From Corylus avellana (Eukaryota; Streptophyta; Magnoliopsida; Fagales; Betulaceae): a stretch of DNA of 64,000 nucleotides. Of this stretch, positions 1 to 64,000 are shown in pieces; within the stretch, counting starts at the first letter, position 1, and the number at the start of each line of letters is the position of its first letter. Position numbers and translations under genes: made by a program. The notes under the pieces were generated by a model. It was not told where the DNA came from. It saw nothing but the letters and a program-made list of their open reading frames with translations, and searched no databases. The stretch lies in contig NC_081546.1 in the NCBI RefSeq assembly GCF_901000735.1, positions 28,043,900 through 28,107,899 on the forward strand, written 5' to 3'.

Positions 1-539
1 TTTGCTGACTTGGAGTTTCTATTCCAATGGATTTTGGAATTGTCAGTGTTTGTGGTCCGATCTTGATGCAATTTTAGTATGCTGTTCCTGACAATGAGTA
101 CTATGTATTGATTGGTGTCGATCGTTGGTCTTTCTCTCCAGTCGCTTTGTTGTTAATACATACTTGGTGAGATATTTCTTTATTCTTGTTGGAATCCACT
201 TTAGGGTGATGAATTTATGTTTAATCCAATAATGCATATATTCTTGACGTGGTGATAACCTCTAGATATTTCTCCTCTAGATATTTTTCTAGGGAAGACA
301 ATTGTAAACTCATTATTGTTGATAGTGAAAGATTTGATTGGATTAGGTCCCGTGGTTTTTCCCTTCGCATTGGAGACTTTTCCACGTAAAAATTTTGGTG
401 TTTTGCTTGTGGGTTGCTTGATTATTATTCTACATTGTGAGTTTATTTTTTGGTGCTAGTGTGACTATTTAATTTGCACAAAGAAGGGTACATAGATTAA
501 TTCTGTTGTGTATCTGAAATTGATATTCACCCCTAACAA

Positions 540-870
540 TGTTGGAGTACTTGTTTTCTAACTGACATTGAGCTTCTATAAAAGGGAGCTTAGAGAAAAA
601 TAGACGTTAGAAAATCTCGCCATTTTGCTTATTTTGTGTGAGTGTGAGATTTGGTTGTATTAAGGTTTTGAGTGGTTTTCTCGTCTTATTACTCTTTTGT
701 GGGATTTGGGTGTTTTTGCCTTTTGGGGGTTCTGAGTCATTTTCTCGTTTTGTTAGTCTTTTGTACTTTACTCCATTTTTTTTATAGTGAATTTTCTTTG
801 GGTTGCCTTCACTAGTGATTGTAAACTTGGTAAGCCGAATCACTTAAATTTTGGTGTCGTGTGCGATTAA
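540..870 (+). repeat. Possible LTR-like relic
   Basis: A TATA-like ataaaagggag is followed by a T/G-rich leader and ends with aagccgaatcacttaaattttggtgtcgtgtgcgatt, which resembles the end of some Copia-type LTRs. The same block is present in the other duplicate at about 22460-22795. No primer-binding site, polyprotein or second LTR was found. The antisense open frame across it shows no family signature. Confidence 0.3.
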
Positions 871-1167
871 TTTTTGTTTTTTTTCTTATTTTTTGCATTT
901 AGTTGTGAAAAAATATGATAAATTTCCAATTATTTTCTTAGTAAAGATCATGAAGCTTGTTATCTCTTGCTTTTAGTGCCTAGTGCTTAAAAGTCAGATC
1001 CAGTTAATGATGATGAATTTATTTAGATTTTCTAGGATAATTCCAGAACAAAATCCTTAAAAATTTAGCAAATAAATAGTGTAGATTTTGTTATCTTAAT
1101 ATGAAGAACTTATTAACCCCTAACATTTCTCTAATATTTATCACTTAAGATTTTGTCATCTTACTAT

Positions 1168-1277
1168 TTTTTTTTTTTTTTTTTGACATGTCCGCACAAG
1201 AGGGGGAGGAGGATTCGAACTAGTGACCTCCGCTTCATTAAGCGTAATCCTAGCCGATTGAGCTACCTCTTGAGGAC
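1168..1277 (-). mobile_element. tRNA-derived SINE, only in the left duplicate
   Basis: Read on the minus strand it begins gtcctcaagaggtagctcaatcggct (A-box-like), contains gttcgaatcc (B box), and ends gacatgtc followed by a poly(A) tail, seen here as a T run. It is flanked by a perfect 13-bp target duplication tcatcttactatt at 1156-1168 and 1278-1290. The right duplicate has the empty site near 23073-23090. It is not a tRNA gene because it has no cloverleaf acceptor stem and carries a tail. Confidence 0.88.
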
Positions 1278-2779
1278 TCATCTTACTATTTATCACTTGA
1301 GCGATCATCAATTTTTTTACTCCCTTATATCTTAATAAGGTTATATGTGGCTAAAATAATGATTATAATGAAACTATTTTTATAAAATATGGAGTTCAAG
1401 ATAAAGAAAAACAAAATCCAATATTTGTGATCTCAACCAAAATTCAATATCCAAAAAGAGTTGTCATCCAAGTCAGATTGCAACAAAAGCCATTGGAAAG
1501 CTTGTGGTTATGCAACTTCTGCATTTTATAAGCTTATAAACATGGGGGTGGATCCATCCAAACCCAAATACATCTTGTTTGAGCCAATCCGGATTCCTTT
1601 CAAACCCAAATCCAAATCATCTTAATTCTCTTAGAGAGCTTTTCAAATTGCATGTAATTTAGAAAATTAATTATCGGAATCTTTATTCATTTTCTCCAAC
1701 CAAAAAGAAAAAGAAAAGAAAAAAAAAAAAAAAAAAAAAAGAGGCTATTTTTAGAAGGCGGTGGTATTGATTATTCCGATTCCATATTTTAGATAAGAAA
1801 GTTTTTTATGGGCTGATAAAAAGGCTAAAAAAGGTCATTTTCAGAAAAAAGAAAAGAAAAAAGATAAGGTTAGATTTTCTTGCTATAACTAATTTGGAAA
1901 AGGAGTCATACACAAGTTTTTCCACTAACAGAAAGTAAGGTTTGTCTAATACCGTATCCATATTTGATCTTCTTATTAGTGATTTTGATCATACAAGATT
2001 TAGCCAATAAAGCACCGATGATGATTTCCTATAATTTTATTTTTTTAATTGTAAATTTTCAAATTACGTAATTTAAGCTATTTGTAGGCATCGAAACATT
2101 TGAAAAATGCTACATATTAAAAAAGTGGCATGTTATGGAGGTAACAAAAAAAAAAAAATCCTTCCAAAATACTTTTTCACTTTTGTAGAAACGATTCTTC
2201 TTCATAAAACTAAAATACAATTTTTTACTCAAAGCTTTGTACAGCATAGAGAGTTAGAAACTGACGAAAATATATTCAATTTTTAACTGGAACTAACTAC
2301 AATTTTAATAGGTAGCATTTTTCAAGCATTTCGATACTTAAAACGATTAAAATTGCGTAATTTGAGAATCTATTATTTCTTTAAAATTGTAAGGAATCAT
2401 GATCCATAAAGGACACATAAACAAATATAGAAACATCCCCAATCCAAATATTCAAACAAATTGACAAATTTCTAATGTAAGCAAGATATTAACATCCCAC
2501 TTATGGAATGCCATTTAATTATTTAATTATCAATTTAACTCTCTATATTGTATTTATGGCTAAATTTAAATGTCACATGGACATATAATACCTGTTCTAT
2601 AGAAGTCACAATGACTTAATCAAATATATTTTGTTTTCTATTTTTCTATTTTTTATTGTTAATTACATAGTTTAAAATATTAATTTAATAAATAGAATTG
2701 AAGATTTCTTTTCAAAAAATAAAAATCCTTGTCTTTTATTTTTGTGTTTTTAAGTGCAAAGACGATGGGCAAATAAGAG

Positions 2780-2920
2780 TAATGTTACAAGTTTCTCTTG
2801 AGTTTCTTTAAGAATAACGTGACTATTAAAATTATCGTTTAATTAAAATTCAATTATGATCGGTCACAAGTTTAATAATAATTTTAATAATTATATTATT
2901 CTTGGACAAAGACAATAAGA
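2780..2920. mobile_element. MITE-like AT-rich inverted-repeat element
   Basis: The block starts agtaatgttacaagt, holds actattaaaattatcgtttaat and a mirrored aataataattttaataattatatt, and ends near tcttgg. Related blocks occur at about 6232-6390, 10450-10615 and 24588-24840, all with the core TTAAAATTAtcatTTGATcaaaatt. The copy at 24588-24840 is split by a SINE. Confidence 0.55.
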
Positions 2921-2995
2921 AGACAAGAAAGAGTTATAAAATTATTGGGCAAAGTATTGTGGCCCGGGGGATCTCAAGGCTTTCCTGGCGTGCGC

Positions 2996-4022
2996 CAAGT
3001 TTTACTTTTTCACCGTCAAACGACTTTGGTCAAAGAACACCCGCCCGCACACCTTTTACACCATAACACTAAAACCGCGTCTATATATAGCGGAACATAC
3101 ACAAATTCTTACTTTGATTCCCTTTTCCCCTCTCTCTCTCTGGCGGGCTGTTTCTTCTTTTCTATTTTTGGTTTTATTTATTTTTTCTTCCATTTTTTGG
3201 GTTTTCTTCGTTCTTCGGGTTTCTCAGAGTTCCGAGGAAAGGCAGGTATTCGTTTTTTCGTCTCTGATTCCTTCAAATTCCCTTTTTCTAAAAAAAAAAA
3301 TTCATGGATTCAATGATAAAAAAATTTGTGGGGATTTCGTCTTATTTGGTGTATGAATTTGATTGTATCTGATTTCTGTTCCCGTAGATTTTGAATCCAT
3401 GATCGTTAATTTCTAGGGCTTGGAATTTAAATTCGTCTCGCATTTAGGGGCTGTATATATGTATGTTAAATGGTTGTGTTTGTTGGCCGTGAAATTGTGA
3501 GAAAAGGACTTGAATTTGGGACCTGTTTCAGGTTGGAGTTTGAATAGCGTCCACGATCTCTGTTCTTAAATTAATATGCGCCAACTTTCTGGTTGTTTTC
3601 TGATAGAAATAGGAAAATATCAGATATTGAAAGAGTAATGTTGTGGTTTATGCTATATTTGTCATATGAAATCGTTCCCTTCATCGTAGATACATGGTTG
3701 TATTTGGCATGATTAGTGGAGGTGTTTCTTCGATCTAAAACAATTTAAAAAACTAGAAAATATAAAATTTGAAATTGGGTTTTCTTTTAGCTTTGCATGC
3801 AGTTTTTTTTTTTTTTTCCCAATTCATGTTTGAATCCGCGGGTTTGGTATTCTGATATATGCTGGATCTGATTGCAGGGTGTATACAAGTGTAGGAGATG
3901 TTAGAGCAGTTACTAATATTTACCCGAGGGGGATTAATCCTCTGGACATGTAAAGAGCTTGGAAATGCTCTTAGGGGATCACCAATTGACACCTTGATCA
4001 GGTCTTGTCTTTTGGAAGAACG
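2996..4022 (+). pseudogene. Truncated 5' fragment of SRP receptor alpha gene
   Basis: This duplicates the first part of the SRPRa gene at 24940-25967: the same TATA region, the same 5' UTR with an intron ending ttgcag, and the same ATG at 3898. It encodes [20 protein letters not shown] and about 20 more residues. It diverges after residue ~41 into unrelated sequence and terminates at 4147-4149. The encoded piece is only the start of the longin-like SRX domain that docks on the beta subunit. The linker, NG GTPase domain and all downstream exons are missing. The promoter and leader look as intact as in the full copy, so a short transcript is possible, but a functional receptor is not. Confidence 0.85.
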
Positions 4023-4439
4023 ACAAGGAGGTGGAAATGTTCAACTTTCTAAAGAGAGGAAGAGCCCCTCTCTCTCGAATCATGAAACCTTTCTAAAATC
4101 CCTTCTACTTATAGGTTCCGTTGTCATACACCTGCTCTCATGCATGTGAAGTTCATATATGTGAAACTATATTCCATTTAAAAATGTCTAATTGTTTTTA
4201 ATCTTTTAAATAATTTTTGTTCATGAATTAAATAAACTCAACCAATTCCCTTTGTTTTGGATGGTATAATTTGCTTAAATAACTTGTTCATCACCTAAAT
4301 TTGAAAATGAACATTCCATTTATTGCGGTATGTATAGTTTTTGTACCACCAACTTTTCTTTAGTCTTACGTGTTTAATACATAATTTTTATTCTTTTGAT
4401 ATGAAAGTAACACATTAGATATTTTGTTATCTTTTTGTA

Positions 4440-5990
4440 TTGGCAAGAATGAATCTGAATTTATACATAAAAAGAATTCGATATTAGTAAAAAAGACATA
4501 CTTTCAAGTTGCCCAATATTCAATTGGAATAGAGTCTCGTGTACAAAAGGTGAAGTCGCTTTTGGATATAGAGAAGAAAGACAGAATATGCATGGTAGGG
4601 ATCTTTGGAACTCGTGGAATTGGTAAGACAACTCTCTCTAAAGCTATCTACAACTCGATTGATGCTCAGTTTGAACGTAGTTGTTTTCTTGAAAACATTA
4701 AAGAAGCTTCCAGCCAAAGGGATGGTCTAATCCAATTGCAAAATAAACTTCTTTCAAAGATCTTAGGAAGTTCAAGTCCAGTGGTTGACAATGTTGATCG
4801 TGGAAGTACTTTGATAAAGCATAGACTTTCCCGTTTAAGGATACTTTTAGTTCTTGATGACGTGGATGATTTAGTCCAATTAGAAAAGCTAGCTAGAAAA
4901 GGCGATTGGTTTGGCTTAGGAAGTAGAATCATCATAACAACAAGAGATAAACTTTTACTTCGTGCACATGGAGTGGATTCAATATACGAGGTGAATAAGT
5001 TGGATCATGATGAATCTCTTCAACTTTTTTGTTCGAATGCCTTTAAAAGAGACAAACCTAATGATGGTCATCGGGATATTGCAGAAAATGTTGTACGTTA
5101 TAGTGAAGGATTGCTACTAGATTTAACAACGCAAGGCTTGGCTCTAAAGGAAAAGAGATATGCTTTGTCGGAATAGAAAATTGGACGAGTACAAAAGAAT
5201 TTCTAGTAAAAAAATTAAAAAAAAAAATTAGAATAATTTGTGATGGGTTGGAGGACACTTAGAATGACATTTTCCTTGTCATTGCATGTTTTTTTCAGAA
5301 GACAGAAAGAAGGTTATGTCATTAAAATATTGTAATTTCTTTCCAAAAAATGCTATTGAAGTGCTTGTAGATAAGTCTCTCATATGTATTAGTTCATTTA
5401 AGAGGAGATTAATTATGCATGATTTGATGCAAGAAATGGGTTGAGAAATTGTTAAGAGGAATCACCAAAAGAACATGAGGAACATAGTAGGTTGTGTTTG
5501 TTCGTCATGTCCTAGACGAAAGACTTGTGTTAAAAATCCTTTATAATTTACATTTGTTTATTTTTCATAAGTTAAGTTACAAGAAAAATATTGCACTTTT
5601 TTTATTTAAAAATGCCAAAAAACGCATATATATATATGTTAGACAGAAGAATTGAATAAGTATAATTTTAGGAAAATTAATTTTTAATAAAAACATTTTT
5701 CATAACAAAGCACAGTTTTTGCTTTTTTTTAAAAAAAAAAAAAAAAAAAAATTACAATTTTTTTAGAAAACGCCCTACACCGTTGTAATCGAATATTTGA
5801 AAACATATGCTCACTTTTCAATTGTGGAGGCTGTCTTATTATTTAAGAAAAAGAAATAAAAAATGAAAAAAAGAAAATAAGTGAAAACTCGCCACTGTGC
5901 TTGAAGGCCGCCCCTTCAAATTCAATGGAGGCATGTAGAGAGCCACCCCCATTCGTGATTCTCACAGAAGGAAACCCCCCTCCCTCCTTA
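4440..5990 (+). pseudogene. NB-ARC fragment of a TNL resistance gene
   Basis: Resembles exon 2 of the TNL at 12413-13520. Open to 5174, it shows an altered P-loop GTRGIGKTT, kinase-2 LLVLDDVD and RNBS-B GSRIIITTRDK. Breaks: GLPLAL has become GLLLDL, a stop follows at 5174-5176, the winged-helix part needs frame changes, and MHDLMQEMG is followed by TGA. Homology continues past the exon end (5524 on) into sequence matching the TNL intron after 13521 and is traceable to roughly 5990, which points to DNA-level duplication. There is no TIR exon upstream and no LRR downstream. It lies just right of the truncated SRPRa copy. Confidence 0.85.
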
Positions 5991-6830
5991 AGTGAAGGGA
6001 TGGGGTCTGCTGGTGGAGGCCAACATTCAAGGGATTTATTTTGTTTTCAATTTAGTCATTGCAGTTAAATTCTGTCAAATAGTTGATGGATTTCATTAGT
6101 GTGCCACGTCAACACCAACAAAATAATGACACGTGTTACTTTGAATAAAAAATATATATATATATATATATATAAAACGAAAAAACTTAAAAATTATTAT
6201 TTTTCAAATAAAAAAATAGAGGGCATCTACCAAAGTAATACTACAAGTCCCTCTTGTATCCTTCTTAAGTCCCTCCAAAAATGATGTGGCTATTAAAATC
6301 ATCATTGAGCTTGTGATTGATCATTATTGAATTTTAATTAAATAATGATTTTAATAGTCAGTGTGCTGGAAGAGGCTGAGAAGGCTTGTGAGTGACTTTT
6401 AAAATTACTCCAGCTACCATCTTGGAGGAGGAGGTGGCCAATCGATTGAGCTACCCATTTGAGATATACTATATTAAATTATCATTTGACTCAAAAACTT
6501 TAAACTAATAAAAATAGATAAATTTAATTATTTAATCAATACATTAACAATAATTTTTAGAGACGAATGGTTAACATGATATTAGAAGAGGTTCTAAGTT
6601 GAGATATTATCTATGTAATTCATAATTCATTTTAATTCGATACTTTGTGTTAGTTCTTACTTATTAAGTAAGAGTATTAGAATATTATTATTTAGATGAT
6701 TAGTTCAATTTTTTTTATTAATCTAAACTTTTAAAATAAGTAATAATTTAAATAACAATAATAATCACTGCCTAATGAAACATTATTATATGCAGGTTCA
6801 GAAGGTAGGCTTCAAAAGCATAGTGTAGGA

Positions 6831-6876
<46 letters not shown>

Positions 6877-7190
6877 CAATACAAACTCTAGCGGTTGACG
6901 AGCTATTGTCTTTAAATAATATATTTATTTTAATAAAAAGAAAGGAGAATTAAAAAATCTGATAAAAGTTGCTACAATAAATTTTTAAATATGAGAATTT
7001 GCTGTAGCAAATTGATTTTTAATTTTAAAAAATCCACTAAAAAATAAAAACAACACATAATAGTTAAATTTACTTTGGCCGAACCAGAGACCGCTCAGCC
7101 AATTTGGTTGGAGAGGAGGAGCTTCATCCAATGACAGGTTGCATTGGATACCAAATTACCAATGCTGGTAACCTCAGCTCATCTTTTTTT
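5990..7190. other. Non-coding AT-rich stretch with MITE relic and TA repeats
   Basis: No gene is seen. It holds a (TA)n run at 6150-6172, an inverted-repeat MITE-like block at about 6232-6390 (ccaaaaatgatgtggctattaaaatcat), a possible SINE relic near 6420-6465 (caatcgattgagctaccc), and a longer (TA)n tract at 6833-6873. Confidence 0.5.
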
Positions 7191-7310
7191 TTTTTTTTAA
7201 TTGAAAAGGGGAAAAGGATACAAGGGGGGATTTTTACCACTCTTGATCCGTATGGATGAGAGAATGGATGATCCTATGGGAATGCTTCCAAACACTAGGT
7301 GGGAAGCGGC

Positions 7311-7907
7311 TCATTTAGCCAAACAGTGTGCTCTAAAGTTAGTACTCCTAGAAACTTTCTCAGCCTTCCAGCTAAAGAAAGAATGTAAATACAAAGAAAT
7401 ATCAGAAACAACATTAGAAAAATTCCAACCCGCAAACAGCTGGGGCTGTTGAATAGCAAGGACTACATTGAGGGCATCCCCTTCAAGGATGAGAGAGTAA
7501 GCACCACAAGAAACCGCAGTATGAACCGCCAAAAGAGCTGCATGAGCTTCACCTAAGGCGACATCCTTCGTAAGAATTTTCTTAGTAGCAGCTCCAATGA
7601 TATTACCATTTGAATCACTTACCACTGTGGCAGCCACTGCAAAATCTGAAGATAAAGCCACATCAAAATTTGCCTTGGTGGTACCTAGCAGAGGAGGAGA
7701 CCAAATGGAGGACAAATTGGAATCAGTCCATGCTTTACGATGATCCGCTATGGTAGAAGCAATCAGTAAGAGAGACTGCATAGGGGAAGGATTAAGAGCT
7801 TGATGGACAATGAGAACAAATGATTCCTGCGTGGTGTGTTCGGTGTGCTGTAAAAGTATATATAGAATGTGAAGAAAAAAGTGGCAAATTTCTGTTTTCT
7901 TTGGCAA
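7311..7907 (-). pseudogene. RNase H-like (RVT_3) relic of a non-LTR retroelement
   Basis: The minus strand encodes an RNase H-like module: KANFDVALSSD near the start of the fold, then GEAHAALLAVHTAV, LILEGDALNVV and FRAHCLAK. These carry the Asp-Glu-Asp pattern of plant RVT_3 domains usually found in LINE polyproteins and derived genes. The frame runs from 7907, but the first ~60 residues are not recognisable. After HCLAK the family usually continues with W, and here the codon is TGA. No reverse transcriptase domain is adjacent. It is a retroelement relic or a small domesticated open frame. Confidence 0.7.
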
Positions 7908-7909
7908 TC

Positions 7910-9900
7910 ATTTTCCTCTTCTTTCTCCTACGAATCTTTGTCAATGGAAATTAAAGAGCAGAGGCCACACATATATAAAGAAAACTAAAGCTAAAGAATG
8001 TACAGCGTTAACTTGAATAATGGAGTATGATGCTAAAAGAATCTTAGCACCATTTCTTTATGTTTTAGTTATCCCACGATCCTTTAGTGGATTTTTTATT
8101 AATGCTTAATATGTAATGTAATCCTTCAGTCAATTGAATTAAGTAGTAATTAGAAATGTAAAAGTTGAGACAAAAGCGCTAAATATTACTGCATGTTATG
8201 AGAAATTGAGAATAATTTATCTTTTTTTTTTTTTTGGTTAGTAAGCTCGTACTCATATCACTTTTGCGTAAAGAGTAATGTTGTACAAAGTTATATATAT
8301 ATTTTTTTTAATTTTTACACTCTTTTAGGGAACTTTTAAAATTTAATAAAAAATCATTTAAATTAGTGGTAATTTTAAAACTCACTTTAAGAGAATGGAA
8401 AAATAAGTGTGAAAATTAATAAATAAATAGAAAGTGTGTATGATTTTTCTTTGCGTAAATCACGAGTACAAAATCTTAGACTTGACTTCTTTTATATTCG
8501 GCGTGGAACCAAGATGGAATGACCTTCATCATGGCGTATATTTTATCCGTTTTTTGACCAAATTGATCAATGAACACAACAGTGGTTAAGTTTGACTTTG
8601 TTAATTTATTATATTCAATTAAATTATAATTTGGTTGCATTGGATACCTTAATGCGGGTCACCATGTACAGCCCTTTTTCCCTTCATTTTTATCCTTTAA
8701 AATATGATGACTCCTTTATTCCATCTTTCTTTTCATTAACGTGGCTCCGTTTTCTGTACTACAACTACAAGGAAATTGCCAACAAGTTTCTTGGCAAAGC
8801 AAAGCCAAAAAAAAAAAAAAAAAAAGCGATGGATGACGACTCAAAGCAGAAAGCCAAAGAAAAAGATGAAACAGGAAGTCGGATAACTTGTTTAAGATTG
8901 CTTTAGAAAATTTAAAAAGTATTTTAATTTAGTATCTCAAAAGATGTAAAGTTTTAAACGAAAATAGGCAAATAATGGAATAATGAAGTGCATTAAAGTG
9001 GGATTAAACTGGAAATCGCTTCAAAGCATGAAAAGGTCAGCTTTAGCTTTAATGAAGTTGCCAGGCAGTTGCTCATTTGATTCAAAGAATTATCGCAATT
9101 CTCACTACCCTTCACCCCCTTACTCAAAGGATAAAGATTTCACATTGCAAATTTTTTAACCTTAGAGATAACGTTACAAAAATTATGACAACACTCTAAA
9201 CTCCATTCCCTTCTCTATGTTAACATATATCAGGGGATTTTATTACAGATATTTGATTTTAGTTGATCATATTTGAATGCATTCAAATATGATACTATCT
9301 CCATATTGGTATTAATTTCATCTACCATAATTCTCCTAGAAATCGGATAATGTTATCATGTAAATATCACCAACAAAATAAGAGAAAAATGTAGTCATTT
9401 GAACTTTATCCTATAGACGTAGGTCATACACCAAACCACGTAAATTTCCTTATGTCTATTTTCTTTATTCCGTTTTATCTTTAATTTCTTTGAGCAATAT
9501 CTTTTCCTTTCCTTCCCTAAACTAAGAAAAAGCTATGGTACTATAAAATATTTAAGAAAACACTTTAGCTTTTTTTTTATCCTTATTTTATTTTATTTTA
9601 TTTTAAAAAAATATTTCCTCTCTTTTTTCCATTTGAAAGAATATTAAATAATATAAAAAAAAAATTATAAGAGAAGCTATTATGAAATGTATTTGAATAA
9701 GGAAGAAAAATGTAATTTGGTTTTCTAAATTTAAGAAATATATTTTTTTGAAAAATACTGATATTGCTCAAAGGAAGCAAACAGGGGACAGGCCAACTAA
9801 AAGAGCAACAATAAAAGGAATTTATTAGTTTACAAAAAAAATAATAATAAATAAAAGGAATTTATTCTATCTTTACAATAAAATAATTTATATAGAATAC
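7910..9900. other. Intergenic stretch, no gene recognised
   Basis: AT-rich sequence with poly(A)/poly(T) runs (8220-8235, 8807-8823). One open frame (8592-8906) ends in a lysine-rich stretch encoded by the A run and has no family signature. I see no RNA gene and no further transposon ends. Confidence 0.5.
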
Positions 9901-9904
9901 TTAA

Positions 9905-9996
9905 GTGTGGCATCCAAAACATGGTTCAAAATTAACCATTGTTGATAAATTCATTTAATTATACTTGATCATTTTCCTCTTTTTCTTGTAGGGTTT
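9905..9996 (+). repeat. Short relic similar to the flank of the YTH pseudogene
   Basis: The bases gtggcatccaaaacatggttcaaaattaaccattgttga, then attttcctctttttcttgtaggg, match 21673-21813 downstream of the YTH pseudogene. The right copy has about 50 extra bases in the middle. It suggests a mostly deleted second copy of that locus. Confidence 0.6.
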
Positions 9997-9999
9997 GCA

Positions 10000-11500
10000 A
10001 TTTTCCCAAAGGACTACTTTGCTAAGTATTAATGCAAGCCCCCTCTCCTGGCCACATTGCATTTACAGGCTGAATTAGATAAACTTCCACTACAGTATCA
10101 TGTTTCATTGTCATTCTTATCTTTCAACTGTATTAACAATTATCTCTATCACAAGTCACAACTTATATGATTTATATACGGCAAACTATTATTTACAATT
10201 TCCCAACATTTACAGTTCCAAATAAAATACTTAGAATTATGAGTATTTTGGGACTAATTGGGGAAAACATTACTAGCCATCTTCGGGCGAGTTTGAGCGG
10301 TATTTTACAAGATTGCTATACAAGTAAAACACACATCCTCAACTCAATACGTATTTAGTTTAATTATTTTCAGTATGAATGATCAATTTCTTTTACCAAT
10401 ACCATCTTTGCATTTTCTGCGTTCATCTTTCTTTTCCAAAGGTGATAGTAATTCTGTTGAATAATTTTAGAAGGCTTACTTATGTCCTACTAAGAATGAT
10501 GTGGTTATTAAAATTACTATTTGATCAAAATTTAATAATAATCAATTACAAGCCCAATAGTGATTTTAATAGACACATCATTCTTAGTAGGATACAAGTA
10601 GGATGTACACCTAAAATTACTCAATTTTGTTGCATACGGATTGAGTTAAATATTTTTTTAAAAAATAAAATAGGGGTATTTTTTGGAAGAATGATAGGAA
10701 AGTGACTTAATTGCAATAAAATGGTAATTTAATGTATCTAATTAGGGCTCATTTGGTTCACGGATTGAGTATTCCATTAGGAAAATGAATAGCTATTATA
10801 TTACTAGGAATAGAGGAGAGTGGAATTAAATAGTTATTATTCTTTAATTTGGTAATAACATATGTATTCTAATTGGAGTTGAACCAAAATTACCAAAAAA
10901 CCGTACCCTTCTTCTTCTTTTTTTTTAAAAAAAAAAGAAGATATAAAACCTAGAATTGATGGGGTTGCCAGCCACCGCCTTGAAATTCTAGTTTCTTTTT
11001 TTTTTTTTTAATAAAAAAAAAAAATTAAGGTTTAAAATAAACTTTTTGAAAAAAAAAAAAGTAGTTTTTTTGGACAAATTCACTCTCATGAATAGCTATT
11101 CTTTTCATTATTTTTTTTTTTGAGAAATAGTTATTCCTGTGTGTGATGGATTAGTGATTCCCAATGGAATAAATATTCTTAAAAATAGACCCTAACCAAA
11201 CAAAATAATAATTATTCTATATAAATAGCTACTCTATTCCAGAGGTCTATTGCGCGAACCAAACGAGTCATTAGTGTCACAATTGTCATGTTAAGAGGCA
11301 AAATAAAAAATCGTGGCCAAAGTATATTTATCCATAAATATATGATCTGAAGCGGATAGTCTATGGTTGTTCTGATGACTTTTATAAATTTTTTTTTTTT
11401 TTTTAGGAAAAAAAAAAAACAATTGTCGGTAAGGGCTAATATTTCAATCCTCAATCTGCTAAGGACTAGGGTGCAATTATTTTCTTGTTTTCAAACAATG
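10000..11500. other. Non-coding stretch with MITE relic
   Basis: No gene is seen. Around 10450-10615 there is a clear inverted repeat: tcctactaagaatgatgtggttattaaaattac on one side and its mirror gattttaatagacacatcattcttagtagga on the other. The rest is AT-rich with several A/T homopolymers. Confidence 0.5.
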
Positions 11501-11775
11501 GACCCACTTGAACATCACTTTTAACGCGTGGCGCCTTTTGTCTCTTTTTTCATATCTCTTTTCATTTCATGTAGATGTAAAGGAAGTTGCCGAGAACTTT
11601 CGCTCATTTTTTCTTTTGACGCGTCACGTGTACGTAGGACCAACTTGGATTCTTTTCATATTATACAACGCGGCATCCACGTTTCTATTTACTTAATTCA
11701 CTAGCTTTTGCTCGCCCTTCTGCAATTCCCATCTCAATTTTCTCCCCTAAAACTATTACTCTTGCAACTTCGTCC

Positions 11776-14700
11776 ATGGCCTTTAAGGGAGCTTCTTCAT
11801 CTTCCTCTTCCTCCCCTTATGTTACCAGTCAATGGGCTTATGATGTGTTCTTGAGCTTTAGAGGTGAAGATACTCGAAACAATTTTACTGCTCATCTATA
11901 CGCTGCTTTGGATCAAAAGGGAATCAACACCTACATAGATAACGACCTCGAAAGAGGAGAGAACATTTCTCCAGCACTTCTCAAAGCTATTGATGAGTCA
12001 AGGATTTCGGTCATTGTACTCTCTCAGAAATATGCATCTTCCTCATGGTGCTTGGATGAACTTGCGACGATCCTTGAGTGTAAGAAAAGAAAGGGACAAA
12101 TTGTTCTACCGGTGTTTTACAAGGTAGATCCATCAGAAGTACGACACCAAAAAAATAATTTTGGAGAAGCATTTGCCAGACACGAGGAAAGATTCAAAGA
12201 TGATCAAATGAAGGTGCAGAGGTGGAAAACAGCCCTAACACAAGTGGCCAATTTGTCCGGCTGCGATTTAGGGAACAGGTATTTCTAACAACACTTTTTA
12301 TTTTATCATAAATAATTTTAAATTCATTAAAAATTTCATTTACAGTAAGATCATATTTTAAAATTAGTCATTATTGACACAAAATGTAATTTTACATATT
12401 TTGTATTGGTAGGAATGAGCATGACTTTATTCAGGAAATCATTGAATGGGTGGATTTGATGTTAGTAAAAGAGACATATTTTCAAGTTGCCACGTATCCG
12501 GTTGGAATAGAGTCTCTTTTAGAAGATGTGATGTATTGGCATTTAGATAGAAAGAAGAAAGATAGTACACACATGGTAGGGATCTTGGGAACTGGTGGAA
12601 TTGGTAAGACAACTCTAGCCAAAGCCATCTACAACTCAATTGCTTCTCAATTTGAAGGTAGTTGTTTTCTTGAAAACGTTAGAGAAACTTCTGACCAAAA
12701 GGGCGGTCCAGTCTATTTACAAAATAAACTTTTATCAAAGATCTTAGGAGGTTCAAGTCAAATGGTTGACAATGATGATCAAGGAGTTACTTTCATAGAG
12801 AGGAGGCTTCACCTAAAAAGGATACTTTTAGTTCTTGATGATGTGAATAAGTCAGACCAACTAGAAAAGTTAGCTGGAAGAACTGATTGGTTTGGCTTAG
12901 GAAGTAGAATCATCATAACAACAAGAGATAAACGTTTACTTCATGCATATGATGGAGTTTTATCAATTTACCCTATGAAAGGGTTGGGTCACTATGAAGC
13001 TCTTCGGCTTTTTAGTTGGCATGCCTTCAAAAGTGACAAACCTAATGATGGTTATGTTGAAGTCACAGAAGATGCAATACGTTATTGTGGAGGATTGCCA
13101 CTAGCTTTAACAGTGTTAGGCTCTGCTCTAAAAGGTAGAGACATACTTTATTGGAAAAGTAAATTGGACGAGTACAGAAGAATTCCTAACAGTGATATCC
13201 AAAAAATACTTAGAATAAGTTTTGATGGATTGGAAGAAAATGCGAAGAATATTTTTCTTGACATAGCCTGTTTCTTCAAAGGAGAGGATGTAAAATATGT
13301 TCGAGAAATGCTTGACAGTTGTGGTTTCCACTCAAATACTGGTATCGTTGAGCTAGAGGATAAGTGTCTCATAACTGATGATTGGGGATCCATCATGATG
13401 CATGACTTGGTGCAAGAAATGGGTAGAGAAATTGTTAGACAAGAATCACCCAAAAATCCTGGCGAACGTAGCAGATTGTGGTTTCATGAAGATGTTCGGT
13501 GTGTCCTAGAAGATGATATGGTAAGAATTATGTTAAAAATACCTTTTAATTTTACATTTGTTTATTTTTCATTAGTTAAGCCACTAGTATTCATTTATTT
13601 ATTTATTTTTGCTTAAAACAAATGCTTAAAAGTACTTACATGCAAATATCTGTATGTTGATACATATATGCTACGGACAAGAATCAAATAAGTAGAATCA
13701 ATTTAAGTTCAAAACCTTCCCTTTTCCCTTTCCCTCATCTGAAAAAAAAAAAAAAAAAAAGTTCAAAACCAATTGAAAATTACACCAGGACTACAATATG
13801 GTACGACTGTTTAATTGGCCTAAGGCTGTGTTTTTGTAAAACCATTTGTAAAATTGTTTTCAAATAGCAAGATAATTAATTTATCACGACCTCTCTTCAT
13901 GAGATTTTACAAAATAACAATTTTACTTGAAGGGTTGAATATGTACGTAAATAATATTAGTGATGCTCATAATAGAAGGAGAACATATGAGGTGGTTAAT
14001 CACGTCAAGATTTAAAAAATAAAAAATAAAATAAAACTAATTTCTAATTAGAAATTTTAAAGATTATAATGAACTTCTTTATACAAAACAGACCACAAAA
14101 TATTTACAAAACATAAAATACAATTTTATTTTAGAAAACATCTTACACCTTCGTAATCGAATGCTTTGAAAAGGCATGCATGATCACTTTCTCAGGCATG
14201 CATGGAGGCTGTTCTTATTATTTATGTTTTTTCTTTAAAAAAAATAAAAAATAAATATTTGTTGAAAACACATGCTCACATTTTCAAGTGCGGAGGCTGG
14301 TGATCGATCTTATTATTTATGAAAGGAGTTGATCATCAGACCCACCCCTCCGTGCCACTCGCACCTCCCCCCGGCCTTCAGTGAATGGATGAATGCCGGC
14401 CACTCGTGGAGTTTTTTTTTGGCTTTTCACTTTTTTGTTTAATTTTTTCTTGTTTTGAAAACTCTTTTTCATTTTTGGTTTTTATAATATTTTTAATTAT
14501 GAATGAACAAATTTCTATTCGTGGACAATCGATAGATACAACATTTCTCAATTTTTATTGTGTTAAAAAACTCTTTTAAAAAATCTAAATTCAAAACACA
14601 ACTTTCAAAAACTCTACTAAACATGCCCTCTACTACTAGCTTAATTATTTGGTAAATTTTTCGAAAAAATTTCAATTCTAAAACACTGGCACCATGCTGC

Positions 14701-17700
14701 TGCCAGATAAACACTGCGGTGGTAGCCTGCCACCGTGGAGCAACATTTAAAAAAAATATATTAATTAATTAATTTTTCGTTTTATTTTGTAAAAATATAT
14801 CTCAGTTATTTTTTTAAATTGAAAATTATCAAACCAATTTTCATTAATTATGAACCCCAAATACAAAATTTTTTAAAAACGTGACCCCCGCCACCGGGCC
14901 ACCAAATTAATTCTCAATTTTTTTTTATTTTTTTTTAACCGAAAATCATTTTTATAACTTTACCAAATGGGGTGCCTCTCTCAATGATTTATTATTCATT
15001 GTACAATAACAAGTAAATGAAACTTGACTAAAAATATTACAAAAGAAAAAGAAAAGGCAATATACGAAGACAAAGCAGATGGATTATCACCTTCTTTCTT
15101 TTTACGAAGCAATAAATGCATATATCTATATATTTATATAAAATAGATATAGAAATTTTATCATGACAAGAATTATAGTTCTAGCGAGTCTCTTTATGTT
15201 ATGATTTTGTTGGTACACTTATCTATACATTGTCTTGCTAGGGAACAAACAAAGTTGAAGGCATATTGATAGATTTGCCTAAACTAAGCCAGCCGATACA
15301 CTTGAGTCCCACAGCCTTTGAGAAGATGACAAGCCTCAGACTATTTATATGTCGTGATGCATGTCTTTCTGGAGAGCCTAATTTTCTTTCTAATCAGTTA
15401 AGACTGATAGATTGGGAAGGATATCCCGGAGAATATTTTCCACCCAATTTTCGTGGAAAGTACCTTGTGATTTTAAGAATGGCTCATAGTCGCATCAAGA
15501 TATTGGACGGAGTTCAGGTAAAATTTTTATTTTAAATTTTTGTTGTAAATTTCTTTCAAAGTTCAAACTAATTTATTTCATTTTTTTTATTGACAGCAAT
15601 TCCAAAACTTGACGACTATGAAATTCTATGACTGTGTTTTCCTTGAAAAAATCCCTGATGTTTCAAGGATCCCAAATTTAGAGTCGTTGGCACTTTTTAA
15701 TTGCGAAAATCTAGTTGAGGTTCATCATTCTGTTGGATCACTTAATAAGCTCAACAACTTGACCATTTCCTTTTGCTCTAATCTTAGAAGTTTCCCGAAA
15801 AGCTTCAAGTCTAGATCTCTAGAGGAAATCTATTTTCAGAATTTTTCAATGCTTAAGAACTTTCCTAAAATGGAATGTGTAGAGGATATTTACTGTTGTG
15901 ATTCCTTAAGGGCACTTGATTGGGGCTCCACGTTCACGTTGTACGAATTAAATCTATCGGGGAGTGGTATTGTTACCCTTTCTCGATGTATCGAAAGTTT
16001 TGTTGGAATGAAGTTCCTTTCTTTGATTGGATGCGAGCAACTTCGAGAAATTCTAGGACTTCCACCAAATGTAGAAGAAGTAAGTGCTAGTGGGTGCTTG
16101 TCGTTGGAAATATTTTTAGAAGGAAGTAGAAAATCTCTATTGTTTAATACGGAGGATCCACCAGAGCGTATGGGGGTTGGAACAGAAATTCCAGCACAAC
16201 AATCATTGAGAAAGATAGATTTATCGTATAGCGGTATTGTTAGCCTGCCTATATGGTTCAACAAATTTGTCAAATTGGAGGAGCTTCACTTGAATAATTG
16301 CAAGCGACTTCGAAAAATTCTAGTACTCCCACCAAATGTAAGAAAAGTGGAGGCTCCGAATTGCTCATCATTGGAAGTATTTTTAGGAGAAGCTGGAAGA
16401 TCTCAATTTAATACATTTGTCCCACCAAATCCTTTGTGGGTTGGAACAGCATCTTCGGCACTGCAACCATTGGAACAAAAGTTTCAACTTGAATGCCCTT
16501 TCAATAGTTTGGAATTTCTAGATCTAAGCGGTAGCGCTATTGTTAGCCTTCCTATATGGTTCAACAAATTTGTCAAATTGGAGTACCTTCGCTTGAGAAA
16601 TTGCAAGCAACTTCGAAAAATTCTAGTACTCCCACCAAATGTGAGAGAAGTGCAGGCTCCGAATTGCTCACAATTGGAAGTATTTTTAGGAGAAGCTAGA
16701 AGATCTCAATTGTTTAATACATTTGTCCCACCAAATCCTTTGTGGGTTGGAACAGAATCTTCGGCACTGCAACCATTGGAACAAAAGTTTCAACTTGAAT
16801 GCTCTTTCAATAGTTTGAAATGTCTAGAGCTAAGCGGTAGCGCTATGGTTAGCCTTCCTATATGGTTCAACAAATTTGTCAAATTGGAGAGGCTTCACTT
16901 GAGAAATTGCAAGCAACTTCGAAAAATTCTAGTACTCCCACCAAATGTAAGAAAAGTGGAGGCTCCGAATTGCTCATCATTGGAAGTATTTTTAGGAGAA
17001 GCTGGAAGATCTCAATTGTTTAATACAGTTGTCCCACCAAATCTTTTGTGGAATGGAACAGCATCTTCGGCACTGCAACCATTGGAACAAAAGTTTCAAC
17101 TTGAATGCTCTTTCAATAGTTTGAAACGTCTAGAGCTAAGCGGTAGCGCTATTGTTAGCCTTCCTATATGGTTCAACAAATTTGTCAAATTGGGGGAGCT
17201 TAACTTGAGTAATTGCAAGCAACTTCGAAAAATTCTAGTACTCCCACCAAATGTAAGAGAAGTGTATGCTCCAGGTTGCTCATCATTGGAAGTATTTTTA
17301 GGAGAAGCTGGAAGATCTCAATTGTTTAATACAGTTGTCCCACCAAATCTTTTGTGGAATGGAACAGCATCTTCGGCACTGCAACCATTGGAACAAAAGT
17401 TTCAACTTGAATGCTCTTTCAATAGTTTGGAACGTCTAGATCTAAGCAGAAGCGCTATTGTTAGCCTTCCTATATGGTTCAACAAATTTGTCAAATTGGA
17501 GAAGCTTCGCTTGAAATATTGCAAGCAACTTCAAGAAGTTCCAGAGCTTCCACGAAATATAAGATCTGTAGATTTGGGTGGATGCACGTCATTGGAAAGA
17601 TTTCCATTTAATAACTTCCCAAAGCTATGGTGGATGGACTTCTCCTATTGCCCTGAACAAATAGGGAATGCTGTACACAATCATTTATTCAGTGAGGTAT

Positions 17701-18440
17701 CTCTCTCTCCCTCTCTCTCTCTCATATATATGTACATGTTAGTGCTTGTCTTGATTTGTAGGCTGTATCACTTAAAATTTGTCATATCCGTGTAACAGGG
17801 ACATCCTAAGGTCGGTGGTTTTAAGTGTATATATCCGGGAAATAGGATTCCAGATTGCTTCAGCTATTATAAAGAGGTTTCAAATACTAATTTGTGTGAA
17901 ATAGATACCGGGCCTCTACATTTTGATTCAAAGAATACAATATTTGCTTTCTCTGCTGTTATTGGACCGATGGATGATGGAAAGGATCAATCTACTTTTG
18001 TTATTGATTTTAGAGTCTTCAATAATGGTCAGGAAATCCGTTCTTATGGCGCTTTGATGATAAATCAGATCACCAGGCCAGATCATGTATTGTTAATTTA
18101 CGAATCATACCATTCTCAGCTAACGACGAATAATCTTCGAGTTAAATTTGAAATCGAGCCTCCACCGTTAGTGTTCTTTAAAAGCTGTGCATTCCATATA
18201 ATAGAACAAGGGTATGATGATGATGATTATGATGATGATGATGATGATGATGATTATGATGATGATGATGATGACGAGGATTATGCTTATGATTCTGATT
18301 ATGATGATGATGACGAGGATTATGCTTATGATTCTGATTATGATGATGATTGTTGGATTGGGCCTTTGACCATCTCATCTGAAAACCAAATGGTATCAGA
18401 ACCAGGGTCATGGGTTCGAGTCGCGGGAGCGTCATGTTGA
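11776..18440 (+). CDS. TIR-NB-LRR (TNL) disease resistance protein with C-JID domain
   Basis: Intracellular immune receptor. Five exons are predicted from GT-AG sites with matching phases: 11776-12278, 12413-13520, 15242-15517, 15597-17696, 17799-18440, giving 1542 aa. The TIR domain (about 18-160) has YDVFLSFRGEDTR and SSWCLDEL, whose Glu is the NADase catalytic residue in active TIRs. The NB-ARC has P-loop GTGGIGKTT, kinase-2 ILLVLDDVN, RNBS-B GSRIIITTRDK, GGLPLALTVLG and MHDLVQEMG. Exon 4 encodes LRRs, including five near-identical 101/102-aa blocks. Exon 5 is the C-JID (GHPKVGGFKCIYPGNRIPDC), then an Asp-rich tail from about residue 1467. The last ~29 residues come from an inverted-repeat insertion. 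No exon contains an internal stop, so the gene looks functional. The pathogen target cannot be inferred. Confidence 0.9.
13521..15241 (+). other. Large intron of the TNL gene
   Basis: This intron separates the NB-ARC exon from the first LRR exon. Donor ATG|gtaaga and acceptor gctag|GGAACAAAC join M to GTNKVEGI, a junction typical of TNLs. It holds only AT-rich sequence and short homopolymers. Part of it (13521 to about 14400) is also present beside the NB-ARC pseudogene at 5530-5990. Confidence 0.7.
16241..17560 (+). repeat. Five tandem 303/306-bp LRR-coding repeats inside TNL exon 4
   Basis: The motif tagcct(g/t)cctatatggttcaacaaatttgtcaaattgg recurs at 16241, 16544, 16850, 17156 and 17462, so the spacing is 303, 306, 306 and 306 bp, always in frame. 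Each complete unit encodes LPIWFNKFVKLE, a leucine-rich stretch with RKILVLPPNVR, a spacer with LEVFLGEA and a SALQPLEQKFQLEC segment. The last unit diverges into QEVPELPRNIRSV. The blocks are nearly identical to each other. Confidence 0.95.
18205..18350 (+). repeat. GAT-rich microsatellite encoding an acidic tail
   Basis: Repeated gatgat and gattat codons encode a run of Asp with interspersed Tyr, including a duplicated block EDYAYDSDYDDD. It remains in frame with the C-JID exon. A further (GAT)n tract lies at 18645-18670 beyond the insertion. Confidence 0.9.
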
Positions 18441-18600
18441 GGGAGGGATTGTTGAGGTTCAACAATGCCGCTGCTCTGCTCACTTGGACGGCTCTTAAAT
18501 ACCTTGCGGGGTGCGATTTCGAATGCCATAAAAGGATTTGGCTTCCCTCACTGGACACCAATTGGTTTTCAGATGAGATGGTCAAAGGCCCGATTCAACA
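18351..18600. mobile_element. 250-bp TG..CA element with ~42-bp terminal inverted repeats
   Basis: The left end starts TGTTGGATTGGGCCTTTGAC. The reverse complement of the right end starts TGTTGAATCGGGCCTTTGAC. The match extends about 42 bp with few mismatches. Flanks atgat/atgat give a possible 5-bp target duplication, ambiguous within the GAT repeat. The inside contains tggtatcagaacc, which resembles the initiator-tRNA-Met primer-binding site of LTR/TRIM elements, and gggttcgagtc. It supplies the stop codon at 18438-18440 of the TNL. It is either a MITE or a rearranged TRIM. Confidence 0.75.
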
Positions 18601-18644
18601 ATGATGATGATGAAAGCGACAGGAATCCAATAGAACAGAGATAG

Positions 18645-20380
18645 GATGATGATGATGATGATGATGATGAATGGCACAATTTACATTTCTGTTCTAAGAG
18701 ACGCCGTAATGATGATGATGAAGAAGATGGTGATGGTACCCACAACAACAGAGGCATTCTTCGCTCTAGAAAATTGTATAGCTGCCAAGATCTGAGAATG
18801 AAATTAAATGCTTCTCAACACCCTTGTGGTGGACTCTACCAACGTGGAAAACGCATCCTTCATTGTGTCAAGCCCATAATTACAGGCACCAACTTGTGTA
18901 CTCTCACTTTCGCTGAGGAATTTCAGATGCATCTTGGTGAATCGCAATTACATCAATCAAATCACCCCCAGAACTTGGGTTATAATAATGTAAGTGCTTC
19001 ACTTATTACTGAATTTTGGCTCTACACATAATATGGATTCTTAGCCATGTTGGTTTCACAACCTGGCTCATCCACTAGAGCATTTTTATTACCCTTTGAA
19101 ATTAATATTGCTTTATTTGAGGGACTAGTTCCTGCTTTTATAGTATTTTGCTTTATTATTTTTATGGCATATTCAGGATTTCATTTTGCTTTGGGTTTGT
19201 GCATTATGCAAGATTTGCGTTATGCTGGCAAGCTGTTAACATGCTGCAAATTTCATGTTAGTGGTGTTACTCTCCATAGCCTCTCTTAATAATTCTTTTT
19301 TGTAAAGTTTTTAAGGTAAAACTTTCTAAGCGATTGTAATTGAATTTTGTGGCAAACAACTGACTTGCAATTTTTAGTAAATGTTTAGCAACTCTAAATC
19401 CCATGCTCATACTTTTCTTTCTGTCATGTAGTAAGCCACCTTAATGAGACTCAAATTACAATTAGTAATGGCTACTTCTCTATTTTCTTGTTTTATTTGT
19501 GTTAGTATTATGCAATTTTGTAAGATTGGTATTGACACAGTTCAAAGATTTGGTCATTCATGCAATTTTGCTTGATCACTTCTTGGATGAAAATTTAGTT
19601 TTTGAGGCCTTATAGCTTAGGGATAAAGTTTAGATGAACATAAACTTTGCTAAAATTTTTCTTTTACTTCAAGGTTTAGTTAAATTTTTCACATATTTGC
19701 TTTTTTTCTGTCTTTCTTTCATTATTTTTCTCCATTTTTTTCTTAAGATCACACAATAACACTGAAGAGAAAATCAGTTCTTCTAACATAAAAGCTTGAT
19801 CATAATGTCACTATGAACTAATTGATAAAGGGTGCTAGTATCTATTGGTGTGTCTTTTTTTCTTTCTTTCTTTTTGATTGGTAAGTACATACATGATGAA
19901 ATTTTGGTGTCATGTCTCACTTTGTATCCTATTCTTACTGGGATAGGAAGTGCTATTCATTTGAATCATGATCTTCATGTTGCTACACGTCCTTGGAGAT
20001 TGCCACAGCTCTATTTTCATTGTCCATAGATTCTACTCTTAACAGTTTGAGTTTTTTCATGAAGGAGGCATTTGGATTTTTAAGGAAACTATTAATATTG
20101 GTTTCTTTATCTTAGAAATGAAGAAACGGTTGAACACTTCTTTTCTTCGAGGAAGGGTGCTCTGCTCTGTGAATATTTTCTCTCGTTTTAGTGATAGCTT
20201 ACTTAACTATGACTGAACTCACCCTGGTGCTCGATTAAGTTCATGAATCTAATGCACTCAGCGGAAAAATCTCATAGACAAGTCCAAGAGTGTTGTGAAA
20301 ACAACCAAAACTTAACAATTTAGAATTAGCAGGTTTTACATTCATTTTTAGAGGGAAAATTTTGTTTATTCTGTCATTTT
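18645..20380. other. Region downstream of TNL, no clear gene
   Basis: A (GAT)n tract leads into an open stretch encoding WHNLHFCSKRRRNDDDEE and then GGLYQRGKRILHCVKP. It may be a relic of the 3' end of a TNL or another gene, but I do not recognise it. From about 19030 on there is AT-rich sequence without supported features. Confidence 0.4.
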
Positions 20381-20384
20381 GCAG

Positions 20385-21650
20385 GATATAATGGATCCTT
20401 GACTCAGTTGGATGATCATTATAATCTTCATGTGGATGGTTCTCATACGGTATGTCCTGATCCATAGACTTTGTGGAAATTTCTAATGAATCTGATGTAT
20501 ATCCTGCAAATGTTTACCTACAAATGTGGCATTACTAATTGAAATTGATGACTGTTACATTCTTCATAGGATGTTGCTCGAGGGTTCACTGGTCTATTGC
20601 CTGCCTAGCTATAACTCATCTGCTTCTGGGACTCTTGTGGGTGCTGACGGGCAGTGTGCCGGCCAACAACAATATTTTCCTTCCTCAAGATATGTTCAGC
20701 AACATGTCTCCTGTGGATCAGAAGCTTTTTCTATTCATTTTTAGAGGGAAAATTTTGTTTACTCTGTCTCCTTTGGATCAATCTTTTGTGTCAGAGGTTG
20801 GACTATTTTTTCCAAGTAAAATGGCTTAAACTCTATGAAAATATTTGGCAACACTGCTAATAAATTTTCAAAGTCTATTCCTCATACAACTCCAATCAAA
20901 ACACTGAACAAGGTACTTCATTTTTTGTTAGCTAAATCACATGTTTTCTCATTTTCACGTGGTAAAACCATGGTACAAATTACAATTAAATTGGATTTTA
21001 GCTTGATGCTTTTTCTTAATTTTAATTTCATTGGAGACTTATTTGCTAAAGAGCTGGATAGATGAGTATGATAGTATGGTCATGCTGCTGTCGATGCTTG
21101 GAGTAGATAGAAGATAAAAAGCTAAGAAGGGTAAATAATTTTTTGAATAGAAATAGCTGATGTTAATAGTCATTGGTTGGGGATTATTTATTTATTTATT
21201 TGAAGAAAATACACTTTATCCCTCTAAACGATCCACTCATTTGCACTTTTAACCCAAATTTTAAAAAGTGCAATTTTATCCCCCCTTCCCAAAGTATTTA
21301 ATATTGACACTTGACCCTCATGAAGGACATTTGAACTCATGGGTAAAGTGCCAATTCAAAATACTCTAGGAAAGTAAAGTGTACTTCATGAGGATCAAAT
21401 GTCAATATCAGATACTTTGGGGAGTAAAACGTCACCTTTTAAATATTTGGGTTAAAAGTATAAATGAGTAGACAGTTCAGGAGATAGAGTGTATTTTCCT
21501 TGATTTTTTTGTGTGTTTGTTTATCTATTCACATATGTGCAGAGATGGTTGGGCTGGTGGACTTTGAAAAAGATAAGGATTTTTGGCAACTTGACATGTG
21601 GAATACTTTCTTCGCCGCAAAGTGGCTTCTTCTTAGGCATCAATGGGAAA
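20385..21650 (+). pseudogene. YTH-domain (ECT-type) m6A reader pseudogene
   Basis: Three exon-like pieces match plant ECT proteins. At 20385-20450, YNGSLTQLDDHYNLHVDGSH. At 20569-20909, SLVYCLPSYNSSASGTLVGADGQ and later FSKSIPHTTPIKTLNK before a gt donor, with stops in between. At 21538-21640, AEMVGLVDFEKDKDFWQ, the YTH-domain segment usually written AEM(V/I)GPVDFEKxxDYWQ. The aromatic-cage region, the rest of the YTH fold and the C terminus are not recognisable. Stops at about 20742 and in the SIHF/REN region break the frame. The parent function is cytoplasmic recognition of m6A-modified mRNA; this copy should be inactive. It sits between the TNL and SRPRa. Confidence 0.7.
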
Positions 21651-22459
21651 TAAGTCTACCTATCCAAGTTAGGTATGGCATCCAAAATATGGTTCAAAAT
21701 AAACCATTGTTGAAAAATTCTTTTTATTATACTGTTTTAGGGTTTTGGCTCTTTTTGATGGGCATGTACAGTGGTTATAAACTTTATCATTTTTCTCTTT
21801 TTCTTGTAGGGTTCACCTAGAAGCTTTGGGAATCCTTCTGCATATAGGAGTTTTCTGTTATGAATTACAAGACAGTGGTGCCCAGTTGTTTTCTAATCCC
21901 ATCAGATGTTGGGCTTGTGCTTTGCTGACTTGGAGTTTCTATTCCAATGGATTTTGGAATTGTCACTGTTTGTGGTCCGAACTTGATGCAATTTTAGTAT
22001 GTTGTTTCTGACGATGAGTACTATGTATTGATTGGTGTCGATCGTTGGTCTTTCTCTCCAGTCGCTTTGTTGTTAATACATACTTGGTGAGATCTTTCTT
22101 TATTCTTGTTGGAATCCACTTTAGGGTGATGAATTTATATTTAATCCAATAATGCATATATTCTTGATGTGGTGATAACCTCTGGATATTTCCCCTCTAA
22201 ATATTTTTCTAGTGAAGACAATTGTAAACTCATTATTGTTGATAGTGAAATATTTGACTGGACTAGGTCCCGTGGTTTTTTCCCTTCACATTGGAGGGTT
22301 TTCCATGTAAAAATTTTGGTGTCTTGCTTGTGGGTTGCTTGATTATTATTCTGCATTGTGAGTTTATTTTTTGGTGCTAGTGTGACTATTTAATTTGCAC
22401 AAAGAAGGGTATGTAGATTAATTCTGTTGTGTATCTGAAATTGATATTCACCCCTAACA

Positions 22460-22795
22460 ATGTTGGAGTCCTTGTTTTCTAACCGACATTGAGCTTCTAT
22501 AAAAAGGGAGCTTAGAGAAAAATAGACGTTAGAAAATCTCGCCATTTTGCTTATTTTGTGTGAGTGTGAGATTTGGTCGTATTAAGGTTTTGAGTGGTTT
22601 TCTCGTCTTATTACTCTTTTGTGGGATTTGGGTGTTTTTGCCTTTTGGGGGTTTTGAGTCATTTTCTCGTTTTGTTAGTCTTTTGTACTTTACTCCATTT
22701 TTTTTATAGTGAATTTTCTTTGGGTTGCCTTCACTAGTGAATGTAAACTTGGTAAGCCGAATCACTTAAATTTTGGTATCGTGTGTGATTAATTT
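22460..22795 (+). repeat. Possible LTR-like relic, second copy
   Basis: Duplicate of the block at 540-870 with the same leader and the same closing aagccgaatcacttaaattttggt. It is present in both duplicates and so predates the duplication. Confidence 0.3.
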
Positions 22796-24587
22796 TTGTT
22801 TTTTTTTCTTTATTTTTTGCATTTAGTTGTGAAAAAATATGATAAATTTCCAATTATTTTCTTAGTAAAGATCATGAAGCTTGTTATCTCTTGCTTTTAG
22901 TGCCTAGTGCTTAAAAGTCAGATCCAGTTAATGATGATGAATTTATTTAGATTTTCTAGGATAATTCCACAACAAAATCCTTAAAAATTTAGCAAATAAA
23001 TAGTGTAGATTTTGTTATCTAAATATGAAGAACTTATTAACCCTTAACATTTCTCTAATATTTATCACTTAAGATTTTGTCATCTTTACTATTTATCACT
23101 TGAGCGATCATCAATTTTTTTACTCCGTTATATCTTAATAAGGTTATATGTGACTAAAATAATGATTATAATGAAACTATTTTTATAAAATATGGAGTTC
23201 AAGATAAAGAAAAACAAAATCCAATATTTGTGATCTCAACCAAAATTCAATATCCAAAAAGAGTTGTCGTCCAAGTCAGATTGCAACAAAAGCCATTGGA
23301 AAGCTTGTGGTTATGCAACTTCTGCATTTTATAAGCTTATAAACATGGGGGTGGATCCATCCAAACCCAAATACATCTTGTTTGAGCCAATCCGGATTCC
23401 TTTCAAACCCAAATCCAAATCATCTTAATTCTCTTAGAGAGCTTTTCAAATTGCATGTAATTTAGAAAATTAATTATCGGAATCTTTATTCATTTTCTCC
23501 AACCAAAAAGAAAAAAGAAAAGAAAAAGAAAAAAAAAAAAAGAGGCTATTTTTAGAAGGCGGTGGTATTGATTATTCCGATTCAGAATTTTAGATAAGAA
23601 AGTTTTTTATGGTCTGATAAAAAGGGTAAAAAAGTCATTTTCTGAAAAAAGAAAAGAAAAAAGATAAGGTTAGATTTTCTTGCTATAACTAATGTGGAAA
23701 AGGAGTCATACACAAGTTTTTCCACTAACAGAAAGTAAGGTTTGTCTAATACCATATCCATATTTGATCTTCTTATTTAGTGATTTTGATCATACAAGAT
23801 TTACCCAATAAAGCACCGATGATGATTTTCTATAATTTTTTTTTTAATTGTAAATTTTCAAATTACGTAATTTAAGCTATTTGTAGGCATCAAAACATTT
23901 GAAAAATACTACATATTAAAAAAATGGCATGTTAGGGAGGTAACAAAAAAAAAAAAAAAAATCCTTCCAAAATACTTTTTCACTTTTGTAGAAACAATTC
24001 TTCTTCATAAAACTAAAATACAATTTTTTACTCAAAGCTTTGTACAGCATAGAGAGTTAGAAACTGATGAAAATATATTCAATTTTTAACTGGAACTAAC
24101 TACAATTTTAATAGGTAGCATTTTTCAAGCATTTCGATACTTAAAACGATTAAAATTGCGTAATTTGAGAATCTATTATTTCTTTAAAATTGTAAGGAAT
24201 CATGATCCATAAAGGACACATAAACAAACATAGAAACATCTCCAATCCAAATATTCAAAAAAATTGACAAATTTCTAATGTAAGCAAGATATTAACATAC
24301 TACTTATGGAATGCCATTTAATTATTTAATTATCAATTTAACTCTCTATATTGTATTTATGGCTAAATTTAAATGTCACATGGACATATAATACCTGTTC
24401 TATAGAAGTCACAGTGACTTAATCAAAAAAATTTTTTTTTTTCTATTTTTCTATTTTTTATTGTTAATTACATAGTTTAAAATATTAATTTAATAAATGG
24501 AATTGAAGGTTTCTTTCCAAAAATAAAAATCCTTGTCTTTTATTTTTGTGTTTTTAACTGTGAAGATGTGGGCAAATAAGAGTAATG

Positions 24588-24840
24588 TTATAAGTCTTTT
24601 TTTATGTTTCTTTTGAGTTCTTTCAAGAATGACGTGACTGTCCCCAAGGGGTAGCTCAATCGACTGTAAACCACGCCTAATGAAGTGGAAGTCACTAGTT
24701 CGAATCCCCCCTCCCCCTTCCCATGTGTGGACATGTCAAAAAAAAAAATGACATGACTATTAAAATTATCATTTGATCAAAATTTAATTATGACTAATTA
24801 TAAGTTTAATAATAATTTTAATAGCTATATTATTTTTAAA
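24588..24840. mobile_element. MITE-like element split by a SINE
   Basis: Same element as at 2780-2920 (agtaatgttataagtc ... actattaaaattatcatttgatc ... aataataattttaatagctatatt), interrupted between caagaatgacgtgact and atgacatgactattaaaatt by the SINE at 24640-24746. Confidence 0.6.
24640..24746 (+). mobile_element. tRNA-derived SINE, only in the right duplicate
   Basis: gtccccaaggggtagctcaatcgact (A-box region), tagttcgaatcc (B box), gtgtggacatgtc and an A tail. The target duplication is aatgacgtgact / aatgacatgact (one mismatch) at 24628-24639 and 24747-24758. The left duplicate has the uninterrupted site (aagaataacgtgactattaaa near 2811). Confidence 0.88.
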
Positions 24841-25017
24841 GAGATAAAAAAAAAAAAAAAACATAGAAAAAAAAACTTCTAAAATTACTTTGCATTATTG
24901 TGGCCCTGGCGATCTCAAGGCTTTCCTGGCGTGCGCCAAGTTCTGCTTTTTCACCGTCAAACGACTTTGGTCAAAGAACACCCGCCCACCTTTTACAACA
25001 TAACACTAAAACCGCGT

Positions 25018-25820
25018 CTATATATAGCGGAACATACACAAATTCTCACTTTGATTCCCTTTTCCCCTCTCTCTCGCGGGCTGTTTTTTCTCTTCTATTT
25101 TTGGTTTTATTTATTTTTTCTTCCATTTTTTGGGTTTTCTTCGTTCGTAGGGTTTCTCTGAGTTCCGAGGAAAGGCAGGTATTCGTTTTTTCGTCTCTGA
25201 TTCCTTCAAATTCCCTTTTTTTAAAAAAAATTCATGGATTCAATGATAAAAAATTTTGTGGGGATTTCGTCTTGTTTGGTGTATGAATTTGATTGTATCT
25301 GATTTCTGTTCCCGTAGATTTTGAATCCATGATCGTTAATTTCTAGGGCTTGGAATTTAAATTCGTCTCGCATTTAGGGGCTGTATATACGTATGCTAAA
25401 TGGTTGTGTTTGTTGGCCGTGAAATTGTGAGAAAAGGACTTGAATTTGGGACCTGTTTCAGGTTGGAGTTTGAATAGCGTCCACGATCTCTGTTCTTAAA
25501 TTAATGTGCGCCAACTTTCTGGTTGTTTTCTGATAGAAATAGGAAAATATCAGATATTGAAAGAGTAATGTTGTGGTTATGCTATATTTGTTATATGAAA
25601 TCGTTCCCTTCATCGTAGATACATAGTTGTATTTGGCATGATTAGTGGAGGTGTTTCTTAGATCTAAAACAATTTAAAAAAACTAGAAAATATAAAATTT
25701 GAAGTTGGGTTTTCTTTAGCTTTGCATGCAGTTTTTTTTTTTCTTCTAATTTCCTTTCTTTCGAATTCATGTTTGAATCCCTGGGTTTGGTATTCTGATA
25801 TATGCTGGATCTGATTGCAG
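25018..25820 (+). promoter_or_regulatory. SRPRa core promoter and 5' UTR intron
   Basis: A TATA box tctatatatag lies at about 25018. A pyrimidine-rich leader follows (cctctctctcgc, ttttcttcc), then a donor ggcag|gtattc at 25179 and an acceptor gattgcag at 25820, 20 bases before the ATG at 25841. Leader introns of this type are common in plant housekeeping genes. The same arrangement is kept in the truncated copy near 3070-3877. Confidence 0.7.
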
Positions 25821-25840
25821 GGTGTATACAAGTGTAGGAG

Positions 25841-28800
25841 ATGTTAGAGCAGTTACTAATATTTACCCGAGGGGGATTAATCCTCTGGACATGTAAAGAG
25901 CTTGGAAATGCTCTTAGGGGATCACCAATTGACACCTTGATCAGATCTTGTCTTTTGGAAGAACGATCTGGTGCAGCATCATACAACTATGATGCCCCGG
26001 GTGCTGCATACACGCTCAAATGGACTTTCCATAACGAGCTTGGCCTTGTATTTGTCGCTGTGTATCAGCGGATTCTCCATCTGTTGTATGTGGATGATTT
26101 GCTTCTGATGTTAAAGCGTGAGTTTTCAGAAATATATGATCCAAAACGAACGAACTATGGTGATTTTGATGAAACTTTTAGGCAACTGAGGAAGGAGGCT
26201 GAGGCTCGGGCCGAGGATTTGAAGAAATCAAAGCAGGTGGCAGGCAAGCCTCTAAATAATAGTAGGAAGCAAGGGCAGGTGCAAAATGGTGGATTTGAAG
26301 GAGTTGGTAAGAAAAAGAGTGAAGGTAATTTGGCCAATGGTGACGATGGTGATAATAGGAAAGGTCATAAATTGGAGAATGGACACTCCAATGGTTATCA
26401 TGTCGATAGTGAAAAATCTAAGGTGAATGGTGCTGCTAACGGTATAGGAGATGCAAGTTCCGATGCTGGGGCTTTTGATGTAAATAAGCTTCAGAAGCTT
26501 AGAGCTAAAGCTGGAAAGAAAACAGAAACTGTTGTTAGCAAGGGCTCCAAGGCTGAGTCCAAGGCTGAGTCAAAGAAGAAGATAACAAAGAAGAATAGAG
26601 TTTGGGATGATTCACCTCCTCAAGCAAAATTGGATTTTACAGATCATGTGGGTGAGAATGGGGACAATATAGAGGTTGTTACAGCAGATCATGGTGAAAG
26701 TATGATGGACAAGGAAGAGATCTTCAGCAGTGAAAGTGAGGCTGAAGAAGATGAGGAGGATGTGGGGAAGGACAACAAGCCTGAAACCAAGAAGAAGGGG
26801 TGGTTTTCATCAATGTTTCAAAGGTAAGTTTATTGATTTCAGTACTTGGTTATTGCTTTGTGCATTTATGATTTAAATTAGTTTGATACGTGTAATTTTG
26901 TTTACAGAACTTCGGGTCACTGTTGTAGTTTTTAGTTGTTTCAGCCATATTCAGTTGAAAGATGTTGCTTCAGTTTTTCTGCAAGATTTTTTTATTGAAA
27001 AACAAATATTTAGTGGTTCCTAGGCCAGTATCCTCATCCAGGAAATTGTTTTCTGACAATTCAATGTCAAATGTTGGGCAATAAATTCTTTTTTTTTTTT
27101 TTTCATCTGTTAATGTACTTCTGTTGAAATCAACTTATTTTGCAATTCAGATTGTGCTCCCTGTACTGTAAATATTGTTTGCAAGTGTGCCTAAACAATC
27201 CTGGAGTCAGAGTACTTCTTTTGGGGTGGGTTGGGAGTTTACCTATTTTCCTTCTTTCCTCTCATTCTTGCTATTACTTACCATTAATAATAGCAATAAT
27301 AATAATAACAACAGTTATAATAAGTCTCTTTAAATTGTTGAATTCATTTTTGGCTCTATTTATTTATTTTTCAAATCCTGGAGTTTACAAGAAGGCTCTG
27401 TTATGCTTTATCTTATTGATCCCTTAAAGTTTCCTCCTTGCTATTGTATATTGGAATTATTCATGGATCAACTGTCAACTACAGGTCTTAAGGGTAGAAA
27501 TGGCTATACTATTTTACTATTGCATTACCATTTCCATTTTTGTAGAAAAATTTATTGAAATTGTTGGATTCTTGATTCATTCTTTATTCACTTTCCTGCT
27601 CTCAGTATTGCGGGCAAAGCAAATTTGGAGAGGTCAGACCTGGAACCGGCTTTGAAAGCTCTCAAGGATAGGCTTATGACCAAGAATGTGGTATGTTTCT
27701 CTATCTGCTTCAATGATCTACCTATGTTTCATATCTATTCTATCAGTACTTCTCAATCATGCTGAGACTGCTACTTAAAGCTCCATGCTATGATATTCAT
27801 AGGCCGAGGAGATAGCTGAGAAACTTTGTGAATCAGTCGCAGCAAGTCTTGAAGGGAAAAAATTGGCTTCATTCACAAGGGTATCTTCAACAGTGCAGGT
27901 TTGGATTTCATCCCTTACTCCAATATTTAATCTTAACAATCTTAACCGAGTCGTTTCTCATTATTTCTTACTTTGTAATAAGATTAAGACCAAGACATGA
28001 AACATGACTGCAGGCAGCAATGGAAGAAGCTCTTGTACGTATCTTAACTCCTAGGCGCTCTATTGACATATTGAGGGACGTGCATGCCGCCAAAGAACAG
28101 AGGAAGCCATATGTTGTTGTTTTTGTTGGCGTGAATGGAGTTGGGAAATCTACTAATCTAGCCAAGGTAAGTTGTCATTAGTTTTTTATATGTAAATGAA
28201 GTTGGGAAACTTGTCAAAAATAAAAAGTAAATGGCGTATGTTGAGGTGAGAAATTAACCAATCTTGCTAAGGTTTAGCTTTTCCCATAGATTTCTGTAGC
28301 AGTGGATGCATGTGTGTGTGTGTGTGAGTTTTATATACATTCGTCCTATGACCACACAGGTTAACTGGTTTAGCTTTTGATCAGATAGTCACTCTATAAA
28401 ATAACTTTGCAGGTTGCCTACTGGCTTCAGCAGCATAAGGTCAGTGTCATGATGGCTGCTTGTGACACATTCCGATCAGGAGCTGTTGAGCAGCTACGGA
28501 CTCATGCACGAAGACTCCAGGTATGATATTTGATGTTATGGCATTTGGTTACCAGGATCTCTGGCTTCTTTACTTGGTGAGAAATGTTCATGCAATAAAA
28601 TGAATACTTACTACAATCTGGATGGTGATATCTGACTTGTTATCTTTTTCTCTTGTAAGATCCCTATATTTGAGAAGGGCTATGAAAAAGATCCTGCAGT
28701 TGTAGCAAAGGAAGCAATCCAGGAGGCAACACGCAATGGTTCTGATGTTGTTCTTGTTGATACAGCTGGTCGAATGCAGGTATCACGCATAGCTAGTATT

Positions 28801-29712
28801 ATATTATAAAAATTTAGTAGTGCTATCTGCTACATGCTTTTGTAGATAATTAGGGCTTGAGTTTAATCTGACATGTTTGGTCTTTTGCTGTTGTGTTCTT
28901 TTTGATAGTTGTAGTATGCTCTTCAGGATAATGATACTTTGATACATGTACTTGCTTTTCAGGATAATGAACCGTTGATGAGAGCACTCTCAAAGCTTAT
29001 TTACATTAACAATCCAGATCTGGTCTTGTTTGTTGGAGAGGCACTGGTTGGAAATGATGCTGTTGATCAACTTTCAAAGTTCAATCAGGTTTGAATTTTG
29101 TATTCCGGATTGTCATCTATTGTTGCGTGGACTTTTCTTGTTTTTTAGAGATTATTTGTTCTCTAATCATTCTATAATTGAGTTATTTATACTACACTTC
29201 TGTTGTGGTTGCAGAAATTAGCTGACCTTTCGAACTCACCAAATCCTACATTGATAGATGGGATCTTGCTCACTAAGTTTGATACTATTGATGATAAGGT
29301 AAGACTCTTCAAACTGCAGGTTAAGGATCTCTAGCAATATTTTGCCCAAATTGCAAGCACTTTGGATAGCACATGTGAGAGAGAACCCACCTGCTTGAGT
29401 AGGTCGTCAGACAGCTTAAAATTTATTTGGGCAGGTGGGTTCCATACGGGCTATCTCACATTGTGCTGCCCAAATTGCTTAAGATCCCAATCTCAAACAG
29501 CACGTGGTTTTGAAATTTTTAGTGGTTTGATTGTTTTCATCCTGCTCATCGTTACATCTGATCTATAACTGAAATTCATGGTGTAGGTGGGAGCTGCACT
29601 TTCAATGGTTTACATATCTGGGGCACCAGTCATGTTTGTTGGCTGTGGACAGTCATATACAGATCTCAAGAAACTCAATGTCAAATCAATTGTCAAGACC
29701 CTCCTTAAATGA
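25841..29712 (+). CDS. SRPRA: Signal recognition particle receptor subunit alpha (docking protein)
   Basis: GTPase on the ER membrane that receives SRP-ribosome complexes and hands nascent chains to the translocon. Nine coding exons follow GT-AG sites and stay in frame: 25841-26823, 27606-27690, 27803-27898, 28014-28166, 28413-28520, 28660-28779, 28963-29088, 29215-29298, 29587-29712, giving 626 aa, about the usual plant length. The N terminus (1 to ~130) is the longin-like SRX domain that binds the beta subunit. A Lys/Glu-rich linker follows ([26 protein letters not shown]). The NG domain has G1 [25 protein letters not shown]3 VDTAGRMQ, G4 TKFDTIDDK, and ends [19 protein letters not shown]. 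No defect is visible. It is the only apparently intact gene of this family here. Confidence 0.95.
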
Positions 29713-30950
29713 AAATGTTTGCTGGTCTCATCCTTCTTTGCGTGCTGTTTGTTTGTCACTTATGAACATGTATGTTGCTGCTGAACTTCTATGTCGTCCT
29801 TTGTTGCCTATGGACTTGTTGGAGGTGAATCAGCTTCTTGCGGCTGTAATAGTAATCTGATTTGTTCCATTGTGATATCTCTCTCTCTCTTTCTCGTGTG
29901 TGTGTGTGCACAGGTGGTGAGGTTGAACTTGGAAATAATACTTAGGGTGGTGAGATAAAATGTCCCAACCAAAGTTTTTTTGCTAATTAAATCTAAACGT
30001 TGGGAAGAGACATATACTAAGTGTGTTACTATTTTTAAAAGTCTGAAATTGTTTTCATAGAATTTATCTGTGTACAAGTTTTAGTTAGGGTGATTACGGA
30101 GCGTTCCAAAAATTTTGTGATCTTATAAGGAAGATGGGTCAGTTCTTGTAATGCAGATATCCACATGCTTTTCTTCGTTAAGGAATGAATAAAAGCATGC
30201 ATTTCTCGACCTACTGAATAAGCAAAATAAGCCTGTCTTTTTCTTCAAATTGAAATCTGTCACATGATTTAAGGGGATATATGTCAATTTAATAGATTGA
30301 GTTGAAAAGATTGGAAGTTTGAAGGAAGATATCTGTTCGTAAAAAGGTCCTGAAAACACCATCCTTGTGGATTAAGATATTGTTTGACACTCTATGGTTG
30401 GGTTGTCGGTATGGTAGATGAATTTTCCTTTTCAACCCCACCTTAATTAGTTGTCTATTTTGGCTTTGGTTAGAAAGCAATGGGGTTTGAGATTGATGGG
30501 CGAGTCTAGGTTACTATTCGTGTTTAACACATTGAATGTTAGCTTGTATTATGGACAATTCCTGTGGATAGCTAGCTGCAAAATGTAACGAAAGGTTACT
30601 TCAAAGCAAATATCTTAGAAGTTCATGTGTGACAATCTTAACCAACCTTCGGATTAGTCATTATTAAAATAAAATTAAAAAAATTAAAAAATTGATTGTG
30701 ATTGTCATATCAGCATTTTGGGATAGAAATTTGGTATATATATAATTACTCTTAATATTTTATCAATGTGCATTGGAATAGGATTATCTCTCTCGTTCAT
30801 AAAGTAGATAATATCTTTATTTATACTTGAGGTATTTTTGTTTTTTCACTTTTTGAATGAACAAAAATATTCATCTACTATAACTAACTAGATATTCTTG
30901 TGTTCATTTGAATCGGAGAAGAACCTAATTTATGTGCATTCACATTATCA
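29713..30950. other. 3' flank of SRPRa and intergenic DNA
   Basis: Contains the probable 3' UTR of SRPRa and a (CT)n/(GT)n microsatellite at 29877-29912. No other gene is recognised; minus-strand open frames here look spurious. Confidence 0.5.
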
Positions 30951-30957
30951 TTTGATA

Positions 30958-31104
30958 GAGAAATGCTACAATGCATTCTCCCACCCATCTTCCCACCATC
31001 TTCTCTCTTTAGTATCTTGATTTTTTCCAAAAAAAAAAAATTCTCTAAATTAAACGGAGAAGATGGTGGGGAGATGGGTGGGAGAATGCACCAAATCATT
31101 TCTC
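30958..31104. mobile_element. MITE with ~48-bp inverted repeats
   Basis: The left arm GAGAAATGctacaATGCATTCTCCCACCCATCTTCC is mirrored by the right arm ggggagatgggtgggagaatgcaccaaatCATTTCTC. The two arms are separated by about 50 bp of A-rich loop. The structure would fold into a strong hairpin. I could not fix the target duplication. Confidence 0.75.
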
Positions 31105-31339
31105 CACTTGATATTCCTGAGTGGTCAAGGGAGATAGCTAAGTACTTCAAAGATCATATAAGAGCATCATTATACACAACATAAAGAATACACATCATTA
31201 ATGTCGAAATTTAATATAATTTCAAAAGAATATTACAAATAAGAATTGAGAACACAAATATCTCCTCCTGTAAATAAATAATTACCACCAATAAATTGAA
31301 TCAATCCTACCAATCACAAAAATAATTTGATAGTCTTCC

Positions 31340-31977
31340 TCAGAAAAACACCAACCCCACCAGAAACCCAAAGACCACCATCAATCCACCCTTCAAACTC
31401 ACACCACCACTCGTCGGAGCCACGGCAGGGCCTTCGAACTCTACCGGTGAAGGTGCTGGAGAAAGATAAGAGAATTGACGCCTCACAGACAACACAACAG
31501 TGACCAATTTTTGGCCCTTCTCACAGTGGCCTTCAGCTCCACTGATAAAATAGAATGCCCCAGACCTATCAAGCTTCACCTTGGTGCTTCCGTCCTTGTA
31601 CACAGCTATAGGACTCGAAGTACTGCAACTCTCAAAGTCTTTTTCACTCACTTGAAGCACAGAGTCCTTGCTCGGATCATAGTTCCAAACTGTAAATCAA
31701 AAAATGAGCAAAAAAAAAAGGACAACCTGATGATGATGCAAATTCTTGAAGCAAAAGAACAAGAACCCAGATGAAGGAAATCTGAGAAAATAATACCGAG
31801 TGAGTCTCCAATTTGGAAACGTGAGGCTTCAGCCCATTTGTTGAGGGATTCAGCTTCAGAGGATGGGATTTTCCATGCATTGGTCTTGCTTCCAACCAAG
31901 AATTCTCTTGCTTCTGTGAAGGAGACGAAGAGATATGTGAGTAGCATTGCAGATAGTAGAGCTCTGTGTGAAGCCAT
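31340..31977 (-). CDS. Early nodulin-like protein (phytocyanin fold)
   Basis: Two exons on the minus strand, 31977-31797 and 31689-31340 (phase-1 intron, GT-AG), encode 176 aa. The signal peptide MASHRALLSAMLLTYLFVSF ends near TEA|REF, followed by the plastocyanin-like start REFLVGSKTNAW. Exon 2 has DSVLQV, FESCSTSSPI, AFYFISGAEGHCEKGQK, a short Pro-rich stretch SPAPSPVEF and a hydrophobic end GLMVVFGFLVGLVFF, typical of a GPI-anchor signal. The His of GHC remains, but the copper Cys is Ser (YFIS) and the other His is missing, so copper binding is not expected. It is probably an extracellular plasma-membrane-anchored arabinogalactan-type protein. Its partner is unknown. Confidence 0.9.
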
Positions 31978-31989
31978 GGTGGGATTGAT

Positions 31990-32586
31990 ATAATGCTTTG
32001 AGCGAGAGAGAGAGAGAGAGACAGTTGAGTGAGAAAATGGAGGCGTTTGTGGGCTGTTTATAGTGAGACAGGGAGAAAACTAGCCGTTACGGGAGAGGTT
32101 CTGAAAAGAGGTTCAGAGAGAGTGGCTAGGAATTGCCGCCCCTCCTTTTTGGGTCTACCTGTCATTTTAACGTTCGACTTCTGGTGGGTCCGTTTTCAGA
32201 CCTCGGCTTCTCTTTTAACCTGTCCTTGAAAAGGTGAAGAAAGAGAACCTTCTGGATTTAATAGGAAAAAGGGACCATCATCATAAAGATATAAACGTAT
32301 GAATTTGAATTTAGCAATAAAAAAAAAAATTAATGTTTGATTAATGGAAATTATTATGAGTTTTACTGATGTTTTGATGATGGGACATAAAAATATAAAC
32401 ATGAGAACTTTAACAAATAATAGCTTACCTACAGGGTCCTATTTCTCTATCATTAAGTTATCGAAATTTAATCTAGCTAGGATAAAAATAAGTTCATATT
32501 TTGAAGTTTGTGTTTATTGTCAATTTAAATCCCTCTTTTTCAATTTTACTTTGAATTGGATCGGAAAAATCCAATAAATTGACACG
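31990..32586. other. 5' flank of the minus-strand ENODL gene
   Basis: Just upstream of the ATG there is a (GA)n tract (32006-32020 on the plus strand) in the presumed 5' UTR. The promoter lies further right. No other feature is supported before the duplication starts at about 32587. Confidence 0.45.
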
Positions 32587-32749
32587 TGTCAATTTTAATT
32601 TAAGGAAAATGACATTCTTACCACATCAAGTTTGGAGAAGTTTTTTTTTTTTTTTTTTCTTAATTTTATTTTTAAGGAATGTTGATTTCATTCATAATGA
32701 TGAAAATAGAGCATTTTGCTATAAAACAACAACATCACTAATGAGGAGG

Positions 32750-33175
32750 AATTTCTTCCATCCAAATCTTATCAATGATATGTTTGAAGGTGGCTCTAGC
32801 TAACTCATGTGCAGCTAAATTAGCATCTCTACTAATTTGTCAAATCTCCCAGCTATGCAACAAGTCTAGCACCCCACTTATGTTTGCTACTAGTTGTCCA
32901 ATTTTACTCCAATTGTGGCCCATGAATCTCACAACTTTCAATGCTTGAAGAGCATTCCCTTCTAGGTAATTTTTTTTTTTTAACCCTTGGTTTCAATTAA
33001 TTCAACTACATGGAAAGCTGCCAAAGCCTCTGCTGCTACCAGTTCTAACCTCCCAAATTTGGTTAGGCTACGTGCTACAAGTATATGCTCCTCATGACCC
33101 CTCACAACAATACCTATGCGTATGCTACCACTGAGTTAATCCATTGCCGCATTTCAATTCACTTTTTGGAAACCT
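32750..33175 (-). pseudogene. RNase H-like (RVT_3) retroelement relic, copy A
   Basis: The minus strand reads, with breaks, RIGIVVRGHEEHILVARS, LELVAAEALAAFHVVELIE, then YLEGNALQALKVV, a stop after LHSWEI, and ISRDANLAAHELARATFKH. This is the C-terminal RNase H module of plant LINE polyproteins. It has at least one stop and an inserted A/T run. No reverse transcriptase is nearby. Confidence 0.7.
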
Positions 33176-35366
33176 TATGGAGGAGCTTGCTAACTTTTTT
33201 GATCCTCTACTTTATAGTTCAAATTAATTAGATTTTATAGATTTATTGATGTTAACTTTTAATGATATGACAGTTTGTATACCATAATATTGAACAAAAT
33301 AAAATTTTGACCGTAAAATTGATTATCGCTATTTTACCTATTCATCTTACTTAATTTTAAATGACATGACACCACACCATTAGATGTAACAAAATAAAAT
33401 TTGAAATTTACTCAATGACCTCTAACGTGGAGTAGATCGCTACTTTATTGCGTTGATGATCATCCGAGTTTGATCATTTTGCCGTATTAGACTTCTATTG
33501 TATTAGAACTAATTCAAACCGAGTAATGTTATGCATTCTACTTTTATCTCACTTTACTGATGTGATACTGCTAATAAATCCTTAGATTAAATGCAATAGA
33601 AGTCTAACACTACAAAATGATCATCAAACTTGGATGATCATCAAAACAATACAAATAGCGATTTACTCCAACAAAATAATGTTATGCATGCACCCCACTT
33701 TTATTCCACTTTGTTGATGTGGTATTCTCAATCAGTTTTTTTTTTTTTTTTGCTTATCAGTAATAACAATATAATTTATAGCATTTCTCATTCTTGGTAT
33801 GACAATGTCTTTCGTAATTTATTAGGAAAAAAAAAAAAGGTCTATGGATTAAAAATAAACCAGAACATTTAGTTTCACCCACAGAGAATCTAATCTCTCT
33901 TTCTCTATGCCCAAGTGTCAGCTGGCGTTGCGACCCTGCCGACAACAAAGTGCATGATGGAGAGCCTCCTAGCCACACCCACAAACCCAATCACTACCGC
34001 CCACTCAAGAACCACCCAAAATTCAAACTTTCAAAATCCCAAAACCAAATTCTCCGAGAGGTGTGATACAGTCATAACTTAAACTCAACTTTGGCCAAAT
34101 TTTTAGACCAAATTTCTCTCTCTCTCTCTAGTTTAAGGCTCCCTCTCTCCTCCACAAGCAAGGTTTTTTTTTTTTTTTTTTTAAGTTAAAAGAAAAGTTG
34201 GGCCAAAGTTAGGTTTAAATTGTGCCTTTATCATTTTCCATTCTCCAATAACCCTTGGATTTTTTTTTATTTAGCTAATGCCGCATAACCTAAAGAGAAA
34301 TGATAAGCTTCATTCTCCTAACCATTTTTTTTAAATGAATTCAAATTCATCATTGAATTTGTAGGTTTACATATGGGTCCTATATATTCAATGGTAGATT
34401 TTTAAAAAAATATATGAATGGAGATAGTTAAGAGATGGTTAAGAGAATGAGGCATAGCATTTCTCTAATTCAAAACTTGTATGCGAGGAAAAATGAGAAA
34501 ACTAAATTGGAGATCTAGGAGCCGCTCACAATTGGTTTAAACGTCTAATATAAGCAAAATTAAGGCCCAATAAAAAACACTTTTGATACTATTGGACATT
34601 TGGGATACCCAAGTAGCTAGTAAGCAAGTTATCACCAAGTTTTGCAAGCAAATGATACTTGTCCTATTTTTCTAATACTTTTTTTGTTAAATCCATAGCT
34701 AAGACAGGGAGATAAGAAATGATAATACAGCCTTCATTGCCCCTCAAAATGGGTTTCAAAACAAACATATTTATTTGTCATTCTTTTTTTAAATGGGTTT
34801 CATCAATTATCAACATAACAGTATGATCTTGTTCATCATCAGATTCTGCTTGAATCCAATATAATTCTAATTAAAATTGCACTCATTGAAATTATGACAT
34901 ATGTCTCTTGTATCCTAAAATTGGAACCGGCCAAACCCTTAATCATCATACTTACAATAATTGAACGAGTTCAAATTTAAATATGCTATGGTAGCATTGA
35001 ATATGTTATTATACAGAGATTGGCTATATATATTATTGTTCAACTTAGATTTTATAGCATTTAATGGTGTATATAGTACCTAGGTTGTCAAATCATTTAA
35101 ATTTTTCAAATGATGTAATACTAATATCATATAAACTGCTAATAAATTTTATTTCAACCATAAAATGATTCCTCTCAAATGGTTAAAGAAGACAACTCAT
35201 ATTCCAAATTTTTGCGGGGAAAGTCCAACGTTTAGTAGTAACACTTTTTCTCTATTTTGATTCGGATAAAAATTTCCTCCAAACAAGTTCTGAGGAAATT
35301 TGTGTCCTTTTGATTGCCTAAATATCACTTAAATTTTCCTTGAGAAAGAAACAATTGTTTAATGCA

Positions 35367-35457
35367 ATAATTCATGCCTCATGAAACAGAGGTTACTAGT
35401 TCGAATCTCCCCTCCCTTGTATGGACATGTAAAAAAAAAAAAAAAAAAAAAAAAAAG
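35367..35457 (+). mobile_element. 5'-truncated SINE relic
   Basis: catgcctcatgaaacagaggttactagttcgaatctcc, then gtatggacatgt and a long A tail. The A-box half is degraded. The counterpart in copy B is at 39262-39330. Confidence 0.65.
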
Positions 35458-35765
35458 TGCCAAAAAGTAAAAGGTATTTTTGAGTAATATAAGCAATTTA
35501 CTTGAAACAAGATAATAATCTGTTTTCTTTTTGAGAAATAGATAATAATCTGTTTTCAAGTAAATAATTATGTGATTCTGCAGTTTTGCCTTTTACACGT
35601 GGCACTGATCATGAACATCCTCGTATACTCCGAACCAATCAATAGCCGAGTGGAGTTCCAAAACCATACCTAATTCTATAAAAGAACCAACACCCACCCT
35701 TATTAATTTCTCCCTCATTTTTCCTCATCAGTAGTAATCAATACTTTCAGAGTGTGTTTGAATCA

Positions 35766-36472
35766 ATGGCTTCTCTGAAAACTATTATTCCAATTTTGAC
35801 CCTCTTTGTTTTTTTGCTGGCCTTCTCTGAAGGCAGAGAGTTTCTGGTTGGAGGCAAGGAAAATTCATGGACTAGTCCGACTTCTTCAGATTCTCTCATT
35901 CTGTGGGCTGAGATAAACCGATTCATTGTTGGCGATTTTCTCAGTAATATCTCATCTCACTCCTCTCTCTTTAACTATCACTTTTTCATAATTTTAACTC
36001 CATGTGGATTTTGATTTACTTGCACTTTCATGAACAACCATTTATCAACTGAGTTTTATTCCTTTGTTTCCAAGTTTTTCTTTTCCTGCACTGGGAATTA
36101 TTGAGAATATGAAAATCCAGTTCATGCATGAAAATGTATTCCTTTGCAGCAAAAAAATTCAAAAGAAAAAAAAAAAAAAAAAAAAAAGAAAGAAATGGGT
36201 TTTCATTTTCTAATGCACTTCAACCTGGTCAATATTTTTTTTTTTTTGTAAGTAATACTATTTAGTAGAGTTATATATGACAAGTAAAACTCGGCCTTTA
36301 AATCAGTAATAACTTGTAAAATGAAAAATTAATAGCGGATTTCTACTGTTACATCATCCTAATCGAATGATAATAGCTTTCAGTTTATTAAATAACATTT
36401 TTTTTTTTCTTTTCATAACGTTTATCTTGATATCCAACTTTTGTTCCATCCTAACAACAATTTTCCTCATTT
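35766..36472 (+). CDS. Early nodulin-like protein, exon 1 only (rest lost in assembly gap)
   Basis: Exon 1 (35766-35943, donor CTCA|gtaata) encodes 59 aa: signal peptide MASLKTIIPILTLFVFLLAF, cleavage after FSEG, then REFLVGGKENSWTSPTSS and a segment ending FIVGDFL. The intron follows and matches that of the gene at 39614 until the N run at 36473, about 16 bases short of where exon 2 should begin. Exon 2 is therefore missing from the assembly, not shown to be deleted. Exon 1 differs from the next gene by only a few bases. It may be a real paralogue or the other allele. Confidence 0.8.
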
Positions 36473-36572
36473 NNNNNNNNNNNNNNNNNNNNNNNNNNNN
36501 NNNNNNNNNNNNNNNNNNNNNNNNNNNNNNNNNNNNNNNNNNNNNNNNNNNNNNNNNNNNNNNNNNNNNNNN
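36473..36572. other. Assembly gap of 100 N
   Basis: Exactly 100 N, the usual placeholder for a gap of unknown size. It separates the two copies of the duplicated block. Confidence 0.99.
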
Positions 36573-36739
36573 TGTCAATTTTAATTTAAGGAAAATGACA
36601 TTCTTACCACATCAAGTTTGGAGAAGTTTTTTTTTTTTTTTTTTCTTAATTTTATTTTTAAGGAATGTTGATTTCATTCATAATGATGAAAATAGAGCAT
36701 TTTGCTATAAAACAACAACATCACTAATGAGGAGGAATT

Positions 36740-37172
36740 TCTTCCATCCAAATCTTATCAATGATATGTTTGAAGGTGGCTCTAGCTAACTCATGTGCAG
36801 CTAAATTAGCATCTCTACTAATTTGTCAAATCTCCCAGCTATGCAACAAGTCTAGCACCCCACTTATGTTTGCTACTAGTTGTCCAATTTTACTCCAATT
36901 GTGACCCATGAATCTCACAACTTTCAATGCTTGAAGAGCATTCCCTTCTAGGTAATTTTTTTTTTTAACCCTTGGTTTCAATTAATTCAGCTACATGGAA
37001 AGCTGCCAAAGCCTCTGCTGCTACCAGTTCTAACCTCCCAAATTTGGTTTGGCTACGTGCTACAAGTATATGCTCCTCATGACCCCTCACAACAATACCT
37101 ATGCGTATGCTACCAGTGAGTTAATCCATTGCCGCATTTCAATTCACTTTTTGGAAACCTTATGGAGGAGCT
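36740..37172 (-). pseudogene. RNase H-like (RVT_3) retroelement relic, copy B
   Basis: Near-identical to 32750-33175, with the same stop after LHSWEI and the same ISRDANLAAHELARATF stretch, so the damage predates the duplication or allele split. Confidence 0.7.
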
Positions 37173-39261
37173 TGCTAACTTTTTTGATCCTCTACTTTAT
37201 AGTTCAAATTAATTAGATTTTATAGATTTATTGATGTTAACTTTTAATGATATAATAGTTTGTATACCATTATATGCAACAAAATAAAATTTTGACCGTA
37301 AAATTGATTATCGCTATTTTACCTATTCATCTTACTTAATTTTAAATGACATGACACCACACCATTAGATGTAACAAAATAAAATTTGAAATTTACTCAA
37401 TGGCCTCGAATGTGGAGTAGATCGCTACTTTATTGCGATGATGATCATCCGAGTTTGATCATTTTGCAGTATTAGACTTCCATTGTATTAGAACTAATTC
37501 AAACTAAGTAATGTTATGCATTCCACTTTTATCTCACTTTACTGATGTGATACTGCTAATAAATCCTTAGATTAAATGCAATAGAAGTCTAACACTACAA
37601 AATGATCATCAAACTTGGATGATCATCAAAACAATACAAATAGCGATTTACTCCAACAAAATAATGTTATGCATGCACCCCACTTTTATTCCACTTTGTT
37701 GATGTGGTATTCTCAATCAGTTTTTTTTTTTTTTTTTGCTTATCAGTAATAACAATATAATTTATAGCATTTCTCATTCTTGGTATGACAATGTCTTTCG
37801 TAATTTATTAGGAAAAAAAAAAGGTCTATGGATTAAAAATAAACCAGAACATTTAGTTTCACCCACAGAGAATCTAATCTCTCTTTCTCCTCGACTATGC
37901 CCAAGTGTCAGCTGGTGTTGCGACCCTGCCGACAACAAAGTGCATGATGGAGAGCCTCCTAGCCACACCCACAAACCCAATCACTACCGCCCACTCAAGA
38001 ACCACCCAAAATTCAAACTTTCAAAATCCCAAAACCAAGTTCTCCAAGAGGTGTGATACAGCCATAACTTAAACCTAACTTTGACCAAACTTCTATACCA
38101 AATTAAGTTGAGTTTAAGTTGTGCCTTTATCATTTTCCATTCTCCAGTAACCCTTGGATTTTTTTTACTTAGCTAATGCAGCATAACCTAAAGAGAAATG
38201 ATAACCTTCATTCTTCTAACCATTTTTTATTTAAATGAATTCAAATTCATTATTGAATTTGTAGGTTTACATATGGGTCCTATATATTCAATGGTAGATT
38301 TGAAAAGAAAATATGTATGGAGATAGTTGAGAGATGGTTAAGAGAATGAGGCATAGCATTTCTCTAATTGTATGCGAGGAAAAATGAGAAAACTAAATTG
38401 GAGATCTAGGAGCCGCTCACGATTGGTTTAAACATCTAATATAAGCAAAATTAAGGCCCAATAAAAACACTTTTGATACTGTTGGACATTTGGGATACCC
38501 AAGTAGCAGCTAGTAAGCAAGTTATCACCAAGTTTTGCAAGCAAATGATACTTGTCCTATTTTTCTAGTACTTATTTTGTTAAATCCATAGCTAAGATAG
38601 GGAGATAAGAAATGACAATACAGCCTTCATGCCCCTCAAAATCGGTTTCAAAACAAACATATTTATTTGTCACTCTTACTTTTTTTAAATGGCTTTCATC
38701 AATTATCAACATAACAGCATGATCTTGTTCATCATCAGATTCTGCTTGAATCCAATTCTAATTAAAATTGCACTCATTGAAATTATGACATATGTCTCTT
38801 GTATCCTAAAATTGGAACCGGCCAAACCCTTAATCATCATACTTACAATAATTGAACAAGTTCAAATTTAAATATGCTATGGTAGCATTGAATATGTTAT
38901 AAAGAGATTGGCTATATATATTATTGTTCAGCTTAGATTTTATAGCCTTTAATGGTGTATATAGTACCTAGGTTGTCAAATCATTTAAATTTTTTAAATG
39001 ATGTAATAGTAATATCATATAAACTGCTAATAAACTTTATTTCAACCGTAAAATGATTCCTCTCAAATGGTTAAAGAAGACAACTCATATTCCTAATTTT
39101 TGTGGGGAAAGTCCAACGTTTAGTAGTAACACTTTTTCTTTATTTTGATTTGGATAAAAATTTCTTCCAAACAAGTTCGGAGAAAATTTGTGTCCTTTTG
39201 ATTGCCTAAATATCACTTAAATTTTCCTTGAGAAAGAAACAATTGTTTAATGCAATAATTC

Positions 39262-39330
39262 ATGCCTCATGAAGCGAATGTCACTAGTTCAAATCCCCTC
39301 TCTCTTGTCTGGACATGTCAAAAATAAAAA
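39262..39330 (+). mobile_element. 5'-truncated SINE relic, copy B
   Basis: catgcctcatgaagcgaatgtcactagttcaaatcccc, then gtctggacatgtcaaaaa. It corresponds to 35367-35457 with a shorter tail. Confidence 0.6.
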
Positions 39331-39613
39331 GTGCCAAAAAATAAAGGGTATTTTGAGTAATATAAGCAATTTACTTGAAACAAGATAATAATCTGTTTTC
39401 AAGTAAATAATTATGTGATTCTGCAGTTTTGTCTTTTACACGTGGCACTGATCATGAACATCATATCCTCGTATACTCCGAACCAATCAATAGCCGAGTG
39501 GAGTTCCAAAACCAAACCTAATTCTATAAAAGAACCAACACCCACCCTTATTAATTTCTCCCTCATTTTTCCTCATCAGTAGTAATCAATACTTTCAGAG
39601 TGTGTTTGAATCA

Positions 39614-40713
39614 ATGGCTTCTCTGAAAACTATTATTCCAATTTGGACCCTCTTTGTCTTTTTGCTTGCCTTCTCTGAAGGCAGAGAGTTTCTGGTTGGA
39701 GGCAAGCAAAATTCATGGACTAGTCCGACTTCTTCAGATTCTCTCATTCTGTGGGCTGAGATAAACCGATTCATTGTTGGCGATTTTCTCAGTAATATCT
39801 CATCTCACTCCTCTCTCTTTAACTATCACTTTTTCATAATTTTAACTCCATGTGGGTTTTGATTTACTTGCACTTTCATGAACAACCATTTATCAACTGA
39901 GTTTTATTCCTTTGTTTCCAAGTTTTTCTTTTCCTGCACTGGGAATTATTGAGAATATGAAAATCCAGTTCATGCATGAAAATGTATTCTTTTGCAGCAA
40001 ACAAATTGAAAAGAAAAAAAAGAAATGGGTTTTCATTTTCTAATGCACTTCATCCCGGTCAATTTTTTTTTTTTGTAAGTAATACTATTTAGTAGATTTA
40101 TATATAACAAGTAAAAATAGTCCTTTAGATCCGTAATAACTTGTAAAATGAAAAATTAATAGTGGATTTGTACTGTTACGTCATCCTAATCGAACGATAA
40201 TAGCTTGCAGGTTATTAAATAACTTTTTTTTTTTTTTCTTTTCATAACGTTTATCTTGATGTCCAACTTTTTCTCCATCCTAACAACAATTTTCCTCATT
40301 TTGTGGACTTGTCAGTCTTTGAATACAATCCCAACACAGATTCAGTACTGCAAGTGACAATGGAGGAGTACGAGAGCTGCAACAAATCTAATCCAATCAA
40401 AGAATACAAGGATCCTAAAGCAAAGGTTGAGCTGGACAGGTCAGGACCCTTCTATTTCATCAGTAAAGCTGAGGGGAGTTGTGAGAAGGGCCAGAAGCTG
40501 ATTGTGGTCGTGTTATCAAATGGACACCATTTGCCAAAGCATTCGTCTCCACCGCCAATGCCGGAATCTGCTCCGGTAACACCGGCTCCGGAACCGGCAC
40601 CGGAAGCTCCAGCACCAGCACCAGCACCAAACAGTAGTGGTGCTCTGAGGGTTGGGTTTATTGGTGTTGTTGTGGGAATATTAGTGGGTTTAGTGGAAAT
40701 GTGGTTCTTTTGA
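39614..40713 (+). CDS. Early nodulin-like protein, AGP/GPI type
   Basis: Exons 39614-39791 and 40316-40713 (phase-1 GT-AG intron) encode 191 aa. The signal peptide MASLKTIIPIWTLFVFLLAF precedes REFLVGGKQNSW. Exon 2 encodes FEYNPNTDSVLQV, YESCNKSNPIKEY, ELDRSGPFYFISKAEGSC, then a Pro/Ala-rich stretch (TPAPEPAPEAPAPAPAP) suited to arabinogalactan glycosylation, and a hydrophobic C terminus FIGVVVGILVGLVEMWFF expected to direct GPI anchoring. The copper ligands are absent: TDS for the first His, YFIS for Cys, GSC for the second His. It is the most complete plus-strand ENODL in the window. The likely location is the outer face of the plasma membrane. Confidence 0.92.
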
Positions 40714-41354
40714 GGAACAAAGAGTATATGTCAAGTTTTATTTCAACATTATTATGTTTCTGTGAATCTTGTAGAAGAGGATGTGAACTTTCCTCAGTCA
40801 TGTTATGAAGCTTAGTTGCAGTATTATAATTTGTTTGGCTTGCTATGAAATGTTTCATTTTTGGTTGATGATTGAGTATTTGTTTCATTTCAATTCCCTC
40901 AAAAATTGATTTAGAATTGTCATCATGTAACATTTTTAATAAATAAAAATTAGGGCAATCAAGTAACTAAAGCAATCCTCACTCATTGATGAAAAATTTG
41001 TAATTACTTCTTTATACATATAACCATGATCTCTCTAAGAGAAAACTATTTCTAATGGAAACAAAAAATGCGATTTTAAACCAAGTCGCAGAACACAGAT
41101 TGATTGGGATTGCGTTTTTTTCGATTTTGCTAAACGGCACATTTTAAAATCACACTGTTTAAAATCGCAAACTCAATCAATGATAAATTGTTAAAATGGT
41201 TACATGATAAATTTCTTATCTCAACAGACTTGTGATAATAATCTTTCTTTTAATCAATATGATCTATTATATCAACTACTTAAATCTCTTATCTCTTATC
41301 TCAACAGACTGTTATCTCCATATCTTCCTTCTCATCCTTCTTTTGAATTACAAA
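40714..41354. other. 3' flank of ENODL gene up to the CACTA element
   Basis: Contains the likely 3' UTR. A small inverted repeat lies at about 41068-41172 (atgcgattttaaacc mirrored by gtttaaaatcgcaaa). No gene is seen. Confidence 0.5.
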
Positions 41355-41374
41355 CACTACAAAAATTATGATCA

Positions 41375-42015
41375 TTAGCGGCGACTCCAAGTTGCCGCTA
41401 ATAAGGAAAAAGTTGCCGCTATTCACAAATACCGGCGACTCGCGGCCGCTATTTGGTGGTTGGTAGTAAGTGGACGGTGAAGCTAAATACCGGCGACTTT
41501 CAAAGTTGCCGCTATTTGTATGTCATTAGCGGCGACTTAGAGTTGCCGCTAATACTTTTTTTTTTGCCGGAAAAAATGGTTCAAAATGGTTCTAAGGTTG
41601 CCGCTATTGTATATCATTAGCGGCAACCTTTATGTTGCCGCTATTTATATGTCATTAGCGGCGACATAAAGTTGCCGCTAATGATATAAGAAAATTAAAA
41701 AAATAAAAATAAAAAAAGTCAATAGCGGCAACTTGGAGTTGCCGCTATTGTTCTATCATTAGCGGCAACCCATAGTTGCCGCTATTTATCCAGTATTACC
41801 GGCGACTTATAGTTGCTGCTATTTGTAATAAGAAAATTAAAAAAAAAAATTGGAAAAGGTCAATAGCGGCAACTTGAAGTTGCCGCTATTCCTCTATCAT
41901 TAGCGGCAATCTAAAGTTGCCGCTATTTGTCTGTAATTAGCGGCAACTTAGATGTTGCCGCTAATGAATTGAAAAATAGAAACTCAATAGCGGCGACCTA
42001 AGGGTCGCCGCTATT
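41375..42015. repeat. Left subterminal hairpin array of the CACTA element
   Basis: Short palindromic units such as tcattagcggcgacttagagttgccgctaat recur about every 40-60 bp with variable loops. In CACTA elements such subterminal repeats bind the element's DNA-binding protein. Units are imperfect, inverted within themselves and irregularly spaced. Confidence 0.9.
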
Positions 42016-43162
42016 GAAAAAAAAAAAAAGAAAAAAAAAAAAGAGCACATATATATATATATATATATATATGCAAACACTACACACTTGAACCAGGAAA
42101 GAAAAAACTCCAAAATAACATTATTCAAAAGCAAAAATACAAGAAAAATACATTACTTAAAAAGGGTCATGTTCAAATAGCTATATACCTCCTCATGGAG
42201 TAGAAGAGTGCAACTTTCTATTTAATCTTAGTCAATCAGCAATCAAGATTCAATCAATTTTAAGCAACATAGAAGCATGAAAGGAGGAGGTAATAAAAGT
42301 ATTTGTAACTACAATACAATCTTATCAGTTTGTAATTTGATGAAAAAAATAATTTTACAAGCCAAGTTTTATCTGTATCTTTAAAAATAATATCCATAAC
42401 CTACATTACACACACCACCACTTAGAACCGACAATTAAAAGTGAAAAGGAGTAATTTATCATGATTTATTACCTAAATATTGTTCTACATTTGACAGGGG
42501 TAGGTAGACAGAAGTTTCTTTGGCAAAGGTTACATGACTTTGGCTAAAGATTTGATTGCCATGGTAATACACAATCCAAAATATAAAATTACTTAAGCTT
42601 TTCAATTATATACCAAGGTAGATATTAACTGCTAAATCACAAGGCCTGTCAACTAGTTTATAATAGACCAAGAAAGAGATGGGAGTAGACGGTGAGGGGT
42701 TAGTCACGTAACTGATGTTCAGATGATATCAAGCATATAATTTGAAGAAAACATGCAGGTAACAACTTGAATGTACAAATTCATTTAGCAGCCTTTTGAA
42801 AATCCCAAAAACATAGTCAGCTGAACATGCACTGACCAACTTTTGATTCTCTTAGTTTGGTAAAGGCAAGCATGCTGTTTGAAAGTTAATAATTTTGGCA
42901 AAATTGCATTGCGCTAAAAACAAATCTTAACTGAGCTCAAAGCATATAGCGCAATGAATGAGAGTGGCAACATTTGGTCCCCCACCAGAAATCTCCTAAC
43001 AGACCCTTTATCAGGCCAATTCTTAGTCTAGAAAACTCTCAAATCAGTATCTCCGTCAATATTTGCATTCCCTACAACCATCCATTTTTAATAAATGCAA
43101 CCCTCAAGTATGCATCTCATGATATAATTGCATGAAAAGGAAAAGAATGGGAAGTGTTCCAC

Positions 43163-43848
43163 CTCCGGTTTAAGATCTCGATGCACCACACCCTGAAGAT
43201 GACAAAATGCTACCACATTCAGTATCTGTACCATGACAGCCTTTGCCTCATCTTCTGAGTATTTTCCACCCCTACAAAAGTAATAGAATAACTAGTTGAC
43301 GACTACAGTGATGCACATCTGAAAGCCCAAGAGAAAAAACCTACAAAAATAAAGAAATAAAATAAATGACTACCTTGAAAGTATTCTGTCTAGAAGCTCC
43401 CCTCCTTCACATAACCTGAAATATTCACAATAAGAATTAAATTCCATAAGGTCGAAGGTCTAGTACAATGCAGTGAGCAATCATTCCAGGGACTTCTATG
43501 TTATAAAATCATATTTAGTCAGCCACAATTACAGATTCCATATGCTTGTATTTAAGAGAGGCACAAGAATATTGGTAAATAAATAAATAAATTGTTATTA
43601 AGCCCTCATGAACCATCCATAGAAACATAAATTCATCATTCATGTCAACCAGTTATTATTTATATGAGCTGCAGTAAAACATTTGATGTCAAAAAGCAGA
43701 GTTTGTTCCAAGCTTACTCCATTACTATGTAGACATTATCGTGGTCTTCAAATGCATCATAGAATTGTACTAGATTGTTATGTCCTGTCAAGGCTCGCAA
43801 TATTTTCACCTCCCTTCGCACATCTTCAATCGCAATTGCTGATGTCAT
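43163..43848 (-). pseudogene. Captured fragment of a CDPK-related kinase (CRK)
   Basis: Three exons on the minus strand: 43848-43718, 43415-43374 and 43271-43163, with correct GT-AG sites and phases, 94 codons without a stop. They encode [40 protein letters not shown] and VMELCEGGELLDRILSR, then [17 protein letters not shown] and [14 protein letters not shown]. That spans kinase subdomains III to VIb, including the alpha-C Glu (REV) and the catalytic HRDLK loop. The glycine-rich loop, VAVK lysine, DFG motif and degenerate EF hands are missing. It cannot be an active kinase. The retained introns show capture from genomic DNA, not from mRNA. It is the 3'-most of the four captured pieces. Confidence 0.88.
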
Positions 43849-44116
43849 CTGGCAACAAGGATTAGAACAGCATGAAAAAATAACAATGAACAACCCATAA
43901 ATGAGCACTATAAAATTTTGTTAAATATTTCAAATATCCAGTTATCCACCAACTCCCAAAAGTTTACTAAACTGTAAAAAAAAAGACCATATGAATAAAA
44001 TTTTGGAAGCTAACCAAGATGTAAAGAACCAAAGCAGCCCAAAAGGTTATAAGAAGCCCTTTACTTATCCACTAAAGAAAAGGTCATTAGAAATTCTAAA
44101 AGACATGATTTATTAC

Positions 44117-44463
44117 CTAAATCTTTCTTAGCTTGTTCTGTTTTCCCTGTTCTTGCAATTTCATATATCACTCATGAGCTTTCTGTTTCTCTATCTCCTC
44201 TCTACATGATACACAAAAGTTGATAATAAATACAATTGCTTTACATGCAAATCTGTTCAAAGTATAAAGAAGTATGTACTCCACAGAAGATTTGTGTCAT
44301 AGGACTGAAAAAGAATCAAAGAAAACCACAAAGATATATTTAAAATAAAAAATAAAAAATATGGACTCCCACTTCGAAATAGAACATAAATATGTCCTCT
44401 TGAAGAACAAAAGTGACCATTAACAAACCTTTCACGCCTAGAAAGTTCAGTTGTTTTCCCCAA
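44117..44463 (-). pseudogene. Captured fragment of a PDAP1 / 28-kDa heat- and acid-stable phosphoprotein gene
   Basis: Two exons on the minus strand. Exon 44463-44429 encodes LGKTTELSRRER. Exon 44201-44117 continues EEIEKQKAHE, then TGA, then YMKLQEQ. A one-base deletion in the GGGG of GGGAAAACAG shifts the frame, and in the shifted frame it reads KTEQAKKDL. The RRER-EEIEKQ-AHERYM-LQEQGKTEQAKKDL pattern is the conserved core of plant PDAP1 homologues. The splice sites (tgcag|TTG, AAAG|gttt, gtag|AGAG, TTAG|gtaa) are intact. The parent protein is a small, charged, casein-kinase-substrate phosphoprotein. This piece is broken as a gene but keeps a frame up to the TGA. Confidence 0.8.
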
Positions 44464-45085
44464 CTGCACAGGAAGAATACTGACAGCAACTTCTCTTCAC
44501 CTAACATACCATCCATTTTTTTTTCAAAAAGGTTTTAAGAGTATACATGAATATAAGAGATATTTCACTTATTAGAGATTTGATAATTAATACAAAATCC
44601 TAACGATAAGAACAACATTAAATTGCAATTTCAAAACCTTTGTACAGTTTGGAAGAAAGTGAAGTTCAAAAAAAAAAAAAAAAATTGAAGAGCAAAGCAT
44701 ATATACAAGCGACTTGATGACAGTTGCTGCTAGCTGTAAGCAATAAAAAAAAGACACCTGGAGATCTGTACAGTTAAGAAGATGACTTGTCCTATAATTG
44801 AGTTACATGTAGCTGTCCTCAGCAGAACAACAGCTCTACATACATCGCAACTGTGTGACAAAGTCAAAAAGCCTACAAATTATGAATGTGTAAAGATATA
44901 TATATATGTACACACACGAAAACTGGTTATAATTGCTAATGAGAGATCTGAATTGAAAATTGCTAAGCCTATTGATAGCATCAAAACTTGAGTAGCACAT
45001 CCCGGCCATAGACTAGGAAAAGCTATAGGGCACATTTATTTCCTTTACACAATCATTGTATGGGATTACAATTTCAAAACAGTAC

Positions 45086-45335
45086 CTGAGTTTTCTTATA
45101 GGTATGAATGTGATAACAGAGCCAATACATTCTATAGACCACTTCAAGGCAAGAGTCCTCTGCCAAAATGAAATTCATAAATCCTAATTAACTTGATGCT
45201 GCATGTTGTGGCATAAAGAACCATAAAGGAAACAAAGAAGCAGTAAAACTATTTTAGGGGTAGCGCATTTACTCGTATTTCTTCCATCAGAGAACATTTT
45301 CAAATCCCCACCAGCAGAAATGCTCGGCCAGCACC
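45086..45335 (-). pseudogene. Captured fragment of a 3-hydroxyisobutyryl-CoA hydrolase-like gene
   Basis: Two exons on the minus strand, 45335-45273 and 45159-45086, encode SAGGDLKMFSDGRNT, then KDSCLEVVYRMYWLCYHIHT and YKKTQ. This is the oxyanion-hole region (AGGD) of the crotonase-fold hydrolases of valine catabolism (CHY1-like, mitochondrial type in plants). One T is missing in the presumed GCATTTTCTGCT, so the parental GAGRAF frame and the SAGGD frame are offset. The splice sites are good. The catalytic half and transit peptide are absent, so no enzyme is made. Confidence 0.8.
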
Positions 45336-46149
45336 CTGAGTAAGATACAAGACGACCAACATAACAAGCTTTAGTGAAGGAAAATCAACAGTTCATGGAG
45401 ATAAAGAGTCCAAAAAATTGGATCAACCACAAGGCTAAGTTTTCAGAAAGGTAAAAAAAGGATATGATTAACTATTCAAACAAATTGTAGTTTAATATAC
45501 AAATTACAGATTTCCATCTCAAATCGACAGGGTAATTGGCCCTTCCCTAACGAAAGGCAATTGAATCAATAACATATTTTGCCTCTTAATTTAACTGTTG
45601 TATAATGGCATTTAAATGACTAATAAAGCTTGAGCAATTGGCATGCCATGCTAAGATTAGATAACTGCATTGGGACAGCCACTTCTACGAGGAACTTCGT
45701 ATAATATAATCTATGCATGTCATATTAATCAAATAAAAATTTCAAGTGTTTGGGCAACCATCTAACAATGGTTAATGGAAATCTTTTCACATACATTTTG
45801 AGATAAAAACTTGCTCATATACAACAACCCAATTGAAACAGAAGAATTTCTTTAAATTTATAGGTCTTTGTTGGAAATCAAAATGCTGTTAAATACTATG
45901 GCATACACAAATAATCATTCTTTCATAACATTAAATTTGTTAGAATTCTAACCATTATTTTTAACAAAATGATTCAGATTTTACCACCTCAACAGTCAGA
46001 GTTCTAAACGATCCTCAAATTTTTCTGTACATAATGGCTAAGATTCTAAGAACTAGAGAAAACGTAGAGGATCCTGATCCATCAATAACATAAAATAAAC
46101 AAAAATGACCAGATAATAGTAACTAGTAAATAAGAAAATTTATCCTTAC

Positions 46150-46652
46150 TGGAAGAAATGGCTGGATTGCAGAGAGTCCCATCCTCCCTTTTCAGCAATA
46201 CCCTCACTCTCCCTCTTTGCATGAAGTCGCGCGGATAAGCCTTATCTAGCTGCCACCAACACCCTCGAACATTTTCAAGACCCATAAAAAATTACAAAAA
46301 ACTAAAACTAAAACAAAAACCAAAAGCATCAACCCGTAGATCCATCAGCAACACTCTCAAATACTTTCGAGACCCATTAACAACATTCAAAAAAATTTGA
46401 AAAAGAAAAAACAAGAAGCACCAATCCTTAGAAAAGCGCAAAATGAAATGAACAAAAACAAAAAGCACGAACCTCAATAGCATTAGGGAGCTTGAGATGA
46501 GCGCAGCAGTCGGCGATCTCGGTGAACGTGGGATTTTCGCATGCGTTGGCGAGGCTTATCCGCCTCCCTTCCGCCACCGTTTTCTTCGAGTTTATGTAAA
46601 TTGGGTAGAACACTATCCACCTCTTTATATTCTCTATTTCTCCTCCATCCAT
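46150..46652 (-). pseudogene. Captured 5' part of an SRP19 gene
   Basis: Exon 1 (46652-46473, 60 codons) begins with ATG and encodes MDGGEIENIKRWIVFYPIYI, NSKKTVAEGRRISLANACEN and HLKLPNAIE. Exon 2 (46249-46150, 33 codons plus one base) encodes LDKAYPRDFMQRGRVRVLLK and REDGTLCNPAIS. These match the N-terminal two thirds of plant SRP19, which binds SRP RNA helices 6 and 8 and primes SRP54 binding. The basic C-terminal exons are not found. Sequence upstream to about 47040 may include the parental promoter. No stop or frameshift lies in the captured part. It could still yield a product if transcribed. Confidence 0.9.
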
Positions 46653-47439
46653 GTCTCTGATTCAAAAACCCTAACCAAAACAGGCATAAAATTCACAGAT
46701 CAAGATACAAAACTATACAAATATAGTATATAAGACTCGTGATTCAGGCAAATCCAATCTTCCGTGTGTAAGGCGGAAGCCCCCAAAAATGGGTGATCAA
46801 AAATCGAATCACTATGCGTATCTTGGTGGCCATTACTTTTTGGCTGACTCCTCACCCAGTTCTATTGATCAGAAGTATCCAGCAGCGCCGCGCCGGTGTA
46901 GAATTATATTATAGGGGCCGATTAAGGCTCTCCTTATCCCCTTCCCTTTTCTTCCCCCCTGACCGTGCGTGTGGGACTTTGGGGTTAGGGATTTGGATCA
47001 AACAAATATGGTCTGAACTTTTCGGAAAACATCAAAAATGATCTGAAAATTTCAGAATATTAGCGCCAATTTCAGATATCCCGCCACTGGATGGCGCTTA
47101 TTTTTCGCACTCAATAGGGGCGACCTTAGTCGCCCCTAATGAGCCTCAAAAATTTTTTTTTAACAATAGGGGCGACTAATGAGCCTCAAAATTTTTTTTT
47201 TTAAAAAAAAAATTATACTTATAATTTATAATTTTTATTTATTTTATTTATTTTTGTTTTTCTTTATTTTCTCCTGTAATATGTTTTTATTGTTATAATA
47301 TTAACTAATAATTTCCGTTTAATAAAGATCATTAAGTTGATATTTATCTTATAATTAATTATAAGATCAATACAAAATCCAAAGATAATATAAGATCAAT
47401 ATAACTAATACACTAAGATAATATAAAAAGCTTATAGTT

Positions 47440-48110
47440 TAATTGAATGTTCGATTGAACCTTCAATTGTATTCAGTTTGATCGATCAATTGATCTTATC
47501 ACTATCAATCTAACTAATTCATTAGGATCAATCAGATGTTTGATCGATCAATTGATTCCATTACGATCAATCGAACTAATTCACTATGATCGATCGGATT
47601 TTTGATCGAATGTTTGATCCTATCACGATTAATCGAACTAATTCACTATGATAGATCAGATGTTTGATCGATCAATTGATCCTATCACAATAAATCGAAC
47701 TAATTCACTACGATCGATCGGATGTTCGATCAAACATTTGATCTTATCACGATCAATCGAACTAATTCATTAGGATCGATCGGATGTTTGATCGATCATT
47801 TAAACATATCACGATCAATCAAACTAATTCATTTAGATCGATTGGATGTTTGATCGAACATTTGATATTATCATGATCAATCGAACTAATTCATTAGGAT
47901 CAATCGGATGTTCAATCAATCATTTGTTCTTATCATGATCAATCGAACTAATTCATTAGGATCAATCGGATGTTCGATCAATCATTTGTTCTTATCACGA
48001 TCAATCGAACTAATTCACCTTGATCGATCGATCATTTGATCCTATCACGATCAATTGAATTAATTCACCAAGATCGGTCGATTGTTCGATCAAACATTTA
48101 AATAAGAATA
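47440..48110. repeat. 62-bp minisatellite inside the CACTA element
   Basis: The motif aatcgaactaattcactatgatcgatcggatgtttgatcgatcatttgatcctatcacgatc recurs with a 62-bp period (aactaattc at 47512, 47574, 47636 and so on), about ten diverged copies. Units are rich in gatcgatc, which is self-complementary. No coding potential. Confidence 0.9.
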
Positions 48111-48369
48111 AGAAATAGAAAACTTCAATAATAATTAATACGAGAATTTGTTCTCTTTAAAAGGAAAAAATAAATATTGATTTTTTTATAAAAAATAAGA
48201 ATAGAAAATAGAAAAAAATTCACCAATAATTAATATAAAAGAAATAATGACATATTATTGGAGGTGAATTTTTGGTAAATAATCTTTTCTATTATATATG
48301 TAAGGTCAATAGCATTGCCCCAATATTTATAATTTAATTAATTAATTAATTTTTTTATTTTTTTTTTTT

Positions 48370-49470
48370 TCGGTGGTAAATAGCGGCAAATACTAAGGTT
48401 GCCACTATTGAGGGATCACTAGCGGCAACTTTTTAAAGTTGCCGCTATTAGGCACCAAATAGTGGCAATTTTATGTCGCCGCTAATAGGCCAAGTATTTT
48501 TTTTATTTGTTTTTTGTCTGGACGAATAGCGGCAACTACCAAAGTTGCCGCTATTGATCTCCAATAGCGGCAACTTTTAAAGTTGCCGCTATTAGGCCCT
48601 TAATAGCGGCCAGTTAATGTTGCCGCTACTAGGCCAAGTATTTTTTTTATTTGTTTTTTGTCTGGACGATTAGCAGCAACTACCAAAGTTGCCGCTATTG
48701 ATCCTCCAATAGCGGCAACTTTTAGAGTTGCCGCTATTAGGCACTTAATAGCGGCAACATTATGTTGCCACTACTAGGCCAAGTATTTTTTTATTTGTTT
48801 TTTGTCTGGACGATTAGCGGCAACTACTAAAGTTGCCGCTATTGATCCTCCAATAGCTGCAACTTTTAAAGTTACCGCTATTAGGCCCTTAATAGCGGCA
48901 ACAATATGTTGCCGCTACTAGGCTAAGTATTTTTTTATTTGTTTTTTGTCTGGACGATTAGCGGCAACTACAAAGTTGCCGCTATTAAGTGCCTAATAGC
49001 GGCAACTTTTAAAGTGGCCGCTATTAGGACCTCCAATAGCGGCAACTTTATGTCGCCGCTAATAGGCCAAGTATTTTTTTATTTGTTTTTTGTCTGGACG
49101 ATTAGCGGCAACTACCAAAGTTGCCGCTATTGATCCTCCAATAGCGGCAACTTTTGAAGTTGCCGCTGTTGCGCTCATAATAGCGGCAATGGATTGTTGC
49201 CACTAATTGTGTTTAAATAGCGGCAACTCAAGTTGCCGCTATTGAGTGCCTAACAGCGGCAACTTGGTAATGTTGCCGCTAATGGGTAGTAAATAGCGGC
49301 AACACAGGTCGCCGCTATTAGTATTGCTGCTAAATATCAACTATTTTGGTATTTAGCGTCCGCTATTAGCGGCAACAATAAAGTTGCCGCTAATGGCCTC
49401 TCATTAGCGGCGACTTTTAAAAGTCGCCGCTAATGACCCCTCATTAGCGGCAACTTTGGGGTCGCCGCTA
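48370..49470. repeat. Right subterminal hairpin array with ~145-bp tandem units
   Basis: Same AGCGGCAAC/GTTGCCGCT hairpins as at the left end but longer. The sequence aagtattttttta...tttgtctggacga recurs near 48492, 48638, 48780, 48926 and 49069, defining about five tandem units of roughly 145 bp, each holding three hairpins. Confidence 0.9.
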
Positions 49471-49509
49471 ATAATTTGGTTGCTAATGACCAAATTTCTT
49501 GTAGTGAAA

Positions 49510-50625
49510 TATTTTCTTATATGGAGGCTTGGAGTGTGGTGTCTCAATACTCTCCAAAAATCTGGGTGTTTTCGATGATGAGTAGAAGAAAAACTTGTTG
49601 TTTCCGAGTTTATTATTTTTGGCATTTCACACTGATGTGTCATCCTCTCATTGGAGAGCATAAAAAACTTGGCTGTACCAATTAAGTCATTATAGGAATT
49701 ATTCTCAAATTAGGAAGGCTTGGTGGTTTCTTCAACAGGCATAATTAGTTTGTGAAAGAAAGTAAACAAAATTAAGATGCCCCCATCAAAACAAAATTAG
49801 GCTTGGTTCCTATCATAAAAGAGTTTTTTTTTTTTTTTTTTGAAAAAGCATACATATAATTTAAATTGCAAGCTTATACTTAAATCTATGAAATTACAAG
49901 ATATATGCATGTTTGAATTTATTATATATGCAACCTTTGCCCTTCGGTCTATAATATTTTATTTGTATGTTGCCATTCTTATGACATGTACGTGTTAGAT
50001 AAACGTCATGGATTATGGATTTTTTTTTTTTTGGTGTTTACAAATCAATGTAAATTTGGGATCAAATCTTTTATATTTTCAGAATATTTTTATGTGGAGT
50101 TCTAAAAATTATAGTCATTATTCTTAAATTTAGTATAGTTCAATTTTTGCCACCTCATTAACTAATTAAGTGAGATAAAACACATTAAGAAAAAAAATAT
50201 AGAATCTTGGAATTGTGGTAAATATTAATTATGATATAAAAATCTAAACTATTTAATATAAAATAATCATGGCGATTTGAATGCATCATGGAGTTACCCT
50301 GAAGGAATTTAGAAGATCCTAATCTATATCAACTTGGATCACAATCATATATAGCGTGTTAACTGTCCAAGAAATTGTATATCGATCGATGCGTATGACT
50401 TAATTGGTAAAAAAAAAAAAAAAATGGTAAGTATTGGCGTCACGTCAATTTGTAAAACTTGGTAAATATAATGTGAATTGCCACACAGCAATTAGTTATA
50501 ATATTTTAATGATTGATGTGATAAATATCAAGTGAAGTGTTACGTTAATTTATAGTAAAAGCTGTAATATATACATACTTCTAGTAGCACTCAAAATTAA
50601 TAATGAATTTGGCTTATCTTGAGTG

Positions 50626-50657
<32 letters not shown>

Positions 50658-51190
50658 TGAAGATTGATTCTAGTGAAAAAAAAATAATAATAATCGGAAT
50701 TCTCCACCAATCTTATAACTTTCCACTTTAATTTTTGCATAGAAAATATCTGATGAAGTAAGCAGGCCAAATTCTATAATAATATTATGTACTCCGAACC
50801 AACACCATACCCATATAAAGAACCAAAACCAGACATCAACTGTCAGCATTAACTAAAGTTTTATTCTCAATATATTCGTTTCTTTGAGTATGGATCTAAT
50901 GCGAATCAACTAATAATAAAATATAGGAAATGATAAATTGGCTACTTTAAGTGAGCTGTGATCTCCAATGGCTACTTTGAGAGAGTCTTGACCTCCAAAA
51001 CACAGTAAACTGTATTCTAAAACAATAATTAACTCATACCTGTTTATTGATAGTTTCTCCTTTATATAGCAAAATAGTTATATATAGCAATAGAAGACCT
51101 AAATTTGACTAGGACTAAGATTCTATTTTATTTCTTTTTAATATAAGAGATATAATTGTATTTTCACACAATTTGATAGGAGTATAATTG
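49510..51190. other. Intergenic AT-rich stretch
   Basis: No gene is seen. There is a long A run at 50629-50654. An orphan ENODL promoter/leader sits at about 50740-50895. Confidence 0.5.
50740..50895 (+). promoter_or_regulatory. Orphan ENODL promoter and leader 1
   Basis: aagtaagcaggccaaattctataataatatt, ctccgaaccaacaccatac, catataaagaaccaaaaccag, catcaactgtcagcattaact, ctcaatatattcgt match the region upstream of the ENODL genes at 52393 and 62932. No ATG-plus-signal-peptide exon follows. Confidence 0.75.
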
Positions 51191-51192
51191 TG

Positions 51193-51640
51193 TCAAAGAG
51201 CATATTGGTCTAAGGTTACAACATCACAGATATCCTTAGGAATTTCGTCAACCCATATACTATCCATGATTTGTTTAACAACAGCCTTAGCAAGACCATG
51301 AGCCGCAAAGTTTTCTTCTCTCCTAATATGGTGAATTTCCCGTAAGATGTTTTGAACTCCTTTGGCATTTGCCACAATTTTCCCATATCTGCTTCAATTT
51401 GAACCCAAGTGATTGGAAAGCATTAACCACTTCTAAGATTATACTTTGTAAACTCAAGTCTTGACTAAACTCTGCAACACAAAGCACTACTTGGGCTTCT
51501 GCCACCACGAGTTCCTGCACTACACAAATAGTCTAACTCTTAGCTGCATTCATCATACCCGTATAGTATCTTGCAATGATGCAAACCCCCATGCGTCTGT
51601 TTTTAGAATCGATGGCCACGTCCCAATTTACTTTGTACAA
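51193..51640 (-). pseudogene. RNase H-like (RVT_3) retroelement relic
   Basis: The minus strand reads, in more than one frame, VNWDVAIDSKNRRMGVCIIA, then ELVVAEAQVVLCVAEFSQDL and IILEVVNAFQSLGF, then ILREIHHIRREENFAAHGLA. It is the C-terminal RNase H module of a LINE, with frameshifts and a stop between the first and second parts. It lies between the orphan promoter and the ENODL gene at 52393. Confidence 0.65.
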
Positions 51641-52392
51641 CCATGCTGTAGGTGCTTATGAGTGGTGTTGTGCTGGATATAATTTGTCCACGCTTGCTCA
51701 CATAAGGAGTTTGTGTCAAAAAAAAAAAAAACATGGGATCTTTAAAAATAATTATAAAAATGTGAACCAGAATGAATATTTAATTACTAATAGCAAATAT
51801 TTGTTATTTGCTGATACTATAACAAGAGAGTTGGAATTTTAAATAAAAAAGAAATAAAAAAAATCATACAATCATAGTTCTGCCCTTTCAAAATGTAGAT
51901 AGGAATTGGTTGTTAAGTGAATCGTGATGCAAAGCTACGAAGAAGAAGACTTTTTTTTTTTCTTTCTTTCTTTTAATTTGATATTGTTATGGTGTTGGAT
52001 GGGCAATTGTGATTGGCAGATGCGAAGGGTCCAGTAATATTATTACTCATATTGCAGCTAACGAGCTATGGAGTATCACTTTTGCCTTGTGATTTTATTG
52101 GATAACCAAAGGTATCATTTTGTAATTTTTGCTAGCTATTATAATTTATAATCGTAAGTACTTAATGCTATATTTACTCTTTTGTCATTGCAAAAAGATT
52201 AGCGAAAATATAGGATTATCATATTATATATTCTATGATTAATTAACTATTAGTAGCATGCAAGGGTTGCTTTTGAAAATTGAGGAGCCTTTATAGCTAA
52301 TGCCTTTATATAAAGTACCAAAATCAGGCATCAACTCTCAGCAATAACTGGAGTTTTCTTCTCAATATATATTCATCTCTGTGATTGAATCA

Positions 52393-53412
52393 ATGGCTTC
52401 CGTGAGAACCGCCATCCCATTTTGGATTCTCAGCTTGCTTCTTCTGCTGTTTATTTCCATGGCAGCCAGAGAGTTCACGGTTGGAGGCAACAAATGTTCA
52501 TGGGCAGTTCCAATATCGCCTGCAGGGTCCCTCCAAAAGTGGCCTCACAGCCGCCGATTCTTTGTCGGCGATTTTCTCAGTAATCATATATATCCCTACT
52601 ACGTACCTTTTCTCATATGACTCTTATTTTTCATATACATTTTACAACTCTGTTTTTCAAATAAATTTATCATGGGTTTCTTATAATTCATCCTTAAAAA
52701 CCAGATGGTAAGGAAAAAGTGTACAAAAATTTATATACACATGCATGATTACATCTCGACTCAAACCCATATTACAATTTTTATCTTGCATTTCTTTGTA
52801 GCTATATTATATGCGTAATCTATATAACATGTTAGAATATCCTGACCTACGATTTTAGTATTTATAATATTATTTATCCTAAAAACTTTGTAAATTTAAT
52901 AATTTAATTAACATTTTTAATATTCCCTTCAACAATCGAAGGACACCACATAAAATATTAAAGAATTATGACTCTACTCTCTAATATCATTTTGAAAAGT
53001 GAAAACATTACTTGTTCGAAAACAATAAGCTAAGAAATTGTAAATTTAAGCATCGAAGTAATTTCTAACATTATTTTTTATCACATCCAATACTAATAAT
53101 TAATATATATTATTGTTTCTTTTTTTCTTGTGTACTTAATTATTAGTCTTTGAGTATGATCCCAAGGTTCACTCGGTTCTGCGAGTGACAAAGGAAGACT
53201 ATGAGAGTTGCAATGGAAGAAATCCAATTCAAAAATACGACGATGGCAGGCCTAAGATTGAGTTGAACCAAAAAGGAATATTCTATTTCATCGGTGGTGC
53301 CGAGGGGTTCTGTGAGAATGGCCAGAAGCTAGCTGTGGTCGCCAGCTCTCAGAGCTTCAGGCGGTTAGGAGCTTGGAGTTGGTTTGGAAAAATCATAACC
53401 GAAATCCCATAA
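52393..53412 (+). CDS. Early nodulin-like protein, short form without anchor tail
   Basis: Exons 52393-52579 and 53147-53412 (phase-1 GT-AG intron) encode 150 aa. The signal peptide MASVRTAIPFWILSLLLLLF leads to AREFTVGGNKCSWAVP. Exon 2 has FEYDPKVHSVLRV, YESCNGRNPIQKYDDG, FYFIGGAEGFCENGQKL and ends SWFGKIITEIP. It keeps the first copper-site His (VHSV) but has Gly for the ligand Cys and Phe for the second His, so no type I copper site. The Pro-rich and GPI regions are lost. Just after the stop, out of frame, the DNA still reads a Pro-rich VAPALPQRPP remnant. The product should be a secreted soluble protein. Confidence 0.88.
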
Positions 53413-53489
53413 GCATTGTGGCTCCGGCACTGCCCCAACGTCCTCCCCAGTAGATGCTCCGACAACCAATTGTGCACCTCACATGGATT

Positions 53490-53656
53490 GGAGTAATGCT
53501 ATAAGTCTTTTCAAAGTCTTTCTAAAGTAGATTTTTAAAACCATCAATAGATCAAAATTTAAAAATAATCGCCTCAAATTCAAAGGTGATTTTAAAAGTT
53601 ACATCACATTTTGAAAGACCCTAAAAAGATTCTAGGAGGACTTATAACATTACTCC
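53490..53656. mobile_element. MITE with GGAGTAATG inverted ends
   Basis: The left end GGAGTAATGCTATAAGTC and the right end GACTTATAACATTACTCC are inverted copies. The interior is also partly palindromic (aaaaataatcgcctcaaattcaaaggtgatttt). It is probably related to the elements at 2780 and 24588, which begin agtaatgtta. Confidence 0.7.
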
Positions 53657-53804
53657 ATGACAGACGGTTCTATTAAATATATGGTTAAGATCCAAAGACA
53701 AATGTGAGCTTTGGAAAATAAAGGCTAATTACATGTTATATGGATTAGCTTCTTATATCATGTAAAATATATATGGATTATATATTTTCAGTTTGCTTTA
53801 TTTT

Positions 53805-53904
53805 NNNNNNNNNNNNNNNNNNNNNNNNNNNNNNNNNNNNNNNNNNNNNNNNNNNNNNNNNNNNNNNNNNNNNNNNNNNNNNNNNNNNNNNNNNNNNNNN
53901 NNNN
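53805..53904. other. Assembly gap of 100 N
   Basis: Exactly 100 N within the ENODL tandem array; the true gap size is unknown. Confidence 0.99.
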
Positions 53905-55035
53905 ACCCTATAATGTTTCAAAACATTTTTATAATCATATTTTAAAAGTTAAAAAATTTGTAATGTCGGGTTATCAAGTTTTAATTACACTCACTCTTAG
54001 TTAGGATTTAGGTTAAATCAAACTATAAATAGGCAATTTTAATACGAGGCAACATTTGATTGGAGGGTGTTGAATTTTTTTTTCTTTTTTTTTTTTTTTT
54101 TAGTGTGGATGTATCTCCAGTCACCTGTTAACACATGTTAAAAGTTATAAAATAAATTATAACTCTTGAACACACCTACCATGTACTTTTAATTTGCCAG
54201 CTCCATATCATTTTCTATTAACTTAATTGTACGAAAAATGCAATATATGAATCAAATGACACATGTCATTTTTATAGAATATGTTGGAGGAAATTCCTCC
54301 AATCCAATTTAAAAGAAAACTCTGTCCCCATAGTACTTTACAACCAAAAACCAATCGCCTGGACATGGATCTCCATGGCCAAGGGAGGTTTTTTTAATTC
54401 TTTTTAATCTAAGGGTTATAATTGTATTTTCACACAATTTGATGGGGGTATAATAGACAATCTCATTCCCGTGTGGCTAATATGGTGTATTTTCTATCCA
54501 AGTTCACATAAAATGTTAACGTATGGGGCAAATTGAAAGTGCAATGTAAATTAAAGAAGTTGAGTGTCACTTTTTAAAATTTAGTAGGATGATTACAAAT
54601 TAGGCGTCAGTTCAAGGAGGTAAGTATACCTTTTAATTTAATGTTTTTTTTTAATGACTTTTAATTTATTGTTGATTTGGCGTTGGATGATGAAATGTGA
54701 TTTGCATGGAATAATATCTTTTCATTTTAGTATAAAATGAGGAGTAATATTGTCATAATATTAAAATTGAAGGATAAAATTTATAATATTACTCCTCATT
54801 TTAGACTAAATAAATTCTCTGTATTTCTGTTCTCATCGCATATGCATGGGAGTGGTCCAGTAATATTTATTACCTCTTATTAATTGCAGCCAACGAGCTA
54901 TATATATAGCTTTTGCCTTGCGATTTTATTGGATAACCAAAGGGGTCTTTTTGTGATTTTTGCAAGCAACTTATCATCATAAGTGAATTTTATATATATA
55001 TATATATATATATTACTTTCTTCTTCTTTTTTACA

Positions 55036-55129
55036 TGACTACACAAGGAAAAAGAGAGGGTGAATTCGAACTAATGACCACCGCTTTATGAGATGTGGTC
55101 TATAGCCAATTGAGCTATCCGTTGAGGAC
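55036..55129 (-). mobile_element. tRNA-derived SINE
   Basis: On the minus strand: gtcctcaacggatagctcaattggct, gttcgaattc, tgtgtagtcatgt, then an A tail. It inserted next to a (TA)n tract, so the target duplication cannot be fixed. Confidence 0.7.
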
Positions 55130-55230
55130 ACATATATAGTACTTAATCTTTTGTCATTGCAAAAAAGATTAGAGAATAAAAAATATAAAAAATGTATAAA
55201 AATTCAATAAATGTTATGTGGATAGTAGTA

Positions 55231-55588
55231 GAGCTGACAATTTTTTATACGATCCGAAAATTCGACATGAACTCAACATGAAATTAAAATGTTAGGATTG
55301 TTGAGTTTAACTCATTTAATTAAATAGGTCAGGTTATAGTTGACCTAAATAGTCTTAAACTCATATTTCGATACGACCTAAACCCGAAATGCGACATAAT
55401 GGTAGGCAATTTTTGATATGACCTGCGAAACAGGCACAAGCCCAATACAAAATTATATGGTGATGGTTGAGGGATTTGACCCACTTAATTAAATGGGTCG
55501 GGTTAATTATAATTGACTGATACAGTCTTATATACATGCCTCGAAATGACCCCAAACTAACACGCAAACATGAATTGCCATCCCTACA
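55231..55588. mobile_element. hAT-like small element with inverted ends
   Basis: The left end TAGAGCTGACAATTTTTTAT and the reverse complement of the right end TAGGGATGGCAATTCATG share TAG.G.TG.CAATT, typical of hAT-type MITEs. The interior has paired ggtcgggtta/taacctgacc-like arms. I could not find a clear 8-bp target duplication. Confidence 0.5.
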
Positions 55589-55979
55589 TAGCAGTTTACA
55601 TTTTAATAGCCAACGTGATAAGTGTCACATAAACTGTTAAATTTCTTTATAGTGAAAATTATAATACTCCTACTAGCACTCAAAATAATGAATTTGGCAT
55701 ACCTCGAGTGAAAAAACCAGCACTAAAGATCTTTCTATACAAAATCTAACGGTGAAGATTGCTTCTAGAAAAAAAATAAATACAAGAAAATAAAATAAAA
55801 TAAAAACTAAAATTCTCCCCCAATCTTACAACCTTCAACTTTAATATTTGCTGTGCAAATATCCAATGATAAGTACGCCAAATTCTAAAATAATATTAAT
55901 TATGATGGCTATTTCATTCTAGGATTAATTAATTAATTAGTACCCCGGCCCTCCGAATCCAGAAGCATGCATGGATTGC

Positions 55980-56240
55980 TTTTGAAAATTGAGTAACCTT
56001 TTGCACTCCAAACCCACACCATAGCCATCTGGGTCCCAACTTATGGCTTTACATTTAATTAAAGAACCAAAACCATTCCTCAACTCTCAGCATTAACTGG
56101 AATTTTTTTTCTCAATATATTCATCTGTCTGCGTCTCACTTACTGTGATTTTCTCTTTTTTTTTTTTTTTTTTAATTGAATGAGGAGAAAGGATTAACGG
56201 GGAGGGAAGGGTCTCACTTTCTGTGATTGAATCAATAATC
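55980..56240 (+). promoter_or_regulatory. Orphan ENODL promoter and leader 2
   Basis: gttgcttttgaaaattgagtaacc, ccaaacccacaccatagcca, taaagaaccaaaacc, caactctcagcattaactgga, ctcaatatattcatctg and finally gtgattgaatcaata match the leaders of the ENODL genes. The position of the ATG of gattgaatcaATGGC reads ATA, and no signal-peptide exon follows. A T-rich insertion (about 56158-56215) splits the leader. Confidence 0.75.
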
Positions 56241-56590
56241 CCTCCGATTGAGTATGATGGACAATTTCAATCACGTGTGAGCCACGTGGTGTATTTTCTA
56301 TCCACGTTAATTATACATTCATGATAGTATAGAGTAAATACATAGTTGTCTAAAAAAAAAAAAAAAAAAAGACGATCCCCTTTTCTTAATTTTAATTTAA
56401 TGTCGAGATGGTGTTGGATGACCAAATGTGATTGGCAGATGCGAACGTACGGTCCAGTAATATTATTACCCTTATTGCAGCTAACGGGCCATGGAGTGTC
56501 ACTCTTGCCTTGCAAATTTTATTGGATAATATATATGCGTAAAACTGTCCAATTCTGTAATATGATGTATATTAATTAATTAGAACAAAG

Positions 56591-56712
56591 AGTCCCAAGA
56601 ATAACTTAATCGGCTGAAGACTACGCTTCATGAAGTGGATATTATTAGTTCGAATCTTCCTCTCTCTTATCCCCTTCTTGTGTAGACACGTAAATAAAAA
56701 ATAATAATAATA
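56591..56712 (+). mobile_element. tRNA-derived SINE
   Basis: agtcccaagaataacttaatcggctg, cttcatgaagtgg, tagttcgaatc, gtgtagacacgtaaa and an A/AAT-rich tail. The A-box half is somewhat decayed. Confidence 0.7.
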
Positions 56713-56748
56713 ATAAAAACTATACATATATATTATAACAAATTAAAT

Positions 56749-56857
56749 TTTTTTTTTTTTTGGGATGTCCACACAAGAGGAGGGAGGGGGTATTCGAACT
56801 AGTGACCTGCACTTCATTAGGCGTGGTCCCCAGCCGATTGAGTTACCTATTGGGGAC
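56749..56857 (-). mobile_element. tRNA-derived SINE with perfect 14-bp target duplication
   Basis: On the minus strand: gtccccaataggtaactcaatcggct, gttcgaatacc, tgtggacatccc, A tail. It is flanked by ataacaaattaaat at 56735-56748 and 56858-56871. Confidence 0.88.
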
Positions 56858-57043
56858 ATAACAAATTAAATTAAGTGGTAAAACATAACAGGAAAATGGT
56901 AAGAGTCCATTGATGTCATGACAGTTTGTAAAACGCGATAAATGTGTCACATGACAGTTTATATTTTAGTGGTAATTAAGTGTTACGTAGACTGTAATAT
57001 TAGTTTGTAAGAACTTTATAGTCGTGGGATAAAAATGTAGTTT

Positions 57044-57151
57044 TTTTTTTTTTTTTTGGACATGTCCGCACAAGGGTGGTAGAAGAATTCGAACTAGTGA
57101 CCTCCGCTTCATTAGGCGTGATCCCAGCCGATTGAGTTACATCTTCAGGAC
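57044..57151 (-). mobile_element. tRNA-derived SINE with target duplication
   Basis: On the minus strand: gtcctgaagatgtaactcaatcggct, gttcgaattc, gcggacatgtcc, A tail. The flanks taaaaatgtagttt / taaaaatatagttt form a 14-bp target duplication with one mismatch. Confidence 0.86.
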
Positions 57152-57524
57152 TAAAAATATAGTTTATAGCATTACTTTATAGTAAAAGCTGTAATACTCA
57201 AGCTAATGAGTTTGGCTTACTTCCAAGAAAAAAAAAACTGAAATTCTCCGTCAATCTTACGATCTTCGCCGTTAACTTTTGCAACAAAACAAAACAAAAT
57301 GCAATCATTTATAAGTAAGCCAAATTCCAAAATAATATTATGATGACCATTTCATTCATTCAAGGATTAGTTACTTCATTAGTACCCCTACGAATCCAGT
57401 AGCATGTATGCATGGTTGCTTTTGAAAATTTATATAAAGAACCAAAACCAGGCATCAACTCTCACCATTATCTTGAGTTTTCTTCTCAATATATTCATCT
57501 CTCTCTAGCTCTGTGATTGAATCA

Positions 57525-58748
57525 ATGGCCTCCTCCTTGAAAACTACAATCCCATTTTGGATTCTCAATTTCCTTCTCCTGTTTACTTCCATGGAAGCCA
57601 GAGAGTTTGTGGTTGCAGGCTCAACTCCAAAATTGACTGGAGGGTCATCAATGACCCTCCAAGAGGTGGCTCAGAGTCTCCAATTAACTGTCGGCGATCA
57701 GATCAGTAATCATCCATCTCATGATTTCCCTCTAGCTTTTCTCATATATATGAGGATTTTTTTTTTTTTTTTCATTATTCATTTTACAACTCTCTTTTTC
57801 CAAAATTTTATAAATTTTTTAGCATTTTTCATGGGTTTCTTTGTATAGTTTCATTCTTTTTCCGCCTTGATTTTTTCCTTTTTTCTTGCACTTTCTCCCT
57901 GTTTGTCCATCACGTCGTTTGGTTAATTAAGTGCATGGCATCAAAAGTGCAGTTTGAAAAAATAGCATAATTTTCAAAACCATAATTAAATATTTTGTAA
58001 AATTACAATTCGATCATTAGAATCATACATTTTTTTAAATGTATCTCCTTGCACGCAATTTGAAAATGTTTTTTTTTTTTTTTCACATTTTCAATTCGTC
58101 ATTTTTAAAAAAATACCTACGATTTTACTTGAAAATATGATTTTGACTTGTACTTCAATTTTTATCATGCATTTTTTTATAGATACATTATATGAACAAT
58201 ATGTGATACTCCTTCCAAAAAGCAAATTACACGACATGGAATATTTAATGAATAGATGAAATGAGCTGTAGAGTTAGGATTTAAAATTATGATATTTGCT
58301 CTAATATCATATTAAAAACTGAAGAAATTCATAAGTAAATAATAAAAATAAGATAAAAGCTGAAATAATAAAATAATACAAAAGATTTATTTGGTTCGGT
58401 GAATGACCTACATGAGGGGTGAAAATTAGGGCGGATAATAACCGCATGCATCCGCTATCCTCACTTATCCGCAATCCGCTATCCACATATGCGAATGCAG
58501 AGAGTAAAAACTAATATCCACAAATGCGGATATAAATAGCGGTTTTAGGGGATTCGGATGCGGATACCATGTCCGCATCCACATTCCTTAAATATTTAAT
58601 TTGTTTATATATATATATACACACACACGCATATATTATATTTAATTTTTTTTTTTTAATTTATGTTTCTTATATTGGCTAGATTTGTAATGTTGTTAGA
58701 TTTCAATTTTAGGAAACTCTTCTGATTTAATTGCCTTATATGTTCTTC

Positions 58749-58785
<37 letters not shown>

Positions 58786-60444
58786 TAAAATGTTTTTTCT
58801 GGTCACCAACAAGCTAAATATTAAATAATATATGTGATGAAAATTTATTGGTAAAATGATTAGCAAATGTAGGGGTGTCAAAAATTACCGAGAAACCGGA
58901 ACTGGGACCGGGAAACCGGGGACCCGGTTCTGGTTCCGGTTTGAAAAATTCAAAAACCGGGTACCCCGGTTCCGGTACTTGGTTTTTATCGGGAATACCG
59001 GAACCGGGTCTTATTTTATTAAATAATATTTATATATTATTATATTATATATTAATATATATATTATATTATATATATTAATATTTTTTAATTCTTTTAC
59101 AGTTTTACGCTTAGATTTAGTCATTTAGGTAATTAGCTCTCCTCTCCCCTAAAGTCCCCTTCGGCCTCATCTTCTTTTCTCATATCAGTGCATCACGCCG
59201 CCAGCCCTCCTCTTCTCCATTTTAATTTTTCTTCCCTAGTCCTAAGTCCTCTTCTTCATTTCACTTCTCCATTTCTTGTTTCCCCCTCTGCATTTCAAAC
59301 ATTTCAAAAAGACTAATAGATTTTAAAAAAAAAATGAGCTAACTTATTAAAAAAAAAAAAAAAGAGGCTTATTTTACGCCCAATAACTAAAATAAGCCCC
59401 AAAAACTAATTTTCTTCAAAAATCGGTTACCGGACCGGGTAAAACCGGAACCGGCCGGTAACCAGGACCCTGGTTAACCAGTGTCTTGGTTCCAGTTCCG
59501 GTTTTCCAAAACCGAGAACCGGGGTACCCCGGTTCCGGTTCCGGTTTTGGCCAAAAACCGGGAAACCGGACCGGGTTGACACCTCTAAGCAAATGTGACA
59601 TGAATAATAGTGTTCAAGTACAAATAATGTCTTCTTTTTGTATTTACTAGAATCAATAATTAGAGAATGACAACTTCAAAGTCTAAAACGCTCATTACCT
59701 CAAATGTGAATAGCGGATAATATCCGTATTTATTATTTGCATTAACCGCGCGGATGCGAATAGTAATAGCATAATGCGGATATAGATGTGGATATCAAAA
59801 TTCTAAAAGTATTATCCGCATCCATATTTTCACTTCTACAGCTACATCCATAGGATAAAGCCCAAATACTACATTATACTCTTATTCATTAATATCTCTT
59901 ACAATACATAATACTCCTATTTATTGGAGAATTGAGTTAAATAAGTATAATAATTACCATAAAATCTAATTACAATCAAATATGATTTATAAGAGATTAC
60001 AATCAATCACAACAAATCTTAAAATCAAATTACTTGACACACTCTAACAAAAACTGCTACTTTACTCCAAAAGCGTAAGCTAAGAAATAGTAAATTTAAT
60101 TATTTAATCGATATTTCTAACATTATTGTGATCTCATCCAATACTAATTAATATTGTTTATTGGTTTTCTTGTGTACTTAGTCCTTCAGTATCCGTTTAC
60201 CCCCACGACTGCCACATTACTACAAGTGACTGAGGAAGACTACAAAAGCTGCAACAGAGCAAAGCCAATCGAAAAATACGAACCTGGCTGCTTCATCGTT
60301 GTGTTTCACCGGCCAGGACCATTCTATTTCATCGATGGTGGTGAGAAGATCTGTGAGAATGGCCAGAAGTTTATGATGTTTGTCAAACCTAAGCATAAGG
60401 ATGGTTTCTGGTCAAGACTTGGGCATTGGTTTGGAATATCATAG
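57525..60444 (+). CDS. Early nodulin-like protein, diverged, with a 2.5-kb intron
   Basis: Exons 57525-57705 and 60182-60444 (phase-1 GT-AG) encode 147 aa. The signal peptide MASSLKTTIPFWILNFLLLF leads to AREFVVAGSTPKLTG; the usual W after REF.VGG is replaced in this segment. Exon 2 has TLLQVTEEDYKSCNRAKPIE, FHRPGPFYFIDGGEKIC, ENGQKFMMFVKPKHKDG and ends HWFGIS. All copper ligands are missing (Thr, Asp and Ile/Lys positions). There is no Pro-rich or GPI tail. The intron is enlarged by nested hAT elements (58416-59837). The frame is intact, but faster divergence than in its neighbours suggests relaxed constraint. Confidence 0.8.
58416..59837. mobile_element. Outer hAT-like element, interrupted by an inner one
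   Basis: The left end gaggggtgaaaattagggcggataataaccgc is mirrored by the right end, whose reverse complement reads gtagaagtgaaaatatggatgcggataatac. Both subterminal regions repeat tccgcatcc and gcggata motifs. The flanks cctacatg / gctacatc could be a decayed 8-bp target duplication. No transposase is seen. Confidence 0.6.
58870..59587. mobile_element. Inner hAT element, 718 bp, perfect 8-bp target duplication
   Basis: The ends are TAGGGGTGTCA and TGACACCTCTA. Flanking AGCAAATG at 58862-58869 and AGCAAATG at 59588-59595 match exactly. The subterminal regions are packed with accggaaccgg-type motifs in both orientations (58890-59010 and 59425-59575). The interior is AT-rich with no transposase, so it is non-autonomous. 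Confidence 0.92.
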
Positions 60445-61122
60445 CCGCACTCTCGTAAGCATACCAGTACCACTGTAGCTCTTCCGGCGGCTGCTCCGAC
60501 AATGACAGATGGGAACTTTGAAAAATAATCGGCTAATTACATGTTATGTGGATTAATTAGCTTCTTATATCTAATAAGTAATAACTCTCATGTTTCGCCA
60601 CTTTTGTAATTATATCTTTAAACTTTTAAAATTTTGCGATGTATGGTTGCTGTGTTTTAGCCCCCTTTAGTTACTCCTCTACCATTTCTTGATTTATGGT
60701 TAAATCTCCGTAAATATATGAAATGTCTCTTATATCTTTTTAATACTTATAAAAATACACAATTGCCCTAATTAACTAATTATTAAAAAATAAAAAATAA
60801 AAAAAATGGAACCCAGCCATGGTTGACCATGGGTCAGCCTTGTAATTTTTTTTAAAACAAGGACGTATTTTGGCATCCTCCGTTAAGATTTAACAAAAAT
60901 CCTAACAAATAAGTGATATTGCAAAATTTTAAAATATGGAAACTTAGCATTATAACTTTTTAAACTGTAAGGGTATGATTGTACAAGTACCAAAACATCA
61001 TAAGATAAGTAAAGTTTTCCCTTAATTTTATTTTTCTTATGTCTATGTTTACGCAAGTGTTCTTCTTTTTAATTATTAGAATTTGCATGCATTGTTTGGG
61101 TTTCACAAGTTAATCATTAACT

Positions 61123-61237
61123 GTCTTCAAGGGATAGCCCAATTGGCTGTAGATCGAAGCGGAGGTTATTAGTTTAAATCCTCCCTCCCTCTTTTCTTGT
61201 GTGGACATGTCAAAAAATTAAAAAAATAAATAAAAAA
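61123..61237 (+). mobile_element. tRNA-derived SINE with target duplication
   Basis: gtcttcaagggatagcccaattggctg, tagtttaaatcc (mutated B box), gtgtggacatgtc, A-rich tail. The flanks aagttaatcattaact / aagttaagcattaact differ at one base. Confidence 0.8.
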
Positions 61238-61589
61238 AGTTAAGCATTAACTCCTTTGTTTGGTTGTCCTATAATTTTTTTAAAAAAATAAATGTTAGCC
61301 CTAAAACTTTTTTTACAACAAATTGATTAGCAAGTTATATTAGAATTATATGAGTTGTAGCTGTAGCATTACTCTATATATATCTACCTCATTTATAATT
61401 TATATATAACTTTATTTAATGAAAATTATTTCTTTTAGTGGTTAATGTATCTCCAAGCACGTTAATTAAAAGTTATAAAAGAGTTACAAAATAGTTTTAT
61501 TTAACATAGCTCTTATCATAATATATTCTAACAGGGAATGAGTAGTTAATTAAGTGAATCTTGATTCAAATCTGCAAGGGTGGAATTTA

Positions 61590-61710
61590 TATATATATAA
61601 AGAACCAAAATCATATATATGTCTCAACTCTCAGCATTAACTGGAATTTTCTTCTCAATATATATATATATTATTGTCTCACTTTTTTTGTTTAATTGAA
61701 TCTTAGCCAA
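61590..61710 (+). promoter_or_regulatory. Orphan ENODL promoter and leader 3
   Basis: tatataaagaaccaaaatc, tctcaactctcagcattaactgga, ttcttctcaatatata, then gtctcac and ttgaatcttag in place of gattgaatcaATG. The same leader is used by the genes at 57525 and 62932. No coding exon follows. Confidence 0.7.
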
Positions 61711-62256
61711 ATTCAATTAACCACAAAAAGTAAAACGCTTACAAATAACACATTTTAACCTTAGCCAAATTCTAAAATAATAGAAAATATTTAATATCAA
61801 TGTAATTATGAAATACACGAAAGCATAATATATTTTCTATATATTCTAACAATTACTATGACTATTTCATCAAAGGATTAGAATTCAGAAGTATGCAGGG
61901 GATGACCAAATTTGATTGGCATATGCTAGTGGTCCAGTAATATTTATTACCTCTTATTGCAGCTAAAGAGCTATGCACGGAGTATCACTTTTGCCTTGCG
62001 ATTTTATTGGACAGCCAAATGTGTCATTTTATAATTTTTGCAAGCTACTTATCATCATATATATTACTAATTAGAACAAAAAGCTAAATAATTGGTATAA
62101 AAAAATAATAATAAGAAAGTGGTATGTGCAAAGGTGAATTGTCACGTTAATTTTTAAAACATAATATGTGTCATGTTGATTGCCACGTAAGTGACATTTT
62201 AGTAACTGACGTGTACGTGGTAGATACCATTTATGTTAATTTTCATGTTATATTAA

Positions 62257-62415
62257 CACTATAAGAAATTGTCTTATAAACAGACAGCCGTCGCTAATAA
62301 ACAAAAAATTGGATTTTTTCGCCCTTTTTTTTTTTTTTTTTTTTTTTGTGCGGTGCGAATGTTGCAGGAAAAATTTTGGCAACAAAGCGAGGACAAGTAT
62401 GTCGTCGCTAATATT
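62257..62415. mobile_element. Possible CACTA-like terminal fragment
   Basis: Starts CACTATAAGAAATTGTCTTAT and contains two copies of gtcgtcgctaat-like sequence (cagccgtcgctaataa, gtatgtcgtcgctaatatt), which resembles the end of a CACTA family different from the element at 41355. No matching second end is seen. Confidence 0.35.
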
Positions 62416-62931
62416 AAAAAATAAAATGCATTATTTATAGTAAAAATTATAATACCCTTAGAAACACTCAAAATAATATTACAATTATCATATTATTCTA
62501 TGATTAATTAATTACTAGCAGCATGCAAGGGTTGCTTTGAAAGGAAAATGTTAAAGTCACAACATAAATCCAATTTATGGTCAACTTCTCTCTTACGTGT
62601 CATTTAACAACAAAAGAAATTGAAAGAGAGGATTTTGGGATTCCGAAAATTTGGAAAAAAATACAATTTGTTTGGTTTAAAATTCAAATTTTTTTATACG
62701 TAGGAGAGAAGTTGGCCATGAGTTGGATTTGTGTTATGTCCGTATCAAACCTCGCTTTGAAAATTGAGTAGCTAGCCTTTGTGTGCTCCGAACCAACACC
62801 TTAGCTAGCCATATATATATCTAATGGCTTTATATAAATTAAGAAACAGTTGCATGCATCAAACCCTCAGCATTAACTGGAGTTTTATTCTCAAAATATA
62901 TATTCATCTCTGAATCTGTGTGATTGAATCA

Positions 62932-64000
62932 ATGGCTTCCTTGAGATCCACAATCCCATTTTGGATTCTCATGAGTACTTTGCTTCTTATGCTGTTTACT
63001 TCCATGGAAGCCAGAGAGTACGTGGTGGGGGGCGACAAATGTTCATGGGGAATTCCAATATCGTCTTTTGAGTCCATCCAAAAGTGGGCCGAGACAAACC
63101 GATTCATTGTCGGCGATATTCTTAGTAATCATCCATCTCATACATTTTACGATCTTTTTCAAAATTAAATTTTCATCCGTTATTTATATAGCATTATTTT
63201 TTTAAATAATATCGGACTAGGAGGACAAAGAGAATACTAGGAGAGCACTCAGCATACTACTCCTAAAAATAATAAGATGAGAGTAAAAATAGATGTCACC
63301 GTGTATTTGATAAAGTGGTAGGCCGTTCCTTTTATATATAAGCGGCTGGGTATGCGAGTTGCAGAAGAAACTCACTTGATTCCCCAAAATATGGAGTTTG
63401 TTGACCAGGCAGATTTTCTCCACAACAGCCTTTGGAGAGGCTATATGGTGGTTCTGACCTTATTCAAATTTGTTTGACACGTGTAGTCGATTTAACTGCG
63501 TGATCTTCGTAGATTTGCTAAACTAGAGCAGTGGTGCATTGGTGGTCCTTTTCTTTCGTGGGCCTTTGGGCTTAGCGAGGGGTATTGGGCCTTTTGGCGC
63601 ATATATAGTGCCGGGTTTTCTTTGGGTTTACAAAGCAAAGCCCACTACGTACCATTCCAGTAGCGCCATTTTCGAAACCTACTTCATATTCTAAAAGCTT
63701 AAGCTAAAAAATAGTAAATTTAATATCATTTAATTAATATTTTCTGACATTATTTGTATGGCATCCAATACTAATATTGTTTTCTTGTGTGCATAGTCTT
63801 TGAGTATGACGAGACTGACGCAGTACTACGAGTGACAAAGAAAGACTACAAAAGCTGCAACGTAACAAAGCCAATTGAAAAATACGAAAATGGCAGGACC
63901 AAGGTTGAGTTGGACCGATCAGGACCATTCTATTTCATCGGTCGCACTGAGGGGTTCTGTGAGGGTGGCCAGAAGCTAGCTGTGGTTGTCATCTCTGATA
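62932..64000 (+). CDS. Early nodulin-like protein, runs off the window
   Basis: Exon 1 (62932-63124) encodes 64 aa with signal peptide MASLRSTIPFWILMSTLLLM and the start AREYVVGGDKCSWGIP. Exon 2 begins at 63797 (acceptor gtgcatag) and is open to the window end: FEYDETDAVLRVTKKDYKSC, ELDRSGPFYFIGRTEGFC, EGGQKLAVVVISD. The copper ligands are absent (TDA, YFIG, GFC). Whether it has a Pro-rich and GPI tail cannot be seen. The intron contains a less AT-rich block at about 63340-63660 that looks inserted but has no recognised ends. Confidence 0.88.

Follow-up and report, generated by a model that had tools for sequence, protein, structure and literature searches.

The way in which cut-and-paste transposons acquire genes is under debate, and the locus studied here, a CACTA transposon in a 64,000-nucleotide stretch of Corylus avellana DNA (the window), raises the question of how pieces of four unrelated nuclear genes came to lie on one strand of a single element. 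We propose that the cargo was very probably built stepwise in a non-autonomous, gene-fragment-carrying CACTA element, with captures made by repair and with one block passed between families. The element occupies window positions 41355-49506, its left end CACTACAAAAATT... starting at 41355 and its right end ...TTTCTTGTAGTG finishing at 49506. As in other CACTA (En/Spm) elements, the terminal inverted repeats (TIRs) start with CACTA, subterminal repeats in both orientations lie at each end, and a 3-bp target-site duplication flanks the whole, although AAA/AAA is weak evidence alone in AT-rich DNA. A second copy (B2), located at C5:7875096-7883750, shares both ends and the cargo and carries its own duplication, TCA/TCA. 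The first-pass annotation had described a complete CACTA element and had advised looking for further copies with the same ends; in the C5 insertion both ends are found together again, which confirms that description and rules out that they come from different elements. Transposase was absent from the Pfam matches of the element in six frames, and we therefore regard it as non-autonomous; the three plus-strand frames gave nothing at E 0.1. As in Pack-CACTA elements, host gene DNA lies between the TIRs, with donor loci elsewhere for three of the four fragments, and the unit is mobile, its C5 and C6 copies carrying different duplications. Of two further element copies, A1 showed no matching target-site duplication and the other end of A2 was not found. 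All copy counts are lower bounds, 40 of 165 candidates having been scored in one survey and 40 of 42 in another. The features of the window element are listed below, exon boundaries having been placed by hand from GT-AG sites and relatives.

41352..41354, unstranded: left target-site duplication AAA (partner 49507-49509)
41355..41386, plus: left terminal inverted repeat, imperfect, starts CACTACAA
41376..42013, unstranded: left subterminal repeats, TAGCGGCGAC/GTTGCCGCTA in both orientations, 141-bp tandem period
42462..42478, plus: 17-bp duplicated target flanking CRK insert, copy 1
42481..44105, minus: captured segment of CDPK-related kinase (CRK), donor C1:28358910-28360528
43848-43718, 43415-43374, 43271-43163, minus: CRK exons
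44106..44122, plus: 17-bp duplicated target, copy 2
44106..44477, minus: PP28/PDAP1 fragment
44463-44429, 44201-44117, minus: PP28 exons
44473..44477, unstranded: deletion junction, ~670 bp lost relative to C5 copy
44473..47831, minus: block common to other CACTA family (TAGGGGCGAC ends), right limit approximate, in satellite
44931..44967, unstranded: 37-bp filler, left junction of HIBCH capture
44968..45411, minus: HIBCH-like captured segment, donor locus C5:18953858
45335-45273 (1-bp deletion), 45159-45086, minus: HIBCH exons
45412..46977, minus: SRP19 captured segment, donor C1:8791457-8793021
46652-46473 (exon 1), 46249-46150 (exon 2), minus: SRP19 exons
47115..47176, unstranded: TAGGGGCGAC motifs, signature of other CACTA family
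47476..48099, unstranded: 62-bp tandem repeats, akin to arrays of other family
48381..49473, unstranded: right subterminal repeats, 144-bp tandem period
49475..49506, minus: right terminal inverted repeat, imperfect, finishes TTGTAGTG
49507..49509, unstranded: right target-site duplication AAA

The four pieces had been named from the sequence as SRP19, HIBCH-like, PP28/PDAP1 and CDPK-related kinase, all on the minus strand and intron-bearing, and we could confirm each of them. Minus-strand Pfam matches were obtained for SRP19 in two exons (3.5e-13 and 2e-5), for Pkinase (5.3e-8 and 3.4e-6) and for PP28 (9.4e-6). The HIBCH piece is weak by itself (ECH_2, E 0.074), and a PDB search with this stretch gave no match; the exons of its donor locus match ECH_2 at 3e-18 and the NCBIfam 3-hydroxyisobutyryl-CoA hydrolase model at 1.2e-11, which is under the model cut-off, as expected of a fragment. 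The SRP19, CRK and HIBCH donor loci match their pieces at the DNA level at ~97-99%, introns included, so that chance is excluded for these three of the four pieces. The earlier reading of genomic, intron-bearing pieces from four unrelated genes is upheld. Since the three loci are mutually unlinked in this genome, the cargo order does not reflect local synteny there. The search for four intact parents thus succeeded for three genes, while for PP28 no immediate parent emerged among the 40 of 165 candidates scored, the nearest gene reaching 87% over one exon; the PP28 piece is identified by Pfam together with protein model P0271. It has two exons in the window copy and four in the C5 copy, and the exon at 44201-44117 has a TGA in frame and, compared with the C5 copy, lacks 1 bp.

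The SRP19 segment includes 325 bp of sequence preceding the ATG, followed by exon 1, intron 1, exon 2 and part of intron 2, and its donor (C1:8.79 Mb) matches at 97.1% over 1566 bp. Relative to this donor, 29 of 41 variable columns are common to four element copies with identical segment limits, and SRP19 was therefore captured once. At the CRK donor (C1:28.36 Mb), from which the piece differs at 28 of 1619 sites, three adjoining stretches span residues 1-594 of a CRK protein, with no CACTACAA inside. The HIBCH donor (C5:18.95 Mb) retains the next exon, and six element copies differ at 5-8 of 445-446 sites. Dating by alignment to the parents, as had been suggested, yielded distances for the donors found (K 0.011-0.027); these overlap, and the order of capture consequently rests on intermediates.

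The first-pass annotation had one element capturing four genes. The four pieces are indeed present, but SRP19 and HIBCH were joined in another CACTA family, so the window element itself probably did not gather all four, SRP19-HIBCH arriving as one block. The lineage would have started from elements with PP28 and without CRK, into which a 1.6-kb CRK piece would have been inserted at a single point, with 17 bp of target duplicated and nothing lost. The 17-bp word occurs once in the CRK-less elements L036-L038 (one substituted), twice in B1, B2 and an element at C4:24.36 Mb, and is absent from the donor. An exact loss of CRK from L036-L038 by recombination between the 17-bp repeats is conceivable in principle, but in PP28 these elements lie further from B2 (17/865, 22/857 and 21/853 sites) than does the CRK-bearing C4 element (10/866). 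In the second CACTA family, the HIBCH piece would have taken the place of ~0.5 kb, with the 37 bp of filler, and the 1566-bp SRP19 piece would then have replaced ~1.15 kb, part of the HIBCH piece included: L049-L052 lack both pieces, and L058 has HIBCH and lacks SRP19. Pfam found no match in the replaced stretch of L050 on either strand, nor in the plus frames of L058 and L059; as the gene there is on the minus strand, this second result carries no weight. The HIBCH-SRP19 block would subsequently have left the second family and entered the CRK-PP28 lineage; the C4 element carries CRK and PP28 as far as about the block start in the C5 copy. The resulting chimera lies at two places (C5 and C6) with different duplications, and the window copy has finally lost ~670 bp. 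From the window copy, the block diverges at 4/2505 sites in A2 (plus a common 3-bp deletion), 17/2502 in A1 and 8/2505 in B2; with the window block closer to A2 than to B2, against 6/2798 sites between the left arms of B1 and B2, a further exchange or a gene conversion must be assumed. A gamma-tubulin-complex (GCP-like) fragment, considered as a fifth cargo, was rejected, as Pfam and NCBIfam gave nothing; its matching place, C6:1577781-1578616 (99%), is a second-family part beyond the transferred block.

Mechanistically, we suggest that the captures were repairs of breaks or gaps within the element, templated by host genes, and that movement would be cut-and-paste by CACTA transposase acting in trans. 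At the level of sequence, the junctions favour such repair over fusion of neighbours, because relatives with and without each piece give both order and junction types. Fusion of neighbouring insertions, where two related elements flank a stretch of host gene, drop their inner ends and move jointly, has been put forward for Pack-CACTA and further Pack-TYPE elements in the available accounts (PMC8903248, PMC13317346) and could account for the union of two families in the block transfer. It is nevertheless an unlikely source of the cargo, since for CRK it demands a breakpoint overlap of ~20 bp, and of pairs of independent random breakpoints drawn in ~3 kb 0.7% overlap by 0-22 bp. The CRK junctions show no inner-end sequence, and the filler at the HIBCH junction also counts against fusion; the CRK insertion fits a repaired break better. 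A relict gene cluster or a misassembly, in place of transposon cargo, is hardly credible as the source of the fragments: assembly gaps are present in or close to several copies, one directly adjoining the HIBCH junction of L058, but identical cargo recurs between identical ends at a second site, and the loci of the SRP19, CRK and HIBCH genes are not linked to one another.

Stepwise capture by repair leaves the shared orientation to be considered. Two related elements underlie the public C. avellana protein models P0241 and P0271, in which captured exons are annotated as spliced chimeric proteins. P0241, an isoform belonging to an annotated protein of C. avellana, unites SRP19-HIBCH with a third captured exon in a single frame, while P0271 joins PP28 across the inter-family junction. 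The 1-bp HIBCH deletion, which aligns the frame with SRP19, is present in all five copies found with SRP19 and is absent from L058 and the donor. Both P0241 and this deletion speak for selection on the cargo, the co-directional in-frame exons after the SRP19 5' region forming a new chimeric gene, maybe only in related copies. We consider this quite improbable, because A1 has a stop within SRP19 exon 2 and the window copy one in PP28, a deletion within a T run is fairly likely to restore the frame by chance, and the SRP19 differences from the donor (4/280 sites in exons, besides a 3-bp deletion in exon 1, against 30/1280 elsewhere) are too few to demonstrate constraint. The earlier suggestion of selection for a single orientation is likewise unsupported, as four of four arises by chance with a probability of 0.125 and a Pfam FCF1 match, located within the provisional bounds of a C3 relative, lies on the opposite strand. 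An internal promoter carried with the cargo is plausible, given the 325 bp upstream of the SRP19 ATG and the two related copies annotated as chimeric; in view of these public models, transcripts may begin in the SRP19 5' region brought in by the capture and be spliced through the same-strand exons. Only tentatively, and with a small chance of being right, would we extend this to two CACTA families acting as an assembly line, in which exons were patched singly, blocks exchanged and a frame-restoring deletion led to a transcribed, in-frame three-gene chimera (SRP19-HIBCH-third exon) with promoter and start codon from the cargo.

CACTA elements carrying genes are already known (Tgm-Express1, Pack-CACTA, Tpn1), and what is of interest here is the resolved assembly and the second-hand cargo. 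Tgm-Express1, a soybean CACTA element in the wp allele of F3H, likewise has CACTA ends and intron- and exon-bearing fragments of unrelated genes, five in number, all held by its larger cDNAs as cassette exons with GT-AG sites; it sits in a host intron, carries other genes and has its transcription driven by the F3H promoter, whereas the window element is intergenic (PMC1947982). Beyond what the available account of Tgm-Express1 covers, the hazelnut relatives and donors show the capture order and the move of a block between families. Pack-CACTA and other Pack-TYPE elements are similarly non-autonomous and TIR-bounded with host coding DNA within; as described, maize Pack-CACTA contain the most distinct loci, and a Pack-PIF cluster shows inner additions in sequence (PMC8903248). 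The morning glory Tpn1 family also consists of mostly non-autonomous CACTA elements with the inner part swapped for host genic DNA, for which chimeric transcripts are reported, and its subterminal tandem repeats of 122 and 104 bp compare with 141 and 144 bp in hazelnut, in different hosts (PMC5105172). Maize Helitrons, according to the text available, gained several gene fragments stepwise, as inferred from related copies, but are not TIR elements (PMC3288121).

Since donors and elements that have or lack each piece occur together in a single assembly, three captures are resolved to within a few bases, and they differ in type: one inserted with a short duplication of the target, a second with filler and a third substituting sequence. 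Such junctions make repair versus neighbour fusion testable by survey. Passage of a loaded block between families would speed cargo growth beyond single captures, and the annotated chimeras offer a concrete test case of exon shuffling.

The first-pass annotation had proposed a CACTA element with an AAA/AAA target duplication and subterminal hairpins; this was borne out for the element in the window (B1), and the concern that its two ends might belong to different elements was dispelled, since they recur together, with the cargo and a TCA/TCA duplication, in a second copy (B2). The following elements, including two of a second CACTA family (A), carry the argument (window coordinates unless a chromosome is named):

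41355–49506: B1, CACTA ends, AAA/AAA, dense subterminal repeats; cargo on the minus strand
C5:7875096–7883750 (8655 bp): B2, ends and cargo as in B1; TCA/TCA
C3:15974500–15992093: A1, A family, its two ends inverted repeats of each other; outer limits provisional, since the flanks GCA and ATG disagree
C6, one end at 18038715: A2, A family, two gaps; second end not found

A six-frame Pfam search of B1 identified minus-strand fragments of SRP19, a protein kinase and PP28, with no transposase among the matches. The first kinase exon is nearest to CDPK-related kinases (CRK; named ones mostly CRK 5), a further piece to 3-hydroxyisobutyryl-CoA hydrolase-like (HIBCH) proteins, and the SRP19 piece has its top match in Corylus avellana (98%, among the best 120 of 379 matches). 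B1 also holds a 62-bp satellite-like array (47476–48099), with related arrays in A1, some of them inverted.

The expectation of parent genes in the same genome held for SRP19, CRK and HIBCH, while for PP28 no close parent was found among the best 40 of 165 candidates, the nearest gene (C3:33.57 Mb) reaching 87% on one exon. The SRP19 donor (C1:8791457–8793021) is 97.1% identical over a 1566-bp segment that includes 325 bp upstream of the ATG, and its coding start agrees with a 137-aa C. avellana protein (P0001); 29 of 41 gap-free variable columns separate all four element copies from this donor. The CRK donor (C1:28358910–28360528) lies inside a gene whose three adjoining stretches, all lacking CACTACAA, match residues 1–594 of a Morella CRK protein. 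The HIBCH donor, from C5:18953858 on, still has the following exon (by eye and by Pfam on donor exons), as seen in the captured region and the next exon, the part of the gene examined.

In the A family, whose ends are TAGGGGCGAC, four elements (L049–L052) carry neither HIBCH nor SRP19, L058 (C6:4.487 Mb) carries 866 bp of HIBCH (98.15% to the donor) and 37 bp of filler without SRP19, and A1 and A2 carry both; L048 likewise contains HIBCH, together with a portion of the SRP19 segment up to an inner deletion. Within the stretches examined, the TAGGGGCGAC motif was seen in L048, L050, L051 and L058 and not in L049 or L052. The L058 state precedes SRP19, because L058 keeps HIBCH sequence missing from the SRP19 copies, and the SRP19 step took the place of L058 2000–3157. 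In L058, some 312 bp (2417–2728) separate the HIBCH piece from resumed element sequence.

Three further elements (L036 on C3, L037 on C2, L038 on C4) carry PP28 along with a portion of the left arm, but lack CRK. TGATTTATTACCTAAAT occurs once in each of them (with a substitution in L036), twice, flanking the CRK piece, in B1, B2 and an element at C4:24.36 Mb, and not in the CRK donor; CRK therefore entered at one point, where a 17-bp target was duplicated and nothing was lost. One side of the junction shows 2-bp microhomology (by eye). Exact loss of CRK via the 17-bp repeats could mimic the CRK-free state, but PP28 in L036–L038 differs from B2 at 17/865, 22/857 and 21/853 sites, against 10/866 in the CRK-bearing C4 element, which argues against such a loss. 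This C4 element matches B2 259–3619, the match stopping about where the HIBCH–SRP19 block starts (B2 3600). The left arms (CRK, PP28) of B1 and B2 differ at 6 of 2798 sites; the PP28 stop of B1 is absent from B2, and about 670 bp kept in B2, including two further PP28 exons, are gone from B1, a deletion assigned to B1 because the C4 element is continuous there. Four elements (L041, C6:6.555 Mb; L042, C7:11.958; L043, C2:29.703; L044, C1:33.323) share an internal-deletion derivative, in which B2 619–1352 (585–1352 in L042; ~93%) is joined to 2575–2847 (>99%), an odd contrast in identity.

The block (44473–47831 in B1, right limit approximate) and related satellite repeats are common to both families. 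We infer that the block moved from A to B, since it contains the TAGGGGCGAC family signature and the series without HIBCH and SRP19 is A-type. Within it, B1 differs from A2 at 4/2505 sites and from B2 at 8/2505, and a 3-bp deletion is common to B1 and A2; a single transfer does not account for this pattern, which requires either conversion or another exchange. Fusion of neighbours, the capture model published for Pack-CACTA (PMC8903248), is a possible route of this transfer. The captures themselves would represent repair of breaks or gaps from a foreign template, an origin expected to leave a duplicated target, filler, microhomology and replaced stretches; for animal Pack-TIRs, microhomology-associated filling of gaps has been described (PMC8277862).

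Selection for a single orientation, as suggested initially, is not supported as a rule: four of four fragments share a strand with a chance of 0.125, and a Pfam FCF1 fragment within the provisional A1 bounds (C3:15986042–15986128; 3143–3229 of the A1 region L016) lies opposite to SRP19. A fascin match there is weak, below cut-off and on the SRP19 strand. Elements of this kind are already covered by Tgm-Express1, Pack-CACTA, Tpn1 and stepwise Helitrons. The literature searched returned no paper on a chimeric gene with a transposon in C. avellana, and for Corylus with CACTA and transposable elements it listed two papers, which mention Corylus and CACTA once each.

Elsewhere in the window, a ~4-kb stretch is duplicated (1–4023 and 21921–25966; three pieces, 92–97% identity). 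The second copy runs into a gene resembling SRP receptor alpha (by eye), so the 5' part of this putative gene appears duplicated upstream. Tandem copies with phytocyanin-like genes (by eye; 32587–36472 and 36573–40301; 92% and 97.5% in two pieces) may reflect an assembly issue in copy number, because a 100-base assembly gap (36473–36572) separates them. At 16229–17564, 4.4 copies of a 306-bp unit (93% match) lie within an open frame resembling leucine-rich repeats of TIR-NBS-LRR resistance genes (by eye).

No protein model of B1 itself was identified among the best 120 of 379 SRP19 matches or all 34 HIBCH matches. HIBCH exon A measures 64 nt in the donor and L058, out of frame with SRP19, and 63 nt, in frame, in B1, B2, A1 and A2; L048 shares this 1-nt deletion. 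The SRP19 frame of A1 is interrupted by a stop; the hand-spliced SRP19–HIBCH–PP28 exon 3–4 frame meets a stop at 161 in B1 and is predicted to be open over 180 codons in B2. A public model of 168 aa (P0271) fits B2 and spans the block/PP28 junction. A second (P0241, 173 aa; standing for a cluster of four members), named 'signal recognition particle 19 kDa protein-like isoform X2', fits A2 and joins SRP19 exons 1–2, HIBCH exons A–B and an exon within a segment matching C6:1577781–1578616. Numbered RefSeq isoforms are usually backed by transcript evidence.
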